Source: Aeromicrobium panaciterrae (GTDB taxonomy: Bacteria; Actinomycetota; Actinomycetes; Propionibacteriales; Nocardioidaceae). Taken from it: a stretch of DNA of 64,000 nt. The position numbers were made by a program, and so were the translations under genes. Under the pieces are notes generated by a model, which was given only the letters and a program-made list of their open reading frames with translations, did not search any database and was not told where the DNA came from. Shown here in pieces: positions 1 through 64,000 of the stretch. Position 1 is the stretch's first letter. Each line of letters begins with the position of its first letter. The stretch covers positions 124,001 through 188,000 of the forward strand of contig NZ_JAVDWH010000001.1 in the NCBI RefSeq assembly GCF_031457275.1. Direction: 5' to 3'.

Positions 1-368
1 CGACCATCAGCCGCAGCTTTGAGATCAAGACCCTGAAGTCCGGCGCCGCGCGAATGGCGATCGAGGCCGACGTGCCGATCATCCCGTGCATCGTGTGGGG
101 CTCGCAGCGCATCGCAACCAAAGGACTACCGCGCCAGCTCGGACGCACCAAGACGCCTGTGATGGTCCTGATCGGCGAGCCGATCCCGCCGTCAGGCTCT
201 GCCGACGAGCTCTCCACTTCCCTGCATGCCGCAATGACGGCGTTGCTACATGAGGTGCAGGACGCATACGGGCCGCACCCCAAGGGCGAGAACTGGGTGC
301 CGGCACGCCTCGGCGGCTCGGCGCCGACGCTCGATGAAGCCAACGTGATGGACCAGCAGCGCGACTAG
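1..368 (+). CDS. PlsC-family 1-acylglycerol-phosphate acyltransferase, C-terminal part (5' truncated by window)
   Basis: The frame is open from base 3 and has no start inside the window, so only the last 122 or so residues are seen. The segment 'LKSGAARMA' followed by 'VPIIPCIVWGSQRI' is typical of the second half of PlsC-like lysophospholipid acyltransferases, where an acidic/basic 'KxGAxRMA' stretch precedes a hydrophobic 'PVIPV' strand. The catalytic HX4D motif would lie upstream of the window. The likely role is acyl transfer to lysophosphatidic acid at the membrane. The exact acceptor cannot be told from this fragment. Confidence 0.75.
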   Translation, partial: TISRSFEIKTLKSGAARMAIEADVPIIPCIVWGSQRIATKGLPRQLGRTKTPVMVLIGEPIPPSGSADELSTSLHAAMTALLHEVQDAYGPHPKGENWVPARLGGSAPTLDEANVMDQQRD

Positions 369-529
369 GCCGACCCCATCAGTGACGCCTGCGACTCTGC
401 ATGTGTCTGTCATCCAGGACGGGCTTTTCTGCTCTCCCATATGAGCAAACCGATCACGGTCGACCTCGCGGCGTGCTTCACTGAATGTGGGAGTCAAGGA
501 CACATCGAGAGATGCGTACTTGGATGAAG

Positions 530-553
530 CACGGGTCGTTTGGGCGACCCGTG
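530..553 (+). promoter_or_regulatory. Perfect hairpin in the leader of the metallophosphatase gene
   Basis: The arms CACGGGTCG and CGACCCGTG are perfect 9-base complements around a 6-base loop (TTTGGG). The hairpin ends 5 bases before the GAGGGAG ribosome-binding site at 559-565. No U-run follows, so it is not a classical terminator. An operator palindrome or an mRNA 5' structure that stabilises the message or limits ribosome access is more likely. The function is inferred only from position. Confidence 0.5.
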
Positions 554-573
554 ATGTTGAGGGAGTAAGAACG

Positions 574-2706
574 ATGAACCGATCGCTTTGTGGACTCGCG
601 ACGGCTGCCGCCGTCGTGACTGGCGGTCTGCTGTGCGTATCGCCAGCTCAAGCGGCAAATGACGTCACGATCAATCTCGTCGCTGTGAACGATTTCCACG
701 GCCAGATCGACGGCAAGGTTGTCCAATGGGCGGCGACAGTCGAACAGCTGCTCGGCGATGGCTCAGCCGACAACACACTGCTCATCTCGGCCGGAGACAA
801 TGTCGGCGAGTCCGCGCCCGCATCCAACGCTCAGGACGACAACCCGACGATTGATGTGCTCAACGTTCTGGGTGTCGACGCCTCGGCCGTTGGCAATCAC
901 GAGTTCGACAAGGGCTACAACGATCTGGTCAACCGCATCATGGCGCGGGCCGACTTCCCGATCCTCGGCGCCAACGTCACGAAGTCCGGCGGAGCGCCCG
1001 CGCTGGATGCCTCCACGATGTACACCGTCAGCGGAGTGCGGATCGCCGTCATCGGCGCCGTCACGGACACCACGCCAGAACTCGTCGAGCCGTCGGGCAT
1101 CGCAGGGTTGACCTTTGGCGATCCCGTGGAAGGGATCAACGCCGAGGTTGACCGGCTCAACGCCTTGCCGTCGTCCGAGCAACCTGACGTCATCGTTGCC
1201 GCCATCCACGAAGGTGCTCCGTGGGGAACCTGGACCCTTGAGCAGGCGATGCAGAGCAGCAACACCTTCACGCGGATCGTCGAGGACACGTCGCCTGATG
1301 TCGATGCGATGATCATGGGCCACACGCACAACGCGTACGTCTACAACGCGCCGGTTCCTGGCGATTCAGGCCGCACCCGTCCCTTGATTCAGACGGGCTA
1401 CCACGGACAGAACGTCGGCCAGATCAAGTTGACCGTTGACGCCGACACAGGAGATGTCAGAGCGCACACCGCACGAAATGTCGAGCGCGTCACGACCTCG
1501 GATGACGATCTGATCCCGACAGATCCCAAGCTGGCCACCATTGCTGAGATCCGCGACGACGCAGTCACATTCGCCGCTTCCAAGTCGGAAGCAGCGACAG
1601 CCGCGAAGCAGGAGTACGACGCGGCGGTCGTCGCTCGCGACGAAGCGTATGCCCATGCCGCCGACCTGAAGGACCAGTACGAAGCGTCTGTGGAGGAAGG
1701 CCACGACGTCTACGCCACCGCTTCGGCAATCAAGGTCGACTACGACGCAGCTGTCGCCGAAGGCAAAGCCGCCTACGCCAACGCGGCCTCCATCAAACAG
1801 AAGTACGACACGGCCGTCGCTGAAGGCAAAGCCTCGTACGCAACAGCCACCACCATCAAGCAGGCCTACGACGCAGCCGTACTGGAGGGTCGAGCAGCCT
1901 ACGCAGCAGCCGGTTCGATCAAGCAGGCCTACGACGTGGCCGTTGCCGAGGGCAAGGCTTCCTACGCCAACGCAGCAACGATCAAGCAGGCCTACGACAC
2001 CGCCGCCGCTGAGGGCAAAGCCGCCTACGCCAACGCAGCAACGATCAAGCAGGCCTACGACACCGCCGCCGCTGAGGGCAAAGCTGCCTACACGCTGGCT
2101 GCAGCAGTCAAGCAGGAGTATCTGGCCACTGTCGCGCTCGGTGATCCGGACTCAAATCTCCTGTTGCCTGGCTTGGCCCAGAAGTATCTGGACGCTCTGG
2201 CGGCTGGCGACGCGGCCTACGCCAGGGCTGCCGCGATGAAGACCGACTACGACGCCGCCATCGCCGCAGGCAAAGCGGCCTACGCGCGCGCCAACGGCAT
2301 GAAGACCGACTACGACGCCGCCATCGCCGCAGGCAAGGCCGCCTACGCGCGCGCCACCGGCATGAAGACCGACTACGACGCCGCCATCGCCGCCGGCAAT
2401 GCCGCCTACGCCAAGGCTGCCGGAATGAAGTCGGACTATGACGCTGCCATCGCGGCTGGCAAAGCGGCCTACGCAAAAGCGTGGGCGTTCGCTCCGGAGT
2501 ACGACGCCGCCATCTCCGCGGGCAAGGCCGCCTACGCCGAAGCCGCGACCATCAAGGTCGACTACGACGCCGCCGTGGCCGCGGTGAACGCGGCAACTGC
2601 GAAGACCTCAGCCCTGAAAGAGACGTACGACGCGGCCGTGGCCGCATTGAACGAGGCTCAGGCAACGGTGTCAGCGCTGCTCGAGACACTCCTGAGCCTG
2701 CTGTGA
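574..2706 (+). CDS. Secreted 5'-nucleotidase-like metallophosphatase with long C-terminal 21-residue repeats
   Basis: ATG 574 was chosen because GAGGGAG lies 8 bases upstream and a clean signal peptide follows (MNRSLCG..., cut near AQA-AND). An upstream in-frame start at 487 would bury that signal. The protein has 710 residues. Residues 31-330 form a calcineurin-like domain with NDFHG (39-43), GDN (74-76), GNHE (107-110), IHEG (211-214) and GHTH (249-252), the dimetal site of UshA/5'-nucleotidase relatives. The usual 5'-nucleotidase C-terminal substrate domain is missing. In its place, residues 345-700 are about 17 copies of a 21-residue unit, KxxYDAAxAxGKAAYAxA plus a short hydrophobic link. 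No sortase motif or membrane anchor is visible at the C-terminus. The substrate is unknown and may be nucleotides or other phosphoesters outside the cell. Confidence 0.85.
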   Translation: MNRSLCGLATAAAVVTGGLLCVSPAQAANDVTINLVAVNDFHGQIDGKVVQWAATVEQLLGDGSADNTLLISAGDNVGESAPASNAQDDNPTIDVLNVLGVDASAVGNHEFDKGYNDLVNRIMARADFPILGANVTKSGGAPALDASTMYTVSGVRIAVIGAVTDTTPELVEPSGIAGLTFGDPVEGINAEVDRLNALPSSEQPDVIVAAIHEGAPWGTWTLEQAMQSSNTFTRIVEDTSPDVDAMIMGHTHNAYVYNAPVPGDSGRTRPLIQTGYHGQNVGQIKLTVDADTGDVRAHTARNVERVTTSDDDLIPTDPKLATIAEIRDDAVTFAASKSEAATAAKQEYDAAVVARDEAYAHAADLKDQYEASVEEGHDVYATASAIKVDYDAAVAEGKAAYANAASIKQKYDTAVAEGKASYATATTIKQAYDAAVLEGRAAYAAAGSIKQAYDVAVAEGKASYANAATIKQAYDTAAAEGKAAYANAATIKQAYDTAAAEGKAAYTLAAAVKQEYLATVALGDPDSNLLLPGLAQKYLDALAAGDAAYARAAAMKTDYDAAIAAGKAAYARANGMKTDYDAAIAAGKAAYARATGMKTDYDAAIAAGNAAYAKAAGMKSDYDAAIAAGKAAYAKAWAFAPEYDAAISAGKAAYAEAATIKVDYDAAVAAVNAATAKTSALKETYDAAVAALNEAQATVSALLETLLSLL
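1606..2670 (+). repeat. In-frame tandem repeat, about 17 units of 63 bp
   Basis: The 3' half of the metallophosphatase gene is a tandem array with a 63-base (21-codon) period. Neighbouring units near 1960-2090 and 2235-2400 are almost identical at the DNA level, while the first two and last two units have drifted. One unit near residues 513-535 is disrupted by a 'GDPDSNLLLPG' insertion. The pattern fits expansion by unequal recombination or slippage inside a protein-coding frame. Every unit length is a multiple of three apart from small in-frame changes. Confidence 0.9.
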
Positions 2707-2850
2707 GGTGCGGTACCGGGGGGCGTGCGGTGCAGCACTCTGGAGGGCTCGACTCCGAACGCAGTGTCTTGGGACTGATTTTCGCGAAGCGGTTGTACCG
2801 ATTCAGTGGTTGCATCATGCTCATGTGATCGAGGTCGCCTCCCTCCGGGG

Positions 2851-2899
2851 TTGCCAAAGTGTCACTCTGGTTTACAGTTTGAGTGAACACTTGTACACC
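2851..2899 (+). promoter_or_regulatory. Promoter and DesT/FadR-like palindrome upstream of the reductase-desaturase pair
   Basis: AGTGAACACTTGTACACC at 2882-2899 contains the imperfect palindrome GTGAACA-CT-TGTACAC (one mismatched pair). It closely resembles the AGTGAACGCTTGTTGACT-type operator recalled for the TetR regulator DesT of Pseudomonas aeruginosa, which controls a desaturase and its reductase. A possible promoter precedes it: TTGCCA at 2851-2856, 16 bases, then TACAGT at 2873-2878. The operator would cover the transcription start. The family assignment is by memory of the consensus and by the matching gene function. Confidence 0.5.
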
Positions 2900-2911
2900 G
2901 AAGGAGTGGAC

Positions 2912-3997
2912 ATGACTGAACCACTGATCCAGCGGTCGCCGGCCCTGCGCGGCCTTCGCCGCTTTGGGAAGGCTCTCACCACCCCGCTTGCGCCTGACGA
3001 CTACCTGGCTCTGATCAATCCGCTCTGGTCGCAGCGTGAGCTGCGCGGCCGGATCGAAAAGGTCGTACCGATCACCGATCGAGCCGCAACCCTCGTGATC
3101 CGCCCTGGATGGGGCTGGTCGTTCAACCATGCTCCTGGCCAATACATCGGAATTGGCGTCGAGATCGACGGCAAGTTCCACTGGCGCTCCTACTCGCTCT
3201 CGTCTGTTCCGCTCGTCGAGGGCAAGACCGTCAGCATCACGGTGAAGGCCATGCCCGAAGGGTTCCTCTCAGATCACCTGGTCAATGGTCTCGAGCCCGG
3301 AACAATCGTTCGCCTTGCCTCACCCCAGGGCGACTTCGTCCTCCCCGATCCTCCCCCAGCGAAGATGCTGATGCTTGTTGGCGGCAGCGGCATCACCCCG
3401 GTCATGTCGATCCTGCGAACCATGGATCGCCGAGGTTCCATACCCGATGTCGTTCTCGCATACTCGGCGACGACTGAGGACGACATGATGTTCGTCCACG
3501 AGCTGCGGGTTCTGGCGCTGAGGTATGAATCCTTTACGTTCTACGAACGATTCACCGATGCAGACGGGCTGCTCACAGCTGACCAGCTCGACACGGTCTG
3601 CCCGGACTGGCGCGAGCGCGAGGCCTGGGCCTGCGGACCGGGACCGATGCTCGACGCGTTCAGCGAACATTTCGAGTCGGAGGGACGACTCGACCACCTC
3701 CACGTCGAGCGCTTCACGCTCAACCTCGCGAGCGGCGGCGAGGGCGGCACCGTCACCTTCGGTGTCGGCGGCCCCACCGTCGAGGTCGACGGCGCCACGA
3801 CGCTGCTCGAAGCCGGCGAGAAGGCCGGCATCAACATGCTCTTTGGTTGCCGTATGGGTATCTGCCACACGTGCGACGTACCTCTTGCATCCGGCAGCAT
3901 CCGCGACCTGCGCAGCGGCAACGAGCACAGCGAACCGAACGAATACATCCAGACCTGCATCTCAGTCGCCGCCGGTGACTGCACCCTGGCCATCTGA
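2912..3997 (+). CDS. Ferredoxin reductase (FAD/NAD(P)H/2Fe-2S), electron donor to the acyl desaturase
   Basis: ATG 2912 follows GAAGGAG with 5 bases between, giving 361 residues. RSYSLSS (92-98) is the FAD-binding motif and GGSGITPVMSI (157-167) the nucleotide-binding motif. A plant-type 2Fe-2S domain lies at the C-terminus with Cys313, Cys318, Cys321 and Cys349. The order FAD-NAD-FeS is that of Rv3230c of M. tuberculosis, which passes electrons to the stearoyl-CoA desaturase DesA3. The desaturase gene begins 24 bases downstream, so the two should be co-transcribed and act as one electron chain at the membrane. The N-terminal 45 residues are family-specific. Confidence 0.9.
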   Translation: MTEPLIQRSPALRGLRRFGKALTTPLAPDDYLALINPLWSQRELRGRIEKVVPITDRAATLVIRPGWGWSFNHAPGQYIGIGVEIDGKFHWRSYSLSSVPLVEGKTVSITVKAMPEGFLSDHLVNGLEPGTIVRLASPQGDFVLPDPPPAKMLMLVGGSGITPVMSILRTMDRRGSIPDVVLAYSATTEDDMMFVHELRVLALRYESFTFYERFTDADGLLTADQLDTVCPDWREREAWACGPGPMLDAFSEHFESEGRLDHLHVERFTLNLASGGEGGTVTFGVGGPTVEVDGATTLLEAGEKAGINMLFGCRMGICHTCDVPLASGSIRDLRSGNEHSEPNEYIQTCISVAAGDCTLAI

Positions 3998-4021
3998 CCT
4001 CAACTCCCGAAGGGAACGCAC

Positions 4022-5203
4022 ATGGCATACGCCGACGTACGTGAATACACCCACCTGACCGACGATGAGGTAGACGCGATTGGCGCCGAGCTCGACGCCA
4101 TACGCGCCGAGATCGAGGCGTCCCGCGGTCAGGCTGACCGCGACTACATCCTGCGCGTCATCACACTTCAGCGCCGCCTTGCCGCCGCTGGACGCATCAC
4201 CCTGTTCGCCAGTTTCTTCCCGCCTGCCTGGCTGCTCGGCACCGCGCTGCTCGGGTCCGCCAAGATCCTCGAGAACATGGAGCTCGGGCACAACGCCATG
4301 CACGGCCAGTGGGACTGGATGAACGACCCCGAGATCCACTCGAGCAACTGGGAGTGGGACACCACTCAGCCGGCCGAGCAGTGGAAGCACTCGCACAACT
4401 ACATCCACCACCAGTTCACCAACGTTCTCGGCCACGACAACGACATCGGCTACGGCATCCTGAGGATGTCACGTGACCAGAAGTGGCACCCGGCCAACCT
4501 CGGCCAGCCCGCCTACAACGCACTGCTCGCCCTGTTCTTCGAGTGGGGTGTGGCGCTGCACGACCTCGACATCGAGGCGATTCGCAAGGGCGAGAAGGAC
4601 ATACCGCTACTCAAGAAGCAGCTGCGCCAGATCGGCAGGAAGGTCGGCAAGCAGTCCCTCAAGGACTACGTGATGTACCCGCTGCTGACCGGTCCTTTCT
4701 TCCTGCACACGTTGACGGCCAACTTCACCGCCAACATCATCCGCAACGTGTGGACGCACGGCATCATCTTCTGCGGTCACTTCCCCGACGGGGCGGTGCA
4801 CTTCACCGAGGAAGAGCTGGAGGACGAGACGCGCGCGGAGTGGTACCTGCGCCAGATGCTGGGCTCGGCCAACTTCAAGGGCGGCAAGCTGCTCCACATC
4901 ATGAGCGGCCAGCTCGGCTACCAGATCGAGCATCACCTGTTCCCCGACCTGCCCAGCAACCGCTACGCTCAGATCTCGGTCAAGGTCCAGGACCTCTGCA
5001 AGCGGTACGACATCCCGTACACGACCGGACCGCTGTGGAAGCAGTACGGGCAGACTCTCCGCACCATCCTGAAGTTGTCGCTGCCCAACAAGCGCACCGA
5101 GGACAACCCGGCACCGCTGTCTCCGCGTCAGTCCCGGCGCCTGCGTGATGACGAGCGACAGAACCGACGCTCCGAGCTCGGCAAGTGGTCGGGCGCGGCG
5201 TGA
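4022..5203 (+). CDS. desA3: Membrane acyl-CoA (delta-9) desaturase, DesA3-like
   Basis: ATG 4022 follows CGAAGGGA. The 393-residue protein carries the three histidine clusters of the di-iron desaturases: HNAMH (90-94), HSHNYIHH (123-130) and QIEHH (301-305). Hydrophobic segments at about 57-80 and 217-250 fit the usual four-helix membrane layout. The enzyme introduces a double bond into long-chain acyl-CoA using O2 and electrons from the preceding reductase. The tail after residue 365 is charged and probably cytosolic. The symbol rests on likeness to Rv3229c and on the shared gene order with the reductase. Regiospecificity cannot be read from sequence. Confidence 0.88.
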   Translation: MAYADVREYTHLTDDEVDAIGAELDAIRAEIEASRGQADRDYILRVITLQRRLAAAGRITLFASFFPPAWLLGTALLGSAKILENMELGHNAMHGQWDWMNDPEIHSSNWEWDTTQPAEQWKHSHNYIHHQFTNVLGHDNDIGYGILRMSRDQKWHPANLGQPAYNALLALFFEWGVALHDLDIEAIRKGEKDIPLLKKQLRQIGRKVGKQSLKDYVMYPLLTGPFFLHTLTANFTANIIRNVWTHGIIFCGHFPDGAVHFTEEELEDETRAEWYLRQMLGSANFKGGKLLHIMSGQLGYQIEHHLFPDLPSNRYAQISVKVQDLCKRYDIPYTTGPLWKQYGQTLRTILKLSLPNKRTEDNPAPLSPRQSRRLRDDERQNRRSELGKWSGAA

Positions 5204-5619
5204 CCTCGCTGCTCGACACCCGGCCGACCTCAGGTGGGCTGCCGGTGCCCTTCGCGTGCGAGGACGACGACGGTTCGCTCGACCATTCCTCGGTGGTCAA
5301 GCGCCGCGCGATCCGCTGTGCGCTGAGCCGCATCTGCGGCATCTGCGGTGAGCCGCTGACGCGACCCGTCGCGTTCTTGGGCCCCGAGGCCGAGTGGCGA
5401 AGCGGGCTCTTCACGTTTCCGCCAACGCATCACGCCTGCGCGACCGAGGCACTTAATCTCTTCGCACCGCTCGGAGGCAAGCACCTCGGGCAGGCGGAAC
5501 CACCACTGCAGTGGGCGCTCGTCGCCACCGGTGGTTTCGACCTCATACGTCCGACGACGCATGGCGGGATCATTCAGTTTCGGCCGAACTCCGTCATCGA
5601 CTCAACCATCGTCGGCTGA
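5200..5619 (+). CDS. Conserved hypothetical cysteine protein coupled to the desaturase
   Basis: GTG 5200 overlaps the desaturase stop (GTGA), which argues for translational coupling and fixes the start. The product has 139 residues. It contains CGICGEP (a CxxC knuckle) near residue 45 and HHAC near residue 78, together a possible metal site, but no family was recognised. There is no signal peptide or membrane helix. The 3' end stops 3 bases before the convergent nitroreductase-like gene. It may help desaturase assembly or regulation. That role rests on position alone. Confidence 0.7.
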   Translation: MTSLLDTRPTSGGLPVPFACEDDDGSLDHSSVVKRRAIRCALSRICGICGEPLTRPVAFLGPEAEWRSGLFTFPPTHHACATEALNLFAPLGGKHLGQAEPPLQWALVATGGFDLIRPTTHGGIIQFRPNSVIDSTIVG

Positions 5620-5622
5620 GGT

Positions 5623-6060
5623 TTAGTCGACGGGCGTGAGCAGGAAGATCGGGATCAGCCGATCCGTCTTGACCTGGTATTCCGCGTAGTTGGGGAATGC
5701 CTCCACTGCACGGTCCCACCAGACAGCGCGCTCGTCGCCATCAAGCTCACGTGGCGTGTAGTCCTTGCGGACAGCACCGTCCTTGAGCTCGACCAGTGGC
5801 GCATCGACGAGGTTGTAGAACCAGCTCGGATTGTCGGGCGCCCCACCCTTGGAAGCTACGACGAGATACTCGCCTTCGTGCTCGACCCTCATCAACGCAG
5901 TCGTACGGATCTTGCCGCTCTTTGCGCCCAACGTGTAGAGCAGGATGATCGGTCGACCCAGGATCGAGTTGCCCTTCTCGCCGTGGGTGCTCTCGTAGAG
6001 CTCGGCCTGCTTGCGGGCCCAGTCGGACGTACTCGGTGCGTATTCTCCACTCAGCGGCAT
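5623..6060 (-). CDS. Deazaflavin (F420)-dependent nitroreductase family protein (Ddn-like)
   Basis: The 145-residue product has the Ddn/DUF385 pattern: an N-terminal Trp/Glu helix region, then '[21 protein letters not shown]' (split here as GAKSGK and RTTAL), 'VVASKGG' and 'PSWFYNLV'. These are the characteristic F420-binding split beta-barrel segments of the family. Known members reduce quinones or nitro compounds, or bind lipids, using coenzyme F420. The size matches the family. It is monocistronic, convergent with the preceding gene and divergent from the VOC gene. The natural substrate is unknown. Confidence 0.85.
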
Positions 6061-6162
6061 GCCATAAGCCTCGCAGAGGACTCAAAATGTCATACCCCGC
6101 GATAACAATGGACTTGTCGCCGCAGGTCAGGGGGACCGCGGCAAGAGGGATTCGAGGACACC

Positions 6163-6534
6163 ATGGACTGCAGGATCGAACTCATCTTCGTGCCGGTCAC
6201 CGATGTCGATCGGGCGCGTGATTTCTATGCTGATCAGGTCGGATTCAACCTTGACCACGACATCCGCGTAGACGAGAACATACGTTTTGTGCAGCTGACG
6301 CCAGTCGGTTCTGCCTGCTCAATCGCGTTCGGCGACGGCATGGGCAGCGGACTTGCGCCCGGCCAGCAAGACAGCATCCAGGTCGTCGTCGCCAGCGCTC
6401 AGGCCGCCCGCGACGAGCTGATCGCCAAGGGTGTCGAAGCCACCGAGCTCGACGTACAGCCGTGGGGCACGTTCACGAGCTTCGCCGACCCGGATGGCAA
6501 CCGCTGGCACGTTCAGGAGCTGCCTGTCCGCTAA
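6163..6534 (+). CDS. VOC (glyoxalase/bleomycin-resistance) family protein
   Basis: ATG 6163 is preceded by CGAGGA. The 123-residue product has one vicinal-oxygen-chelate module pair. 'FVPVTDVDRARDFYAD' opens the first beta-alpha-beta unit and 'FADPDGNRWHVQE' closes the second, which is typical of single-subunit VOC proteins. Candidate metal or substrate ligands include His and Glu in the C-terminal 'WHVQE'. The family covers isomerases, dioxygenases and resistance proteins, so no reaction is assigned. It is followed after 14 bases by a methyltransferase on the same strand and may share its transcript. Confidence 0.8.
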   Translation: MDCRIELIFVPVTDVDRARDFYADQVGFNLDHDIRVDENIRFVQLTPVGSACSIAFGDGMGSGLAPGQQDSIQVVVASAQAARDELIAKGVEATELDVQPWGTFTSFADPDGNRWHVQELPVR

Positions 6535-6548
6535 GGCAGACTGTCTCC

Positions 6549-7205
6549 GTGACTTCGGAGATGCCTGCAGACCTGCTTGCCCATGCACTGGAGGCCAAGG
6601 GCTTCATGCCCGAGGATGAGGGCGCCTTCCTGCATCGCGTCGCGCGTGAGCGCCTCCTCCACGGGCCGGCACTCGAAATCGGTACGTACTGCGGCAAGTC
6701 CGCGATCTACATGGGCGCCGCGGCACGCGAGGTTGGTGGCATCGTGCTCACGGTCGACCACCACCGTGGCTCGGAAGAGAACCAGGCTGGCTGGGAGCAC
6801 CACGACTCCTCGCTCGTCGACGATGAGTTCGGCCTGATGGACACGCTGCTGGTGTTCCGCAAGACGATCGCCCGGGCTGGGCTCGAGGATCAGGTGACTG
6901 CCGTCATCGGCAAGTCGACCAGCGTTGCGACCTGGTGGCATACGCCGGTCAGCTTGTTGTTCATCGACGGCGGTCACGCCGAAGAGCACGCCCAGAACGA
7001 CTACTCAGGATTTGCGCACTGGGTCATGCCGGGAGGTGCCCTGGTGATCCATGACGTCTTCGAGCGCCCAGAAGACGGCGGTCAGGCACCGTTCCACGTA
7101 TGGCAGAGAGCCGTCGAGTCAGGGTCCTTCGAGCCGACCGAGACGGTGGGCTCGATGCGAGTGCTAACGCGTAGTCGGGGACAAGCCGGCGAACTGGTCG
7201 GTTGA
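6549..7205 (+). CDS. Class I SAM-dependent methyltransferase (Methyltransf_24-like)
   Basis: GTG 6549 is used; ATG 6561 four codons later is the alternative. The protein has about 218 residues. 'LEIGTYCGKSAIYMG' is the glycine-rich SAM-binding loop and 'LLFIDGGHAEE' the post-motif strand with His and Asp. This layout is common in class I O-methyltransferases and in small Methyltransf_24 proteins. Its 3' end overlaps the convergent toroid-fold gene by 42 bases, an unusually deep tail-to-tail overlap. The substrate is unknown, but the neighbouring glycosyl/methyl transfer operon suggests an envelope glycoconjugate. Confidence 0.75.
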   Translation: MTSEMPADLLAHALEAKGFMPEDEGAFLHRVARERLLHGPALEIGTYCGKSAIYMGAAAREVGGIVLTVDHHRGSEENQAGWEHHDSSLVDDEFGLMDTLLVFRKTIARAGLEDQVTAVIGKSTSVATWWHTPVSLLFIDGGHAEEHAQNDYSGFAHWVMPGGALVIHDVFERPEDGGQAPFHVWQRAVESGSFEPTETVGSMRVLTRSRGQAGELVG

Positions 7206-8240
7206 CGGGCAGTCGCACTCCAGCGCGATCTCGTCGAACTCGACGCCGATGCCGTGGCCAGTCATGACGCCCGAGCCGTATGTGGTCGAGGTCAGCACAT
7301 CCCAGGCGAGGATCACGGCCGCTGCGGTGTAGGTCGTGTGTTCGTGCGGCCAGTGGACTCGATCCGGCGTGACGTAGCCGGTCCAATAGGCGCCGTCCTC
7401 CGTGCGGAGGTGCTGCATGTCGGTGAATACCTGCTCGGCACGTGGATCGCCGATCGCCTGCAGTGCCATGGCGAGCTCGCAGGTCTCGGCACCGGTGAAC
7501 CAGGGGTTCTCGCTGACGCAGCGGATGCCGAGGCCGTCCTCGACGAACGTGTCCCATCGTGAGGCGAGCATCTCTGAAGCGGCGGGACCGCGCACGGCGC
7601 CGCCAAGAACGGGGTAGTACCAGTCCATCGAGAAGTTCGACTTGTCGAGGAACTGGTCGCGGTGCTCGCGCAGGGCGTGACCCAGACGACCTCCCGCGAG
7701 CTCCCACTCAGGTTGCGGTTCATCCATGATCTCGGCGAGCGCGACTCCGCAGCGCAGCGCCTGATAGATGCTGGAGCTGCCGGCCAGCAGTGCCTCGTCG
7801 TTGATCTTGGCGGGGCCATTGGCATCCCACTCGCGCGACCACGCAATACCGCCGAACGGCAGCTGGAGGTCCACGACCAAGTCGAGTGCGCCGCGTACAA
7901 CCGGCCACATACGGTCGAGGAATTCACGGTCTCGACGGATCGACCAGTGGTGAAGCACGCCGACGGCGACGTAGGCGGCCATGTTGGTCTCGGTGCTGGC
8001 GTCCTCGACAGTGCCGGCAACCAGCTTCATCGGCCAAGAACCGTCAGAACGCTGGGTGCGCAGGCACCAGTCGTACGCGGCCTCCGCGGCGGCAATCTCG
8101 CCACCAACGAGCAGTGCCATGGCGCCCTCGACGTGGTTCCAGGCGTCAGTGTGCTCGCCGATGGTCCACGGGATCGCTCCATCGGGCTCCTGCATCGAGG
8201 CGATGCTGGCAGCCGTCTGGGCAATCTGCTCCGGGGTCAT
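7164..8240 (-). CDS. Alpha/alpha-toroid (prenyltransferase/squalene-oxidase-like) protein of unknown function
   Basis: ATG 8240 overlaps the stop of the methyltransferase gene (ATGA), giving 358 residues. An earlier in-frame start would run inside that gene. The sequence repeats 'QxxDGxWP/IPW'-like turns ('QEPDGAIPW', 'QRSDGSWPM') and 'TEDGAYWTGYV', the signature of alpha/alpha-barrel toroids found in terpene cyclases and protein prenyltransferases. No DXDD cyclase motif or zinc site was seen, so catalysis is doubtful. The genes upstream are a methyltransferase and a GT4 glycosyltransferase. A role in building or sensing a polyprenyl-linked glycan is a guess from that company. Confidence 0.7.
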   Translation of the reverse strand: MTPEQIAQTAASIASMQEPDGAIPWTIGEHTDAWNHVEGAMALLVGGEIAAAEAAYDWCLRTQRSDGSWPMKLVAGTVEDASTETNMAAYVAVGVLHHWSIRRDREFLDRMWPVVRGALDLVVDLQLPFGGIAWSREWDANGPAKINDEALLAGSSSIYQALRCGVALAEIMDEPQPEWELAGGRLGHALREHRDQFLDKSNFSMDWYYPVLGGAVRGPAASEMLASRWDTFVEDGLGIRCVSENPWFTGAETCELAMALQAIGDPRAEQVFTDMQHLRTEDGAYWTGYVTPDRVHWPHEHTTYTAAAVILAWDVLTSTTYGSGVMTGHGIGVEFDEIALECDCPSTDQFAGLSPTTR

Positions 8241-8971
8241 GACGAAGCAGACTCCGGCTTGCGCAGATAGAGCACCATGCTCTTGCCGATGACCGGGTTG
8301 AGGAGCTTCTCCGCGAATCGCGTCACCGTGCTGTAGCGAGGCGTCTTCATGATGTCCCACACCAGAACCTGGTGGTAGGCCTTCACGAGCGGGTTGTCGT
8401 CGTTCTTGACGCCCACTGCGCACTTGAGCCACCAGTAGGGCGAGTGCAGACCGTGCGCGTAGTCGATCTCTTCGAACTCCATGCCGGCGTTGACGAGCTT
8501 GCCGATCAGCTCCTTGTCGGAGTAGATGCGGATGTGACCGCCAGGCGTGTTGTGGTAATCCTCGGAGAGCTTCCAGCAGACGATCTCTGGCAGCCAACGG
8601 GGCACCGTGATGGCCATCGTGCCACCGGGACGCAGAACGCGTACGAGCTCGTTGATCGCCTGGATGTCGGCGGGGATGTGCTCGAGGATCTCGGATGCGA
8701 TGACCCGGTCGAACTCGCCATCAGCGAAGGGAAGCGCCAGGGCGTCACCCTCCTTGATGTCGGCAGACGCGCCCTCGGGCACTTCGCCGGCTTCCTTCAT
8801 CGCACCGAACAGGTCGAGCACGTTGGCCAGTTCATCGGCGTCCTGATCGAATGCGATCACGTCGGCACCGCGGCGGTACATCTCGAACGAGTGCCGGCCA
8901 GCGCCAGCTCCCACATCGATAACACGCTCGCCCGGCTTGAGACCGAGACGGTCAAAGTCAATCGTCAGCAC
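8237..8971 (-). CDS. SAM-dependent methyltransferase (UbiE/Rv0224c-like)
   Basis: GTG 8971 begins directly after the stop of the upstream glycosyltransferase. The 244-residue product has the class I SAM fold: 'VIDVGAGAGRH' (18-28) binds SAM, 'IAFDQD' supplies the acidic ribose ligand and 'ASEILEHI' is the motif III region. The company of a GT4 glycosyltransferase recalls the Rv0224c/Rv0225 neighbourhood in M. tuberculosis. It probably methylates a lipid or sugar intermediate made by the operon. The substrate is not assignable. Confidence 0.8.
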   Translation of the reverse strand: MLTIDFDRLGLKPGERVIDVGAGAGRHSFEMYRRGADVIAFDQDADELANVLDLFGAMKEAGEVPEGASADIKEGDALALPFADGEFDRVIASEILEHIPADIQAINELVRVLRPGGTMAITVPRWLPEIVCWKLSEDYHNTPGGHIRIYSDKELIGKLVNAGMEFEEIDYAHGLHSPYWWLKCAVGVKNDDNPLVKAYHQVLVWDIMKTPRYSTVTRFAEKLLNPVIGKSMVLYLRKPESASS

Positions 8972-10222
8972 TTACTTCTCCCCTGCATTCTTTGCTGCAT
9001 GAGCAGCGATCACTTCTTCGTATGCGGCAGCCGTGGACTTGGCTACGGCACTCCAGCTGAACATCTCGAGTACGCGCTCGCGTCCGGCCTTGCCCATCGC
9101 CTCGCGGCGCTTGGGGTCGTCGAGCAGATCGGCAATGGCCGCTTCGAGCTCTCCGACGTCGCCAGGAGTCACGAGCTTGGCGCAGACGCCATCCTCACCG
9201 ACAACCTCAGGGATCGCGCCGGCACGGCTTACGACGAGCGGGGTGGCGCACGCCATCAGTTCGGCGGTCGGCAGCGAGAAGCCTTCGTACAGTGACGGGA
9301 CGCAGGCGAGCTCAGCAGAGCCCATGATGTCGACCAACTCAGCGTCGCTGATGCCGTTGACGAACCGGACGTGCTCAGCGATGCCGAGATCGTCGATGAG
9401 CTTCTCCGTGCGTCCGCCAGCCTTGGGCGTCGTGACGAGCACGAGTTCGAGATGATCGCGCTCGGTACGCAACTTGGCAAAGGCCTCCAGCAGCGTCGCG
9501 ATTCCCTTCATCGGGGCATCGGCACTGGCCATGGCCATAATTCGACCCGGTACGCGCGGGGCTGTCGGCGGTACGAACACGTCGTCAACACCCAACGTGA
9601 TGACCTCGAGGACCGAAGGATCAACGCCGAAGTCGGCGATGATGTCGCGGCGACTCGACTCCGAGACCGTGAGGATCTTGGTGAGCTGTTTGGCGACTCG
9701 CTTCTGCATACGCAGGAAGCCGTACCAGCGACGAGTGCTGACCTTCTTGCGAAGCGGAGCCTGCGCCAGATCGATTCGGCGATCGAACGTGATCGGGTGA
9801 TGGATCGTGGTGATGAGCGGGAAGCCCAGCTCGGCGATGTCGAGCATGCCCGAGCCGACCGTCTGGTTGTCGTGGACGATGTCGAAGTCGCCAACTCGGT
9901 CCTTCATCAGGCGAGCAGCGCGCTTGCTGAACGTCTTGGGCTCGGGGAATCCGGCGGTGCACATCGTGAGGAATTCCTCGACGTCGAGCAGGTCGCGGAA
10001 CTCCTTGGCCTTCGGGATGCGGAACGGGTCGGGCTCGCGGTAGAGGTCAAGCGACGGCACCTTGTGCAGGATGACGCCTTCGTCGAGCTCCGGGTAGGGC
10101 TGACCCGAGTAGACCTCGACGTGGTGACCGAGCTCAACCAGCTCACGGCTCAGGTGTCGGAGGTAGACGCCCTGACCACCGCAATGTGGCTTGCTGCGGT
10201 AAGACATGAATGCGATACGCAC
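8972..10222 (-). CDS. GT4-family glycosyltransferase
   Basis: The 416-residue protein starts at ATG 10222 behind GGAGGCG. It opens with 'YRSKPHCGGQGVYLRHL', the acceptor-side glycine loop of GT-B enzymes. The C-terminal donor domain contains 'PSLYEGFSLPTAELMA', the E-x7-E retaining GT4 motif, followed by 'VVGEDGVCAKLV'. It is the first gene of a three-gene minus-strand operon with the methyltransferase and the toroid protein, with zero spacing between the first two. It should transfer a sugar from a nucleotide donor at the cytosolic membrane face. Donor and acceptor are unknown. Confidence 0.85.
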   Translation of the reverse strand: MRIAFMSYRSKPHCGGQGVYLRHLSRELVELGHHVEVYSGQPYPELDEGVILHKVPSLDLYREPDPFRIPKAKEFRDLLDVEEFLTMCTAGFPEPKTFSKRAARLMKDRVGDFDIVHDNQTVGSGMLDIAELGFPLITTIHHPITFDRRIDLAQAPLRKKVSTRRWYGFLRMQKRVAKQLTKILTVSESSRRDIIADFGVDPSVLEVITLGVDDVFVPPTAPRVPGRIMAMASADAPMKGIATLLEAFAKLRTERDHLELVLVTTPKAGGRTEKLIDDLGIAEHVRFVNGISDAELVDIMGSAELACVPSLYEGFSLPTAELMACATPLVVSRAGAIPEVVGEDGVCAKLVTPGDVGELEAAIADLLDDPKRREAMGKAGRERVLEMFSWSAVAKSTAAAYEEVIAAHAAKNAGEK

Positions 10223-10245
10223 GTGGCGCCTCCGTCGGGTTGTGC

Positions 10246-10270
10246 AAGTTCAGTGCACTTGACTGAACTT
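10246..10270. promoter_or_regulatory. Perfect 9-bp inverted repeat upstream of the glycosyltransferase operon
   Basis: AAGTTCAGT and ACTGAACTT are exact inverted repeats separated by 7 bases (GCACTTG). The site lies 24 bases upstream of the GT4 start codon in a 107-base gap that holds no gene. A symmetric site of this size is typical for a TetR or GntR dimer. It does not match the KstR consensus found elsewhere in the window, so a different regulator is expected. Confidence 0.5.
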
Positions 10271-10329
10271 TCAATTGTCTCGCGACCAGGGGTCAATGAG
10301 GAAATTCTGGCACTGAGGCCTTCGTCACC

Positions 10330-11115
10330 TCAGCGTCCGGAATTTTTCCCACTGTTGCCCGGGTAGAACGTGTGGCTTGCTGTGACCCCGCCATCGACGG
10401 CAAATTCGCCGCCCGTGGTGTAACCGCTCTCGTCGCTCGCCAAGTACACGTACAACGGTGCGATGTCCTCAGGCGTTCCAACGCGCTCAAGCGGAATGCG
10501 GGTCGATCCCCACTGCATGGCCGCTTCGCCGCCCTGCGCCTGGGTCATGGGGGTGTCGATCATGCCCGGGTGGACCGAGTTGACGCGCACGTTGTGGGCG
10601 CCGAGCTCGATCGCTGCGGACTTGGTCATGCCGCGGATGGCGAACTTCGTGCCGGCGTAGCCGGTCAGCGACGACATTCCGGCGAGGCCTTCGACCGAGG
10701 AGCAGTTGATGATCGAGCCCTGACGGTTGGCCTTCATCGCCGGGGCAACAGCGGCCATACCGAAGAACGTGCCCTTCATGTTGACATTGATCAACAGGTC
10801 CAGGTCCGACTCGAGCATCGTGTCGATCTCGCCGAAGCGCAGGACGCCGGCGTTGTTGACGAGCACGTTGACGGTTCCGCCCAAGCTGACTTCGGCGTCC
10901 TTGACGACCTCGGCCCACGAAGCCGGGTCGGCCACATCGAGGTGGCTGAAGAACGCAGCGTCGCCAAGCTCGTCGGCAAGCAGCTTGCCCGCGTCGTCGG
11001 CGACGTCGGCGATGATCACCTTGGCGCCTTCACGTACGAAGTGGCGCGCGATGGCCGCGCCCTGACCCTGTGCGCCACCAGTGATGATCGCGCGCTTACC
11101 CGCAAGACGGGACAT
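10330..11115 (-). CDS. SDR oxidoreductase, 3-alpha/20-beta-hydroxysteroid-dehydrogenase-like
   Basis: ATG 11115 is chosen because GGAGG lies 5 bases upstream. A more distal ATG at 11127 would put that site inside the gene. The 261-residue product has the Rossmann motif TGGAQGQG (12-19), NNAG (87-90), Ser140 and the Tyr153/Lys157 catalytic pair, so it is a classical SDR using NAD(H). It resembles FabG3/Rv2002-type hydroxysteroid dehydrogenases. It follows hsd4A by 29 bases and is probably the last gene of the fdxD-hsd4A operon, which supports a steroid hydroxyl/ketone substrate. Confidence 0.85.
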   Translation of the reverse strand: MSRLAGKRAIITGGAQGQGAAIARHFVREGAKVIIADVADDAGKLLADELGDAAFFSHLDVADPASWAEVVKDAEVSLGGTVNVLVNNAGVLRFGEIDTMLESDLDLLINVNMKGTFFGMAAVAPAMKANRQGSIINCSSVEGLAGMSSLTGYAGTKFAIRGMTKSAAIELGAHNVRVNSVHPGMIDTPMTQAQGGEAAMQWGSTRIPLERVGTPEDIAPLYVYLASDESGYTTGGEFAVDGGVTASHTFYPGNSGKNSGR

Positions 11116-11144
11116 GTGTTCCTCCATGAACGTAAGAAGTGAAG

Positions 11145-12038
11145 TTAGAGCGAAAGAATGGCGTCGGCTGCGAACGAGATCTCGGGATCCCGGTCAGCGA
11201 AGAAGCCGCCGAGGGACTTGTCGAGCTCCTCGGTGGACCAGATGTCGGCCGTGGTGTCGAAACGCTGCTCCACAACGGGTGCGGCGATCAGCGCCACCAT
11301 CCCGCCGTAGACGACGAAGACCTGACCGCTGATACGTGAAGCCGCCGGTGAGGCGAGGTACGCGACCAGCGGGGCTACGTGATCGGCGCTGTAGGGGTCG
11401 ATCGTCTTGCCAGACTCGTCTTCTCCGAACACCGCGGCAGTCATCGCCGTACGAGCGCGGGGGCAGATCGCGTTGGCGCGTACGCCGATGCGTGACAGCC
11501 CGCGAGCCGTCGTCAGCGTGAGCGCCGTGATGCCCGCCTTGGCGGCGGCGTAGTTGGCCTGGCCGGGCGAGCCAGTGAGGAACGCCTCGGATGCCGTGTT
11601 GATGACACTGGCATCGACGGGTGCGCCGGTCTCCTTGGCGAGTTGCTTCCAATGCGCTGCAGCATTGCGCGACAGCAGGAAGTGGCCCCGGAGGTGGATC
11701 TTGATGACGAGGTCGAACTCCTCGTCGGTCATGTTGAACAGCATCTTGTCGCGAGTGACGCCGGCGTTGTTGACCACGATGTCGAGGGAGCCGAAACTGT
11801 CGAGCGCCGTCTTCACGATCAGGTCAGCGGTGGCTCGCTCGCCGATGTCGCCGGGCGCAAATGCGACCTCGGCGCCCAGCGCCTTGATCTCATCGGCAGC
11901 CTCATCGGCCGCACCGGGAAGGTCATTGAGGACAATGCGTGCGCCGGCCTTCGCCAGGGCAACGGCTTCTGCACGCCCCAGGCCCGCGCCAGCACCGGTG
12001 ACGACCGCAGTGCGGCCGTCCAGAGAAATTGAGCTCAC
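11145..12038 (-). CDS. hsd4A: Hsd4A-like SDR: 17-beta-hydroxysteroid and beta-hydroxyacyl-CoA dehydrogenase
   Basis: The 297-residue product has TGAGAGLG (14-21), NNAG (90-93), Ser150 and Tyr163/Lys167. The C-terminal extension after residue 240 is the one found in MFE-2-type dehydrogenases. Hsd4A (Rv3502c) oxidises the 22-hydroxy side-chain acyl-CoA in cholesterol side-chain degradation and also 17-hydroxysteroids. Its start overlaps the stop of fdxD by 4 bases, the same gene pair as in M. tuberculosis next to mce4. The operon is headed by a KstR-type operator. Confidence 0.88.
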   Translation of the reverse strand: MSSISLDGRTAVVTGAGAGLGRAEAVALAKAGARIVLNDLPGAADEAADEIKALGAEVAFAPGDIGERATADLIVKTALDSFGSLDIVVNNAGVTRDKMLFNMTDEEFDLVIKIHLRGHFLLSRNAAAHWKQLAKETGAPVDASVINTASEAFLTGSPGQANYAAAKAGITALTLTTARGLSRIGVRANAICPRARTAMTAAVFGEDESGKTIDPYSADHVAPLVAYLASPAASRISGQVFVVYGGMVALIAAPVVEQRFDTTADIWSTEELDKSLGGFFADRDPEISFAADAILSL

Positions 12039-12238
12039 TCAGCGTCCTCGTTGATTCGAAGGGCGGACTTGGGGCAGACGGCCACGGCGCGCTGAACGCG
12101 ATCGCGGTTCTCGTCGGTCACCGTCGGGTCCTCAACCTGCAGGAAGTCATCGTCATCGACGAAAAACACGTCGGGTGCCATTGCCTCACACAAGGCGTTT
12201 GCCTCACATACGTCGAAGTCGACCTCGACCTTTGCCAT
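12035..12238 (-). CDS. fdxD: Small ferredoxin FdxD (3Fe-4S type)
   Basis: The product has 67 residues and an acidic composition. Cys11, Cys17 and Cys55, the last in a 'CP' dipeptide, are the three ligands left by the C-x5-C...C-P arrangement of single-cluster 3Fe-4S ferredoxins that serve P450 enzymes. It could feed CYP125 or another sterol oxygenase, though which one cannot be told. It is the first gene of the fdxD-hsd4A-SDR unit, with GAGGAG about 10 bases upstream of its ATG and the operator at 12268-12281. Confidence 0.9.
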   Translation of the reverse strand: MAKVEVDFDVCEANALCEAMAPDVFFVDDDDFLQVEDPTVTDENRDRVQRAVAVCPKSALRINEDAE

Positions 12239-12267
12239 CGCGGATCCGCTCCTCGGGACAGTAGAAC

Positions 12268-12281
12268 TAGAACGTGTTCTA
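12268..12281. promoter_or_regulatory. KstR operator of fdxD-hsd4A
   Basis: TAGAACGTGTTCTA matches TNNAACNNGTTNNA fully, with 6-base arms around GT. It sits 29 bases upstream of the fdxD start. A further TAGAAC half-site abuts it at 12262-12267, and TTCTA follows on the other side, so the region may bind more than one dimer. KstR is the TetR repressor of sterol catabolism in actinobacteria, relieved by a steroid-CoA ligand. Confidence 0.88.
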
Positions 12282-12283
12282 TT

Positions 12284-13048
12284 CTATCCCAGAGCGGTCA
12301 GTTTGGATATGGCCCAGTCGCCATCGCCGCGCGTCAACGTGACCACGAGGCTGTTCTGGCTGGCCTGCTGCTTGGCGGACTTCCCGACACCGGCAGTCGT
12401 CGTCTGGTTCAGGAACACCAGAACCTTGGCCTTGTGCTCAGTCGCGGAGATGATCGCCGAGGACACTGCGGTCGCCTGAAGCACGATCTCGTTCTTCACG
12501 GTGTTGGCCTTGACCTGCGACATCGTCGCGTCGTACTCCGTGCGGAACGACTTCGTCATACGAGCGCGAGCTGTCTCCATGTCGTTGTCGAACGTCTTGT
12601 AGTCGTACGACAGCGTGCGCGTAGCCAGGTCGGCGGCCGAGATGAGCACCTCAGTACGCGCGTCGTCACCAACCAGAACTCCGTTCGACGTCGTGCTGGC
12701 CGAACCTTGTTCAGCTTGCCACCACAGCGTGCCGATGCCCGCAGCGGCGAGCGCCACGAGTGTCGCCAAGACGAGTGTCAGGTTCTTGTAGAGCGGCGCG
12801 AGTCGTTCGGCGAAGGACGGGCGATCGGCCTTCAGATCATCGATGACCGTCGGCTCAGTCTTTGGTGCGACCTTCTTGGCCGGGACCTTCGTGGCCGGCG
12901 CCTTCGCGACCGGCTCAACAGTCGCAGTTTCGGGCTCGAGGATCGGAGTCACTTCGGACTGGCAGAAACGGCACTTGATCGCGGAGGCCTTGATGGTCTC
13001 CGCACAGAAGGGGCAGACGCGTTCGTCGCGCTTGAGCTTCGCCATCAT
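12284..13048 (-). CDS. Mce-associated membrane protein with an N-terminal zinc ribbon
   Basis: ATG 13048 overlaps the stop of the preceding gene (TGATG). The product has 254 residues. Residues 12-29 hold Cys12, Cys15, Cys26 and Cys29 in a CPFC...CRFC zinc ribbon. A Pro/Ala/Lys/Thr-rich linker follows, then one membrane helix (about 93-113), then a C-terminal extracytoplasmic domain with the 'RTEVLISAADLATRTLSYDYKTF' region typical of Mas proteins. Mas proteins are thought to stabilise or gate the Mce complex. The cytosolic ribbon on a Mas protein is unusual. It is the last gene of the mce4 operon. Confidence 0.85.
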   Translation of the reverse strand: MMAKLKRDERVCPFCAETIKASAIKCRFCQSEVTPILEPETATVEPVAKAPATKVPAKKVAPKTEPTVIDDLKADRPSFAERLAPLYKNLTLVLATLVALAAAGIGTLWWQAEQGSASTTSNGVLVGDDARTEVLISAADLATRTLSYDYKTFDNDMETARARMTKSFRTEYDATMSQVKANTVKNEIVLQATAVSSAIISATEHKAKVLVFLNQTTTAGVGKSAKQQASQNSLVVTLTRGDGDWAISKLTALG

Positions 13049-13554
13049 CAACCCACAAACTCGAGCTGCCGGACGAGCCAGCGGTTGTCCACCTTGGCCA
13101 TTGTCAGCTTCATGCGCCAGGACCGGTCCTCGACCTTGCCCTTGGTGCCCTTGTTCTGGACTTTGCTGCTCGCAGCGACGAACACGGAAGCCGAGTCGTC
13201 ATCCACGTCACCGAGGCCGATCTGGTCGACGTGGCCGGTGGAGATCGATTCCTGACTGACGGCCGCATCCTTCAGCGACTTCAGGGACGTCTCGTACTGC
13301 TTCTTGAACTCTCCGGTTGCACCTTCGAGAACACGCTTGGTCAGCTGATCCATCTTTCGGTGGTCAACAGCGAGAAAGGCCAGCGTCTCCGAGCGGGCAG
13401 CACGAGTGACATCGGCATATTGCTCGGCCCGAGCCTCGGACGGAGTGGTGCCCGGCGCCGCTGCGCTGCCGCGTACGGCGAACATGACCAGCCAGGCCAC
13501 GAGAACAGCGAGTGCGACTAGGAGTACAGCGTTCGTGGTGGAGATTCGTTTCAC
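13048..13554 (-). CDS. Mce-associated membrane protein (Mas4-like)
   Basis: GTG 13554 overlaps the mce4F stop (GTGA), giving 168 residues; farther in-frame starts lie inside mce4F. One membrane helix spans about residues 8-28, and the rest is the periplasm-side SnoaL-like Mas domain ending 'NRWLVRQLEFVG'. The position directly after mce4F, followed by a second Mas gene, is the standard layout of mce operons (Rv3493c/Rv3492c). It likely acts with the Mce4 hexamer in the envelope. Confidence 0.88.
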   Translation of the reverse strand: MKRISTTNAVLLVALAVLVAWLVMFAVRGSAAAPGTTPSEARAEQYADVTRAARSETLAFLAVDHRKMDQLTKRVLEGATGEFKKQYETSLKSLKDAAVSQESISTGHVDQIGLGDVDDDSASVFVAASSKVQNKGTKGKVEDRSWRMKLTMAKVDNRWLVRQLEFVG

Positions 13555-14681
13555 TGGTTCTTCCAGTCGAAGAGCGGAGGCGCGTACTTGGTGCCGCGCA
13601 TGTTGACTGGCGGGCCCGATGCGCACTGAGCTTCATAGTACGGAGGGACAAAAGACTCCTCCGAAGTCGGACGCCACTGCCCCGGCGGAAGGTAACCCTC
13701 GGTGCAGGCCCCAGGATCCTGGTTGAGGTTGAGGTTCACTCGTCCGAACTTCTGGCCGTCGGTCTGCGAACCGTCGGTGAGAGCCGAAGGTCCTGAAGAA
13801 ATGAGACGCGGGAACGTCACGAGGAGCTGCTCGAGAGCTGGCAGGCGTGCGTCGAGGACTTCGGTGACGCTGATCAGTGGCTTGAGCAGCGGCGGCAGAG
13901 ACTTGCGAAGCGTGCGAACCAGCCTCGTGACCTCGTCCGCCGAAGGTGCTGCCCGGTCAAGGATCGCGCGTACGTCCTTGTCCGACGTTGCCAGAGTTTC
14001 GGTCACGTCCGCGAGGTCCTTGGCGAACGACCGGATGTTGTCGGAATTGTCCTTCTGCGTCTGGAGGACCGTCTGCGCGTCGTCCAACAGTGCGAGAGTC
14101 TGCGGCTCATTTTCGACCGCGGCATCGATGAACTTCTGAGCGCTGTCGACCATCGATCGCAGCGGATTGGCGTTGTCGCGGAACATCGTGCCGAGCTCGG
14201 TGACGACCGTGTTGAGCTCGCTGACGTTCACGCTCGAGACGAACTTGTCGAGGTCCTGCAGGAGTACGTCCTCACCAAGCGGAAGGCTCTCGGCCGTGCC
14301 ACGCACGGTGTCGCCATCCTTGAGTAGTGGACCGTTCTTCGTCGTCGGCTCGAACGAGATGTACTGCTCACCGACAACACTGAGGTTGTGGACGAAGACG
14401 GGAGAATCGACCGGGATCTTGGTGTCCTCGTCGATGGCCAGATCGACCTGCAAACCGTCGCCCTTGACCTCCATCTTGGCGACCTTGCCGATCCTGACCC
14501 CGCGATAGCTTGCCTCGCTGCCCTCGTAGAGTCCGCCAGAATCCGGAAGCATCACGTGCACGGTGTAGCCGCGTCCCAGTGCCTGGTCGATGAAGCCGAG
14601 ATAGTTGGCACCGACGTACAGGATGCTCGTCACGCTCAGCACGACGAAGGCAACGAGTCTGACCTTGATTCCACGCCTCAT
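13551..14681 (-). CDS. mce4F: Mce4F, sterol-uptake MCE-domain protein
   Basis: The product has 376 residues with an N-terminal signal-anchor (about 8-30) and the MCE/MlaD domain ('DSGGLYEGSEASYRGVRIG'), then a long helical region rich in Leu/Asp. It ends in a non-helical tail with two cysteines. As the sixth MCE protein it should occupy one place in the hetero-hexameric ring and tunnel that carries sterol across the envelope. Its ATG overlaps the mce4E stop by 4 bases. The letter is assigned by order from mce4A. Confidence 0.92.
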   Translation of the reverse strand: MRRGIKVRLVAFVVLSVTSILYVGANYLGFIDQALGRGYTVHVMLPDSGGLYEGSEASYRGVRIGKVAKMEVKGDGLQVDLAIDEDTKIPVDSPVFVHNLSVVGEQYISFEPTTKNGPLLKDGDTVRGTAESLPLGEDVLLQDLDKFVSSVNVSELNTVVTELGTMFRDNANPLRSMVDSAQKFIDAAVENEPQTLALLDDAQTVLQTQKDNSDNIRSFAKDLADVTETLATSDKDVRAILDRAAPSADEVTRLVRTLRKSLPPLLKPLISVTEVLDARLPALEQLLVTFPRLISSGPSALTDGSQTDGQKFGRVNLNLNQDPGACTEGYLPPGQWRPTSEESFVPPYYEAQCASGPPVNMRGTKYAPPLFDWKNQ

Positions 14682-15973
14682 CGTTTGCCTCCTCCCGCTA
14701 GTCCGCCAATGAGGTCCACGAGACCGTTGGACCCGGTGTCAGCGTCCGACTCGGCGCCGCTATCGCCCGACTTGCCGGTCAGGAGATCGTGGAGGAGCGT
14801 GTCTGGTTGTCCGTTTGCTGCCAGCGATTCCGGATCGGCGGCTTCGCACAGGGGAAGCAGAGGCAGCAATGCGCAGATCGGGTCGAACACTCCACTGGCC
14901 AAGCTACAGATGGGTGCCGTCGGAAGCCCGCGGCACAGAGTCACGATTTCGTCGAGCGTCGTCGGCAGCAAGCCACCTTCGCTGACAGGAGTGAGCTTGA
15001 CCTGCATCGAGAACACGACGTTGGCGAAGTCACCCTTGATCACGTCGGCTGCGTCGATCGGGAACGGGTAGCTGGAAGCCGTGACCAGGCCTGGGACCAG
15101 CGACTTGCCGGTATCCGACAAGTTGCGCAGCACGGGCTCGAGATGGCGGAGCTCCGCGATCAGGTCGTCCTTGGTCGCGTTGACCACCCGGGTGCCGACC
15201 ACGCCGAGCTTGTCGAGCTCAGCGAGCATGCCGACCAGCTGGTCGTGCTGGTCACGCAGAACATCGATCGCCGGCCCGGCTGCATCGATCGCTTTGCCGA
15301 TGGTCTCCTTCTCGCTGACCAGCGTCTGGCTCAAGCCGTTGATCGACTCGAGCGCGTTGATGATGTCGCCCTTCTGCGAGTCGAGCGTGCCGACGAGGGT
15401 GTTGACCTGGGTGAGCACGTCGCGCATCTTGTCGGTGCGACCGTCCATCATCGCGTTGAGCTCGCGAGTGATGGTCTGGAGCTGACCGAGACCACCACCG
15501 GTCAGCACAAAGGAGAGCGCGCCCAGGACTTCCTCGACCTCCGGGTTGCGACCGGTCCGATCCATCGGGATCACGTCGTTGGGGCCCAACTTGCCGGTGC
15601 CGGCAGGCTTGCCGTCGGCTCCGACTGGGGCCGAGAGCTCGACGTACTTCTCGCCGAGCAGGCTCGTCTGCCGAATCTCGGCGACTGCGTTGTCGGGCAG
15701 GACGACATCGTTGCGAACCAGCATCTTGACGCGGGCATTCCAACCCGACCGCACTATCTCCTCGACCTGCCCCACAGGTACGTCGCCGACCATGACGGCC
15801 GACCGGGGCACGACATTGAGCGCGTCGGAGAAGTCGGCGCTGATCTCGAAGCCGTTGTCCTTGCTGACCTTGTTGCCCGGCAGAGGCAGGTCATAGATGC
15901 CGTTGAACGTGCAGCCACTCAGCGCGAACGCGAGGACTGCCGCGATGACCACGTGGAACCGGCGAGACATCAT
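14678..15973 (-). CDS. mce4E: Mce4E, lipoprotein of the Mce4 complex
   Basis: The product has 431 residues. A signal peptide ends in the lipobox LSGC, with the lipidated Cys near residue 21, which is the hallmark of the E (LprN-like) subunit in every mce operon. The MCE domain follows ('PRSAVMVGDVPVGQVEEI'), then the helical needle region and a C-terminal domain with paired cysteines. It would anchor the MCE assembly to the membrane. Start and stop overlap both neighbours by 4 bases, implying strict coupling. Confidence 0.93.
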   Translation of the reverse strand: MMSRRFHVVIAAVLAFALSGCTFNGIYDLPLPGNKVSKDNGFEISADFSDALNVVPRSAVMVGDVPVGQVEEIVRSGWNARVKMLVRNDVVLPDNAVAEIRQTSLLGEKYVELSAPVGADGKPAGTGKLGPNDVIPMDRTGRNPEVEEVLGALSFVLTGGGLGQLQTITRELNAMMDGRTDKMRDVLTQVNTLVGTLDSQKGDIINALESINGLSQTLVSEKETIGKAIDAAGPAIDVLRDQHDQLVGMLAELDKLGVVGTRVVNATKDDLIAELRHLEPVLRNLSDTGKSLVPGLVTASSYPFPIDAADVIKGDFANVVFSMQVKLTPVSEGGLLPTTLDEIVTLCRGLPTAPICSLASGVFDPICALLPLLPLCEAADPESLAANGQPDTLLHDLLTGKSGDSGAESDADTGSNGLVDLIGGLAGGGKR

Positions 15974-17163
15974 GATCCACCCCCGAGCAACGACACGAGG
16001 TCGGGCTTGCCGCCCTTGGACGCGGGCGTCGGAGGACTCACGATGTCAGGCGTGGTCGCCGTCTCGTCGCTCGTCGGCGCAATTGAACCCGAAGTAGCGG
16101 GCAGTAGCGGAGTGAAGAGTGTCTCGAGCAGGTCGCACACGACATCCATGCCGGGTGTTCCGGTGTTGGTCAGCGTCTGGCACAGGAACTGATCGGGGCG
16201 GAACTGGATGCCAGGTTGGACCTGCACGCGCGAGCCGTACGTGCCAGTGACCGGCTCGAACGCCAGAGCGAGGTTGCTCATCGCGAGCGAGCCCTTCTGG
16301 ACCACGATACCGACGGAATCCTTCTGATTGTCGACGCGCTGCAGGAGGCTGGCCAACAGGTCGATGTCCTTGCCGAGGGTCGCGCGGTTCTCCTTGATGA
16401 ATCCCTTGACGGATCCCAGCACGTCGGCGAGTGACTCGAGAACAGCCTTCAGCTCATCCCGTTCTCCCGCAAACTGTTCGGAGACGCCTGCCAACTGGGT
16501 CAGGAACTCCTGGACGGTCGCGTCATTGGTCGCCAGCGTGTCGGTGATCTCGGCGAGTGAACGTACGTTTTCGAACAGCGGGCCGCGGTTGTCCGCGAAG
16601 ACCTCAGCAGCCTTCGACAGGTTGCGAATCGTCTCGGAACCGAGCGCTCCGTTGCCGCCGAGCGCCTTGACGCCTGCCGTGAGCAGGTTGTCGAGCGCCC
16701 CCTTGGTAGACCCGGCCTGCGGGCCAAGCGTCACCGCGAGATCGTCGAGCGACTTGAACATGCGATCGAGCTCGATGGGCGTCTGAGTGCGCGCCAACGG
16801 GATGTCGCCGTCGTTCTTCATCGCCGCGCCCTTGCTGTACGCGGGGTAGACCTGCACGTAACGGTCTGCGACCAATGTCGGAGTGATCACAGCCGCCTCG
16901 GCATCGGCGGGGATCTTGTATTCGCTGTCGTACGTCATCTCGACACGGACGCTGTTGCCCTCGGGCACGACGGCCGTCACTTCGCCCACACGTACGCCCA
17001 TGACCCGTAAGTGGGTGCCCGGGTAGACGCCCACGGCACGATCGAAGTGAGCCGTGACCGTGCGTGATCCTTCACCGGGGAAGATCAGGAAGGCAAGCAG
17101 CAACAGGCCGACGGGTACGGCGGCCAGCAACAGCTGAGTCCTTCTGCTCCAGCTCGACATCAT
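15970..17163 (-). CDS. mce4D: Mce4D, MCE-domain protein
   Basis: ATG 17163 overlaps the mce4C stop (ATGATG context) and gives 397 residues; a longer frame would run into mce4C. A signal-anchor spans about residues 9-28 and the MCE domain carries 'GTHLRVMGVRVGEVTAV'. A long amphipathic helical region and a Pro/Thr/Ser-rich C-terminal tail follow. The tail is less ordered than in the other subunits. It acts in the Mce4 sterol conduit. Confidence 0.92.
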   Translation of the reverse strand: MMSSWSRRTQLLLAAVPVGLLLLAFLIFPGEGSRTVTAHFDRAVGVYPGTHLRVMGVRVGEVTAVVPEGNSVRVEMTYDSEYKIPADAEAAVITPTLVADRYVQVYPAYSKGAAMKNDGDIPLARTQTPIELDRMFKSLDDLAVTLGPQAGSTKGALDNLLTAGVKALGGNGALGSETIRNLSKAAEVFADNRGPLFENVRSLAEITDTLATNDATVQEFLTQLAGVSEQFAGERDELKAVLESLADVLGSVKGFIKENRATLGKDIDLLASLLQRVDNQKDSVGIVVQKGSLAMSNLALAFEPVTGTYGSRVQVQPGIQFRPDQFLCQTLTNTGTPGMDVVCDLLETLFTPLLPATSGSIAPTSDETATTPDIVSPPTPASKGGKPDLVSLLGGGS

Positions 17164-18143
17164 CCGCCCCCGGGCTTGGTCGTCGTGAACTCGCCGGCGA
17201 ACACACCTGCGATGTTGGGGACATAGGCGTCGAACCACGGTCCGGAGCCGACAATGTTGCCCAGAATGTTGACGTAGGGCCCGTAGTTCTTGAGAAGCGT
17301 CTCGATCTTGTCCTCACGGGCGTGCAGGAACAGCAGTACGTTCTCGAGCTTGTCGAGGGTGGGCTTGAGCTGCTCGCGGTTGTCCTTGACAACTCCGTCG
17401 AGCTCTCTCGCCAGGGCATTCGCGTTGACCAGCAGGTCGTGGACAGCCTGCTTGCGATTGTGCAGCTCCTGGAAGATGAGATCGGCCTGCTTCATCAGGG
17501 TCACGAGATCGCCCTTGCGCTCGGCGAGCAGCTGGGTCACGTTGCGTGAGCGAGCAAGGAGCTTCTCGATGTCCTCGTCGCGATCGGCGATGGTCGATGA
17601 CAGGCGAGACATCCCACTGAAGCTCGCCTGGACTTCGGGTGCCGCCTCGTCAATGACCTCGGCAAGTGTGTTGAGGGCCGTAGTGAGGTTCTTCTTGTCG
17701 GTCTGTTCGGTCTGAGTGGTCAGCTGACCGAGCGTGCTGACGATGTCAGCGGTCACGTCAGTACGGGAGATCGGGATAGTGGCACCAGCGGGAAGTTGTC
17801 CGCTGCCCTCGGGCGTGATGTTGAGGAACTTCTCACCCAACAGGCTCTTGACCTCGACACTTGCTCGCGTCGAGCGACCCAGCTTGGCGTCCTTGACGTC
17901 GAAGTCTGCAATCACCTTCTGGGTACCGATGTTCAGCTTGCTGACGCGACCGACGCGTACACCGGCAACTTGGACCTCGGCCCCGGTACGCAGACCGCTT
18001 GCGTCGCTGAGCTCCGCGTGGAACGTCGTGCCCTTGAACCACGGCAGCTTCTGGATGTTGAACGAGGCCACCATGACGAGCAGCAGCACAGCAATCGAGA
18101 CAGCACCGAGCCTCAGGACTTGTGAATCGTCTCTACGCGCCAT
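17160..18143 (-). CDS. mce4C: Mce4C, MCE-domain protein
   Basis: ATG 18143 shares its A with the TGA of mce4B. The 327-residue product has a signal-anchor (about 12-32), the MCE domain ('GLRTGAEVQVAGVRVGRV') and a helical bundle region. It is shorter than Mce4D and Mce4F because it ends soon after the helical region in 'TTTKPGGG'. It contributes one MCE ring position to the sterol importer. Confidence 0.92.
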   Translation of the reverse strand: MARRDDSQVLRLGAVSIAVLLLVMVASFNIQKLPWFKGTTFHAELSDASGLRTGAEVQVAGVRVGRVSKLNIGTQKVIADFDVKDAKLGRSTRASVEVKSLLGEKFLNITPEGSGQLPAGATIPISRTDVTADIVSTLGQLTTQTEQTDKKNLTTALNTLAEVIDEAAPEVQASFSGMSRLSSTIADRDEDIEKLLARSRNVTQLLAERKGDLVTLMKQADLIFQELHNRKQAVHDLLVNANALARELDGVVKDNREQLKPTLDKLENVLLFLHAREDKIETLLKNYGPYVNILGNIVGSGPWFDAYVPNIAGVFAGEFTTTKPGGG

Positions 18144-19210
18144 CAGTTGCACCTCTCGGCCTGGCTGTAGATCGTGAGGTCCGAGATCTGCTGACGTACG
18201 GCGTCAGGCAACGCGTCCATGATGACGCTGGGGAGCACGATGCCGAAGTGGAACTCGCAGAGGTAGTAGTTGTACCAAGAGCCATAGACACCGATGCGGG
18301 TCTGCTTGGTCAGCATGTCGGGCAGCTTGTCGAGGGTCTCGTCGAGGTAGGCCTTGTTTTCAGGCTTGGCCAGCAGGGTGAACAGGCGGCGCAGCTGAGC
18401 GACGTCTTCCTTGATCAGCGGTCGGGCCTGCGTCAACAGATCGGCGACCGTCTCGGTGACGTCAGCGATGTTGGTCAGCGACGAGCCGATGACCTTGCGA
18501 TCCTTGGCTAGGTCGCCGAACCAGGACTTCATGCTGACGATCAGCTCGTCCAGCTCCTGGTGGTGGTCGTCGACCGTCTTCATCAGGGAACTCAGGTTGG
18601 TGATCACGTCACCGATCAGCTGGTCCCGGTCTGCGAGCGTGCTCGTCAGCGAGGCGGTGTTGGAAAGCAGTTCCTGGATCGTGCCGCCTTCACCCTGGAG
18701 CACCTTGATCAGGTTGAGCGACAGCTTGTTGACGTCCGCAGGATTGAGAGCCTGGAACAGCGGCTGGAAACCCTGGAACAGCTCGGTCAGGTTGAGCGCC
18801 GGGGTGGTCTTATCAAGCGGAAGAGTCGCCTTGGGAGGAAGGCGCGGCGACCCGGCCTTGCCTTCGGACAGCGACATGTAGCGATCGCCGATGAGGTTGA
18901 GGAACCGGATGCTCGCGCGGGAGTCCGTCGTGAGGGGCACGCCGTCCTTGACCTTGAACGTCACCATCGCGCTGCTGCGCTTGTAGATCTCGACGTCCGT
19001 GACCTTGCCGACGACGACGCCGGCAATGCGCACGTCGTCACCCTTAGTGAGCTCCGACGCCGTGGAGAACTGCGCTTTGTACTCGGTCTGCGAACCAAGT
19101 CCGAAGCCGCCCATGATGGCGATCAGCAGGCCGGTGGTCATGAGTGACACCACCGTGAAAATGGTGAGCTTGACCGCCGCTGTGCGGAAGGCCCTGTCGC
19201 GGCTGCTCAT
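18143..19210 (-). CDS. mce4B: Mce4B, MCE-domain protein
   Basis: The product has 355 residues. A signal-anchor (about 13-38) precedes the MCE domain ('ELTKGDDVRIAGVVVGKV'), then alternating helical segments and a C-terminal domain with a YNYYLCEF stretch and a final Cys in 'AERCN', possibly disulfide-linked. The start overlaps the mce4A stop. The role is as for the other ring subunits. Confidence 0.92.
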   Translation of the reverse strand: MSSRDRAFRTAAVKLTIFTVVSLMTTGLLIAIMGGFGLGSQTEYKAQFSTASELTKGDDVRIAGVVVGKVTDVEIYKRSSAMVTFKVKDGVPLTTDSRASIRFLNLIGDRYMSLSEGKAGSPRLPPKATLPLDKTTPALNLTELFQGFQPLFQALNPADVNKLSLNLIKVLQGEGGTIQELLSNTASLTSTLADRDQLIGDVITNLSSLMKTVDDHHQELDELIVSMKSWFGDLAKDRKVIGSSLTNIADVTETVADLLTQARPLIKEDVAQLRRLFTLLAKPENKAYLDETLDKLPDMLTKQTRIGVYGSWYNYYLCEFHFGIVLPSVIMDALPDAVRQQISDLTIYSQAERCN

Positions 19211-20352
19211 TTGATGTCGCCATCTGGATTGTCCTTGTCGGACCCATCCTTCAAAGGCTGGAACGTTGCCGGGTTCTTGTAGTCAGCCGGCAGCCCGAGG
19301 CACCACGGCCCGTGGCCGATCTCGCCGAACTCCGCAGCGTCAGCCGCGGTGTAGGCGGTCCGCTGCGGAGCACCGAGCTCCAGAGTCTGGTGAATGAGGT
19401 TGTTCTGGAAGACGTTGATGGTGTTTTCTCGTTGGAGAACGATGCCCTCAAGCAGGCAGGGCAGCTCGGGCGAATAGGTGTCAAGCAGCGCGAGCAGCGG
19501 CCTGCCCGACCGCACCTGGTCGATCAGCAGCTGCTCGTTCTCCGACAGAGTGACTCGGGTGACTCGAGCGAGCCCGGTGATACTGCCGAGGGCGCGGTTC
19601 AGCGAGTCGCTCTTGGCAGTGAGCGTCTTTGCCGTGACCGTCGCGTTGTCGAGCAACCGGATCAGGTCGGGAGCAGCGAGGTCGTACGTTTTGGCAACGT
19701 CGGCAAGTAGAGAAAGGTCCGTCTTCAGTGTCGGGAGCTTGACGTTGACTCGCCTGAGGTAGGCATCCAACGACTCGAACGTGTCGCCGAGCTGCTCACC
19801 CTTGCCCTCCAACGCGTGCGCAAGCGCATAGAGAGTGGAGTTGATGTCGGCCGGCTTGATCGAGCGGAGCAGCGGGAAGAGGTTGGCCATGATGCTCTGC
19901 AGCTCGACGTTTGTCGTCACTCTGCTTGCCGGGATGACCGTGCCATCCTTCAGCTTGGCCGCACCGGCGACGGATTCGCCCTCGGGTGGCACCAACTGGA
20001 CATACTTTCGGCCGAACAGCGTCGTCGGCATGATCTGCACCGTGACATTGGCAGGAATGTTGCGGGCGGCCTCGGGGCGCAGATGCAATGTGATCTTGGC
20101 CTGCTTGCCCGTGCTCTCGATCTTCTGGATATTGCCCACGAGAGCGCCATGCATACGGACGTCGCCGAACTTCGCGAGCTGAAGACCCGTGCGCTCGGCC
20201 ATGACCGTCACTTCGGTGGTCTTGGTGAACTGCTTGTTGTAGAGCGCGATGCAGAGCCAGATCATGAGGGCGATCGTCAGAATGAACGCAACGCCGGAAA
20301 CCGCGAGGCGTCGCCGCTCTCCCGGGGTGTCGTGAATCAGGTTGGCCAGCAT
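19207..20352 (-). CDS. mce4A: Mce4A, MCE-domain protein
   Basis: The product has 381 residues. The signal-anchor (about 17-38) is preceded by an Arg-rich head, followed by the MCE domain ('LAKFGDVRMHGALVGNIQKI') and a helical region. The C-terminal domain holds two cysteines ('ELPCLLEG' and 'PWCLGLP'). First in the mce series, directly after yrbE4B with 4 bases between, it fixes the lettering of the other subunits. Mce4A is a main determinant of cholesterol import in mycobacteria. Confidence 0.93.
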   Translation of the reverse strand: MLANLIHDTPGERRRLAVSGVAFILTIALMIWLCIALYNKQFTKTTEVTVMAERTGLQLAKFGDVRMHGALVGNIQKIESTGKQAKITLHLRPEAARNIPANVTVQIMPTTLFGRKYVQLVPPEGESVAGAAKLKDGTVIPASRVTTNVELQSIMANLFPLLRSIKPADINSTLYALAHALEGKGEQLGDTFESLDAYLRRVNVKLPTLKTDLSLLADVAKTYDLAAPDLIRLLDNATVTAKTLTAKSDSLNRALGSITGLARVTRVTLSENEQLLIDQVRSGRPLLALLDTYSPELPCLLEGIVLQRENTINVFQNNLIHQTLELGAPQRTAYTAADAAEFGEIGHGPWCLGLPADYKNPATFQPLKDGSDKDNPDGDIK

Positions 20353-20356
20353 CAGA

Positions 20357-21196
20357 TCACCCCGTGATCCGCACTGTGGTCGTCGAGCCCCAGATGGCGA
20401 AGCTCAGGAAGAAGTTGGCGACGATGACCGTGACGATCGATGAACGGATCGCGTTGCCGACGGCCAGACCAACGCCTGCAGGGCCTCCCGATGCCGTGTA
20501 GCCGTGATAGCAGTGGATCAGGATGATCAGCACGGCGAGAACGATCAACTTGCCGAACGACCAGAGGATGTCGATCGGCGGCAGGAATTGTCGGAAGTAG
20601 TGGTCGTACGTGCCGACAGACTCCCCGTAGATCATCGTGGTGATGAGTCGGGGCGAGAGGTACGACGCGAGCAGTGCAACGGTGTAGAGCGGGATGACGG
20701 CGATGAAGCCGGCGATCATGCGGGTTGTCACCAGGAACGGCAGCGACTGCACGCCCATGACTTCGAGGGCGTCGATCTCCTCAGAGATCCGCATTGAACC
20801 GAGACGCGCGGTGTAGCCGCAGCCGACTGTGGCGGCCAGGGCGATCGAGGAGACCAGAGGTGCGACCTCGCGCGTGTTGAAGTAGGCCGAGATGAACGCG
20901 GTGAACTTCGCGACACCGATCTGGCTCAGCGATGCGTAGCCCTGCAGGCCTACCTCGGTACCGGCGAAGAATGCGAGGAAGGCAATGACGCCGACCGTTC
21001 CCGCGATGACCGAGAGCGCACCGACGCCAAAGACGACCTCAGCGAGGGTCTTCCAGACTTCTTTGCGGTAGTCGCGGAGCACCTTGGGGATGTAACCGAG
21101 GCACTTGACGTAGAACAGCAGTTGGTCGCCCATGCCCTCCAGGCGCGCGCGCTGAGACTTGGCGAATGAGGTGCCGAACTCGGTGAGGACGCTCAT
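20357..21196 (-). CDS. yrbE4B: YrbE4B, MlaE-family permease of the Mce4 importer
   Basis: ATG 21196 overlaps the yrbE4A stop (TGATG); a GTG one codon upstream is the alternative. The 279-residue protein has about five to six membrane helices. The MlaE signature region 'ARLGSMRISEEIDALEVMGV' couples to the ATPase through its EEIDAL coupling helix. With YrbE4A it makes the permease heterodimer under the Mce ring. The ATPase (MceG) is not encoded nearby, as usual for actinobacteria, where it acts in trans. Confidence 0.93.
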   Translation of the reverse strand: MSVLTEFGTSFAKSQRARLEGMGDQLLFYVKCLGYIPKVLRDYRKEVWKTLAEVVFGVGALSVIAGTVGVIAFLAFFAGTEVGLQGYASLSQIGVAKFTAFISAYFNTREVAPLVSSIALAATVGCGYTARLGSMRISEEIDALEVMGVQSLPFLVTTRMIAGFIAVIPLYTVALLASYLSPRLITTMIYGESVGTYDHYFRQFLPPIDILWSFGKLIVLAVLIILIHCYHGYTASGGPAGVGLAVGNAIRSSIVTVIVANFFLSFAIWGSTTTVRITG

Positions 21197-21969
21197 CACA
21201 GGCCTGCCTGTGGAACGAACTGGAAGTAGAGCGCCGTGATGATCGAGTTGATCAGGAACAGCAGCATGAACGAGAGGATGACCGACTCGTTGACCGCTCG
21301 CCCGACACCGGCAGGTCCGCCGCCGGCGTTGAGACCCTTGTAGGCGCCGACGATGGCGGCCATAAAGCCGAAGATCGCCGCCTTGATCATGGCGACCCAG
21401 ATGTCGGTGAGGGTTGCAAGCGACGTAAACGAGGCGAGGAACGCACCCGCCGATCCGCCCTGCACGATGACGGTGAAGTAGTAGCCACCGGCGATACCGG
21501 CGACGATGACGATGCCGATCATGAGGACCGAGACGACCAGGGTTGCGGCTGCGCGGGGCACGACCAAGCGGTGGATCGGGTCGATGCCAAGGGTCTCCAT
21601 GGCGTCAATCTCTTCGCGCATCTTGCGCGCACCCAGGTCAGCGCAGATCGCTGAGCCTGCTGCTCCAGCGATGATCAGCGCAGCAGCGATCGGTGCGGCT
21701 TCTCGTACGGTCGCCAGCACGGCCGTCGCTCCAGCGAATGATTCCGCACCCAGCTGACCGGTGAGGTTGCCGACCTGGAGCGCGATGACTGCGCCGAACG
21801 GGATCGAGACGAGGATCGTGGGCATCATCGTGACGCTCGCAACGAACCACGCCTGCTCAACAAACTCGCGGAACTGGAATCGAGACGTGAACGTCAGCTT
21901 GATGACGTCCCAAGCAAGGGCAAACACATGGCCGGGTCCACGAAGGACCATGGCGGGACTCATGCCCAT
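21196..21969 (-). CDS. yrbE4A: YrbE4A, MlaE-family permease of the Mce4 importer
   Basis: AGGAGG lies just upstream of ATG 21969 (4 bases) and 10 bases upstream of ATG 21963; either may start translation, giving 255-257 residues. The MlaE motif 'DLGARKMREEIDAMETLGI' is present, with five or six hydrophobic helices. The 153-base gap to kshB shows no KstR consensus site and no clear terminator, so the gene may be read from the kshA promoter or from a weak internal one. Confidence 0.92.
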   Translation of the reverse strand: MGMSPAMVLRGPGHVFALAWDVIKLTFTSRFQFREFVEQAWFVASVTMMPTILVSIPFGAVIALQVGNLTGQLGAESFAGATAVLATVREAAPIAAALIIAGAAGSAICADLGARKMREEIDAMETLGIDPIHRLVVPRAAATLVVSVLMIGIVIVAGIAGGYYFTVIVQGGSAGAFLASFTSLATLTDIWVAMIKAAIFGFMAAIVGAYKGLNAGGGPAGVGRAVNESVILSFMLLFLINSIITALYFQFVPQAGL

Positions 21970-22122
21970 GTGCCCTCCTGTAGCCATGCAAAACGGGAGT
22001 GACAGTACTGACGACAGAGAAGAATTCTCATTCGCGCTCCCAAGCGATGTCAGAACAGTAACGACGCAATGTGATCCGCGTTACGCCTTTGGGGTTTACC
22101 TTCAGGCGAATATCAGCATGGG

Positions 22123-23175
22123 TCACGAGTAGGTCACGCGTACTTTTTCGGTGATGGCGTCGCTCTGGCACGCCAAACGGATGCCTTCAGCGAGGTCTTC
22201 CTCGTCAAGAACGTCGTTGTTGCGCATCGACACATCGCCCTCAAGCAGACGCACGGCGCAGGCCGAGCACTCTCCCTCACGGCACGAGTAGGGCGCCTTG
22301 ACGCCCTTGCTCTCGAGGTGCTCCAGGAGGGTCGTTCCGGGCTTCCAGTCGTCGAAGTCGAACTCCTCGCCATCGAGGTCGACCTGCAGGCGTACGGGCG
22401 GACCTGTGGGAGTCGCAGTGGCGTCATCCTCGGCAGGGGCTTCGACCGTCTGGACGTCGAACGGGTTGCCGCCGAGCGAAACGAACTTCTCCTGGTGGCG
22501 GCGCTCCCGGGGGAACTCCAGTTCCTTGAGTGCAGACGTCGCTGCCTTCATGAACGGGGCCGGGCCACATACGAAGGCCTCACGCTCGAGGTATTGCGAG
22601 GCGAACGCCTTCAGCTGCTCCTGAGTGGGCAAGCCCTGTACGGACTCGAGCCAGTGCACGACGTGGAGGCGTTCGGGCTGTGCAGCCGACAGTTCAGCGA
22701 GTGAGGCGTGGAAGATGACCGACTTCTCATCGCGGTTGGCGTAGAACAAGGTGATCTTGTTGACGCCATCGGCGAGGGCCGCGCGGATGATCGACATGAC
22801 GGGCGTGATGCCGCTGCCGCCCGCGAACAGCAGCAGGTCGACGTCGAGATCCTTGGGAGTGAAGATGCCGCTCGGCGGGAGCACGCGGAGCTTGTCTCCC
22901 GCCTTGAGGTGCTCGCAGATCCAGCCGGATGCGTAACCGTCGAGGGTCTTCTTGACCGTGATGGTCAGCGGACCGTCATCGCCGGGTGTCGAGGAGAGGG
23001 AGTAGCTGCGAGCGACGAGTCCAGTCCGGTCGCTGGGAACCGCGACGGTCAGGAACTGGCCAGGCGCGTACTTGAATTCGGCGCGGTGCTCGCCGGGATC
23101 GAGGACAACGGACCGGGCATCGCCGGTCTCCTCGATGACCTCAAGGACCTCGAGCTCGTATGAAGGATCAGTCAT
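22123..23175 (-). CDS. kshB: KshB, reductase of 3-ketosteroid 9-alpha-hydroxylase
   Basis: ATG 23175 overlaps the stop of orf99 by 8 bases; the 350-residue length fits the family. RSYSLSS (56-62) binds FAD, GGSGITPVMSI (119-129) binds NAD(P)H, and Cys298, Cys303, Cys306 and Cys336 hold the 2Fe-2S cluster. KshB passes electrons from NADH to KshA for 9-alpha-hydroxylation of 3-ketosteroids, which leads to opening of ring B. Between the reductase and Fe-S domains there is an Ala/Glu/Thr linker near 245-260. It is co-transcribed with kshA. The assignment is firm by sequence and context. Confidence 0.93.
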   Translation of the reverse strand: MTDPSYELEVLEVIEETGDARSVVLDPGEHRAEFKYAPGQFLTVAVPSDRTGLVARSYSLSSTPGDDGPLTITVKKTLDGYASGWICEHLKAGDKLRVLPPSGIFTPKDLDVDLLLFAGGSGITPVMSIIRAALADGVNKITLFYANRDEKSVIFHASLAELSAAQPERLHVVHWLESVQGLPTQEQLKAFASQYLEREAFVCGPAPFMKAATSALKELEFPRERRHQEKFVSLGGNPFDVQTVEAPAEDDATATPTGPPVRLQVDLDGEEFDFDDWKPGTTLLEHLESKGVKAPYSCREGECSACAVRLLEGDVSMRNNDVLDEEDLAEGIRLACQSDAITEKVRVTYS

Positions 23176-23467
23176 CGTCCGTACCGACCGAGACTGCGCC
23201 ATCGCGCACGGCTTCCTCGATCGACTTGTTCAGACGTGGGCAGCCGGCGTACACCGGTCGTCCACCCTCCTGCCGATTCATCTTGGCGAAGGTCGTGCAA
23301 TCCGAGACCGCTTCCTGGGTCCACTGGATAGACGTGTGGTGCTCGCTGTTCTTGCGCACGAGCACGCGCGCCTTGCAGTCCATACATGGGAGCTCCTGCA
23401 GGTTGCTCTGGGTGTAGAGCGCCCTGTCTTCAAACGTCTCGGGGAGAGACGGGACGATATAGGCCAT
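23168..23467 (-). CDS. Unknown four-cysteine protein between kshA and kshB
   Basis: The product has 99 residues with no signal peptide or helix for the membrane. Cys28 and Cys31 form a CxxC; Cys57 and Cys76 plus His43/His44 could complete a metal site. The start overlaps the last base of the kshA stop and the end overlaps kshB by 8 bases, so all three should be made in fixed ratio. No family was recognised. It may be an assembly factor or a small electron carrier for the Rieske oxygenase. That is inference from position and cysteines only. Confidence 0.8.
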   Translation of the reverse strand: MAYIVPSLPETFEDRALYTQSNLQELPCMDCKARVLVRKNSEHHTSIQWTQEAVSDCTTFAKMNRQEGGRPVYAGCPRLNKSIEEAVRDGAVSVGTDDD

Positions 23468-24612
23468 TACGCATCAGCCTTCTCGGCTTCGCGGTCCTCG
23501 GCCTCCTTGCGTGCAAGATTTTCGGCAACCTCTGCCCGCCAGTTCTCGTTGGCCTTGGTGGTGTCGACCTCAAACTCGAAGCGCTCAACCATCTCGGGCT
23601 CGATGTCAGCCTTGTCGACGTAGAACTGCTCGTACCAACGACGCAGCTGGTAGACGGGGCCGTCCTCTTCGCAAAGCAGCGGGTTCTGCACGGGGGCCTT
23701 GTTGAGCCAGATGGCGACATCCTGCTCGAAGCCGACCTTGAACGACTCGGCGTACTTGTCGCCGATGTACTTCGCGGTCGCCTCGTCGACACCTTCGGGC
23801 TTTTCAACGCACAAGCCGTACTGGAGGTTGAACGAGTTGGGGCCCGTCGGGACGTGGCAGTTGATCAAGATGACCTTGGTCAGGAAGCCGTTGTAGTCGG
23901 TGTCTAGCCAGTTGATCATGTAGGACGGCCCGAAGTAGGTAGCGACCGACTTGAGAACCAGGTCCTCGTCGCCGTAGCCCTCGGCCTTCATGTCCGGACG
24001 TCCGGTGGACTCCATGAACTGCGTGGCCTGATCGCCCTCGAACACGTTGCGGAAGTTCGTGGGGAACGCGAAGTGGATGTAGAAGAAGTGCGCCATGTCG
24101 ACGACGTTGTCGATGATCTCGCGGCAGTGCGCGTTCTCGACGGGGAGAATCTCCCAGGTCCAGTCGGAGTACTTGTCCGTACCGACTCCGGGGAGCTCGG
24201 GCGGAAGCGCGTCCATGTCGGCTTCGCTGTGCTCAGGGTCGTGCCAGATGAGGAGCTGGCCGTTGCGTACGACGGCTTCGTAGCGCTGCGTACGAGCGCG
24301 AAGCGGTACGCGCTTGGCGTAAGGGATCGCCTTGCACTTGCCGTCGCCACCCCAGCGCCAGTCGTGGAAGGGGCAAGCGATCTCGTCACCCTTGACGGTG
24401 CCCTGTGTCAGGTCACCGCCCATGTGGCGGCAGTAGCCGTCGAGGACGTTGAGCTTGCCCTGGGAGTCGGCCCATACGACGAGCTTGCCGCCGAACGCCT
24501 GAACCTCATGGGGCTTGCCGTCGTTGAAGTCGCGCTCGAGGCCCAAGCAGTGCCAGCCACGTGCGAAACGATCCGGGACAGAACCAGCGTCCAATGTGCG
24601 GGTCTCAGTCAC
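23467..24612 (-). CDS. kshA: KshA, oxygenase of 3-ketosteroid 9-alpha-hydroxylase
   Basis: GTG 24612 was chosen because GGGGAGG lies 6 bases upstream and the 381-residue product then matches KshA length; a TTG farther out reads through that site. The Rieske site is Cys61, His63, Cys80 and His83 (CRHMGG...CPFHDW). The mononuclear iron site includes His175 and His180 in 'DMAHFFYIH'. The enzyme hydroxylates C9 of androstenedione or androstadienedione using O2. It heads the kshA-orf99-kshB-mce4 array, opposite fadE26, with a shared operator in the gap. Confidence 0.95.
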   Translation of the reverse strand: MTETRTLDAGSVPDRFARGWHCLGLERDFNDGKPHEVQAFGGKLVVWADSQGKLNVLDGYCRHMGGDLTQGTVKGDEIACPFHDWRWGGDGKCKAIPYAKRVPLRARTQRYEAVVRNGQLLIWHDPEHSEADMDALPPELPGVGTDKYSDWTWEILPVENAHCREIIDNVVDMAHFFYIHFAFPTNFRNVFEGDQATQFMESTGRPDMKAEGYGDEDLVLKSVATYFGPSYMINWLDTDYNGFLTKVILINCHVPTGPNSFNLQYGLCVEKPEGVDEATAKYIGDKYAESFKVGFEQDVAIWLNKAPVQNPLLCEEDGPVYQLRRWYEQFYVDKADIEPEMVERFEFEVDTTKANENWRAEVAENLARKEAEDREAEKADA

Positions 24613-24685
24613 GATTGCCTCCCCACTTCCTTCATAAGGCAAAGTTCAAATCAAGGCGTGTGCGTCGGTCCATGTAGACCAAAAC

Positions 24686-24699
24686 GAGAACACGTTATA
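24686..24699. promoter_or_regulatory. KstR operator between kshA and fadE26
   Basis: GAGAACACGTTATA matches TNNAACNNGTTNNA except for the first base. It ends 10 bases before the fadE26 ATG at 24710. TAGACC (24675-24680) and TAGTTT (24698-24703) are spaced 17 bases apart and fit -35/-10 elements, so transcription would begin at about the ATG itself. The operator overlaps the spacer and -10. On the other strand it lies 74 bases upstream of the kshA start. Confidence 0.85.
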
Positions 24700-24709
24700 G
24701 TTTTACCAC

Positions 24710-25894
24710 ATGTACGTCGCTCTGACACCTGACCAGCTTCGCCTTCGTGACGAGGTCCAAGGCTACTTTTCCGAACTTGTTACTCCGGAAATTCGCGCTG
24801 CGCTAGCCGCATCCACCGGAGAGTTCGGTGATGTCACCGTCTACAAGGACGTCATCCGCCAGCTCGGCACCGATGGCTGGCTCGGTATGGGCTGGCCCAA
24901 GGAGTACGGCGGCCAGGAACGCTCCATGGTCGACGAACTCATCTTCAGCAACGCTGCGATGGTCGCTGGCGTACCGATCCCCCACCTCACGCTCAACACC
25001 GTGGGCCCGACGATCATGCGCTACGGCAACGACGAGCAGAAGGACTTCTTCCTTCCCAAGATCCAGAAGGGCGAGCTGCACTTCTCGATCGGCTACTCCG
25101 AGCCCGGGTCCGGCACCGACCTCGCGTCGTTGCGTACCAAGGCGGAGCTCGACGAGTCCACCAACGAATGGGTCATCAACGGCCAGAAGATGTGGACCTC
25201 GCTGATCCAGTACGCCGACTGGATCTGGATGGCCTGCCGCACCGATCCCGACCTCGCTCGCCACAAGGGTCTTTCGATGATCCTCGTGCCAGCGCAGGCC
25301 AAGGGCGTCTCCTACACGCCCGTCCACACCATCGCCGGTGTCGGTACGAGTGCGACGTACTACGACAACGTGCGCGTCCCGGCCGACAACCTGATCGGTG
25401 GACGTGGCAACGGATGGTCGCTGATGACCAACCAGCTCAACCGTGAGCGCGTTGCGCTGACCTCGTCTGCACCGCTGGTGCACTCGATCGAGCTCGTCAC
25501 CAACTGGGCCCGTGAGACCAAGAATGCCAACGGCGTACGCGTGATCGACCAGGAATGGGTACAGATCCTCCTGGGTCGCGCGCAGGCTCGTACCGATGCG
25601 CTGACACTCATGGGCTGGAAGCTCGCCGCCGAGATCGACACGCTCTCACCCGCAGATGCCTCCGCCATCAAGGTCTACGGCTCCGAGCTCGCGGTCGAGG
25701 TCTACCGCGCTCTCAAGGAGATCGTCGGCCCCGGTTCCGGCATCGCTGCCGGCTCGGCTGGTGCGGCACTGGCGGGCCGTCTCGAGCGCTACTTCCGCTC
25801 GTCGCTCGTCATGACGTTCGGTGGCGGCACCAACGAGATCCAGCGAGACATCATCGGCTACGTCGGGCTCGGTATGCCGGCCGCGAAGCGTTAA
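24710..25894 (+). CDS. fadE26: Acyl-CoA dehydrogenase FadE26 (ChsE4), alpha subunit for sterol side chain
   Basis: The 394-residue protein has the ACAD N-terminal helical domain, 'YSEPGSGTDL' (near 128-137) in the FAD-binding middle domain, and a C-terminal helical domain ending 'FGGGTNEIQRDII'. In mycobacteria FadE26 and FadE27 (ChsE4-ChsE5) form an alpha2beta2 enzyme that desaturates the C26-CoA sterol side chain. The next gene begins 11 bases later and is the partner. No ribosome-binding site is visible, in keeping with a leaderless message from the KstR-controlled promoter. Confidence 0.92.
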   Translation: MYVALTPDQLRLRDEVQGYFSELVTPEIRAALAASTGEFGDVTVYKDVIRQLGTDGWLGMGWPKEYGGQERSMVDELIFSNAAMVAGVPIPHLTLNTVGPTIMRYGNDEQKDFFLPKIQKGELHFSIGYSEPGSGTDLASLRTKAELDESTNEWVINGQKMWTSLIQYADWIWMACRTDPDLARHKGLSMILVPAQAKGVSYTPVHTIAGVGTSATYYDNVRVPADNLIGGRGNGWSLMTNQLNRERVALTSSAPLVHSIELVTNWARETKNANGVRVIDQEWVQILLGRAQARTDALTLMGWKLAAEIDTLSPADASAIKVYGSELAVEVYRALKEIVGPGSGIAAGSAGAALAGRLERYFRSSLVMTFGGGTNEIQRDIIGYVGLGMPAAKR

Positions 25895-25904
25895 GGGACA
25901 CGAC

Positions 25905-26996
25905 ATGGACTTCACACTTCCTCCCGAGGCCGAAGAGGCAGCAGCACTCGCCGCGACGATCCTCAAGGACCACACCACGACCGAACGCCTGGTCAAGGTC
26001 GAGGCCGGCGGCAACCGGTTCGATCCCGTGCTGTGGAAGGCACTCGGCGATGCCGGGCTGCTGAGCCTCACGACTCCTGAGTCGCACGACGGTGCCGGTC
26101 TCGGATTCCTCGAGCTCTGCCGCGTCCTAGTCGAGGTCGGCCGTACGGTCGCCCCCGCCCCACTCGCAGTCGATTCCGTGGCACGCCTGTTCCTGGCCGA
26201 ACATGGCACAGACGAGCAGCGACAGACTGCGTACGCCGCCAGCGTCCTCAGCGCAGCGGTTGCTGAGGAGCACGAGTACGTACCGTCCGTCCCCACCACG
26301 ACTGCTGCGCTCGATGGTTCGGAGTACGTGCTCGCCGGCACCAAGTACCTCGTCCACGCCGCCACCGTCGCCGACGCCTTCCTCGTCACGGCAACCACGC
26401 CGGACGGAACTGGAGTCTTCCTGGTCGACGCTGACGCGTCGGGCCTGCAGATCCGCGAGCAGAAGCTCAGCGATGGCGATGCCGTTGGCCTCGTCGAGCT
26501 TGCCGGCGTACGCGTTCCCGTTGATCGCTTGATCGGCAGCGGCGATGCCGCCCAGCGTCTGGTCGACCTATTGACCGTCGCCAGCTGTGCCGTACAGCTC
26601 GGCGTCACCGAAGGTGCACTCACGCTGACCGCCGAGTACGCGAAGGTACGCGAGCAGTTCCAGCGGCCGATTGGCACGTTCCAGGCTGTGTCGCAGCGCC
26701 TCGCCGATGGCTACATCGACACTCGCTTCCTGGCTCTCACCCTGTGGCAGGCTGCCTGGCGTCTGGCCGAGGGCTTGCCCGCGACCGAAGCAATCGCGAC
26801 TGCCAAGCTCTGGGCATCCGACGCGGGCCACCACCTCGCGCACACGACGGTGCACATCCACGGTGGCGTAGGTGTCGACTTGGACGGCGAGGCACATCGC
26901 TACTTCACCGCCGGTACGCGCTACGACTTCGAGTACGGCGGGGCGACCGAACAAGCCCTGCGCCTCGGCAAGCTTCTGGCTGCCGAACCGGCGTGA
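25905..26996 (+). CDS. fadE27: Acyl-CoA dehydrogenase FadE27 (ChsE5), beta subunit
   Basis: ATG 25905 lies 10 bases after the fadE26 stop with AGGGA before it, giving 363 residues. The ACAD fold is complete but the middle domain lacks the 'SEPGSGTD' motif and is degenerate. The C-terminal 'TTVHIHGGVGVDLDGEAHRYF' stretch (seen as HIHGGVG) supplies FAD contacts across the dimer. This asymmetry is what is known for ChsE5, which cannot bind FAD alone and needs ChsE4. Confidence 0.92.
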   Translation: MDFTLPPEAEEAAALAATILKDHTTTERLVKVEAGGNRFDPVLWKALGDAGLLSLTTPESHDGAGLGFLELCRVLVEVGRTVAPAPLAVDSVARLFLAEHGTDEQRQTAYAASVLSAAVAEEHEYVPSVPTTTAALDGSEYVLAGTKYLVHAATVADAFLVTATTPDGTGVFLVDADASGLQIREQKLSDGDAVGLVELAGVRVPVDRLIGSGDAAQRLVDLLTVASCAVQLGVTEGALTLTAEYAKVREQFQRPIGTFQAVSQRLADGYIDTRFLALTLWQAAWRLAEGLPATEAIATAKLWASDAGHHLAHTTVHIHGGVGVDLDGEAHRYFTAGTRYDFEYGGATEQALRLGKLLAAEPA

Positions 26997-28537
26997 CGAT
27001 CCGGGACCTGCTTCTCGCAAGAGCTGAGCAGGACACCCCGGCACTTCTGACTCACGATCGCTCGTGGACGTGGCGCGAGCTCGTCGCCGACGCGTCGTCG
27101 AGGTCAGCGGCCATCGCGGGCTTGCTGGACCCTGCTCTTCCGCCGCACGTCGGACTGCTGATGGACAACACCCCGGAGATGCTTCTCGGGCTGTCAGCGG
27201 CGGGTCTGGGCAGTCACGTCGCCGTCGGCGTCAACAGCACGCGTCGCGGTGACGCGCTCTCGGCTGACCTGCAGCGCGCAGACGTACAACTCCTGCTGAC
27301 TGACGAGACGCAGAAGCACCTACTCGATGGGCTCGACCTTGGTGACATCCGAGTGATCGACACCGGCAGCGCTGAGTGGGCCGACCTCCTCGTACCGGCC
27401 GCCGCACCTGAGGCTGCACCGACCAAAGACTCGCTGTTCATGCTGATCTTCACCTCGGGCACGAGTGGTCGACCCAAGGCCGTACGGATCACCCACGAGA
27501 AGATCACGGTCCCGGGGTTCTATCTCTCCGACAAGCTCGGGCTCGGACCCACCGACGTGCACTACGTCGCGATGCCGCTGTTCCACTCCAACGCCGTCAT
27601 GGCCGGTTGGGCGCCGGCTCTCTACAACGGCGCAACCGTCGCCCTGCGCGAGAAGTTCTCGGCGTCCGAGTTCCTGTCGGACATCCGCCATTTCGGAGCA
27701 ACGTACGCGTCGTATGTCGGCAAGCCGCTGACGTACGTACTTGCCACACCGGCCCAGGCCGACGATGCGGACAATCCGCTTCGCTTCGTCTTCGGCAACG
27801 AAGCCGGCGACCGCGATATCAAGGCGTTCGGGGAGCGCTTCGGCTGCTACGTGGTTGATGGGTTCGGCTCGACCGAGAACGCTGTCATTGTGAGCAAGAT
27901 CGAGGGGACTCCCCCAGGCGCCCTGGGTTGGCCAGCCGATGGTGTTGCCATCTACGACCCCGAGACCGTGACCGAGTGCCCGCGCGCGATCCTCGATGAG
28001 AACGGTCGCGTCACCAACCTCGACGAGTGCGTGGGCGAGCTGGTCAACACAACGGGTGCCGGACAGTTTGCGGGCTACTATAACGACCCTGAGGCCACCG
28101 CCGAGCGGATGCGCGGCGGTATGTACTGGTCCGGGGACCTCGCCTATCGAACGGACGATGGCTGGGTCTGGTTTGCCGGGCGCACAGCAGCCTGGCTCCG
28201 GGTCGACGGTGAGAACCTTGCCACCGCGCCGATCGAGCAGATCCTGATGCGCCATCCGGCAATCGATCAGGTCGCCGTGTACGCCGTTCCCGACGAGCGA
28301 GCCGGTGACCAAGTGGCTGCGGCTCTCGTGCTCCGTGGCGAGCTTGCTGCTGATGAGCTTGAGCAGTTCCTTGATGAGCAGCGCGACCTGTCACCCAAGG
28401 CACGGCCGCGCTACATAAGAGTGGTCGACAACCTTCCCCGTACGGCGACCCACAAGGTGCTGCATCGCGAGCTCACCGCCGCCGGCGTCGCCGACGTCAC
28501 GTGGACCCGCGAAGAACGCGGCACCGCGTACCGCTAA
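26993..28537 (+). CDS. fadD17: Acyl-CoA synthetase FadD17
   Basis: GTG 26993 overlaps the fadE27 stop (GTGA), giving 514 residues. The AMP-binding P-loop is 'IFTSGTSGRPKA' near residue 150. The 'YWSGDLAYRTDDGW' and 'RTATHK' regions mark the adenylate-forming family hinge and the C-terminal lysine. Order and strand fadE26-fadE27-fadD17 are those of Rv3504-Rv3506. FadD17 activates sterol side-chain acids, reported for C24-type acids. The 3' end overlaps the convergent hydrolase by 4 bases. Confidence 0.88.
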   Translation: MTIRDLLLARAEQDTPALLTHDRSWTWRELVADASSRSAAIAGLLDPALPPHVGLLMDNTPEMLLGLSAAGLGSHVAVGVNSTRRGDALSADLQRADVQLLLTDETQKHLLDGLDLGDIRVIDTGSAEWADLLVPAAAPEAAPTKDSLFMLIFTSGTSGRPKAVRITHEKITVPGFYLSDKLGLGPTDVHYVAMPLFHSNAVMAGWAPALYNGATVALREKFSASEFLSDIRHFGATYASYVGKPLTYVLATPAQADDADNPLRFVFGNEAGDRDIKAFGERFGCYVVDGFGSTENAVIVSKIEGTPPGALGWPADGVAIYDPETVTECPRAILDENGRVTNLDECVGELVNTTGAGQFAGYYNDPEATAERMRGGMYWSGDLAYRTDDGWVWFAGRTAAWLRVDGENLATAPIEQILMRHPAIDQVAVYAVPDERAGDQVAAALVLRGELAADELEQFLDEQRDLSPKARPRYIRVVDNLPRTATHKVLHRELTAAGVADVTWTREERGTAYR

Positions 28538-29541
28538 GCCCCAAGCCGGGTTTTCAGCACGTCCGCTTTGGGCTTCTTTCGCGCAATTCTGGCTGTCACA
28601 TCGGCCAGGGCCTCGAGGAACACCGGGCGCCAGTTCTCGGAGTCGAGCACAACTGACGCATGTCCTCCGGATGCCATGAACGTCTTGGCGCCCGGGATCA
28701 AGGCTGCCATTTCAAGCTGTCGCTCTGCCGGGATCACCTTGTCCTCGGACGTGACAACGACGGCGCTCGGGACAGTGACCGAGGCGAGGTCCTTGCGCGC
28801 ATCGAAACGGCCCAGCTCAGCCAGCACCTCCGGAAGTGACCAGAAGCTGGTCGCCCGGAACTCTGACCACGCCCACTGCATCACGTCGTCCTGTTCGATT
28901 TCGGACAGCGGCGGGAGAGAGTCGGCCTTGCTCCTGACCTTCGACGATGTGTGCCGCCGGCTGATGGCGGTGATGGCTCCAAGAACCGGATAGAACAGGG
29001 CTTCAGCCTTGTTGCCCTTCCACGTCGGCGCCGTCGAGCACAGCATGAGGCCCGAGATACGTCCGGGATGGCGCCGCACCAAAACCTGAGCCAAAGCACC
29101 ACCCATGGAATAGCCGACAACGACGACCTGCTCGATGTCGAGGGTGGTCAGCAGGGCGTCGATGTCGTCAGCGCACTCGTTCAAGCTGAAGCGATCCGCG
29201 GGCAGTCCACGACCGTGCCAGCGCTGATCCATCAGCACAACGCGATGGTCAGCGCGCAGCTCATCAACCGTCGTGAACCAGCACAGCGACGCAGTGGTGG
29301 CGATCCCATGCAGTAGGAGCACTGTTGGCGCACCGGGAAATGGTTCGCCTGTGTCCACGACGCAGGTTTCGCCGCGACCTTCCAGATTGATCATGGTGCC
29401 CGGCGGAAGTGGGGACCGATCCGGGACCTTGCCGGACCTGCGGACCGCCACACGCATCCCGCTTCGAGCCGCAGAACCCGTCAACCGCGTCGCCACCCCA
29501 GCAGCAGCGCCCAATGTGTGTGTCATGTGCTTCATGATCAT
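28534..29541 (-). CDS. Alpha/beta hydrolase (lipase/esterase-like)
   Basis: ATG 29541 overlaps the stop of the WS/DGAT gene, and the product has 335 residues. GYSMGG places the nucleophile at Ser145, 'LLLHGI' (76-81) gives the oxyanion region, 'TSEDKVIP' the Asp loop and 'GGHASVV' the catalytic His. No classical signal peptide is evident, although the N-terminus is Ala/Arg-rich. It is the last gene of a five-gene operon for acyl-ester metabolism under a KstR-type operator. Candidate substrates are steryl or glycerol esters. Confidence 0.85.
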   Translation of the reverse strand: MIMKHMTHTLGAAAGVATRLTGSAARSGMRVAVRRSGKVPDRSPLPPGTMINLEGRGETCVVDTGEPFPGAPTVLLLHGIATTASLCWFTTVDELRADHRVVLMDQRWHGRGLPADRFSLNECADDIDALLTTLDIEQVVVVGYSMGGALAQVLVRRHPGRISGLMLCSTAPTWKGNKAEALFYPVLGAITAISRRHTSSKVRSKADSLPPLSEIEQDDVMQWAWSEFRATSFWSLPEVLAELGRFDARKDLASVTVPSAVVVTSEDKVIPAERQLEMAALIPGAKTFMASGGHASVVLDSENWRPVFLEALADVTARIARKKPKADVLKTRLGA

Positions 29542-31010
29542 GCGCTCGCTTCGTCCGGATTGTCTTCTGCCGTTGTGGCACTGGATACGACTTCGGGTTC
29601 AAGGTCCAACTCGGCCAGCGCCGCCGGGAAGTAGGACGCCAGCACTTCCACATCTGGAAGCAGATCCGAGCAGGCCAGCAAAGAGAAGTTCAGCTTGGAG
29701 ACGTAGCTCCACACGGTCACATTGAGACCGATGCCGTCAGCCAGCGGTCCGACACTGAACACATCGCTGAGTCGGGCGCCACCGATCGAGACGGGTTCTC
29801 TCGGACCCGGCACGTTGGAGACGGTGGCGTTGAACGCTGGCGCATGCAATGACGCACCCTTCGTACGCGAGTAGGCCCGCACCACGATCGGCAACACGCT
29901 CGGCGGCATGAACTGACCCCAGTCGGTCATCAACTCCAGGCCCATGTGCCGTTGAATCTGCTTGGCACTGCTGCTGGTCCGCGAGATGTGAAGAAGACGC
30001 TCGATCGGATCATCGATGTCAGTCGCCAACGTGGTGAACATGTTGGAGATCCGGTTGCCGCCCAACCTCGGCGCCGACCCGCTCTCGTCTGCTCCGATCG
30101 GCACGCCAGCCGTCAGCGATCGTGAGGGACGTTCGTCGTGGGCGACCAGCCAACGGCGTAGCGCCCCTGACACCACCGCGAGCACGACGTCGTTGACCGT
30201 GACACCTTCTTGTTGTGCGCGAATGCGCTTCACATCGCCGAACGGCAGCGTGACCGTGGCGAAACTTCGCGGCGCAGTCAGCGACTTGTTGAAAGACGTA
30301 CGCGGAGCGTGGAGTACAGGCAGGGGCACATCCCTGCCGGACGTACGCCGATAGCGGCCGGCCGCAAACAGCCCCCGGACCGTACGGAGGATCAGCGCCG
30401 GGAGCAGAACAATTTGCACGATCGCGTCCAACAAGGCGCGCTTCATGAGCCACAGTCGGCCGGGAATCTTGTCCGTCGATTCAAAGACGTCATCCGGCGC
30501 TGGCGGCACGGCCGCACTACGTACATCAGTGACGTTGCCCAACAGCGCGTTGGCCGCTGCGCCGTCGGCGAGCGCGTGATGCATCTTGCCCACGATTGCG
30601 ACGCGACCGTCAGCGAGGCCCTCGCAGTAGTGCAGCTCCCACAACGGGAACCGGCGATCGATCTGGGTGCTGGCGATTCGCCCGATCAGCACTTCGAGAT
30701 CGCGCATGGTGCCGTCGCCTGGGACCCGATGACGGAACATGTGGCGCTTGGGATTGATCCGATTGAGAGTCACCCACATCGGGTGATTGAGTCCGAACGG
30801 AATCGGCACTATGCGTCGCCGCATGGGAGGCAACCGACGCAGTCGGGCCAACGTTCCGCTAACGAAGGAGTCGTAGTTGAGGTGCTCGTCCGGGTCGAGG
30901 ATCGCGATCTTCAACGTGTGCATGTGCACGGCCGGCGTCTCGAGGTAGAGGAAGCCTGCGTCGACACCATCCATGCGCTCGACCGCTGGGTGCACACGAG
31001 CCGCACTCAT
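29538..31010 (-). CDS. Wax ester synthase/diacylglycerol acyltransferase (WS/DGAT)
   Basis: The product has 490 residues. The condensation-type active site HHALADG (144-150, HHxxxDG) follows 'VGKM'. The C-terminal half has the family segment 'NATVSNVPGPREPV', with PLW (122-124) near the start. The family esterifies acyl-CoA to diacylglycerol or long-chain alcohols. With FadD and LPLAT genes next to it, it probably stores or re-esterifies fatty acids released by the operon's hydrolases. Start and stop overlap neighbours by 4 bases. Confidence 0.92.
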   Translation of the reverse strand: MSAARVHPAVERMDGVDAGFLYLETPAVHMHTLKIAILDPDEHLNYDSFVSGTLARLRRLPPMRRRIVPIPFGLNHPMWVTLNRINPKRHMFRHRVPGDGTMRDLEVLIGRIASTQIDRRFPLWELHYCEGLADGRVAIVGKMHHALADGAAANALLGNVTDVRSAAVPPAPDDVFESTDKIPGRLWLMKRALLDAIVQIVLLPALILRTVRGLFAAGRYRRTSGRDVPLPVLHAPRTSFNKSLTAPRSFATVTLPFGDVKRIRAQQEGVTVNDVVLAVVSGALRRWLVAHDERPSRSLTAGVPIGADESGSAPRLGGNRISNMFTTLATDIDDPIERLLHISRTSSSAKQIQRHMGLELMTDWGQFMPPSVLPIVVRAYSRTKGASLHAPAFNATVSNVPGPREPVSIGGARLSDVFSVGPLADGIGLNVTVWSYVSKLNFSLLACSDLLPDVEVLASYFPAALAELDLEPEVVSSATTAEDNPDEASA

Positions 31011-32632
31011 GAGGTCACCGCCGGCAGCTCTCGAGCCATCACCTTGCCGGAGGCGTTGCGTGGCAGTTCGTCAAGGAAGACCACTTCCCGCGGAACCTTG
31101 TAGCCGGCAAGCATCGAGCGGACATGGTCCTTGAGGGTGGCAGCGTCGACCTCAAAGTTCGGGACAACGTACGCGGCCAACCGCTGACCGAAAGCCTCGT
31201 CGGGGACTCCGACGACAACGACCTCGCGTACGGCGTCGTGGGCGCCCAGAGCCTTCTCGACCTCGATCGGATAGACGTTCTCGCCGCCACTCACGATCAT
31301 GTCGTCGTCGCGACCGATGACAAAGAGCAGCCCAGTGGAGTCGAGGCGACCGACATCGCCGGTGACCATGTAGTCCCCGATGAAATCTTTGCTGGCACCG
31401 GACGTGTAGCCATCAAATGGCGAGGTGCCGCGTACCGCGATCCGGCCGACCTCGCCCGCGGCCAGATCCGCATCTTCGTCGTCGACAATCCGGACCAGCG
31501 ATCCGCGTACGGCTCGACCAGCGGTGTCTGGAGCGATGCGCAGATCTGCGGGTCTGGCGACGCTGATCTGTCCCACCTCGGTTGCGTTGTAGCTGTTGTG
31601 GACCACGTCGCCGAAACGATCCATGAAGGCGATGACGGAGTCCGGCCGCATCCGCGAACCACTCGCCGAAACGAAGCGCAAGGTGTCCAACGAGTAGCGG
31701 TCGAGGACGTCAGCTGGCAGGTCCATGATTCGCTCGAGCATCACCGGTACGACCGACAGCCCGGTGGCGTCGTGCTCGTCGACCAGGGCGAGCGTCGCCT
31801 CCGGGTCGAACCGTCGACGCATGATCGCCGTGCAGGTCATGGTGGCCGCGATGACCAGCTGTCCGAACCCCCAGGCGTGGAACATCGGAGCGGCAACCAC
31901 GGTCTTCTGACCGCCGCGCCACGGGATCGCTTCGAGCATTCCGGCTAACTCGTCGGGCCCGCCGCCAGAGCGTTGGGCGCCCTTGGGTGAGCCGGTGGTT
32001 CCGGAGGTCAAGAGCACGACTCGACCCGGTGCGGACGCATGCGGAGCTGGCGTGCGCAGATGTTCGCCGATCAGCCCGTCAACGGTCAATCCGTCAACGT
32101 CACCATCGGTCCAAGCCAGGACCTCGACCAGGCCGTCGACGCGACCGCGAACGTCGGTGAGCACCCCGTCGAACTCCTCGTCATACACAATCACTCGCGC
32201 ACCCTCGCGCTCCATGACCTCTGCAAGCTGCGGACCCGAGAAGCCCGTGTTGAGCAGCAGCGCGTGGGCGCCGATCCGAGTGCTGGCGAGCAAGGCATCG
32301 ACAAAGCCGCGATGGTTGCGAGCGAGGATCGCGACGGATTCGACCGGTCCCCCGTTGGCTGCGATCAGACCAGCGCCGAGCGCGCCGGCTCGCTGTTGGA
32401 TCTCTGTCCAGGTCAGACTGCCGCGCTCATCGACAATGCCGATCCCGTTGGGGGCGCGTACCGCAGCAAGCGCAAAGCCACTCGTCGAATGGGTGCCCTG
32501 AGTCCGGATCACCTTGACGAATCCGACGTACTTGTCGGGTCGCATGAGGGTCATCATTCGGCTGCCGAACAGCACCTTGCCAACCCACAGCTGTTCCATC
32601 AGCGCGACCCAAAGACGACGTACGACCTGCAT
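31007..32632 (-). CDS. Acyl-CoA synthetase (FadD12-like)
   Basis: The product has 541 residues with P-loop 'LLTSGTTGSPKG' near 205, 'SYNATEVGQ' in place of YGxTE, 'YMVTGDVGRLDSTGLL' and the C-terminal 'NASGKVMARE' lysine motif. It opens with a possible amphipathic or membrane-associated helix (MQVVRRLWVALMEQL). The set lipase, FadD, acyltransferase, WS/DGAT recalls the lipO-fadD12-Rv1428c-Rv1425 neighbourhood of M. tuberculosis. It likely makes fatty acyl-CoA for the two acyltransferases. Confidence 0.85.
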   Translation of the reverse strand: MQVVRRLWVALMEQLWVGKVLFGSRMMTLMRPDKYVGFVKVIRTQGTHSTSGFALAAVRAPNGIGIVDERGSLTWTEIQQRAGALGAGLIAANGGPVESVAILARNHRGFVDALLASTRIGAHALLLNTGFSGPQLAEVMEREGARVIVYDEEFDGVLTDVRGRVDGLVEVLAWTDGDVDGLTVDGLIGEHLRTPAPHASAPGRVVLLTSGTTGSPKGAQRSGGGPDELAGMLEAIPWRGGQKTVVAAPMFHAWGFGQLVIAATMTCTAIMRRRFDPEATLALVDEHDATGLSVVPVMLERIMDLPADVLDRYSLDTLRFVSASGSRMRPDSVIAFMDRFGDVVHNSYNATEVGQISVARPADLRIAPDTAGRAVRGSLVRIVDDEDADLAAGEVGRIAVRGTSPFDGYTSGASKDFIGDYMVTGDVGRLDSTGLLFVIGRDDDMIVSGGENVYPIEVEKALGAHDAVREVVVVGVPDEAFGQRLAAYVVPNFEVDAATLKDHVRSMLAGYKVPREVVFLDELPRNASGKVMARELPAVTS

Positions 32633-32639
32633 GCGGACC

Positions 32640-33425
32640 TCAGCCCAGAACCGGGAAGCGTCGTTGACTGGCCAGCAGGTCTAGAGCTTCCTGCATCCGG
32701 CCGCGGATCACCGCATCCACCTCGGCGATGTCGGGATCGGTCCCAAACTCGGCAGCGATGTCGATGGGTTCGAGCACCTGCGTCACGATCTTGGTCGGCA
32801 GCGGGAGATTGACCGGGAATGCGGCGGTAAGCCCGAACGGGAAGCCGAAGCTGATCGGGAAGTACGGCATCCGCATTGCCTTGAGGACCGGGTTGAACCT
32901 GGCGAGAGCGGCGCCACGGCTGATGTGGAACTGGTCCTCCTGACCACCGATCGAAACCACAGGAAGGATCGGAACCCCAGCAGCCAGTGCCGTACGCACA
33001 TAGCCGGTGCGACCACCAAAGTCGACGACGTTTGCCTTGCTCTGCTCACGCAGGCAGTCGTAATCCCCACCGGGGAAGACGATCGTGGCACCGCCGGACG
33101 TCAGCACTTCATGGGCGTTCTCCCGAGTCGCCGGGATCATGCCGTACTTGCGCATGATCGGCCCGAGCGGACCGGTGAACAACACGTCGTGCGACAGACA
33201 GTAGAGCGGTCGTCCTTCGCCGAACACGTCGGCGATCCCCACCGCGATGATCGGCACGTCCATCGGCAGCAGTCCACCTGAATGGTTGGAGACGATGAGG
33301 ACTCCACCCTCGGGCAGTCGGTCCATGTTGCGGACCTCGCTACGGAAATAGCCCTTCATCGCAAGTCGCAGGAACGGCAGGACCTTGGCAACCGACTCTG
33401 GTGCCCTTCCGTCGATGTCACTCAT
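32640..33425 (-). CDS. Lysophospholipid/monoacylglycerol-type acyltransferase
   Basis: ATG 33425 overlaps the upstream hydrolase stop (ATGA); longer frames are not coupled. The product has 261 residues. 'NHSGGLLPMD' (47-56) carries the family histidine but the acidic residue is at +8 rather than the +5 of HX4D, a pattern met in MGAT-like LPLATs. 'VVFPGGDYD'-type (seen as IVFPGGDYDC) and 'PILPVVSIGG' regions follow. It should acylate a glyceride or lysolipid with acyl-CoA from the next gene. Confidence 0.83.
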   Translation of the reverse strand: MSDIDGRAPESVAKVLPFLRLAMKGYFRSEVRNMDRLPEGGVLIVSNHSGGLLPMDVPIIAVGIADVFGEGRPLYCLSHDVLFTGPLGPIMRKYGMIPATRENAHEVLTSGGATIVFPGGDYDCLREQSKANVVDFGGRTGYVRTALAAGVPILPVVSIGGQEDQFHISRGAALARFNPVLKAMRMPYFPISFGFPFGLTAAFPVNLPLPTKIVTQVLEPIDIAAEFGTDPDIAEVDAVIRGRMQEALDLLASQRRFPVLG

Positions 33426-34237
33426 GCGGGCTTCCTTTGCTGGTTCGCGGAAGTACGGCCGGCCAACTGGCGCCATTCGAAACGATGCCAGTCGGCGGGG
33501 TCCTGAAGGAGACGATTGACGACAACCGCGAGCACTACCGGGCTGGCAACCATTCCAACGTGGCTGCTCAGAACCTCGACGTTCTCTGCAATCGCAGGGA
33601 CGGTGGTCTCGTCGACTGAACAACCAGACCATGAGGTGATGCCATCGGAGCGCGACCAGATAGCCGTCGTCGGGACCGGGACGGGCTGCCTCAGCTGGTC
33701 GACGATGTCACGAGCCCGGTCGGACAGGCCGTAGCGAACCCGAGACTTCTCGAACATGGCCGTCGCGCGGGTGCGCTCGCCCTCAGCCCTCCAGGGAGAG
33801 CCGAGGCAAATGATCTGCCGTACGCGGTCCGGGTACTCGTGCGCGAGGCGACGGGCCAGAAGTCCACCAAAGCTCCAGCCGACAATCGACACGGGCTCGT
33901 CATGGCGGTCGGCGATTTCGAGGAAACGCTCGATCAATCCGTCAACCAGCTCATCCGTGAGGCCGACATTGCGACCCTGTCCCCAGCCGTACACGTGGAA
34001 TCCGCGACGCCGAAGGTGACTGCGCAATCGGCCGGTCATGAAGTCCGTCGCGCTGAAGCCCGGCAGCACCAACACGGGACGACCCTTGCCAACGTCGTTG
34101 CGACGCGTGACGGTGTCGATCGTCCGCGACGACGCGTACTCACCGATCCAGCGAGGGAACTCCAGTGCCGTCAACAGACGCGGAGGCGCCGTTGATTCCG
34201 AACCGGCCGCAGACTCGCTGCCTCCAAAGTCATACAC
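33422..34237 (-). CDS. Alpha/beta hydrolase, first gene of the KstR-linked lipid operon
   Basis: GTG 34237 is preceded by GGGAG with 8 bases between, giving 271 residues. GWSFGG puts the nucleophile at Ser122; 'VLVLPGFSATD' is the oxyanion strand; 'SRSDGITSW' and 'SSHVGM' may provide Asp and His, as in triacylglycerol lipase-like proteins. No signal peptide is seen. The KstR-type palindrome 24 bases upstream makes a steroid or steryl-ester link likely. It resembles cytosolic lipases of the LipO/Rv1426c neighbourhood, but the substrate is open. Confidence 0.8.
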   Translation of the reverse strand: MYDFGGSESAAGSESTAPPRLLTALEFPRWIGEYASSRTIDTVTRRNDVGKGRPVLVLPGFSATDFMTGRLRSHLRRRGFHVYGWGQGRNVGLTDELVDGLIERFLEIADRHDEPVSIVGWSFGGLLARRLAHEYPDRVRQIICLGSPWRAEGERTRATAMFEKSRVRYGLSDRARDIVDQLRQPVPVPTTAIWSRSDGITSWSGCSVDETTVPAIAENVEVLSSHVGMVASPVVLAVVVNRLLQDPADWHRFEWRQLAGRTSANQQRKPA

Positions 34238-34262
34238 GACGTGCTCCCGACCTTGTGGAAAC

Positions 34263-34276
34263 TAGAACACGTTCTA
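34263..34276. promoter_or_regulatory. KstR operator of the lipase/acyltransferase operon
   Basis: TAGAACACGTTCTA is a full consensus match, extended to 8-base arms ACTAGAAC and GTTCTAGT (34261-34278) around AC. Read on the minus strand it ends in TAGTTT, a -10-like hexamer at 34258-34263, leaving a leader of about 15-20 bases before GTG 34237. It is among the strongest sites in the window and places fatty-acid and ester genes under sterol control. Confidence 0.88.
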
Positions 34277-34336
34277 GTATGCCCGCGTATGACGCATGGC
34301 GTCCAATTGCCATTTTGAACTGCAACGCCCGATTGA

Positions 34337-34957
34337 TCAGGTCGTCGCTTGCTTCCGGCAGAGGCGGCACTGCGTGAGCTCGTTGGCATCCGGACCCGCC
34401 GGACGCAGATCCTCACGACCCGAGATCAAGCTGCAGTCAGCGCGGTGCACGGTCGTGCCGCGGCCAGCCATCACCAGGACGGCGCCCGGATCCTTGGGAC
34501 GAACCACGGCACGTACCTGTCCGCGCTTCGCACCGGACCCATCCGATTCGAGCGAGGCACCCGCAGCCATGGCGGTGTTGCGCGCCACCGAATTGGCCAG
34601 CCGGAGCACCGAGTCAGAGAGCTGACGCTGTGATTCCTTCTGGTCGCCTGCGATGCGGGCCAGCCACGACCCGAAGTAGAGGAACCCGCCGACGAACGTC
34701 ATGCCGAGTCCGAAGACTGCCGAGACCAAGTAAGCGATCTGGTCGTACGCATAGGGAGTGTGCGCGGCGCCGTACCAGCCGAGGCCGATCACGATCAGAC
34801 CAGCGGGCAGGAGAATCGCACCGGCAATGAACAGGACCAGGTGCAGCATCTGCACAGGGTTGTCGCGCAGCGGTGCCGTGCCGTCTCGCGATCCTGCGCG
34901 AGGCATCACATGCGGCGCTCCCTTGGCGGGCTGGGCAGCAATCTGTTGCGTTGTCAT
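34337..34957 (-). CDS. Unknown two-helix membrane protein with C-terminal Cys/His motif
   Basis: The product has 206 residues. Membrane helices lie near 37-61 and 73-95, followed by a charged helical stretch (101-125) and a C-terminal module with His171, Cys175, Cys197 and Cys200 ('TTVHRADC...CRLC'), reminiscent of a small zinc or heme site. The family was not recognised. It is the last gene of the LIV-type transporter operon, 5 bases after the 513-residue protein, so both may be accessories of that transporter. Confidence 0.75.
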   Translation of the reverse strand: MTTQQIAAQPAKGAPHVMPRAGSRDGTAPLRDNPVQMLHLVLFIAGAILLPAGLIVIGLGWYGAAHTPYAYDQIAYLVSAVFGLGMTFVGGFLYFGSWLARIAGDQKESQRQLSDSVLRLANSVARNTAMAAGASLESDGSGAKRGQVRAVVRPKDPGAVLVMAGRGTTVHRADCSLISGREDLRPAGPDANELTQCRLCRKQATT

Positions 34958-34962
34958 GGCCT

Positions 34963-36504
34963 TCAGGCCTTTCTGAGATCCGGGATACCGGCCTGGAGGC
35001 CGAACGAACAGTCATTGGCTCCGCCGAACAGCAGGAGGCCTGCTTGGCGCAGGTACCAAGCCACGCCGCTGGCGAGCAGTGCACCGCCGATCAGCAGGAT
35101 CATCGGCAAGCTGCGCAGCGGGGGCATTCCCTTGGCCACTGGAGCGGCCGTGGTGTCGTCGCCGCCGAGGTCAGTCGTGGGCGGTACGTCATCGAGAGCG
35201 GGCGCAAGGCCCCCTCCGGCGCCAGCGGCAGGCCCTGCACCGCCTCCGCCGAGGTCCGCCAACGTGATGGTGGAGGCCGAGGCCTCCGAGTAGCCCAGTC
35301 GCAGGACGATCTTGGGTGCAATGGTGTTGATGGACAGCAACAGACCCTTGAGTATGTTGCCTTGCTGAAGATCGGGGAGACCGTTCACCAAGTCGTCCAG
35401 CGGCAGCTTCGGAAGGTTCTTGCGCAGCGGTGCGGTGTCGATCGTGACTCGAGCCGCTTCAGCAATGATCTTGGCCGTGGATCCGCTTTTGGTGATCTCG
35501 GGCTTGGGTACCTCGATGGCAACCCCCAGCGTCTTGAGCAGGTCCGCGGCAGAGGTCGGGATGCCAGGGATCGGAGTGACCTTGCCGACCGCGGTGAATC
35601 CGTCGGGGCCGTACGCGAACTTCTGACCGGCGACCGTCATGCCGCCGACATCGACCGTCTGCGACGTGATCGCGCCTCCGTCTAGCGTGCTGGTCACCTT
35701 GGTGACAACGTTGACGCCGGTGAGCTTGATAACGCCAGCGAGCAGCCGAAGCTCACCGATACGACTCGTCGCCGTGGCCACAGCAGTTGTGCCGTCATAG
35801 TCGGAGCTCGAGACGCTCGTCATGCCGTCGAAGTCGATCAGCAGACCCAATGTGCCCAGCGGGTTCGTGGACGGTGCAGGCGTTGCGCCGAAGAGCCCCG
35901 TCAGAGCGTCGAGCGGGTTGGCTGGGGGCGCCTTGCTGTCGCCGGCATCGCCGTCATTCACGTCGGTCGGGGTGTAGGCGACCTTGGCGACGGTCCTCTT
36001 GTCACCAGCCTTGACCCGACCGATCATCCCCGGGAAGAACTCTTGGTACTGCTCGGGCGTATCGCCCGGGAAGCCGGCATTGGCCTGAACTGGGTAGCCG
36101 CCGCCAGTGAGCGCCGCCGGCAAGCCAAGCTGCTCGCCGAAGGTCTTGAGGCCTTCACCGACGGCCGCCCCGGGCCAGAAGGCTGAGGCACGAGCCGACG
36201 TCGCTGGTCCGGAGCCACCGAGCACCCGTGTGTAGGAGAGGTCGAACTCGCCCTGCGGCTCCGTGGGGATCGGAATAACGGGCTCGAAGATCTCGAGCTT
36301 GATCGGAGTGGCCGTCGCCGCGGTGCTGAACCCGCCGTACGCCACCGCCTGGGCAGGCGCGGCTCCGGACGCAGTCCCGCCCGCGAGCAGACCAAACGCG
36401 AGCAGGCTCGCGGCGGTACGCTTCGCGCGTCGACTCATCGAACGTGCGCGTCCGACGACCGTCTTGTCGTAGAGCGTCTTGTCGTTTCGAGCGCCACGGG
36501 TCAT
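34963..36504 (-). CDS. Unknown exported protein with C-terminal membrane anchor, in the LIV-type operon
   Basis: ATG 36504 overlaps the livF stop (ATGA) and has GGGAGG 6 bases upstream, giving 513 residues. An unusually long basic head of about 25 residues leads to a signal peptide ending near 'APAQAVA'. A large Gly/Thr/Ala-rich extracellular part follows, with a low-complexity Gly/Pro/Asp stretch near 425-455. One helix at about 466-485 is the likely stop-transfer anchor. No known domain was recognised. Translational coupling to livF suggests it belongs to the transporter and may be an outer-face substrate receptor or wall spacer. Confidence 0.8.
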   Translation of the reverse strand: MTRGARNDKTLYDKTVVGRARSMSRRAKRTAASLLAFGLLAGGTASGAAPAQAVAYGGFSTAATATPIKLEIFEPVIPIPTEPQGEFDLSYTRVLGGSGPATSARASAFWPGAAVGEGLKTFGEQLGLPAALTGGGYPVQANAGFPGDTPEQYQEFFPGMIGRVKAGDKRTVAKVAYTPTDVNDGDAGDSKAPPANPLDALTGLFGATPAPSTNPLGTLGLLIDFDGMTSVSSSDYDGTTAVATATSRIGELRLLAGVIKLTGVNVVTKVTSTLDGGAITSQTVDVGGMTVAGQKFAYGPDGFTAVGKVTPIPGIPTSAADLLKTLGVAIEVPKPEITKSGSTAKIIAEAARVTIDTAPLRKNLPKLPLDDLVNGLPDLQQGNILKGLLLSINTIAPKIVLRLGYSEASASTITLADLGGGGAGPAAGAGGGLAPALDDVPPTTDLGGDDTTAAPVAKGMPPLRSLPMILLIGGALLASGVAWYLRQAGLLLFGGANDCSFGLQAGIPDLRKA

Positions 36505-37208
36505 GCGGCACCTCCCAGGATCACGTCGGCCATGATGTCGTTGATCTCGTCAGGTTCGCCGGTTGCCACGATGCGGCCGCCGGTCATCACTGCCGCGTAG
36601 TCGGAGATCTTCAACGCAGTGCGCGCGAACTGCTCGACGACCAGGATCGAAACGCCGGACTGGGCGATCTGACCGACGGTTTCGTAGAGCTCATCGACGA
36701 TCAGTGGGGCCAGGCCCATCGACAACTCGTCGAGCAGCAGCAAGGCCGGGTCCGAGCTCAGGGCACGCGCCATCGCGAGCATCTGCTGCTCGCCGCCCGA
36801 CAGGGTTCCGGCGAGCTGGAAACGACGTTCGTGCAGTCGTGGGAAGTAGGAATATGCGGTGTCGAACACCTTGTAGGCCTCCACGCCCGCGTACGACATC
36901 AGCAGCAAGTTCTCCTCAACCGTGAGGTTGGGGAAGACACTTCGTCCTTCGGGGACGGTGGTCAGACCCAGTCGCGCCAGGTCGTCGGCCTTGGCACCTC
37001 GAACGTGAACGCCCGCGAGGTGGATGTCGCCCGAGGTCTGCTCCATCTGGCCCGATACGACCTTGAGGAGCGTGGACTTGCCGGCGCCGTTGGGGCCGAG
37101 CAGCGCCATCACGGCACCACGCGGGACGGAAAGGCTGACTCCGCGCAGAACCTCAATGCGGCCGTACGCGGCATGCAGGTCGACGATTTCAAGAATCGGC
37201 ACGCTCAT
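36501..37208 (-). CDS. livF: LivF-type ABC transporter ATPase
   Basis: The product has 235 residues. Walker A is 'GPNGAGKST' near 37-45, the signature 'LSGGEQQM' and Walker B 'LLLLDELSMGLAP' are intact, and the family-specific 'PEGRSVFPNLTVEENL' is present. It is the second ATPase of a branched-chain-amino-acid-type (HAAT) importer. The stop overlaps the 513-residue envelope protein gene and the start overlaps livG. Substrate choice is set by the binding protein, not by this subunit. Confidence 0.92.
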   Translation of the reverse strand: MSVPILEIVDLHAAYGRIEVLRGVSLSVPRGAVMALLGPNGAGKSTLLKVVSGQMEQTSGDIHLAGVHVRGAKADDLARLGLTTVPEGRSVFPNLTVEENLLLMSYAGVEAYKVFDTAYSYFPRLHERRFQLAGTLSGGEQQMLAMARALSSDPALLLLDELSMGLAPLIVDELYETVGQIAQSGVSILVVEQFARTALKISDYAAVMTGGRIVATGEPDEINDIMADVILGGAA

Positions 37209-37975
37209 AGCGCCACCTCTTTCGTCACGGCTACGTCTTCGTCGCTGTAGCCGAGGTAGGCCTTCTGGACCGCCGGATCCTTGCGGATCTGCTCGGGCGT
37301 GCCCTGGGCGATGATCGATCCGAAGTCCAGAACGTGGATCTCGTGGCAGACGCGCATCACGAGGTCCATGTCGTGCTCAACCATCAGAACAGTGCGACCT
37401 TCAGCCGCAAGGTCGAGAAGCAGGCCACCAAAGGCCTCGGTCTCGGCTTCGTCCAGTCCGGAGGACGGCTCGTCGAGAAGCAAGAGACGAGGGTTGCGGG
37501 CGAGCGCTCGGGCAACTTCGAGGAGACGCGCGGTGCCGGTCGGAACGGAGTCAGCACGCTCCTCGGCGTAGTCCAGGATGCCGACCCGTTCGAGCAGAGC
37601 GTCGATCTCGGCGTCGGCCGAGCCGTCGACTGCTCGCATGAACCCGCGGAATCCGTCACGGATGTCGATTGCGACGCGAACATTGTCCTCGACGGTCAGC
37701 GAACCGAAGGCCTCAAGGCGCTGGAACGTACGGCCCATGCCATGCCGCGCGCGTCGGGGCACGGGCATCCTGGTGATGTCCTTGCCGTCCAGGATCACCC
37801 GACCTGCCGTCGGTGTCTGCAGCCCGGTGATGACATTGAAACAGGTGGTCTTGCCGGCGCCGTTCGGTCCGATCAGGCCCGTGACAGTGCCTCGCTCGAC
37901 CTCGAAGTTTGCGTGGTTGACGGCAGTCACACCGCCGAACCGGACGACTACGTCCTTAACGTGAAGCAACGACAT
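37205..37975 (-). CDS. livG: LivG-type ABC transporter ATPase
   Basis: ATG 37975 gives 256 residues that start directly at the ATPase fold (MSLLHVKDVVVRFGG); a longer upstream frame is the out-of-frame end of the permease gene. Walker A 'GPNGAGKTT', Walker B 'LLLLDEPSSGLDEAE' and the LivG-type 'RHGMGRTFQRLEAF' loop are present. The ABC signature is altered: 'PTGTARLLEVARAL' stands where 'LxxGxQRRLEIARAL' is usual. It overlaps the permease gene by 20 bases. Confidence 0.9.
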   Translation of the reverse strand: MSLLHVKDVVVRFGGVTAVNHANFEVERGTVTGLIGPNGAGKTTCFNVITGLQTPTAGRVILDGKDITRMPVPRRARHGMGRTFQRLEAFGSLTVEDNVRVAIDIRDGFRGFMRAVDGSADAEIDALLERVGILDYAEERADSVPTGTARLLEVARALARNPRLLLLDEPSSGLDEAETEAFGGLLLDLAAEGRTVLMVEHDMDLVMRVCHEIHVLDFGSIIAQGTPEQIRKDPAVQKAYLGYSDEDVAVTKEVAL

Positions 37976-39929
37976 CCGGATCCACCTCCTTCTGGCTCTC
38001 GAGGAGTTCGTCATCGAACTCGTCATCGTCGACATATCTCGACCTGGCGAGCGCCGGGAATCTCTTGACGAGCCACGGGTAGACGTCGTCCTGGAATTTG
38101 CCGGGAATCTGGAACAGCTTGTTGGCCAATCCATTCGGGTCGCGAGCAAGGATGACCGCGCCGAGGCCGAGGAGCAGGAACAACAGGCCCGCGATCGACG
38201 GGCTGTCCGACTGGGCCACCGGGAGGTACATCAGGAAGATTCCGCCGAGGGCCGCACCGGTCACCGACGTGACACCCCACACGACCGCCATCAGCAGCAA
38301 CAGCAGGCTGGCAAAGAACTGGAAGTCGAAGGCCACGATGGTGCCTCGTAGGCCGGCGAACAGAGCACCCGCGAAGCCAGCGATGCCGGCAGACGCGGCG
38401 AACAGACCCACCCGAAGCCAGCGCATGTCGACTCCGAGCGTTCCGGCGCCTGCCGGACTGTCACGCACAGCAACCAGGATCCGGCCCAGGCGTCCACGCC
38501 GTACGGCAAGGACGACCAACGCAATGAGTACGAAGAAGACGGTCATCATGACGGCGTATCGGCCGGTGCCGTCCAGGTTCAACCCAAGAATGGAAAGGCG
38601 TTCAGCCTTGAGCGGGTTGTTGAACTCGAACGCGATCGCGGACTGGAACAGCAACTTGTCCATGAGCTGGGCAAACGCCAGCGTCGCCAACGCGAGGTAG
38701 AGGCCGGTGAGCCGCAGGACGGGAATGGCCACCAAGGCACCGACGGCAGCAGCAACGAGTACGGCGATGAAGAGCCCCAACAAGTTGGGCTGATCGATCT
38801 TGGCGTACGCCACGGCGCCGACTCCGGCGAAGGTGAACTGGGCCAGCGAGACGTAGCCGCCGTAACCGGTCAACAGAACCAGGGAGAGCATGACGATCGC
38901 GTAGGTGGCCGCAGTGCCTACCAGCAGGAGGTTGGAGCCGGACAGGACGACGGAGAGCACCATGACACCGACGATGAGCGCCGCTCCCCAAGCGGCGGCT
39001 CGACCGAGCGTCGGCACCGGTGCGGAGACGATGCCCTTGACCTGACCAATGCGCAGTGGCGCCTGGGGCAGCAACACCAGGATCGCGAACAGGAACAGCG
39101 TTGGAATGACAGCCGCCAGACCAGGAACCTCTTTGTGGAACGGGATCTTGTCGAGATAGCCGACGACATAGGACTGCCCGATGCCAAGCGCCATGGCGCC
39201 GATGTAGGTCATGGGCAGGTTGGTGAGCTTGCCGAGCATCGCGGCGGCGTACGCCGAAATCACCAGCAGAGTCAGGTCGTAGTACTGAAGACCGATCACT
39301 GGGGCAAGCAAGATGCCGGCCAGAGCGGCGAGCGAACAGCCGATCGCCCACGCAAGCGCCGCCACGAGCTGCGGTCGGCCGCCATAGAGCTGAAGCAGCT
39401 CCGGATTGTCGACCGAAGCGCGCATGCCCGTACCGATGCGTGTCCGGGCCAGAAGGACGTAGAGGCCCATCGCCACGATGATGGAGATGATCACGGTGAT
39501 GACCTGGTGCCAGGTGACCGTGATGTCGCCGACCTCGATCATGCGCCCCTTGAAGAACTGCGGCAGTGTCCGCGACTCCGGCGGCCAAATCTGCGTGGCT
39601 ACACCAATCAGGGCGACTAACAAGCCGACGGTCACGACCAGCGAGACGCTGACTGGCGCAGAGCCAAGGCCACGAGCGAGCACTCGTTGCACGAAGACAC
39701 CAAACAGCGGAGCGGCCACGAAGAGCACGAGAACTAGCGAGAGCCAGACGGGTATGTCCTGCCTGATCGAGAAGTCCCAGTAGACAAAGGCGAAGACCAT
39801 GCCGACGGCGCCGTGGGCGATGTTGAAGACGCGCGTGGTGCTGTAGGTCAGCACCAGACCACTGGCCGCAATGGCGTACGCCGCACCGGTGAATATCCCG
39901 ATGATCGTGTACGAAATGAACTCAGTCAC
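37956..39929 (-). CDS. Fused LivH-LivM permease of a LIV-type ABC importer
   Basis: GTG 39929 lies 4 bases after the livK stop. The 657-residue protein joins two permeases. Residues 1-290 are LivH-like ('FNIAHGAVGMV', 'GTGMRASVDNPEL'), and residues 310-610 are LivM-like ('LTGYGGYVSLAQFTFAGVGA', 'RGRLGRILVAVRDSPAGAGTLG'). About 16-18 membrane helices are expected. A cytosolic acidic tail (DDDEFDDE) closes it. Fusion makes a fixed 1:1 pair, so the transporter needs only this protein, LivF, LivG and the binding protein. Confidence 0.9.
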   Translation of the reverse strand: MTEFISYTIIGIFTGAAYAIAASGLVLTYSTTRVFNIAHGAVGMVFAFVYWDFSIRQDIPVWLSLVLVLFVAAPLFGVFVQRVLARGLGSAPVSVSLVVTVGLLVALIGVATQIWPPESRTLPQFFKGRMIEVGDITVTWHQVITVIISIIVAMGLYVLLARTRIGTGMRASVDNPELLQLYGGRPQLVAALAWAIGCSLAALAGILLAPVIGLQYYDLTLLVISAYAAAMLGKLTNLPMTYIGAMALGIGQSYVVGYLDKIPFHKEVPGLAAVIPTLFLFAILVLLPQAPLRIGQVKGIVSAPVPTLGRAAAWGAALIVGVMVLSVVLSGSNLLLVGTAATYAIVMLSLVLLTGYGGYVSLAQFTFAGVGAVAYAKIDQPNLLGLFIAVLVAAAVGALVAIPVLRLTGLYLALATLAFAQLMDKLLFQSAIAFEFNNPLKAERLSILGLNLDGTGRYAVMMTVFFVLIALVVLAVRRGRLGRILVAVRDSPAGAGTLGVDMRWLRVGLFAASAGIAGFAGALFAGLRGTIVAFDFQFFASLLLLLMAVVWGVTSVTGAALGGIFLMYLPVAQSDSPSIAGLLFLLLGLGAVILARDPNGLANKLFQIPGKFQDDVYPWLVKRFPALARSRYVDDDEFDDELLESQKEVDPDVVASR

Positions 39930-39933
39930 GAGA

Positions 39934-41355
39934 TCACGCCTTGCCCGCGCCGTGGCACACGTACGCGGTGCCCTTCAACGGCACCCACTTGCCGCCACGC
40001 AGCTGGAGGAACCTGACACAGGAGGGCGAGTGCTTGCCGCCCACGTCCATCGGGCCATGTGCACCGTCGGCCTTCCAGTCACGGACGCCCCTCACGCTTG
40101 CGACGAGCGAGGACCGAGTGAGCTTCCCGCCCAGACTGAGCGACTGTGCGACGAACAGTTTGGTGGCCGACCAGGCGAACAGCCCGAAGAACGTCGGGGC
40201 CGCGCCCGGGGCAACCTGCTGGAGCCACCGCTTGTAGAGGTTGATCTCCGGCTGCGACTCTTCGAAGGGGGTGAAGTTGGTGAACGTGATCGAGCCTTCG
40301 ACCGCGGATCCACCACTCCTGACGAAACCGGCGTCGTACACAGTCGGGTCGAAGAACTTCACGTCAGGCTTGAAGTTGGCCGACTGCATGGCCTGTGCGA
40401 GGCGGACACCCTGTTGGTAGCCGCCGATGAACTGCACCCAGCGCACACCCTTGCTCTTCATCTGCTGGACGTAGGGGCCGTAGTTGAACTCGGCAACATC
40501 GATGCCTGAGGAATACACGAACTTCATTCCGCGTCGCGTCTCGATCTTCTGCTGGGTGACCGCGTTCTCGGCGGACGCTCCGGCGTTCAGGTAGAGGAAG
40601 GCGGCCTTCTGGCTGGCGGCCTTGTAGTGCTTGACGAAGAAGTCGGGGATCGCATTGCTGAACTCACGCGCACCAGTTGCCTGTGCGCCGAAGCAGGTGC
40701 TGCAAGCGTTGCGGGTTGCGGTGACCGCCGCAGTACGGATGTCGGGAAGTCCGCACCTCTGGGCCGTCGCGGCTCCACCCGAGTCGAACGCTGACATCGA
40801 GCCGACCGCTGCGAAGACTGATTCGCAGAGCTTGGTGTAGGCCTGCTGATCGGCACCCGCATCCGTACGGGAGTCCAGAGTGGTCAGCGCAAGCTTGCGA
40901 CCACAGATGCTGGTCGTCGCGTTGAAGTAGGCGATGTACGCCTTCGTGCCCTGCTGAGCCGCCGTGAACAGACCCGGCACCGGACCACTGATGTCGGACG
41001 AGTTGCCAAGCAGGATCTGCTTGTCGGTGATGCCCTTCTGGTTCTTGAACCCGTCACATGAGGCGGACTTCACGCCGGGGATCGATGCTCCGCCGCCCGA
41101 GTCTCCGGTGCCACTGTCGCCGGCATCCGGGCCGGCATCCGCCGGCGTATCGCCAGATCCGGTGACATCGCCGGGCGTTCCGCCGCCGCTGACGCCGTTC
41201 GGGTTGTTGGCCGATTGAACGTACTCAGGGTCGAGTGTCGAGCCACCGCAAGCAGCAGCAAGTACCAGCGCGAATGTGACTAGAGCACTGCCTGCTACGC
41301 GTCGGACGCGTTGGTGCTTGTTTGAGCCATCGGGGTTTGAGCGCAGTCGTCGCAA
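39934..41355 (-). CDS. LivK-type substrate-binding lipoprotein
   Basis: TTG 41355 is the only reasonable start, giving 473 residues. A basic head leads to a hydrophobic segment and lipobox LAAAC (Cys near 36). A linker of about 45 residues rich in Gly, Asp, Pro and Thr precedes the periplasmic-binding-protein type I fold ('ILLGNSSDISGPVPGL'). Several cysteine pairs ('RNACSTCFG') suggest disulfides. The ligand is unknown. The KstR-type operator upstream argues for a steroid or a steroid acid, such as a bile-acid-like compound, rather than leucine. Confidence 0.88.
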   Translation of the reverse strand: MRRLRSNPDGSNKHQRVRRVAGSALVTFALVLAAACGGSTLDPEYVQSANNPNGVSGGGTPGDVTGSGDTPADAGPDAGDSGTGDSGGGASIPGVKSASCDGFKNQKGITDKQILLGNSSDISGPVPGLFTAAQQGTKAYIAYFNATTSICGRKLALTTLDSRTDAGADQQAYTKLCESVFAAVGSMSAFDSGGAATAQRCGLPDIRTAAVTATRNACSTCFGAQATGAREFSNAIPDFFVKHYKAASQKAAFLYLNAGASAENAVTQQKIETRRGMKFVYSSGIDVAEFNYGPYVQQMKSKGVRWVQFIGGYQQGVRLAQAMQSANFKPDVKFFDPTVYDAGFVRSGGSAVEGSITFTNFTPFEESQPEINLYKRWLQQVAPGAAPTFFGLFAWSATKLFVAQSLSLGGKLTRSSLVASVRGVRDWKADGAHGPMDVGGKHSPSCVRFLQLRGGKWVPLKGTAYVCHGAGKA

Positions 41356-41370
41356 GACAGAAGCCTTAAC

Positions 41371-41407
41371 TGTGATCGGGAGTGTGATCGGGAGTGTGGG
41401 TCGGGAG
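41371..41407. repeat. 12-bp tandem repeat in the livK leader
   Basis: TGTGATCGGGAG occurs twice in a row (41371-41394), then a third variant with one extra base (TGTGGGTCGGGAG). The array sits between the KstR-type operator and the TTG start of the binding protein. It may act in the 5' leader or be a simple slippage product. A weak GGGTC/GACCC hairpin overlaps its upstream end (41398-41415). Confidence 0.7.
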
Positions 41408-41466
41408 TGTGACCCAGAACACCATCACCAAGGTAAGGCAGTGATCGACTCAAAGCACGCAATTTC

Positions 41467-41480
41467 TAGAACAAGTTCTA
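41467..41480. promoter_or_regulatory. KstR operator of the LIV-type transporter operon
   Basis: TAGAACAAGTTCTA matches the consensus fully. The symmetry extends to 11-base perfect arms, ATTTCTAGAAC and GTTCTAGAAAT (41462-41485), around AA, the longest palindrome in the window. It lies 107 bases upstream of the livK start and 6 bases past the end of the nitronate-monooxygenase-like gene. It can serve only livK, since the other neighbour ends here. Confidence 0.85.
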
Positions 41481-41491
41481 GAAATCTTGAT

Positions 41492-42595
41492 CTACAGCGA
41501 CGAAAGACGCTTGACGGTCTCTTCGTACTCGCTGATCAGATCAGCCATGACCTCGGCGACCGGGCGAACCTCGTTCATCGATCCGACGATCTGACCGACA
41601 GGCATCGAGATGACGTCCGGGTTGCCCGCAGAGTTCATCCGGCTGTGCGCGTCAGCGACCAGCAGATTCTGCAGCGGCATCGGCAGCGGCGTCGGCGCAT
41701 CTTCGGCCTCCCACGCTTCGGTCCACTTGGTCTTGAGGAGACGAGCCGGCTTGCCGGTGTAGACGCGCGTACGAACGGTGTCGGCGCTGGATGCGCGGAG
41801 GAACGCCTCGGTCATACCTGCGTTGGTGTTGAGGTTCGCGTACTCCGAAGTCGTCAGCCAGACCGAACCGGTCCAGACGCCCTGGGCGCCAAGCGCGAGT
41901 GATGCGGCGACCTGGCGGCCTCGACCGATGCCACCTGCTCCGAGCACGGCCACGTCGGGACCGACTGCGTCGACGATCTCAGGGGTGAGCACCATGCTGG
42001 CGATCTCACCGGTGTGTCCGCCAGCTTCATAGCCCTGGGCGATGATGATGTCGACGCCGTTGGCGACGTGCGACATGGCGTGCTTGGCAGCACCGGCCAG
42101 AGCGGCAACCTGTACGCCTGCGGCGTGGGCCTGGTCGATGACGTCCTTCGGCGGCGATCCGAGCGCGTTGGCGATGAGCACCGGTCGGTGCTTGCCGTTG
42201 AGGGCGATGTCGACGTGTGAGCGAGCAACCGAGTGCAGCCAGCCAAGGACGCCTTCACGGCCTTCACCCTCGGGCAGCGGCGGTACGCCAAGCTGCTGCA
42301 GGGTGCGATCCACGAAGGAGATGTGCGCTTCGGGGATCATCGCCTTGAGGTCGACCGACTTGCCCTCGGTGGGGATCTTCATCGGCATGACGACGTCGAC
42401 GCCGTACGGCTTGCCGTCGGTGTTCTCATCCATCCAGTCCAGGACGCCGTCAAGCTCGTCGGCGTCGTTGAACCGCACGCAGCCCAGAACGCCGAGTCCT
42501 CCGGCGCGTGAGACAGCAGCGGCGACGTGCTCGGACGGGGTGAAGGCGAAGATCGGGTACTGAATCCCGAAACGTTCGCAAAGTTCGGTGTGCAT
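41492..42595 (-). CDS. Nitronate monooxygenase/2-nitropropane dioxygenase-like flavoprotein
   Basis: The product has 367 residues in a TIM-barrel NPD fold. 'AGGLGVLGCV' near the N-terminus, 'IIAQGYEAGGHTGE' and 'VLGAGGIGRGRQVAASLALGAQGV' are the FMN-binding segments. Members oxidise nitronates, but several in sterol clusters are reductases or have other roles (IpdC is one relative). This one is not IpdC-like at its N-terminus. It overlaps the fadD19 stop by 1 base and is likely co-transcribed, so a role in steroid acyl-CoA breakdown is possible. Confidence 0.83.
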   Translation of the reverse strand: MHTELCERFGIQYPIFAFTPSEHVAAAVSRAGGLGVLGCVRFNDADELDGVLDWMDENTDGKPYGVDVVMPMKIPTEGKSVDLKAMIPEAHISFVDRTLQQLGVPPLPEGEGREGVLGWLHSVARSHVDIALNGKHRPVLIANALGSPPKDVIDQAHAAGVQVAALAGAAKHAMSHVANGVDIIIAQGYEAGGHTGEIASMVLTPEIVDAVGPDVAVLGAGGIGRGRQVAASLALGAQGVWTGSVWLTTSEYANLNTNAGMTEAFLRASSADTVRTRVYTGKPARLLKTKWTEAWEAEDAPTPLPMPLQNLLVADAHSRMNSAGNPDVISMPVGQIVGSMNEVRPVAEVMADLISEYEETVKRLSSL

Positions 42596-44244
42596 CAGGC
42601 GTTAGCCCCTTCTGCGTTCTGGGCCTCGAGCAGGAGCTCCTTGGCACGGGGGTACTGCGCCTTGCCTGTGGCGTTGCGCGGGATTTCCGGAACGAGCGTC
42701 AAAACCCGCGGAAGCTTGTAGCCGGACAGGAACTCGCGCAGGTAGTCGCGCAGTTCCTCGAGCTCGAGGGTCTCACCCTCGCGCGGCTGGATCAGTGCGG
42801 CGACGGCCTGGCCGAACTTTTCGTCGGGGATGCCGACGACCAGTACGTCGTAGACGGCCGGGTGGCGCTTGATCGCCATCTCGACCTCTTCGGGGTAGAC
42901 CTTCTCGCCGCCGGTGTTGACGCAGTTGGAGCCACGGCCCAGCAGAGTGACCTTGCCGTCTTCCTCGATTCGGGCGAAGTCGCCGGGAACCGAGACGCGC
43001 AGCCCGTCGACGACCAGGAAGGTCTCCGCGGACTTCTTCTCGTCCTTGTAGTAACCAACCGGCACCGATCCACCGCGGCCGAGGCGGCCGATCTTGCCGA
43101 CGTTGGTGGCCAGGTCAAGCACGTTGTTGTCCTCGTCGAGGACGACGCTGCTCGGGCCGAGACCGACGACAGGGCCGTCGCTCGAGATGTGCGTCTTGTC
43201 CTGCATACCCATGCCCTGGAAACCGGTCTCGCTCGCGCCGACGGAGTCGGTGTAGACGGGGTTGGGGAGGGCTTCGATCCAGCGCTCCTTGACCTCCGGG
43301 GAGAAGATCGCTGCGCTGCTGGAGACGGCGAACAGGCTCGCACCGGAGTAGGGCTCACCCGTGGCGGCCTTGCGCTCGAACTCCTCGATCAGCGGTCGCG
43401 CCATGGCGTCACCGGTCATGAAGATCAGCATCACGCCGTTCTCGTCAATGATTTCCCAGGTGCGCTGAGCGTCGAACTTCGGCTCCAGGATCGTCAGGTG
43501 ACCGGCGAACAGGTGCATCAGCAGACCCGCCTGGGCACCACCGTGCATCAGCGGGCTGAGCGGGAAGGTGACCATGCGGCCTTCCTGCGCTGCCTGCTTT
43601 GACTGGTCGAACTCCTCGAGCTTCTCGCCGGTGTAGAAGTCGATGCCACCACCGAGCGTGCGCCAGAAGTCCTCGTGACGCCACATGACGCCCTTCGGGA
43701 AACCTGTGGTGCCACCGGTGTAGATGATGTGGAGGTCGTCGGCGCTGCGCTCTTCGAAGTCACGCTCGGCGGACTGATCGGCGATCGCGTCGGCGTACAA
43801 GACGCCGTCGAAGGCGGAGATGTCTGACTGATCGTCGGGCTCGATCACGTCGGGGATGACGACAACGGTCTGCAGCAGCGGGTGGTTCGGCTTGGTCTTG
43901 GCAACCAGCGGCGCATACGTGCGCTCGACGATCAGGGCCACCACGTCAGCGTTCTCGAACAGGTAGTTGAGTTCGCCCTCGACGTACCGGTAGTTGACGT
44001 TGATGTTGACCGCGCGGATCTTGACGATCGCGAGAACCGCGATGACGTGCTCGATGCTGTTCTTCGCGTAAACGGCGACGTGTTCACCGGCCTTCACGCC
44101 TCGGGACTGCAGGTAATGCGCCAGTTTGTTGGACTCGGTCTCGAGTTCTGCATAGGTGACGGTTCGCTCACCCACCTTGAGAGCCAGGTTCTGGGGAGCT
44201 GCGTCAACTGCGTGCTCGAAAAGGTCAGCAATGTTCAGTGCCAT
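42595..44244 (-). CDS. fadD19: Steroid acyl-CoA synthetase FadD19
   Basis: The product has 549 residues. 'IIYTGGTTGFPKGVMWRHEDF' (split: YTGGTTGFPKG, MWRHED) is the P-loop region characteristic of FadD19. 'YRYVEGELNYLF', 'VGYYKDEKKSAETF' and 'NTGGEKVYPEEVE' also match that family. FadD19 makes the CoA ester of 3-oxo-cholestenoate, the first step of side-chain beta-oxidation after CYP125. Divergent echA19 is as in Rv3515c/Rv3516. TAGTCT lies 7 bases before its ATG, so the message may be leaderless. Confidence 0.92.
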   Translation of the reverse strand: MALNIADLFEHAVDAAPQNLALKVGERTVTYAELETESNKLAHYLQSRGVKAGEHVAVYAKNSIEHVIAVLAIVKIRAVNINVNYRYVEGELNYLFENADVVALIVERTYAPLVAKTKPNHPLLQTVVVIPDVIEPDDQSDISAFDGVLYADAIADQSAERDFEERSADDLHIIYTGGTTGFPKGVMWRHEDFWRTLGGGIDFYTGEKLEEFDQSKQAAQEGRMVTFPLSPLMHGGAQAGLLMHLFAGHLTILEPKFDAQRTWEIIDENGVMLIFMTGDAMARPLIEEFERKAATGEPYSGASLFAVSSSAAIFSPEVKERWIEALPNPVYTDSVGASETGFQGMGMQDKTHISSDGPVVGLGPSSVVLDEDNNVLDLATNVGKIGRLGRGGSVPVGYYKDEKKSAETFLVVDGLRVSVPGDFARIEEDGKVTLLGRGSNCVNTGGEKVYPEEVEMAIKRHPAVYDVLVVGIPDEKFGQAVAALIQPREGETLELEELRDYLREFLSGYKLPRVLTLVPEIPRNATGKAQYPRAKELLLEAQNAEGANA

Positions 44245-44255
44245 GAGGCCAAGAC

Positions 44256-44269
44256 TAGAACACGTTCTC
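44256..44269. promoter_or_regulatory. KstR operator between fadD19 and echA19
   Basis: TAGAACACGTTCTC matches the consensus except at the last base. It lies 11 bases upstream of the fadD19 ATG and 22 bases upstream of the echA19 ATG in a 47-base divergent gap. One dimer here could silence both promoters at once. Confidence 0.87.
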
Positions 44270-44291
44270 GTTTTTGACTACGCTGCCCTCT

Positions 44292-45098
44292 ATGCCTGAA
44301 ACAGCAGATACCTCCTCCCCCGACTGTCTCGTCGAGCAGGACGGTCACAAGCTCATCGTGACGATGAACCGACCCGAGCGCCGCAACGCGCTCTCGTCCC
44401 AGATGCTCCGGATCATGGAAGACGCATGGGACCGGGTGAATTCCGACCCCGAGATCCGCGTCTGCATCCTGACCGGCGCTGGTGGCTTCTTCTGTGCGGG
44501 CATGGACCTCAGCACAGCGAACGAGAAGCCGCCGGGAGACAGCTTCGAGTCGGGCGACTTCGACCCGACCATCCTCAAGGGCTTGCTCAAGGGTTTCCGT
44601 CTCACCAAGCCGTTGATCGCAGCAGTCGAGGGCCCGGCAATTGCCGGTGGCACCGAGATCCTGCAGGGCACCGACATCCGAGTCGCCGGCGAGTCCGCCA
44701 AGTTCGGTGTCGCCGAGGCACGCTGGAGTCTCTACCCGCTGGGCGGCTCAGCCGTACGCCTTCCGCGCCAGATCCCGTACACCGTCGCCGCGGAGCTGCT
44801 GCTGACCGGCCGACCGATCCTTGCCCCTGAGGCGAAGGAGCTCGGCCTGATCGGCCACGTCGTACCGGACGGCACCGCGCTGGCCAAAGCGCACGAGCTC
44901 GCGGACATGATCGCGGCCAACGGACCGCTCGCAGTCCAGGCGATCCTCAAGACGATGCGCGACTCCGAGGGCAAGCACGAGGACGACTGCTGGGCCGACG
45001 ACGCCAAGGTCGGCGCCGCAGTCTTCAAGTCTGACGATGCCAAGGAAGGACCGCGGGCATTCCTCGAGAAGCGCCCCGCACAGTTCACCGGCAAGTAG
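44292..45098 (+). CDS. echA19: Enoyl-CoA hydratase EchA19
   Basis: ATG 44292 gives 268 residues; a TTG six codons upstream is less likely. The crotonase fold shows the oxyanion segment '[10 protein letters not shown]' and the second loop '[15 protein letters not shown]', with Glu in '[13 protein letters not shown]'. EchA19 hydrates the steroid enoyl-CoA made by ChsE4/5, which Hsd4A then oxidises. Its stop abuts the convergent VOC gene with no gap. Confidence 0.92.
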
Positions 45099-45536
45099 CT
45101 AGCCGATCTCCTCTGCCAGGGCGACGATGATGCCAGCGGGGCCGCGGAGATAACAGAGTCGGTACGAGTTCTCGTACTGCGCCACCTCGGGGCCGAGCAG
45201 TTCGGCACCGTGGGGGCGCAGTCGTGCGATCGTGTCGTCGATGTCATCGACGGCAAACATCACCCGATGCAGGCCGATCGTGTTGGGCACAGGCGGCGAC
45301 GCCGCGATCGCCTGCGGTGCGTTGTATTTGGTCAACTCCAGCCGGCCCGGAGCATCAGGGATCCGCATCATCGCGATCTCGCTCTTGATGCCATCGAGTC
45401 CGACGGCGAGATCGGCGAAGGCGCCTTCGATCTCCATCCGTCCCTCGAGCTCCATGCCGAGCTCTGCGAAGAATGCGATCGCGGCATCGAGGTCCTCCAC
45501 GACGATGGCGACATTGTCCATGCGTTGAATGGCCAT
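45099..45536 (-). CDS. VOC-family (glyoxalase-like) protein
   Basis: The product has 145 residues with two beta-alpha-beta-beta modules: 'MDNVAIVVEDLDAAIAFF' opens the first and 'GLHRVMFAVDDIDDTIARL' the second, ending 'CYLRGPAGIIVALAEE'. His and Glu at equivalent places may bind a metal. No reaction is assigned, since the family includes lyases, epimerases and dioxygenases. It lies 10 bases downstream of the FAD oxidoreductase gene, on the same strand, and may share its transcript. Confidence 0.8.
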   Translation of the reverse strand: MAIQRMDNVAIVVEDLDAAIAFFAELGMELEGRMEIEGAFADLAVGLDGIKSEIAMMRIPDAPGRLELTKYNAPQAIAASPPVPNTIGLHRVMFAVDDIDDTIARLRPHGAELLGPEVAQYENSYRLCYLRGPAGIIVALAEEIG

Positions 45537-45546
45537 GACTCAGACC

Positions 45547-47115
45547 CTAACGCTCCGCTAGGACCGCCTGAGCTGCGTTGTAGCCGGGGATGAACGTGAT
45601 GCCCGGCCCTCCGTAGCAACCCGCGCTGCCGAGGTAGAGGCCTGCGATGTTGTGGGGCTGATCGACGTAGCCAGCCGGACCTGGACGGTAGGGACCGAGC
45701 AGGTCGGGGTGAATCAAGCCGTGGCAGTAGTCGCCTCCTGGCGCTCCGAACATCGTGCCCATGTGCTTCGGCGTGAACGTTGTGTGCTTGAGGATCAGGC
45801 TCTCGAAGTTCGGCGCGAAGGTCGTGATCCGGTCGATTACGGCCTGGCCCATCTCGGCCTTGAGCCGCGCATACTCCGACGGATCCTCCTCGACCGGGAA
45901 CCACAGCGCGAACGCCGAAGCCGCGGCTTTGCCTGGAGGAGCCAGGTCCGGATCGGATGCAGACGGGATCTGGAACGCAAGTGCTGGCGTCGCCGGGACG
46001 ATGCCGCGCTTGCTGTCCTCGAACTGCCGCTGCAGCTCCTCGGGTGTGGCGAACAGGCCGATCGCGCTCTGCATCTTCGGATCGTTGAGGAACTCGTACG
46101 GCGCCACGAACTCCGGCACTCCATCGAGAGCAAAGTGCATCTGTACGTAGCTGCCGCGGTGATCGATTCCGGCCAGGCGAGTGCTGAGCCCGGCCTCCAC
46201 CGCACCATCGGTGACCAGCGAGTTGAGGGTCAGATCGGGAGCAACCGCGGAGACGACAGTGAACGTCTCGATGCGTTCACCTCCGTCGAGAACGACGCCC
46301 GCGACGTCACCGTCAACCACGACGATCTCGCTGACGGAGGAGTCGAGCCTGAGCTCTCCACCAACCTCGGCGTACTGATCGGCCAGGTGCTGGGTCAGCA
46401 CGCCGATGCCGCCCTTGAGCTTCTTGGTCAGGACGGTGTTCTCGTCCGGCACCGCCATGCCGAAGGCCAGACCTGCGGCACTACCGGGACTCGAGGGCCC
46501 TCGGTACGTCGAATTCACTGCGAGGAAGGCGAGCATTCCGCGGAGTGCTGCGTGCTTCTTCTTGTCGGGCAGATAGCGATCAAGAACGTCGGTCGCGCTG
46601 CCGAACAGCATCTCGGTGATGCTGGCTCGCTCGGCGTCGTTGGACGCGCAGGCGTACATCTCATCAAGACTCTTGGGGAGCGTGCCAGCCTCGAATCGGC
46701 CGAGAGCGCGAGTCGGCGCGGCACTCCAGCCCATCATCTCGGCCATGCCGATCATGACCTCGATGCCGTGTTTCTCCTCCATGTGAACCGCGGCGTCGCC
46801 GAGGTCGGTGTAGTAGATCAGCGGCTCGATGCCTTCTTCGATGATCGACACCGACATCACCTCGAGCTCGACTTGCGGGAGGGTGTCGAGCCCGAGCTCC
46901 TTGCTCACGATCATCGAAGTTGGCAGCTGGACCGATCCAGCGATCTCGAACTTGTAGCCGTCGAAGAGCTCGACGGTCGACGCCATGCCGCCGGCGTATC
47001 GCTTCGCCTCAAGGCAGACGGTACGCAGCCCAGCTCGCTGCAACAGCAGTGCTGCGGTCAGTCCATTGTGGCCGGCTCCGATGATGACGGCGTCGTATGT
47101 CGTGTCCTGTGCCAT
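45547..47115 (-). CDS. FAD-dependent oxidoreductase of the phytoene-desaturase/PYROXD2 type
   Basis: The product has 522 residues. 'AVIIGAGHNGLTAALLL' (9-25) is the FAD dinucleotide motif, followed by 'CLEAKRYAGGMAST'. The C-terminal 'GLYLGSAGCYGGPGITFIPGYNAA' (seen in pieces GLYLGSAG, GGPG) closes the FAD site, as in carotenoid desaturase-like NAD(P)/FAD proteins. The substrate is unknown. Its promoter region holds a GTCA-N4-TGAC palindrome similar to one beside the adjacent TetR gene, so it is probably the regulator's target. Confidence 0.85.
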   Translation of the reverse strand: MAQDTTYDAVIIGAGHNGLTAALLLQRAGLRTVCLEAKRYAGGMASTVELFDGYKFEIAGSVQLPTSMIVSKELGLDTLPQVELEVMSVSIIEEGIEPLIYYTDLGDAAVHMEEKHGIEVMIGMAEMMGWSAAPTRALGRFEAGTLPKSLDEMYACASNDAERASITEMLFGSATDVLDRYLPDKKKHAALRGMLAFLAVNSTYRGPSSPGSAAGLAFGMAVPDENTVLTKKLKGGIGVLTQHLADQYAEVGGELRLDSSVSEIVVVDGDVAGVVLDGGERIETFTVVSAVAPDLTLNSLVTDGAVEAGLSTRLAGIDHRGSYVQMHFALDGVPEFVAPYEFLNDPKMQSAIGLFATPEELQRQFEDSKRGIVPATPALAFQIPSASDPDLAPPGKAAASAFALWFPVEEDPSEYARLKAEMGQAVIDRITTFAPNFESLILKHTTFTPKHMGTMFGAPGGDYCHGLIHPDLLGPYRPGPAGYVDQPHNIAGLYLGSAGCYGGPGITFIPGYNAAQAVLAER

Positions 47116-47141
47116 GACGGCACGGTGGCACCCTCAGCACA

Positions 47142-47163
47142 GTTTCGTCAATAGTGACGAAAC
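47142..47163. promoter_or_regulatory. Inverted repeat before the FAD oxidoreductase, inside the TetR 3' end
   Basis: GTTTCGTCA and TGACGAAAC are perfect 9-base arms with a 4-base spacer (ATAG). The site starts 27 bases upstream of the oxidoreductase ATG and overlaps the last five codons and stop of the TetR gene. Its core GTCA-N4-TGAC recurs in the TetR upstream region at 47798-47809, which points to one regulator for both. Confidence 0.7.
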
Positions 47164-47759
47164 ATCCCGTCGTCGCCCAAGCCGCTCTCGAGCGCGGTCA
47201 GCGATGCGTGACTGGCCTCGGCCAGGTCCGCGAGCGTCCGACGATCGCGCAGCATCCAGACTTCCATCGCGCCGAACAATGCTGCCGCGATGCAACGCGC
47301 GGTCACGACGACATCGAGTGCCCGATCGTCGCCGCCAAAACGACGGCGCAAGATCTCGGTGATCGCAGTCGCCAAGTCAGCCTCGACCTGCCTCAGGTGG
47401 GCCACGATTCGGTCAGGGTCGAGCTCGGCTGCGCGGAACGCCGCCATCTGAGTGAGCGGCTGCACGTCGTACGGGAACGCGAAGATCGCCGCTCGTACGG
47501 ACTCGACGATCGGCTCGTCGGCAGGTCTCGCCGCCATGGCTCCCCGGAACCACTGGAGGCCAGAGTCGTAGTCGGCAAAGAGCAGGTCGTGCTTCGACGG
47601 GAAGTGCCGGTAGAACGTACGCAGGGTGACGCCCGCGTCTTCAGCGATCTGCTCGGCTGAGGTCGCCTCGACTCCTTGGGACTGGAACCGAGCGAGAGCC
47701 GCACGCCGCAGGGCGACGCGGGTGCGCTCGCTACGAGCCGTTTGCGGATTCCGGGCCAT
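47148..47759 (-). CDS. TetR-family transcriptional regulator (not KstR)
   Basis: ATG 47759 gives 203 residues. The N-terminal helix-turn-helix shows 'TSAEQIAEDAGVTLRTFYRHFPSKHDLLF' features (AEDAGVTLRTFYRHF), the TetR signature, and the ligand domain is typical in size. It differs from KstR throughout and is not flanked by sterol genes of its own unit. The divergent membrane protein and the downstream oxidoreductase carry the candidate operators. The ligand is unknown. Confidence 0.9.
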   Translation of the reverse strand: MARNPQTARSERTRVALRRAALARFQSQGVEATSAEQIAEDAGVTLRTFYRHFPSKHDLLFADYDSGLQWFRGAMAARPADEPIVESVRAAIFAFPYDVQPLTQMAAFRAAELDPDRIVAHLRQVEADLATAITEILRRRFGGDDRALDVVVTARCIAAALFGAMEVWMLRDRRTLADLAEASHASLTALESGLGDDGMFRHY

Positions 47760-47797
47760 GCGCAGAACGTATCGCAAGGCTCGGCGTACGTAGTTCC

Positions 47798-47823
47798 GTC
47801 AACATTGACAAAACTCAATGTTG
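47798..47823. promoter_or_regulatory. Operator region between the TetR gene and the DUF2834 gene
   Basis: GTCAACATTGAC (47798-47809) is a 12-base palindrome with the same GTCA-N4-TGAC core as the site at 47142-47163. Its right part also pairs with a downstream copy: CAACATTGA (47800-47808) and TCAATGTTG (47815-47823) are exact inverted repeats. The arrangement in the 80-base divergent gap fits autoregulation of the TetR gene and control of the membrane-protein gene. Confidence 0.65.
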
Positions 47824-47839
47824 GGCCGACGGTGTAGCC

Positions 47840-48403
47840 ATGCTTTCGCTCACCGTGCACGCGCTACTGGCCTTCGTCGTCATCTGGCTCATCATTCGAG
47901 CCAACAAGGCGATCTTCCGGCGACCCGACAGCGGCCCGATGTTCTCTGGCTTCGAGATCGTGCTCTACGTCGTGGGAATCGCGTCGATCGCTGCCGGATG
48001 GACGTTCAACATCAAGTTCGTCACCGAGAACACCAACGGCTGGCTCACCAATCCGCTGGTGGGGGACGGCTCGTGGGAGCAGTACATGAAGCTCATGTTC
48101 GACAACCCCGCGGCGAGCTCGGCCGGCGCCGATTTCATCATCGCCAACGTGGTGATCCTGCCGTTGGTCGCTATCGTCGACGGTCGACGACGCGGCATCA
48201 ACCAGCCATGGTTGTTCTTCGCTGTGACGCTCTTCGCGAGCTTCACCTTCGGCTGGGCGTTCTACGTAGCCACGGTCGAACGTCAGCGCCGCCTCGGTGC
48301 GCGCGTGTCAGCCGACGCTACGGTCGCCAGTCCAGCCCTTCGCTCGCAAGCTCGCTCCCGGTCGGCCGCGGACGGCCTCCCTAGGAACCAAGGAGATAGC
48401 TGA
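47840..48403 (+). CDS. DUF2834-like membrane protein with an atypical tail
   Basis: The 187-residue frame starts at ATG 47840. Three to four hydrophobic helices (about 2-20, 35-55, 100-118, 125-143) carry the DUF2834-like pattern with Asn-Trp-rich loops. Residues from about 155 on are Ala/Arg/Ser-rich and read through an antisense remnant of the fadD8 3' end (48308-48352). The native C-terminus may therefore have been shorter. The function is unknown. Confidence 0.7.
   Translation: MLSLTVHALLAFVVIWLIIRANKAIFRRPDSGPMFSGFEIVLYVVGIASIAAGWTFNIKFVTENTNGWLTNPLVGDGSWEQYMKLMFDNPAASSAGADFIIANVVILPLVAIVDGRRRGINQPWLFFAVTLFASFTFGWAFYVATVERQRRLGARVSADATVASPALRSQARSRSAADGLPRNQGDS
48308..48352 (-). pseudogene. 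Remnant copy of the fadD8 3' end
   Basis: On the minus strand these bases read SLRAKGWTGDRSVG and a TGA stop, next to the true fadD8 end ALRAKFWTGERSVG and TGA at 48407-48451. Twelve of the 14 codon positions from LRAK onward are the same or conservative, though bases differ at many third positions. The two copies are 99 bases apart. It looks like an old partial duplication of the gene's end that was kept in frame. Chance similarity seems unlikely because the stop is also shared. Confidence 0.65.
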
Positions 48404-48406
48404 GTA

Positions 48407-49981
48407 TCAGCCGACGCTTCTTTCGCCGGTCCAGAACTTTGCCCTGAGCGCCTTCTTGTCGGGCTTGCCCAGCGCCGTCAGTGGCAACGAGTCGGCGATG
48501 ATGACGTCCTTCGGCGACTGAACCGCGCCCTTGCGGTCCTTGACCAGGGCCTGGATCTCCTTGGTCAGCGTCGCGATCGCCTCGTCGCTGGTGTCAACGT
48601 CCGAACGAAGCACGACAACGGCCGTCACGGCCTCGCCGAACTTCTCGTGCGGAGTGCCGATCACGCCAACCTGCGCAACCGCCGGGTGCTCGGCGATGAC
48701 GTCCTCGACCTCGCGCGGGAACACGTTGAAACCGCCGGTGACGATCATGTCCTTGACGCGATCGACGATGTACCAGAAGCCGTCCTCATCCTCACGCGCA
48801 ATGTCACCGGTGTGGAGCCAGCCGTCGTGGAACGCCTCGGCGGTCTCCTCGGGCTTGTTCCAGTAGCCGGCAGCCAGTAGCGGTCCGGCGACACAGATCT
48901 CGCCGGGCTCACCCTGAGCGACAGGCTCGCCGTCCTCGCCCAGCAGTGCCGTGCGCAGGAATGCGCTCGGTCGTCCGCAGCTGGCAAGGCGCTCGGGCGT
49001 GTGATCGCCCTTGGCGAGATACGAGATGACCATCGGAGCCTCGGACTGGCCGAAGTACTGGGCGAAGATCGGACCGAAGCGCTCGATCGCTTCTGCGAGG
49101 CGGACAGGGTTGATCGCCGATGCGCCGTAGTAGATGGTCTCGAGGCTGGAGAGGTCACGGGTGTGCGAGTCAGGGTGATCCATCAGCGCGTAGAGCATGC
49201 TCGGTACGAGCATCGTCGCGGTGATCTTCTCTTCCTCGATCGTCTTGAGGACGTTGGCCGGATCGAAGCCCGGCAGGACGACAAGGCGACCACCCTTCGC
49301 GACGACCGGTGCGAAGAACGCAGCGCCAGCATGTGACAGCGGCGTGCACATCAGGAAGGTCGGAGCTTCCGGCCACTCCCACTCAGCGAGCTGGATCTGC
49401 GTCATCGCAGCGATGCTCGAGGCCGTACCGATGACGCCCTTGGGCTTGCCGGTCGTACCGCCGGTGTAGGTCACTCCAACGATGTGATCGGACGCCAGCT
49501 CCTTGGCTTCGAGAGGCTGGTCTTCGTACGTCGCTGCCTTGGCCGCGAGGTCATCGATCGTGATGACCGTCGTCAGGCCGGGCACCTTCTCCTTCAGCCC
49601 TTCAGCGCGCTCCAGGAACTTGTCGATGTTGTCGACGATGAGGGCACTGACACCAGCGTCTTCGAGCACGTATGCGTGGTCGTCGAGCGATCCGAGCGGG
49701 TGCAACGCCGTACGTCGGTAGCCCTGAGTCTGGCCCGCACCGATGATGAAGAGCACCTCCGGGCGGTTCGCTGCGAGCAGCCCAACGGCTGCACCACTGC
49801 CGGCGCCGAGGTCCTCGAGCGCGCGCACGTAGCGGCTCATCTGATCGGAAAACTCTTGTCCGGTGATCGTCTTGTCGCCCAGCTGAAGCACGTTCGCGTT
49901 GCGGTGCCGCTTGAGTGAATGGAGCAGCATCTGGCCCGAGTGCGGGCCGCGGTACGTGTCAGTGTCGAGTGTCTGTGGCAT
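48407..49981 (-). CDS. fadD8: Acyl-CoA synthetase FadD8
   Basis: ATG 49981 gives 524 residues; the open frame extends much farther upstream but that part is antisense to kstD. 'VTYTGGTTGKPKGVIGTA' (pieces TGGTTGKPKG), 'YYGASAINPVRLAEAI', 'FAQYFGQSEAPMV' and 'VKDMIVTGGFNVFPREVE' match FadD8 of M. tuberculosis (Rv0551c). The natural acid is not settled. Divergent kstD and the shared operator place it in the sterol regulon. TACTCT 6 bases before its ATG may be a -10 for a leaderless message. Confidence 0.87.
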   Translation of the reverse strand: MPQTLDTDTYRGPHSGQMLLHSLKRHRNANVLQLGDKTITGQEFSDQMSRYVRALEDLGAGSGAAVGLLAANRPEVLFIIGAGQTQGYRRTALHPLGSLDDHAYVLEDAGVSALIVDNIDKFLERAEGLKEKVPGLTTVITIDDLAAKAATYEDQPLEAKELASDHIVGVTYTGGTTGKPKGVIGTASSIAAMTQIQLAEWEWPEAPTFLMCTPLSHAGAAFFAPVVAKGGRLVVLPGFDPANVLKTIEEEKITATMLVPSMLYALMDHPDSHTRDLSSLETIYYGASAINPVRLAEAIERFGPIFAQYFGQSEAPMVISYLAKGDHTPERLASCGRPSAFLRTALLGEDGEPVAQGEPGEICVAGPLLAAGYWNKPEETAEAFHDGWLHTGDIAREDEDGFWYIVDRVKDMIVTGGFNVFPREVEDVIAEHPAVAQVGVIGTPHEKFGEAVTAVVVLRSDVDTSDEAIATLTKEIQALVKDRKGAVQSPKDVIIADSLPLTALGKPDKKALRAKFWTGERSVG

Positions 49982-50002
49982 GGCAAGAGAGTAGAACACA
50001 GA

Positions 50003-50016
50003 TAGAACGTGTTCCA
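50003..50016. promoter_or_regulatory. KstR operator between fadD8 and kstD
   Basis: TAGAACGTGTTCCA matches TNNAACNNGTTNNA fully. It lies 22 bases upstream of both the fadD8 ATG (49981) and the kstD ATG (50039). An extra TAGAAC half-site precedes it at 49992-49997. A minute open frame (ATG 50031, stop by 50042) overlaps the kstD start and may be fortuitous. Confidence 0.87.
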
Positions 50017-50038
50017 GTTTTTGCCCTAGCATGACCGA

Positions 50039-51526
50039 ATGACGAACGACGTTGTTGTTGTCGGATCCGGCGGCGGCGCCCTGATCGCGGCCTATCTCGC
50101 GCAGAAATCTGGGCTCAAGACCGTGGTTCTGGAACGCACCAATCTGGTCGGCGGCACGTCTGCCTACTCCGGCGGATCCTGCTGGCTGCCCGGCACCGAG
50201 GTGCAGCAGCGAGCTGGCCTCAGCGACTCGACCGAGGGCGCGCGCTCCTACCTCGAGGCGCTTCTGCCCACGCCGTTGTCGACCAACGTTGAGGTGTTCC
50301 TCGCCGAATCGCCGAAGCTCGTGGCCGAGCTTGAGGCCGACGACGCCTTCGAGTGGGAGTGGTCGCCGTTCCCCGAGTACTTCGATGCACCTGGTCGCGT
50401 ACCGATGGGTCGATCGATCCAGCCGAGCAACATCCGTCGCGACGAACTGCCCGCCGAAGTCGGCGCACTCGTACGCCCGCCGGTCGAGCGCGACCGTGCC
50501 GGTGAAGGTGGTCGCAACACGCTCTCCGGTGGACAAGCTCTGATCGCTCGAACGCTGATGGCGTTCGTACGCGATGGCGGCACTGTGCTGACCGACCACA
50601 ACGTCATTGACTACGTCGTTGAGAACGGCCGCGTCGTCGGCGTCACCACCGAGGGCGGCGAGACGATCCGAGGCGAGCGCGGCGTGATCGTGGCTGCCGG
50701 TGGCTTCGAAGGCAACGACACACTCCGCAGCGCGAATGGCGTGCCGGGCGCAGCCGAGTGGACCATGGCGCCCACCGGAACCAACACCGGCGAGATCATC
50801 GAGGCCGGCAAGGCCCTCGGCGCAGCGATCGACCACATGGACAAGGCATGGCTCTGCCCCGGTCTCGAGCAGCCTGAGGGTGGAGGCTCCTTCACCCTCG
50901 GCTTCCGCGGCGGCGTGATGGTCGACTCGGATGGTCGTCGCTATGCCAACGAAAGCCTCCCGTACGACCAGTTCGGCAACCAGATGGCTGGCGCCCCGAA
51001 CCGGATCCCCTCGCATTTCGTCTTTGATTCCCGCGAGGGCGGCGGCTTGCCAGCCATCGCCATGCCAGAAGGCGATCCGGCCGAGCACCTCAAGGCAGGC
51101 ACCTGGACCCAGGCCGACACCATTGCTGAGCTCTCCGAGAAGCTCGGTCTCACCGATCTGTCCGAGACCGTCGAACGTTTCAACACGTTCGCCAGGAACG
51201 GCGTCGATGAGGACTTCGGTCGTGGCAAGGATGAGTACGACAACTTCTTCACCGGCGGAGCCACCCTCATCCCGCTCGAGACCCCGCCGTACATCGCAGC
51301 GCGATTCGTACTCTCGGACCTCGGCACCAAGGGCGGCATGGTGATTGACGAACACGGTCGCGTCGTTCGACCCGACGGTGACCCCATCCCGGGGCTGTAC
51401 GCCACCAGCAACAGTGCCGCGTCGATCTTCGGCCCGTTCTATCCCGGCCCCGGCGCTCCGCTGGGTCAGGCTTTGGTCTTCGCATCACGCGCGGTCCAGC
51501 ACATCACCGCCGAGGAGAACGCATGA
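50039..51526 (+). CDS. kstD: 3-Ketosteroid delta-1-dehydrogenase family flavoprotein (KstD)
   Basis: The product has 495 residues. 'VVVVGSGGGALIAAYLA' (pieces GSGGGALIAA) binds FAD; 'ERTNLVGGTSAYSGGSCWLP' and the C-terminal 'FYPGPGAPLGQALVFA' are hallmark KstD segments. KstD introduces the C1-C2 double bond in 3-ketosteroids and, with KshAB, triggers ring opening. Which paralogue this is (KstD1/2/3 type) cannot be settled here. It starts a four-gene operon with 4-base overlaps. Confidence 0.9.
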   Translation: MTNDVVVVGSGGGALIAAYLAQKSGLKTVVLERTNLVGGTSAYSGGSCWLPGTEVQQRAGLSDSTEGARSYLEALLPTPLSTNVEVFLAESPKLVAELEADDAFEWEWSPFPEYFDAPGRVPMGRSIQPSNIRRDELPAEVGALVRPPVERDRAGEGGRNTLSGGQALIARTLMAFVRDGGTVLTDHNVIDYVVENGRVVGVTTEGGETIRGERGVIVAAGGFEGNDTLRSANGVPGAAEWTMAPTGTNTGEIIEAGKALGAAIDHMDKAWLCPGLEQPEGGGSFTLGFRGGVMVDSDGRRYANESLPYDQFGNQMAGAPNRIPSHFVFDSREGGGLPAIAMPEGDPAEHLKAGTWTQADTIAELSEKLGLTDLSETVERFNTFARNGVDEDFGRGKDEYDNFFTGGATLIPLETPPYIAARFVLSDLGTKGGMVIDEHGRVVRPDGDPIPGLYATSNSAASIFGPFYPGPGAPLGQALVFASRAVQHITAEENA

Positions 51527-52395
51527 GCAAGAACGCAGCGCTGATCAGAGTCCTGATCGCGTACGTCATAGCGTTCGCTGCTGCTGGCGCCTGGCTTGCC
51601 TGGGGTCCCAGCACTGACAAGCTCTGGCTCGACACGCTGATCGCTGATGTGATCGCGACGGTCGTCATCTTCGTCTTCAGCCGCGCCTACAAGAACTCGA
51701 GCTTCTACGACGCTTACTGGAGCGTCATCCCGCCGGCGATCTTCGTCTACTGGTGGATCGAGACCGAGGCCGAGGGTGCACGGCTCTGGCTGGTCCTGCT
51801 GGTCATCTCCGCCTGGGCGATCCGCCTCACGGGCAACTGGATCTTCAACTGGCCGGGCATGCACCACGAGGACTGGCGCTACCCGATGCTCAAGGAGCAG
51901 GCCGGCAAGTCCGAAGCCATCGTTGACTTCGCCGGGATCCACTTCTTCCCGACGATGGTGGTGTTTGCAGCACTGACGCCCACATACGTCGTCGTCACGA
52001 ACACCGGGCGCGACGTGGGTTGGCTCGACATCGTGGCCACGATCGTCGGCCTCGGCGCCGTAGCGATCGAGTTCATCGCCGACCTCCAGCTCTACCGGTT
52101 CGTCCAGAACCGGACCCCGGGCCAGGTCATGGACGTCGGCCTATGGGGCTGGTCGCGTCACCCCAACTACTTCGGCGAGGTCAGCTTCTGGGTCTCACTC
52201 GCACTGTTCGGACTCGCTGCATCGTCGGATGACGCGTGGTGGATCTTCGGCGGTGCCATCGCGATGCTCGCGATGTTCATGTTCGCCAGCATTCCGATGA
52301 TGGAGAAGCGCAGCCTCGAACGCCGTCCGGACTACCAGGACGTGATCGACCGGGTCTCCGTCTTCCTGCCACTGCCCCCGAAGGCCAAGCGTTGA
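51523..52395 (+). CDS. DUF1295 membrane reductase (steroid 5-alpha-reductase superfamily)
   Basis: ATG 51523 overlaps the kstD stop, and the protein has 290 residues. Six or so membrane helices end in the family motif 'GLWGWSRHPNYFGEVSFW' with 'RRPDYQDVIDRVSVFLP' after it. These are the NADPH-binding signature of ERG4/ERG24, ICMT and steroid 5-alpha-reductase-like proteins, of which DUF1295 is a branch. Sitting between kstD and other redox genes it may reduce a steroid double bond, an inference from company. Confidence 0.85.
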   Translation: MSKNAALIRVLIAYVIAFAAAGAWLAWGPSTDKLWLDTLIADVIATVVIFVFSRAYKNSSFYDAYWSVIPPAIFVYWWIETEAEGARLWLVLLVISAWAIRLTGNWIFNWPGMHHEDWRYPMLKEQAGKSEAIVDFAGIHFFPTMVVFAALTPTYVVVTNTGRDVGWLDIVATIVGLGAVAIEFIADLQLYRFVQNRTPGQVMDVGLWGWSRHPNYFGEVSFWVSLALFGLAASSDDAWWIFGGAIAMLAMFMFASIPMMEKRSLERRPDYQDVIDRVSVFLPLPPKAKR

Positions 52396-53519
52396 GCAAG
52401 CCCCGGGTTGTCGTCGCTGGGCTGGGTGACAGCGGTCTGTTGACCGCGATCCACCTCGCCGGCGATGCCGACGTCATCGGCATCGGCACCAAGCCAGGCA
52501 TGGTCAGTGGTCAGGAGCTGGGGCTCCGATTGGCTCGACCTGACTTCTGGGCCAAGCACCACCGCGTCCCATTCGAGCGCTATCGACGACTGGCCGGCGT
52601 ACGAACCGTTCACGGCGCCGTGACCGGCATCGACCCTGCCGGGCGCACGGTCTCGTACAAGAATGCCGACGGTATGACCGGCAGCGAACCGTACGACGTA
52701 CTGGTCATCGCCACCGGCGTGACGAACGGATTCTGGCGAAACCCGGACGTGCAGACAGAGTCAGAGGTCGACGATGCCGTCGCCACAGCTCATCAGACGC
52801 TCGCCGGTGCCCAGTCGATCGCGATCATCGGAGGCGGCGCAGCGTCGGTTGGCAGTGCCGCGAATCTCGCCGACGCCTGGCCCGACAAGCAGATCGACCT
52901 CTACTTCCCGGGTGAAGCCGCGTTGCCGCAACACCATCGTGGTGTGTGGCAACGCGTCAGCAAACTTCTGGTAGATCGCGGCGTGGGACTCCACCCCGGC
53001 CACCGAGCCGTGATCCCGGCCGGGTTCGACCTCGACCAGATCACCCATGAGCCCGTCGAGTGGAGTACCGGTCAGCCCGCGGCCCAAGCGGATGCGGTCG
53101 TATGGGCCGTCGGGCGCGTACGTCCCAACTCGGACTGGCTCCCGTCAGAGCTCCTCGACGAGGGCGGATTCGTACGAGTCGACCCCAACCTCCGGGTGAC
53201 CGGCCAGGATGCGATCTTCGCGATCGGCGACATCGCCGCGACCGATCCGCTGCGCACGTCAGCGCGCAATCGCGCCGACAAGCTCCTCGCTCGCAACATC
53301 CGAGCCCATCTCAAGGGTGGCAAGCTTCAGCCCTACAAACCTCCTCGCCGTCGGTGGGGATCCGTCGTCGGAACCCAGGACAACGGCCTCACCGTCTTCG
53401 CCCCCAACGGCAAGGGCTACCGCATCCCCAACTGGTCGGTCGACACCGTCCTCCAGCCATTGATCGTGCGCCGCGGCATCTACGGCGGAATCAAGAAACC
53501 ATCGAAGGAGAAATCATGA
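52392..53519 (+). CDS. FAD-dependent NAD(P)H oxidoreductase (NDH-2/AIFM2-like)
   Basis: TTG 52392 overlaps the DUF1295 stop (TTGA) and is the start that keeps the gene coupled; it gives 375 residues. 'VVVAGLGDSGLLTA' and 'IAIIGGGAASVGSAANL' are the two Rossmann motifs and 'AIFAIGDIAA' the FAD-side closing motif. The fold resembles NDH-2 and FSP1/AMID reductases, acting on quinones. It might re-oxidise or reduce partners of KstD or the DUF1295 protein. Confidence 0.85.
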   Translation: MSKPRVVVAGLGDSGLLTAIHLAGDADVIGIGTKPGMVSGQELGLRLARPDFWAKHHRVPFERYRRLAGVRTVHGAVTGIDPAGRTVSYKNADGMTGSEPYDVLVIATGVTNGFWRNPDVQTESEVDDAVATAHQTLAGAQSIAIIGGGAASVGSAANLADAWPDKQIDLYFPGEAALPQHHRGVWQRVSKLLVDRGVGLHPGHRAVIPAGFDLDQITHEPVEWSTGQPAAQADAVVWAVGRVRPNSDWLPSELLDEGGFVRVDPNLRVTGQDAIFAIGDIAATDPLRTSARNRADKLLARNIRAHLKGGKLQPYKPPRRRWGSVVGTQDNGLTVFAPNGKGYRIPNWSVDTVLQPLIVRRGIYGGIKKPSKEKS

Positions 53520-53968
53520 TCACCTCGGACGCCATCATCTGGAACGCCCCCAACGACCCGCACCCCGCGCGCGAAGCATCACAGCGCTCGTACTCAGCCG
53601 TCGCCAAGGGTGACCTCGCCGAGTGGCTCACGGTGTACGCCGAAGATGCCCTGCTCGAGGATCCAGTCGGCCCGTCGATGTTCGACGAAGAGGGCAAAGG
53701 TCACCGCGGTCACGCCGGTATCTCGGCGTTCTGGGAGCTCGCGATCGCCCCGATCGAGACGTTCGAGTTCCTGATCACCGACTCGTTCGCGAACCCCGGA
53801 AGCAACACCTGCGCCAACATCGGCAGCATCAAGACCTCGTTCGCGGACGGCTCGCACACCACGACCGACCTGATCATGGTCTACGTCATCAACGACGACG
53901 GCCGCGTCGCCTCGATGAAGGCGTTCTGGGAGCCGAACCGAACCATGGCGAGCTTCACTTCGGCCTAA
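53516..53968 (+). CDS. SnoaL/ketosteroid-isomerase-like protein
   Basis: ATG 53516 overlaps the previous stop, with GAAGGAG 5 bases upstream, giving 150 residues. The cone-shaped SnoaL/NTF2 fold is suggested by 'YSAVAKGDLAEWLTVYAEDALLEDP' (pieces GDLAEWLTVY, LLEDPVG), then 'GHAGISAFW' and a final 'SMKAFWEP' strand. Asp near the first strand and Tyr could act as in delta-5-3-ketosteroid isomerase. The operon company supports steroid double-bond isomerisation, but the family includes many non-isomerases. Confidence 0.8.
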   Translation: MITSDAIIWNAPNDPHPAREASQRSYSAVAKGDLAEWLTVYAEDALLEDPVGPSMFDEEGKGHRGHAGISAFWELAIAPIETFEFLITDSFANPGSNTCANIGSIKTSFADGSHTTTDLIMVYVINDDGRVASMKAFWEPNRTMASFTSA

Positions 53969-53997
53969 ACGTGGGCGGAAAGGCTTGCAGGCAAAAC

Positions 53998-54011
53998 TAG
54001 AACGTGTTTCA
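53998..54011. promoter_or_regulatory. KstR operator of the DUF35-ltp4-ltp3 operon
   Basis: TAGAACGTGTTTCA matches TNNAACNNGTTNNA. It ends 9 bases before the GTG at 54021. CACTTT at 54010-54015 sits where TAGTTT is found for fadA5 and fadE26, 5 bases before the start codon, again pointing to a leaderless transcript. Confidence 0.83.
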
Positions 54012-54020
54012 CTTTCTCCC

Positions 54021-54977
54021 GTGACTGAACTAGGAACCCTGCACGCACCCCTGCAAGTCGAGTTCGACTACACGCGTTCCCTCGGCCCCACGCTCTCTGG
54101 ATTCATGACCGGCCTCAAGCGCCGTCAGATCCTCGGCGGCGTGCTGTCCGACGGAACTGTGGCAGTCCCGCCGCCCGAGTACGACGGCACGACCTTCGCA
54201 CCCATCACCGAGCTTCGGCCCGTCGCCGATGTTGGCGTCGTCCAAAGCTGGGCCTGGGTCCCCGAGCCCGTAGCCGGCCAGCCGCTCGACAAGCCGTTCG
54301 CCTTCGCGCAGATCGTGCTCGACGGCGCCGACAAGGCACTGCTGCACGCGGTTGCCGTCGACTCGGCTGCCGACATCCAGACCGGAATGCGCGTGCGCGC
54401 CGTCTGGGCCGACGAGCCGGTCGGAGCCATCACCGACATCCGCTGGTTCGAGGCCGAGGGTGACTCACCCGCGACAACACCCGGACCCGAAGGCGACGCG
54501 ATCGAGGGGATCATCTCCCCGGTCAAGCTCGCCTACGACTACGCCGCCTCCCCTGAAGAGTCCAAGTTCTTCCGTGGACTCGCGGACGGCAAGCTCATCG
54601 GTCAGCGTTGCCCCGTGTGCGAGAAGGTCTACGTGCCGCCGCGCGGCGCGTGCCCGGTCGACGGTGTCCCGACGACCGACGAGGTTGAGGTTGCCGACCA
54701 CGGCACCATCACCACGTTCTGCATCGTCAACGTGCCCTTCACCGGACAGCAGATCCCCATTCCTTACGTCTCGGCCTACGTCCTCCTCGACGGCGCCGAC
54801 ATCGCCTTCCTGCACCTGATCCTCGGCATCGACGCCGCGGACGTACGCATGGGACTGCGAGTCAAGGCCGTCTGGAAGCCCCGCGACGAATGGGGAACCA
54901 CGATCGCGAACATCAGCCACTTCGAGCCGACGGGTGAACCCGACGCCGACTACGAGACATACAAGGTGCACCTGTGA
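54021..54977 (+). CDS. Two-module DUF35 OB-fold protein (Rv3521-like), partner of Ltp3/Ltp4
   Basis: GTG 54021 gives 318 residues. The second half has a zinc ribbon, 'CPVCEKVYVPPRGACPVD' (197-214), and an OB-fold. Cys197, Cys200 and Cys211 are present but the fourth ligand position is Asp214. The first half repeats the same module ('RRQILGGVLSDGTVAVPP', 34-51) with no cysteines at all. DUF35 proteins such as ChsH2 hold thiolase-like Ltp aldolases; the next two genes are such. The order is that of Rv3521-ltp4-ltp3. Confidence 0.87.
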   Translation: MTELGTLHAPLQVEFDYTRSLGPTLSGFMTGLKRRQILGGVLSDGTVAVPPPEYDGTTFAPITELRPVADVGVVQSWAWVPEPVAGQPLDKPFAFAQIVLDGADKALLHAVAVDSAADIQTGMRVRAVWADEPVGAITDIRWFEAEGDSPATTPGPEGDAIEGIISPVKLAYDYAASPEESKFFRGLADGKLIGQRCPVCEKVYVPPRGACPVDGVPTTDEVEVADHGTITTFCIVNVPFTGQQIPIPYVSAYVLLDGADIAFLHLILGIDAADVRMGLRVKAVWKPRDEWGTTIANISHFEPTGEPDADYETYKVHL

Positions 54978-56035
54978 CGAGAGATGTAGCGATCGTTGGG
55001 TTCTCCCAGCGACAGATGAAGGAGTTCGACGGCTCCCCCACGTGTGTGGAGCTGCTCGTCCCGATCTTCCAGGAACTCTGGGAGCAGACCGGTTGGACCA
55101 AGACCGACATCGGTTTCTGGTGCTCGGGCTCAAGCGACTACCTTGCCGGCCGAGCCTTCTCGTTCGTGTCGGCGGTTGACGCGATCGGTGCATTGCCGCC
55201 GGTCATGGAGTCGCACGTTGAGATGGACGCCGCCTGGGCGCTGTACGAAGCCTGGGTCAAGATCCAGACCGGACTCGTCGACTCGGCGCTCGTGTACGGC
55301 TTCGGCAAGTCGAGTGCTGGTGTGCTCCGCCGGGTCCTCTCCCTGCAGATGGATCCGTACACGGTGACGCCTCTCTGGGCAGACGCCGTCTCGCTCGCTG
55401 CCATCCAGGCTCGCGCTGGTCTTGAGAGCGGCGCGTTCGACGAAAGCCAGATGGCTGATGTCGTCGCCCGTTCGATGACAGATGCCGCCAGCAACGACAG
55501 CGCAATCCGCAAGGGCGCCACGACTGCTGATGATGTCCTCGCCCAGCCGCTGTACGCAGACCCGCTCCGTCGCTGGGACTGCGCTCCGGTCTCCGACGGC
55601 GCCTCGGCCATGATCATCACCGCCGCTGACGCTCCGGGCTTCGACAAGCTCAAGGGCAACAAGGCATGGATCACCGGCTTCGAGCACCGCGTCGAACCCG
55701 GCGCGCTCAACAGCCGCGACCTCAAGGTCTCGGAGAGCACCAAGTCCGCCGGCGCAGCTGCCGGAGTCGACGGTGTCGATCTCGCTGAGCTCCATGCACC
55801 GTTCTCGCACCAGGAGCTGATCCTCAAGGACGCCCTTGGACTCGGCGACGACGTCCGCATCAACCCGTCGGGTGGAGCGCTCACCGCCAACCCGATGTTC
55901 ACCGCCGGTCTCAACCGCATCGGCGAAGCCGCCCGACAGGTATGGGCCGGCGACTCCCAGCGCGCACTCGCGCACGCAACCTCAGGACCTGCCTTGCAAC
56001 AGAACCTCGTACTCACGATGGAGGCCCGCGCATGA
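54974..56035 (+). CDS. ltp4: Thiolase-fold lipid-transfer protein Ltp4
   Basis: GTG 54974 overlaps the DUF35 stop (GTGA), and the product has 353 residues. It has the SCP-x thiolase fold, but where thiolases have the nucleophilic Cys ('CaSG') this protein has 'HVEMDAAW', with no cysteine. Ltp proteins of sterol clusters act as retro-aldolases on side-chain tertiary alcohols. Ltp3/Ltp4 are linked to C24-branched side chains. It likely pairs with Ltp3, 4 bases downstream. Confidence 0.88.
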   Translation: MTRDVAIVGFSQRQMKEFDGSPTCVELLVPIFQELWEQTGWTKTDIGFWCSGSSDYLAGRAFSFVSAVDAIGALPPVMESHVEMDAAWALYEAWVKIQTGLVDSALVYGFGKSSAGVLRRVLSLQMDPYTVTPLWADAVSLAAIQARAGLESGAFDESQMADVVARSMTDAASNDSAIRKGATTADDVLAQPLYADPLRRWDCAPVSDGASAMIITAADAPGFDKLKGNKAWITGFEHRVEPGALNSRDLKVSESTKSAGAAAGVDGVDLAELHAPFSHQELILKDALGLGDDVRINPSGGALTANPMFTAGLNRIGEAARQVWAGDSQRALAHATSGPALQQNLVLTMEARA

Positions 56036-57201
56036 GTCACAAGCTCGCAGCCGTCATCGGCGTCGGCCAGACGCACCACCGTGCCAAGCGCGGCGACGTG
56101 TCGATGGCCGGACTCCTCCGTGAAGCCATCGACCGTGCGATGACGGATGCGCAGGTGACGTTCAACGACATCGACGCAATCGTCATCGGCAAGGCGCCCG
56201 ACCTGTTCGAGGGCGTCATGATGCCGGAGCTCTACCTCGCTGAAGCGCTCGGTGCGCCCGGCAAGCCGTTGCTCCGCGTGCACACCGCCGGCTCGGTTGG
56301 TGGCTCGACCGCGATCGTCGCTGCCTCGCTCGTCGAGGCCGGCATCCACGAACGCGTGCTGACGGTTGCCTTCGAGAAGCAGTCGGAGTCCAACGCGATG
56401 TGGGCACTGTCGGTGCCGGTGCCGTTCATCATGCCGGTGCACGCTGGCGCGGGCGGCTACTTCGCTCCGCACGTGCGCTCGTACATCCGTCGCTCGGGAG
56501 CCCCGACTCACATCGGTGCGATCGTGGCAGCCAAGGATCGTCAGAACGCGCTCAAGAACCCGTACGCGCACCTGCAGAACCCCGACACCACGGTTGAGTC
56601 GGTGCTGGCGTCGCAGATGCTCTGGGACCCGATCCGCTATGACGAGACGTGCCCGTCGTCCGACGGCGCCATCGCGCTCGTCATCGCCTCGGAAGATGCG
56701 GTCGCCAAGTCCGACATCAAGAACCCGGCGTGGATCCACGGCACCCAGATGCGCAGTGAACCCACGACGGCTGCCGAGCGCGATCAGGTCAACCCGCAGG
56801 CAGGACGCGACGCTTCGGCCGCGCTCTGGAAGCAGGCCGGCATCAAGTCACCGATCGACGAGATCGACTGCGCCGAGATCTACGTACCCTTCTCCTGGTT
56901 CGAGCCGATGTGGCTCGAGAACCTCGGCTTCGCCGAGCCGGGCGACGGCTGGAAGCTCACTGAGGCGGGCGAGACCCGTATCGAAGGCAAGATCCCGGTC
57001 AACATGAGCGGTGGAGTGCTGTCGTCCAACCCGATCGGCGCCAGCGGCATGCTGCGCTTCGGTGAGGCCGCGCTGCAGGTCATGGGCGAGGCCGGTGAGC
57101 ACCAGGTCGAGGGCGCCAAGAAGGCGCTCGGTCACGCGTACGGCGGAGGCTCACAGTTCTTCGCAATGTGGGTCGTCGGCGCAGACAAGCCAAGCCACTA
57201 A
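56032..57201 (+). CDS. ltp3: Thiolase-fold lipid-transfer protein Ltp3
   Basis: ATG 56032 overlaps the ltp4 stop, giving 389 residues. The SCP-x thiolase fold shows 'HTAGSVGGSTAIVAA' in place of the Cys-bearing motif, so it also lacks the thiolase nucleophile. 'NMSGGVLSSNPIGASGM' is the C-terminal glycine-rich catalytic-side loop. It should form a hetero-complex with Ltp4 and the DUF35 protein to cut the branched sterol side chain. A hairpin terminator follows. Confidence 0.9.
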   Translation: MSHKLAAVIGVGQTHHRAKRGDVSMAGLLREAIDRAMTDAQVTFNDIDAIVIGKAPDLFEGVMMPELYLAEALGAPGKPLLRVHTAGSVGGSTAIVAASLVEAGIHERVLTVAFEKQSESNAMWALSVPVPFIMPVHAGAGGYFAPHVRSYIRRSGAPTHIGAIVAAKDRQNALKNPYAHLQNPDTTVESVLASQMLWDPIRYDETCPSSDGAIALVIASEDAVAKSDIKNPAWIHGTQMRSEPTTAAERDQVNPQAGRDASAALWKQAGIKSPIDEIDCAEIYVPFSWFEPMWLENLGFAEPGDGWKLTEAGETRIEGKIPVNMSGGVLSSNPIGASGMLRFGEAALQVMGEAGEHQVEGAKKALGHAYGGGSQFFAMWVVGADKPSH

Positions 57202-57211
57202 CGGGGGGAAC

Positions 57212-57250
57212 GAAAAGGCCGGCCAACCCGAGAGGGTGGACGGCTTTTTC
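57212..57250. terminator. Terminator between ltp3 and cyp125 (convergent)
   Basis: AAAAGGCCG (57213-57221) and CGGCTTTTT (57241-57249) can pair, with CCAACCC/GGGTGG extending the stem above and GAGA at the tip. A-rich and T-rich flanks on both sides make it usable in both directions, which suits the convergent ltp3 and cyp125 genes. Small bulges are present. Confidence 0.7.
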
Positions 57251-57263
57251 TATGGGCTGCGGG

Positions 57264-58505
57264 TCAGACGTACTTGACCCGAAGCTCCTTGATGCCGTTG
57301 ATCCAGCCGTGGCGCAGACGACGCGGCTCGGCCAACTTGGAGATGTCGGGGATCAGGTCAGCGATCACGTTGAACATGATCTCGACTTCGAGGCGAGCCA
57401 GGTTGGCACCGATGCAGAAGTGTGCGCCGTGGCCACCGAACGCGAGGTGCGGGTTGGGGTCACGCAGGATGTTGAACTCTTCGGGGTTCTCGAAGACATC
57501 CGAGTCATGGTTGGCGCTCGCGTAGAACAGACCAACACGCTGGCCCTTCTTGACCGTGACGTCACCGACTTCGAGGTCCTTCAGGGCTGTGCGCTGGAAG
57601 GACGTGACCGGGGTGGCGATGCGGATGATCTCGTCGACCGCCGACCTCGGACGCTCCTTCTTGTAGAGCTCCCACTGATCGGGGTTGTTGAAGAACGAGT
57701 TCATACCGTGCGTGATGGCGTTGCGAGTCGTCTCGTTGCCAGCCACAGCCAGGATGATCGTGAAGTAGCCGAACTCGTCCGAGGCCATGCCTTCGCCGTC
57801 TTCGCCAGCTGTGACCAGCTTGGTGACGATGTCGTCCTGCGGATCAGCCTTGCGCTCTTCGGCGAGTGCCATGAAGTAGCTCAGGATCTCGATGCTCGCG
57901 GCCTCGGGATCGGCGTTGTACTCCGGGTCGTCGTAGGCCAGCATCTGGTTGGACCATTCGAAGAGCTTCTTGCGATCTTCGAACGGGACGCCCAACAGGT
58001 TGGCGATGGCCACGAGAGGCAGCTCGGCGGCGAGCTCCTCGACGAAGTCGCCTTCGCCACGCTCCATCGCTTCCTTGACGATCTCGATGGCGTGCTCGGT
58101 GAGGCCTTCACGCAGACCCTCGATGGCGCGGGGGGTGAAGCCGCGGCTGATGATCGAACGAGTGTGGGTGTGGACCGGCGGGTCCTGGTTGATGAGCATG
58201 ACGCTCTGCAGCTCAACCTGGTCGCGCGTCATGTCGGGAGCGAAGCGGATGATCGCGCCGTTCTCGCTGGTGACGAAGTCGTTGCTCTTGGAGACAGCGG
58301 AGACGTCGGCGTGCTTGCTGATGGCCCAGTAGCCCGTGCCACCCTCCATGCCGGCGCGCGACTCTTCGGGCTGTTCGATCCAGAAAACTGGGGCCGTCTT
58401 GCGCAGTTCCAGGAACTCTGCGTGCGGAACGCCTGCCTCGTTGAGGATTGGGTCCGTCGGGTCAAAACCTTCGGGAATGGCGGGGGCAGCGTCCAGCGTC
58501 GTCAC
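57264..58505 (-). CDS. cyp125: Cytochrome P450 CYP125, steroid C26/C27 hydroxylase
   Basis: GTG 58505 is chosen because GAGGAG lies about 6 bases upstream; a longer frame to 58574 would cover the operator. The product has 413 residues. The I-helix 'AGNETTRN', ExxR 'EIIR' and the heme loop 'FGGHGAHFCIGANLAR' with Cys364 are intact. 'INQDPPVHTHTRSIISRGFTPRA' (piece IISRGFTPRA) is CYP125-specific. The enzyme hydroxylates the terminal sterol side-chain carbon. Divergent fadA5 is as in Rv3545c/Rv3546. Confidence 0.93.
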   Translation of the reverse strand: MTTLDAAPAIPEGFDPTDPILNEAGVPHAEFLELRKTAPVFWIEQPEESRAGMEGGTGYWAISKHADVSAVSKSNDFVTSENGAIIRFAPDMTRDQVELQSVMLINQDPPVHTHTRSIISRGFTPRAIEGLREGLTEHAIEIVKEAMERGEGDFVEELAAELPLVAIANLLGVPFEDRKKLFEWSNQMLAYDDPEYNADPEAASIEILSYFMALAEERKADPQDDIVTKLVTAGEDGEGMASDEFGYFTIILAVAGNETTRNAITHGMNSFFNNPDQWELYKKERPRSAVDEIIRIATPVTSFQRTALKDLEVGDVTVKKGQRVGLFYASANHDSDVFENPEEFNILRDPNPHLAFGGHGAHFCIGANLARLEVEIMFNVIADLIPDISKLAEPRRLRHGWINGIKELRVKYV

Positions 58506-58526
58506 TTCAAGCTCCTCGTAAGTTTC

Positions 58527-58540
58527 TGCAACACGTTCTA
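58527..58540. promoter_or_regulatory. KstR operator of cyp125
   Basis: TGCAACACGTTCTA matches TNNAACNNGTTNNA. It is the cyp125-proximal of two sites in the 113-base divergent gap, 21 bases upstream of the GTG. A TAGAATCAGAAC segment next to it (minus strand) may add a weak half-site. Confidence 0.82.
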
Positions 58541-58594
58541 GTTCTGATTCTATCCTTACACGGCCCGGGTCCAATCGGAAGGCTTGTGCAAGAC

Positions 58595-58608
58595 GAGAAC
58601 GTGTTCTA
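58595..58608. promoter_or_regulatory. KstR operator of fadA5
   Basis: GAGAACGTGTTCTA matches except at the first base. TTGTGC (58584-58589) and TAGTTT (58607-58612) form a -35/-10 pair with a 17-base spacer that the operator fills. Six bases separate the -10 from ATG 58619, so transcription should start at or within a base or two of the ATG. Confidence 0.87.
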
Positions 58609-58615
58609 GTTTTAG

Positions 58616-59782
<1,167 letters not shown>

Positions 59783-59796
59783 CAAGAGAGACATTC

Positions 59797-61416
59797 ATGG
59801 CTAAGAACCAAACCCGCGACGAAGCTGACTACATCGTCGTCGGTGCCGGCAGCGCTGGATCCGCCGTCGCATCACGTCTCGCCGCATCCGGCGCATCCGT
59901 GATCCTGCTCGAAGCGGGCAAGAAGGACTCTTCGATGCTGGTCACCAAGCCCGGCATGATCGGCCCGATGCACGCCGAGCCGAAGATCAAGAAGACAGTC
60001 GACTGGGGCTACTACACAACACCCCAGAAGCACATGAACAACCGAGTCATCCCGCAGACCCGCGGCAAGGTTCTCGGCGGCTCGAGCTCGGTCAACGGCC
60101 TGCTCTGGGTACGCGGCAACCGCGCCAACTACGACTCGTGGGCAGCTGAAGGCAACACCGGCTGGGACGCTGACTCGGTCAACGAGACCTACAAGCGCGT
60201 CGAAGACTTCGAAGACGGTGCCAACGAGTACCGCGGTGCAAGCGGACCGATCAAGGTTCAGCGCCACACCCAGCGGACCGAGGCTGCACTGCAGTTCGAG
60301 CAGGCCGCTGCCGACACTCTCGGCGTCAAGATCCTCAAGGACTACAACGCTGCCGAGCAGGAGGGCGTGAGCCACTTCCAACAGAGCGCCGACAGCGGCA
60401 AGCGCTACTCGTCGTCGCGCGGCTACATCACCAACGCCGACCGTCCGACCCTCGAGGTCCTGACTGAAGTCCACGCGCAGAAGGTCGTGATCGAGAACGG
60501 TCGCGCCACTGGCGTCGAGATCCTCGACAAGAAGGGCAACCGTCGTACGCTCCGCGCCGGCAAGGAAGTCATCCTCTCCGCCGGATTCATCGGCTCGGCC
60601 CAGCTGCTGATGCTCTCGGGAGTCGGCCCCGCCGATCACCTCAAGGAGCACGGCATCGAGGTCAAGGCTGACCTCCCCGTCGGCGAGAACCTGCACGACC
60701 ACCTGTTCGTACCGACGACGTGGATCATGCCCAACGCGAGGCACAAGGGGAAGGCGTCGTACTTCGCCCGCGGACTCGCCAAGGAGCTCACGGTCGGTGG
60801 ATCGTTCCTCGAGAACTCAGTGTTCGAGACCGTCGCGTTCGTACGTACGTCTCTCGCAACTGACGTGCCCGACCTGCAGCTGCACGTTCTGCCCTGGGCC
60901 TACCCGTCGCCCAATCAGGATGCGCCGGTTCGCCACCAGGTCGATCCACGAAAGGCGATCACCGTCATGTCGACGCTGATCTACCCGCGCAGCCGCGGCA
61001 CGATCCGCCTCGCATCGGCAGACGCTGAAACAGCACCGCTGATCGACATGAACTACCTCGCGGAGCCCGGCGACCAGCAGGTTCTGGCCGAGGGTGTCGA
61101 GATCATCCGCGACATCATGAAGTCGGCTGCCTTCGGCGGCAACGTCAAGCAGGAGTTGCACCCCGGACCGGAGTACGACGCGGCGAACATGAAGGCCGAG
61201 GTCCTCAACCGGGCCACGACCGTCTATCACGGTGTCGGCACCTGTCGTATGGGCGTCGACGACCGCGCGGTTGTCGGCCCCGACCTCAAGGTTCGCGGTA
61301 TCGAAGGCCTCCGCGTCGCGGATGCATCGATCATGCCCTCGATCATCGGTGGCAACACGAACGCACCTTCGATCATGATCGGCGACAAAGCAGCCGACCT
61401 GGTGCTCGGCTCATGA
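59797..61416 (+). CDS. GMC-family FAD oxidoreductase (choline-dehydrogenase-like)
   Basis: ATG 59797 is preceded by AAGAGAG, giving 539 residues. 'YIVVGAGSAGSAVASRL' is the FAD motif. The GMC signatures 'GKVLGGSSSVNGLLWVRGN' and 'SAGFIGSAQLLMLSGVG' (GFIGSAQLLMLSG) follow. The catalytic His-Asn pair is in 'YHGVGTCRM' and 'GGNTNAPSIMI'. GMC enzymes oxidise alcohols to aldehydes. With aldehyde dehydrogenase next and CYP125 beside it, it may oxidise a sterol side-chain alcohol. Confidence 0.9.
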   Translation: MAKNQTRDEADYIVVGAGSAGSAVASRLAASGASVILLEAGKKDSSMLVTKPGMIGPMHAEPKIKKTVDWGYYTTPQKHMNNRVIPQTRGKVLGGSSSVNGLLWVRGNRANYDSWAAEGNTGWDADSVNETYKRVEDFEDGANEYRGASGPIKVQRHTQRTEAALQFEQAAADTLGVKILKDYNAAEQEGVSHFQQSADSGKRYSSSRGYITNADRPTLEVLTEVHAQKVVIENGRATGVEILDKKGNRRTLRAGKEVILSAGFIGSAQLLMLSGVGPADHLKEHGIEVKADLPVGENLHDHLFVPTTWIMPNARHKGKASYFARGLAKELTVGGSFLENSVFETVAFVRTSLATDVPDLQLHVLPWAYPSPNQDAPVRHQVDPRKAITVMSTLIYPRSRGTIRLASADAETAPLIDMNYLAEPGDQQVLAEGVEIIRDIMKSAAFGGNVKQELHPGPEYDAANMKAEVLNRATTVYHGVGTCRMGVDDRAVVGPDLKVRGIEGLRVADASIMPSIIGGNTNAPSIMIGDKAADLVLGS

Positions 61417-62969
61417 CCACCCGGCCGGCAAGCCTCACGCCGGAGTTCCTGGACAGCCTGGTCAAGCGCGTACCCGGCAGCACCGGCAACACCTGGAAGC
61501 TGACTGAGGTCTACACCGGCGATCTGCTGGTCGAGCTGCCTCAGTCGTCCGAGGCCGACATCGTCAAGGCGAGTGCTGACGCACGTGCTGCCCAGGAGAT
61601 CTGGGGCTCGTGGTCGGTCAAGAAGCGCCTTGGCGTGATGAAGAAGTTCCACCGCCTCGTGATCGACAACCAGATGCTGATCACCGACCTCATCCAGGCC
61701 GAGAGCGGCAAGAACCGTCGGATGGCGTTCGAAGAGTCTTGCGACATCCCGATGGGCACGAGCCACTACATCAAGCGCGCGCCCAAGCTGCTCAAGGACA
61801 GCAAGCACGCGGGTCCGGTTCCGTTCCTGTCGAACTCGACCGAGGTCCGTCGCCCCAAGGGTGTCGTCGCAATCATCGCGCCGTGGAACTTCCCGTTCGC
61901 GACTGGCGTCTCTGACACCATCCCGGCGCTGATCGCTGGCAATGCTGTCCTGCTCAAGCCCGACAACAAGACCGCGCTGTCTCCGCTGTTCGGCATCCAG
62001 CTCCTCGAAGAGGCTGGCATTCCGCCCGGCCTCGTTCAGGTCATCTGCGGCGAGGGCCCCGATGTCGGCGGCCCAATGCTGGCCAACGCCAACTACGTCA
62101 TGTTCACCGGTTCGACGGCGACTGGCCGCGTCATCGGTGAGCTCGCCGGCAAGAACCTCATCGGCGCCTGCCTTGAGCTCGGCGGCAAGAACCCGATGCT
62201 CGTTCTCGAGGACGCCAACATCGACGAAGCCGTACACGCGGCCCTGTTCGGCAGCTTCGGCAACTCCGGCCAGATCTGCATGCACATCGAGCGTCTCTAC
62301 ATCCACGACTCGATCTACGACGAGTTCCGCGACAAGTTCGTGGCCGAGACGCAGAAGCTCAACGTCAGCGCCGCGTACGACTTCCTGCCTGACATGGGCT
62401 CGCTCGTGTCGGTCGATCACAAGGACCGCGTCGTCTCGCACGTCGAGGACGCCAAGGCGAAGGGCGCAAAGGTCCTCACGGGCGGCAACGCGCGCCCCGA
62501 CCTCGGCCCCGCGTTCTTCGAGCCGACGATCCTCGAGGGTGTCACCAAGGACATGCTCGCTGGCGCGACAGAGACGTTCGGTCCGGTTGTTGGCCTCTAC
62601 CGCTTCAAGACTGAGGACGAGGGCATCGCTCTTGCCAACGACACCGACTACGGACTCAATGCCTCGGTCTGGAGCAAGGACCTGAACCACGCCGGTGAGG
62701 TTGCTCGCCGCATCGATTCGGGCAACGTCAACATCAACGACATCCTTGCGACCGCTTACGCCTCGAAGGGCACACCCTCGGGTGGCCTGAAGCAGTCCGG
62801 TGTCGGCGCCCGCCACGGAGACCAGGGACTGCTCAAGTACACCGACGCGCAGAACATCGGCGTACTCAAGAAGCAGGTCATGGGGCCGCAGGGCAAGCAG
62901 ACGTACGACGCGTACGCCAAGCAGACCCAGACCTCGCTCAAGATCATGCGCAAAACTCGCCTCCGCTAA
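61413..62969 (+). CDS. Aldehyde dehydrogenase (succinic-semialdehyde-dehydrogenase-like)
   Basis: ATG 61413 overlaps the GMC stop by 4 bases, and the product has 518 residues. Cys289 in 'NSGQICMH' is the nucleophile and 'ACLELGGKNPM' holds the general base Glu. 'IAPWNFPF' and 'FTGSTATGRVI' bind NAD(P). Its closest family by feel is the GabD/Ald group. Coupled to the GMC oxidoreductase, it would carry an alcohol to the acid through the aldehyde. Confidence 0.9.
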   Translation: MTTRPASLTPEFLDSLVKRVPGSTGNTWKLTEVYTGDLLVELPQSSEADIVKASADARAAQEIWGSWSVKKRLGVMKKFHRLVIDNQMLITDLIQAESGKNRRMAFEESCDIPMGTSHYIKRAPKLLKDSKHAGPVPFLSNSTEVRRPKGVVAIIAPWNFPFATGVSDTIPALIAGNAVLLKPDNKTALSPLFGIQLLEEAGIPPGLVQVICGEGPDVGGPMLANANYVMFTGSTATGRVIGELAGKNLIGACLELGGKNPMLVLEDANIDEAVHAALFGSFGNSGQICMHIERLYIHDSIYDEFRDKFVAETQKLNVSAAYDFLPDMGSLVSVDHKDRVVSHVEDAKAKGAKVLTGGNARPDLGPAFFEPTILEGVTKDMLAGATETFGPVVGLYRFKTEDEGIALANDTDYGLNASVWSKDLNHAGEVARRIDSGNVNINDILATAYASKGTPSGGLKQSGVGARHGDQGLLKYTDAQNIGVLKKQVMGPQGKQTYDAYAKQTQTSLKIMRKTRLR

Positions 62970-64000
62970 TGATCCGCACAGCGGTGTGGGGTACCGGGAA
63001 CGTCGGTCGCGCGTCCATTCGTGCGGTCGACGCTCATCCCGAGCTCGACCTCACTGCGGTGATCGTGCACAACCCCGAGAAGGTCGGCAAGGACGCGGGC
63101 GATCTGTCCGACGTCGGTCGCACCCTCGGCGTCGCTGCCACGGACGACATCGATGGCACGCTCGCGGGCATTGATGCGCTCGTCTATGCGGCATCCGGCG
63201 AGATCCGTCCCGAAGAGGCACTCGCTGACATCAACAAGGCGATCGCTCTCGGCATCGTCGCCGTCACGCCGTCGCTCTACGGGATGTACGACCCCGACTC
63301 AGCTCCCGCGGAGTTCCGCGATCCAATCCTTGCTGCGGTCAAGGAAGGCGGAGGCTCACTCTTCGTCTCCGGCATTGACCCGGGTTGGGGCAACGACATC
63401 CTGCCCGTGCTGATCAGCGGCCTGGCTTCGACGATCGACCAGATCCGCTGCCAGGAAATCTTCGACTACACGACGTACGACCAGCAGGACTCCGTACGTT
63501 TCCTGATCGGCATGGGTGAGCCCATGGACTACGAACCGCCGATGGTGGCTCCGACGATCCCGTCGATGGTGTGGGGCGGCCAGGTGCGGCTCATTGCCAA
63601 GGCGCTCGGCGTCGAGGTCGACGAGATCACCGAACACGTCGAACGCCGCGCATTGGACGAGACCGTCGAGAACGCAGCGATGGGCACGTTCGAGAAGGGC
63701 ACCCAGGGCGCATTGCGCTTCGAGGTGCAGGGCGTCATCGACGGCGAGGTCAAGATCATCGTCGAGCACGTCACCCGCATCCACCCCGACTGCGCACCCG
63801 ACTGGCCCTCACCGCCCGATGGCGGCGATGGCGCCCACCGCGTCATCATCGAAGGTCGTCCGCGCATCGAGGTCAACGTCGAAGCAACCGACGAAGGTGG
63901 CAACCGCGCTTCAGGCGGCAACGCCACGGCCGTCGGCCGCATCGTCAACTCGATCCCCTGGCTCAAGGACAACGAGCCCGGTCTGTACGACGCACTCCAG
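62969..64000 (+). CDS. Dihydrodipicolinate-reductase-like NAD(P) oxidoreductase (3' truncated by window)
   Basis: ATG 62969 shares its A with the TAA of the aldehyde dehydrogenase gene (TAATG), and the frame is open to base 64000 (344 codons). 'AVWGTGNVGRASIRAV' is the Rossmann motif. The rest matches the DapB-like proteins often annotated as 2,4-diaminopentanoate-dehydrogenase-type. 'GIDPGWGNDILPV' is a second conserved patch. The role in the sterol operon is unknown. Confidence 0.83.
   Translation, partial: MIRTAVWGTGNVGRASIRAVDAHPELDLTAVIVHNPEKVGKDAGDLSDVGRTLGVAATDDIDGTLAGIDALVYAASGEIRPEEALADINKAIALGIVAVTPSLYGMYDPDSAPAEFRDPILAAVKEGGGSLFVSGIDPGWGNDILPVLISGLASTIDQIRCQEIFDYTTYDQQDSVRFLIGMGEPMDYEPPMVAPTIPSMVWGGQVRLIAKALGVEVDEITEHVERRALDETVENAAMGTFEKGTQGALRFEVQGVIDGEVKIIVEHVTRIHPDCAPDWPSPPDGGDGAHRVIIEGRPRIEVNVEATDEGGNRASGGNATAVGRIVNSIPWLKDNEPGLYDALQ

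Follow-up and report, generated by a model that had tools for sequence, protein, structure and literature searches.

A KstR-linked LIV-type importer with two partner families as a candidate uptake system for steroid-derived acids

Few of the proteins that bring steroid-derived acids into the cell are known. The ABC uptake system Mce4 has been linked to cholesterol catabolism, and a 2016 comparison of steroid degraders stated that no uptake system had by then been identified for other steroid substrates or in bacteria lacking mycolic acids (PMC4810484). In Nocardioides, mce genes were implicated by later work (PMC5526307, PMC7593942); steroid uptake in N. simplex was attributed to mce genes that respond to cholesterol and lithocholate, together with a lithocholate-induced permease (PMC7593942). 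One review credits CamABCD with the uptake of steroid-derived metabolites having an aromatised A-ring (PMC8399759). As for regulation, Kendall et al. (2007) reported that KstR controls lipid-metabolism genes, and the KstR motif TnnAACnnGTTnnA is described in the same paper (PMC1995591).

Here we analyze a six-gene set in the window, the whole stretch of 64,000 nucleotides from Aeromicrobium panaciterrae, on which we found no paper among the open-licence literature. It probably encodes a LIV-type ABC importer that is controlled by KstR, takes up steroid-derived acids and includes members of two new partner families. If so, a conserved six-gene machine of steroid-degrading soil bacteria, apparently under KstR, may import steroid-derived acids. 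The set adds a further concrete candidate for steroid uptake, present at about a hundred loci, and may be relevant to industrial steroid conversion by Nocardioides. Because it combines a defined operator, a purifiable binding protein and natural strains without close Mce4A, the question is directly testable.

A tightly coupled six-gene unit

The unit occupies positions 34337-41355 on the minus strand and encodes, in order, a substrate-binding lipoprotein (SBP), a fused permease (PERM), LivG, LivF, P513 and P206. Re-reading the sequence confirmed the gene set, strand and coordinates first described in an earlier note, as well as the tight coupling claimed there, since successive genes overlap or are 4-5 nt apart. 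Read from the sequence, the SBP-PERM gap is 4 nt, PERM and LivG overlap by 20 nt (taking the inferred LivG ATG at 37975), LivG/LivF and LivF/P513 overlap by 4 nt each, and the P513-P206 gap is 5 nt. The upstream operon, also on the minus strand, contains genes for an NMO-type flavoprotein (41492-42595; Pfam and family models) and an acyl-CoA synthetase (42595-44244; model PRK07798, 696 bits against a cut-off of 543) that we take to be FadD19-like. The next operon beyond P206 begins with an alpha/beta hydrolase gene, and a separate KstR box lies between the two at 34263..34276.

With a Peripla_BP_6 binding protein, a BPD_transp_2 permease, and LivG- and LivF-type ATPases (Pfam), the core belongs to the HAAT/LIV family. 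LivG (37205..37975, minus strand) matches ABC_tran and BCA_ABC_TP_C in Pfam, and LivF (36501..37208, minus strand) matches ABC_tran in Pfam. PERM (37956..39929, minus strand; 657 aa) carries BPD_transp_2 in two stretches (Pfam). The UrtB model matches its first half and the UrtC model its second, both below their own cut-offs, indicating a true permease fusion. The fusion emphasized in the earlier note is thus real but not distinguishing: further fused LIV-type permeases, at 29-35% identity, occur in the same and related genomes, which rules it out as a novelty.

The SBP (39934..41355, minus strand; 473 aa) matches Peripla_BP_6 with E=3e-32. It has a lipobox and a Gly/Asp-rich linker, both read from the sequence; of eight conserved cysteines, seven are kept in 24/24 aligned sequences and the eighth in 23/24, with a gap in the remaining sequence. 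We compared its relatives with LivJ at Ser79, Thr102, Tyr202 and Glu226, which we take to be the residues gripping the amino acid. The Ser79 position is A or G in all 24 relatives, the Thr102 position is V in 15 and T in 9, and Tyr202 is retained as Tyr in 18/24. The Glu226 position is never acidic, though the alignment here may be off by one (hhalign probability 61%). Such loss of LivJ-type residues speaks against the amino-acid-binding subgroup, not against the HAAT/LIV family. Among solved structures, 4n03 ranks first in a single-sequence search and second in a profile search, with a match of only about 90 residues; presumably it is a fatty-acid-binding SBP of Thermomonospora curvata.

P513 (34963..36504, minus strand) is an exported surface protein of 513 residues. 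The membrane anchor assigned to it earlier corresponds to a C-terminal hydrophobic segment (residues 463-486), and its conserved tail ends in PDLRKA. It exceeds the cut-off of the choice-of-anchor P model (NF040603; 30.3 bits vs 27) over residues 208-298 only; no Pfam family matched, and the solved-structure search returned no match up to E=1. Two stretches of P206 (34337..34957, minus strand) are hydrophobic, and its C-terminal part holds an H-C...C-C module, in line with its first description as a Cys/His membrane protein: H171, C175, C197 and C200 are invariant in 25/25 sequences. Pfam gave two matches to P206, both below cut-off, and 17 matches among solved structures (E 0.33-0.85) were taken as chance. 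P513 and P206 probably represent two new partner families of the importer set. We found 106 P206 relatives at about a hundred loci and retained 80.

We sought the six-gene set in other genomes, as the earlier note had suggested. From 121 loci, 23 duplicates and 14 without a permease match were removed, and 82 of the 84 distinct loci left have the same gene order. In the other two, the SBP gene is divergent and just upstream of other genes. Co-conservation of all six genes across loci is strong support for the view that P513 and P206 belong to the set as constant components.

KstR-type boxes and KstR

The KstR-type operator of the importer (41462..41485) is a 24-bp inverted repeat that precedes the SBP start by about 110 bp; its core, TAGAACAAGTTCTA, lies at 41467-41480. 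It proved to be, as proposed, the longest of the KstR-like palindromes, here among nine boxes measured in the window, its arms extending 11 bp outside the central pair against 8 for the next. Exact TnnAACnnGTTnnA occurs six times in the window versus 0.17 expected, a count reached by none of 100 shuffles.

To count boxes at other loci, we built a position weight matrix (PWM) from eight window boxes, excluding the importer's own, and called a box at a score of >=10 in the interval from −240 to +11 relative to the SBP start, whose position in relatives was estimated from the alignment rather than from annotated starts. After two loci cut upstream and two with the SBP on the opposite strand were removed from the 84, a KstR-like box was found by the SBP start in 67/80 loci, versus 22/757 random windows from those loci, which may themselves include genuine KstR boxes of other genes. 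With 200 permuted palindromic matrices, a mean of 1.7 loci had a box. A second run of 150 permuted matrices gave a median of 0 and a best of 43, from a permutation that keeps the consensus letters unchanged. The box is absent at score 10 in 13/80 loci, three of which score 8.3. At L032, L127 and L148, boxes lie further upstream, and two pseudonocardial loci have none within 20 kb. As the flanking genes vary between loci, the box and the six-gene unit go together.

Motif scans and a structure search with a second TetR gene did not detect KstR in the stretches first examined, which do not contain it. The TetR gene at 47148-47777 was rejected as KstR, for none of the 10 solved structures related to it at E<=1e-6 is named KstR. 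A search with family PF17925, which we take to be the C-terminal domain of KstR, located the gene about 56 kb beyond the window (L201:1246-1842; E=1.2e-61 to KstR 5aqc), with a box just upstream at L201:1168. The operon thus has a TnnAACnnGTTnnA box upstream and the genome encodes KstR, and we infer that KstR binds the importer box. The 2016 N. simplex genome paper reportedly predicts 71 KstR operons.

Co-occurrence with steroid catabolism

Among 391 Propionibacteriales genomes, with kinship ignored, HsaD is present in 49/51 importer carriers vs 27/340 others, and EchA19 in 50/51 vs 28/340. The carriers number 51 rather than 52 because the match in G084 was set aside as chance (E=1.8e-4, 34%, residues 95-189, one stop inside). 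The 27 HsaD-positive genomes without the importer, six of them within Aeromicrobium, indicate that steroids can be catabolised without it. Close Mce4A is absent in seven importer carriers, while 44/51 carry both systems, this genome included.

Catabolic neighbors were found at some loci. The window has genes for two acyl-CoA dehydrogenases and a CoA ligase (24710..28537, plus strand), presumably FadE26, FadE27 and a FadD17-like protein; the dehydrogenases match general NCBIfam models, and FadD1, FadD17 and CasI models match the ligase below cut-off. A FadE26 relative (59-63%) stands divergently upstream of the set in two Jatrophihabitans MAGs, and two boxes separate it from the set. The set has a FadD17-like relative no more than 2.3 kb away in an Aeromicrobium MAG (83%), Haloechinothrix (67%) and an Actinophytocola MAG (60%). 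Relatives of the window's steroid cluster occur in the examined flanks of only 10/120 loci, one a duplicate. Taken together, locus conservation, the boxes and the HsaD co-occurrence strongly support the operon and the steroid link put forward in the earlier note.

Proposed function and comparison with known systems

From these data, we infer the import direction, the substrate and the roles of both partners. KstR would repress the importer, and a steroid acid or derivative would release the repression. The importer would then take up steroid-derived carboxylic acids, of the C27 or C24 type, or partly degraded intermediates that have leaked. The binding lipoprotein would catch the ligand outside the membrane and pass it to the fused permease, with energy from LivG and LivF. 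A single C-terminal helix would anchor P513, whose presumed role is to collect the ligand, which dissolves poorly, at the cell wall or to present it there. P206 probably forms a hairpin in the membrane, carries a metal-binding module on the cytosolic side, and probably contacts the conserved tail of P513 or the ATPases. A steroid acid or short-side-chain intermediate is a plausible substrate in view of the linkage, in a few other lineages, to relatives of the window's CoA-ligase and acyl-CoA dehydrogenase genes, the replaced Ser79, and the presumably fatty-acid-binding SBP among the nearest solved relatives.

That same relative, 4n03, could also suggest an importer that takes not steroids but fatty acids or related lipid acids, such as those of sterol esters, and belongs to a wider lipid-degradation regulon of KstR. 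The neighborhood includes a wax ester/DGAT gene and a ligase of the FadD12 type (below cut-off), which fits this idea, as does the described control of lipid-metabolism genes by KstR (PMC1995591). However, the 4n03 match is short, almost all importer genomes carry HsaD and EchA19, and the catabolic neighbors, where present, are relatives of the window's steroid-cluster genes, so we regard it as unlikely. An ordinary amino-acid importer whose KstR-like box was acquired by chance or for nitrogen supply would explain the LIV-family core and the Thr and Tyr found at the Thr102 and Tyr202 positions in 9/24 and 18/24 relatives. Yet the box recurs despite differing neighbors, Ser79 is replaced throughout and the set co-occurs with steroid genes, which makes this very unlikely.

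We also wondered whether the set replaces or assists Mce4 in taking up intact sterols. The importer is present in 7/7 HsaD-positive genomes without close Mce4A vs 42/69 with it, a marginal difference when kinship is ignored (Fisher p=0.046). Binding proteins of the LIV type enclose ligands that are small and soluble, and most carriers possess both systems, so uptake of intact sterols seems quite unlikely. As for the preferred import of steroid acids, a bolder version is tentative and somewhat doubtful: that a KstR-controlled LIV-type system, with a steroid-acid SBP and a need for dedicated P513 and P206, forms a second actinobacterial steroid transporter class beside Mce4. If true, some Nocardioides without close Mce4A would rely on it as their chief recognisable system for steroid uptake, and intermediates from late ring degradation would enter through a separate LIV importer controlled by KstR2.

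A candidate for the latter occurs in Pimelobacter simplex, where a second LIV-type SBP lies behind two KstR2-like boxes, near fadD3, ipdAB and kstR2. Like our set, it is LIV-type and behind the boxes of a steroid repressor, but its permease match is only 26.5% identical, the two binding proteins are not significantly alike (BLAST best E=0.04), and a search of 60 kb at E<=1e-4 found relatives of neither P513 nor P206. KR76_25195 of N. simplex was induced 59-fold by phytosterol (PMC7807495). We rejected its identity with our importer, because in P. simplex ATCC 6946 the importer and fadD3 are on different contigs, and the importer's neighbors there look like housekeeping genes. In that strain two binding-protein genes precede the permease gene, and an apparent enolase gene is some 16 kb away. 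The order ipdA-ipdB-kstR2-fadD3-...-SBP fits the published locus tags; KR76_25195 therefore most likely belongs to the KstR2-linked LIV importer, judging by gene order in ATCC 6946 (the expression study used VKM Ac-2033D).

CamABCD of Rhodococcus jostii RHA1 (ro04885-ro04888), likened here by description only, is likewise an ABC system for steroid-derived metabolites; it is described for growth on cholate, whereas our set carries KstR-type boxes. Mce4 shares with the importer a place in the same KstR-box-rich cluster. The Mce4-type locus (12284..21987, minus strand) encodes two MlaE permeases and six MlaD/Mce4_CUP1 proteins, plus two genes without family (12284-13626), so the importer would here be an additional porter, not the sole one. 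Unlike the importer, Mce4 has no LIV-type binding protein, and the two have no Pfam subunit in common: Pfam detected MCE/MlaD proteins and MlaE permeases only in this separate locus, and none within the six-gene set. With LivJKHMGF, the importer shares a LIV-fold binding protein, a LivH/LivM-type permease, and LivG and LivF in one operon, but differs in its fused permeases, eight-Cys lipoprotein, replaced Ser79, two extra partners and KstR-type box.

Organization and conservation of the six-gene unit

According to the sequence and family models, six minus-strand genes lie at 34337-41355, as an earlier note on this DNA had them: SBP, a LIV-type substrate-binding lipoprotein (39934-41355); PERM, a fused LivH-LivM-type permease (37956-39929); LivG (37205-37975); LivF (36501-37208); P513, an anchored surface protein (34963-36504); and P206, a Cys/His membrane protein (34337-34957). 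Their tight coupling also holds, every junction being an overlap or a 4-5-nt gap.

The note had proposed a search for the set in other genomes, where it was indeed present. Within the genus, 2 of 49 genomes carry P513, A. panaciterrae among them; within the order, 52 of 391 do (51 once one chance-like match is set aside). Of the 50 other importer genomes in the order scan, 39 supplied a locus; with that of genome G036, from the same genus as A. panaciterrae, this gave 40 fetched loci, all of which carry the six genes with order and strand unchanged. When loci were pooled and made distinct, the order SBP-PERM-LivG-LivF-P513-P206 was found in 82 of 84, the two exceptions (L087 and L089) having SBP divergent and immediately upstream. 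With a crude gene caller, no other gene family around the set proved common to more than 12 of 39 loci. When named genomes were scanned with P206, 106 relatives emerged; the best 80, which were retained, come chiefly from Nocardioides and other Nocardioidaceae, and also include Haloechinothrix halophila and MAGs labelled Actinophytocola, Jatrophihabitans, Micromonosporaceae and Pseudonocardiales. The set is a conserved LIV-type importer unit with two new partner families, P513 and P206. Two ligands are suggested by 13 of the 40 loci, in which an additional, diverged binding-protein gene lies close to the importer (L041, L048, L049, L053, L058, L059, L061, L062, L065, L066, L068, L069 and L070, where it is 3.7 kb away).

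The SBP profile matches the LIV-type structures 3hut, 4n03, which we take to be a fatty-acid-binding SBP, and 4n0q. SBP was aligned to E. coli LivJ with an hhalign probability of 61%, which leaves individual residue pairings tentative. In place of LivJ Ser79, 24/24 SBPs have A or G, followed by invariant F and D; the Thr102 position is V in 15/24 and T in 9/24; Tyr202 is retained in 18/24. At Glu226 none of the 24 is acidic, though the adjacent residue is an invariant Asp and a one-residue shift in the alignment is possible. The N-terminus of P513 is signal-like, judged from its sequence; the protein also has a single C-terminal helix and a conserved tail that ends in PDLRKA. In P206 there are two hydrophobic stretches, whose basic flanks make a cytosolic hairpin likely, and its H171, C175, C197 and C200, invariant in 25/25 sequences, suggest a bound metal.

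KstR-type box upstream of SBP

Upstream of SBP, TAGAACAAGTTCTA (41467-41480) lies within a 24-bp inverted repeat. With arms of 11 bp, it is the longest KstR-like palindrome of the nine boxes measured in the window, as had been noted earlier; the next longest has 8. The exact motif of the steroid repressor KstR given in PMC1995591, TnnAACnnGTTnnA, occurs 6 times in the window vs 0.17 expected.

We built a scoring matrix from eight window boxes, leaving out the importer's own, and searched from -240 to +11 of the estimated SBP start. A site scoring at least 10 was found in 67 of 80 loci, compared with 22 of 757 windows drawn at random from these loci. Permuted palindromic matrices matched a mean of 1.7 loci and a maximum of 48 (n = 200); in a second run (n = 150) the median was 0 and 7 matrices reached 10 loci, the top one, drawn twice, matching 43 and being only a column reordering with consensus letters unchanged. 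Such a site was absent from 13 of the 80 loci, three of which score 8.3. Boxes lie farther upstream of SBP in L032 and in two Jatrophihabitans MAG loci, L127 and L148, where two boxes separate a divergent FadE26 relative from an SDR gene preceding SBP; none was found in 20 kb at the pseudonocardial loci L087 and L089. Taken together, the importer is probably controlled by KstR.

One half-site of the importer box is often variant, with TAGTAC or TGGTAC for TAGAAC (L054, L056, L061, L063, L067 and others), as if KstR affinity or specificity had shifted in one Nocardioides group. Elsewhere, at L172:12486-12499 (genome 200486), a perfect KstR-like box, TAGAACATGTTCTA, is flanked by a TetR gene and by one reading as cysD (sulfate activation), an unexpected site for KstR control.

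Association with steroid catabolism

The window belongs to a steroid cluster. It holds a Mce4-type locus, EchA19 and a steroid 3-ketoacyl-CoA thiolase, both over model cut-off, and a gene for a ChsH2-type protein. Other genes are presumably FadE26, FadE27, FadD17, FadD12, FadD19 and KstD, named in part by position; NCBIfam models with such names scored below cut-off or were more general. KstR2 (E = 3e-66 to 4w1u) and FadD3 are encoded about 20 kb outside the window, and KstR about 56 kb outside, with a box beginning 78 bp ahead of its start. Inside the cluster there is also a CrtO-like FAD oxidoreductase gene (45547-47115; 117 bits, far under the model cut-off of 1000), adjoined by an MftR-like TetR gene (47148-47777).

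Across the 391 genomes, the steroid-catabolism marker HsaD exceeded its cut-off in 49 of 51 importer genomes vs 27 of 340 others, and EchA19 was found in 50 of 51 vs 28 of 340 (Fisher p near 1e-40, kinship uncorrected). The 27 HsaD-positive genomes that lack the importer, six of them in the genus of A. panaciterrae, speak against an essential role. Close Mce4A (score over 330 bits) is absent from 7 importer genomes, in agreement with a second search scoring all candidates; more distant MCE proteins of about 40% identity are kept there. Among HsaD-positive genomes, the importer is present in 7/7 without close Mce4A vs 42/69 with one (p = 0.046).

We counted relatives of the window's steroid-cluster genes in the fetched flanks at no less than 50% identity. 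They appeared in 10 of 120 loci, including a duplicate: FadD17-like in four, FadE26 in two and SDR genes in six. A search of 9 outlying genomes for FadE26 gave a relative in 8, with at least 57% identity in 7. Comparison of genomes supports the importer's steroid link well. We infer its substrate, most likely a steroid acid, and likewise import as the direction of transport and the roles of the partners P513 and P206.

The window's SDR gene at 10330-11127 has a relative (51-58%) directly 3' of P206 in six outlying loci (L114, L127, L143, L145, L146 and L148).

A separate LIV-type importer linked to KstR2

KR76_25195, described in PMC7807495 as an 'ABC amino acid transporter' of cluster C, is reported there to respond more strongly to phytosterol than any other N. 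simplex gene (59-fold induction). We considered whether it belongs to the six-gene importer, which is probably not the case, since the KstR2/fadD3 cluster of P. simplex ATCC 6946 has a separate LIV-type importer whose order fits the published tags. Its SBP gene lies behind two KstR2-like boxes (G345:C2, 244764 and 244812). This importer and a second, lone binding protein, which shares 76% identity with the importer's own, lie at G345:C2:244854-250000 and 276340-277527 (L169-L171). The KstR2-cluster importer is probably the 59-fold-induced KR76_25195. With a KstR-type box at the six-gene importer and this second importer in the KstR2 cluster, LIV-type importers may serve both regulons.
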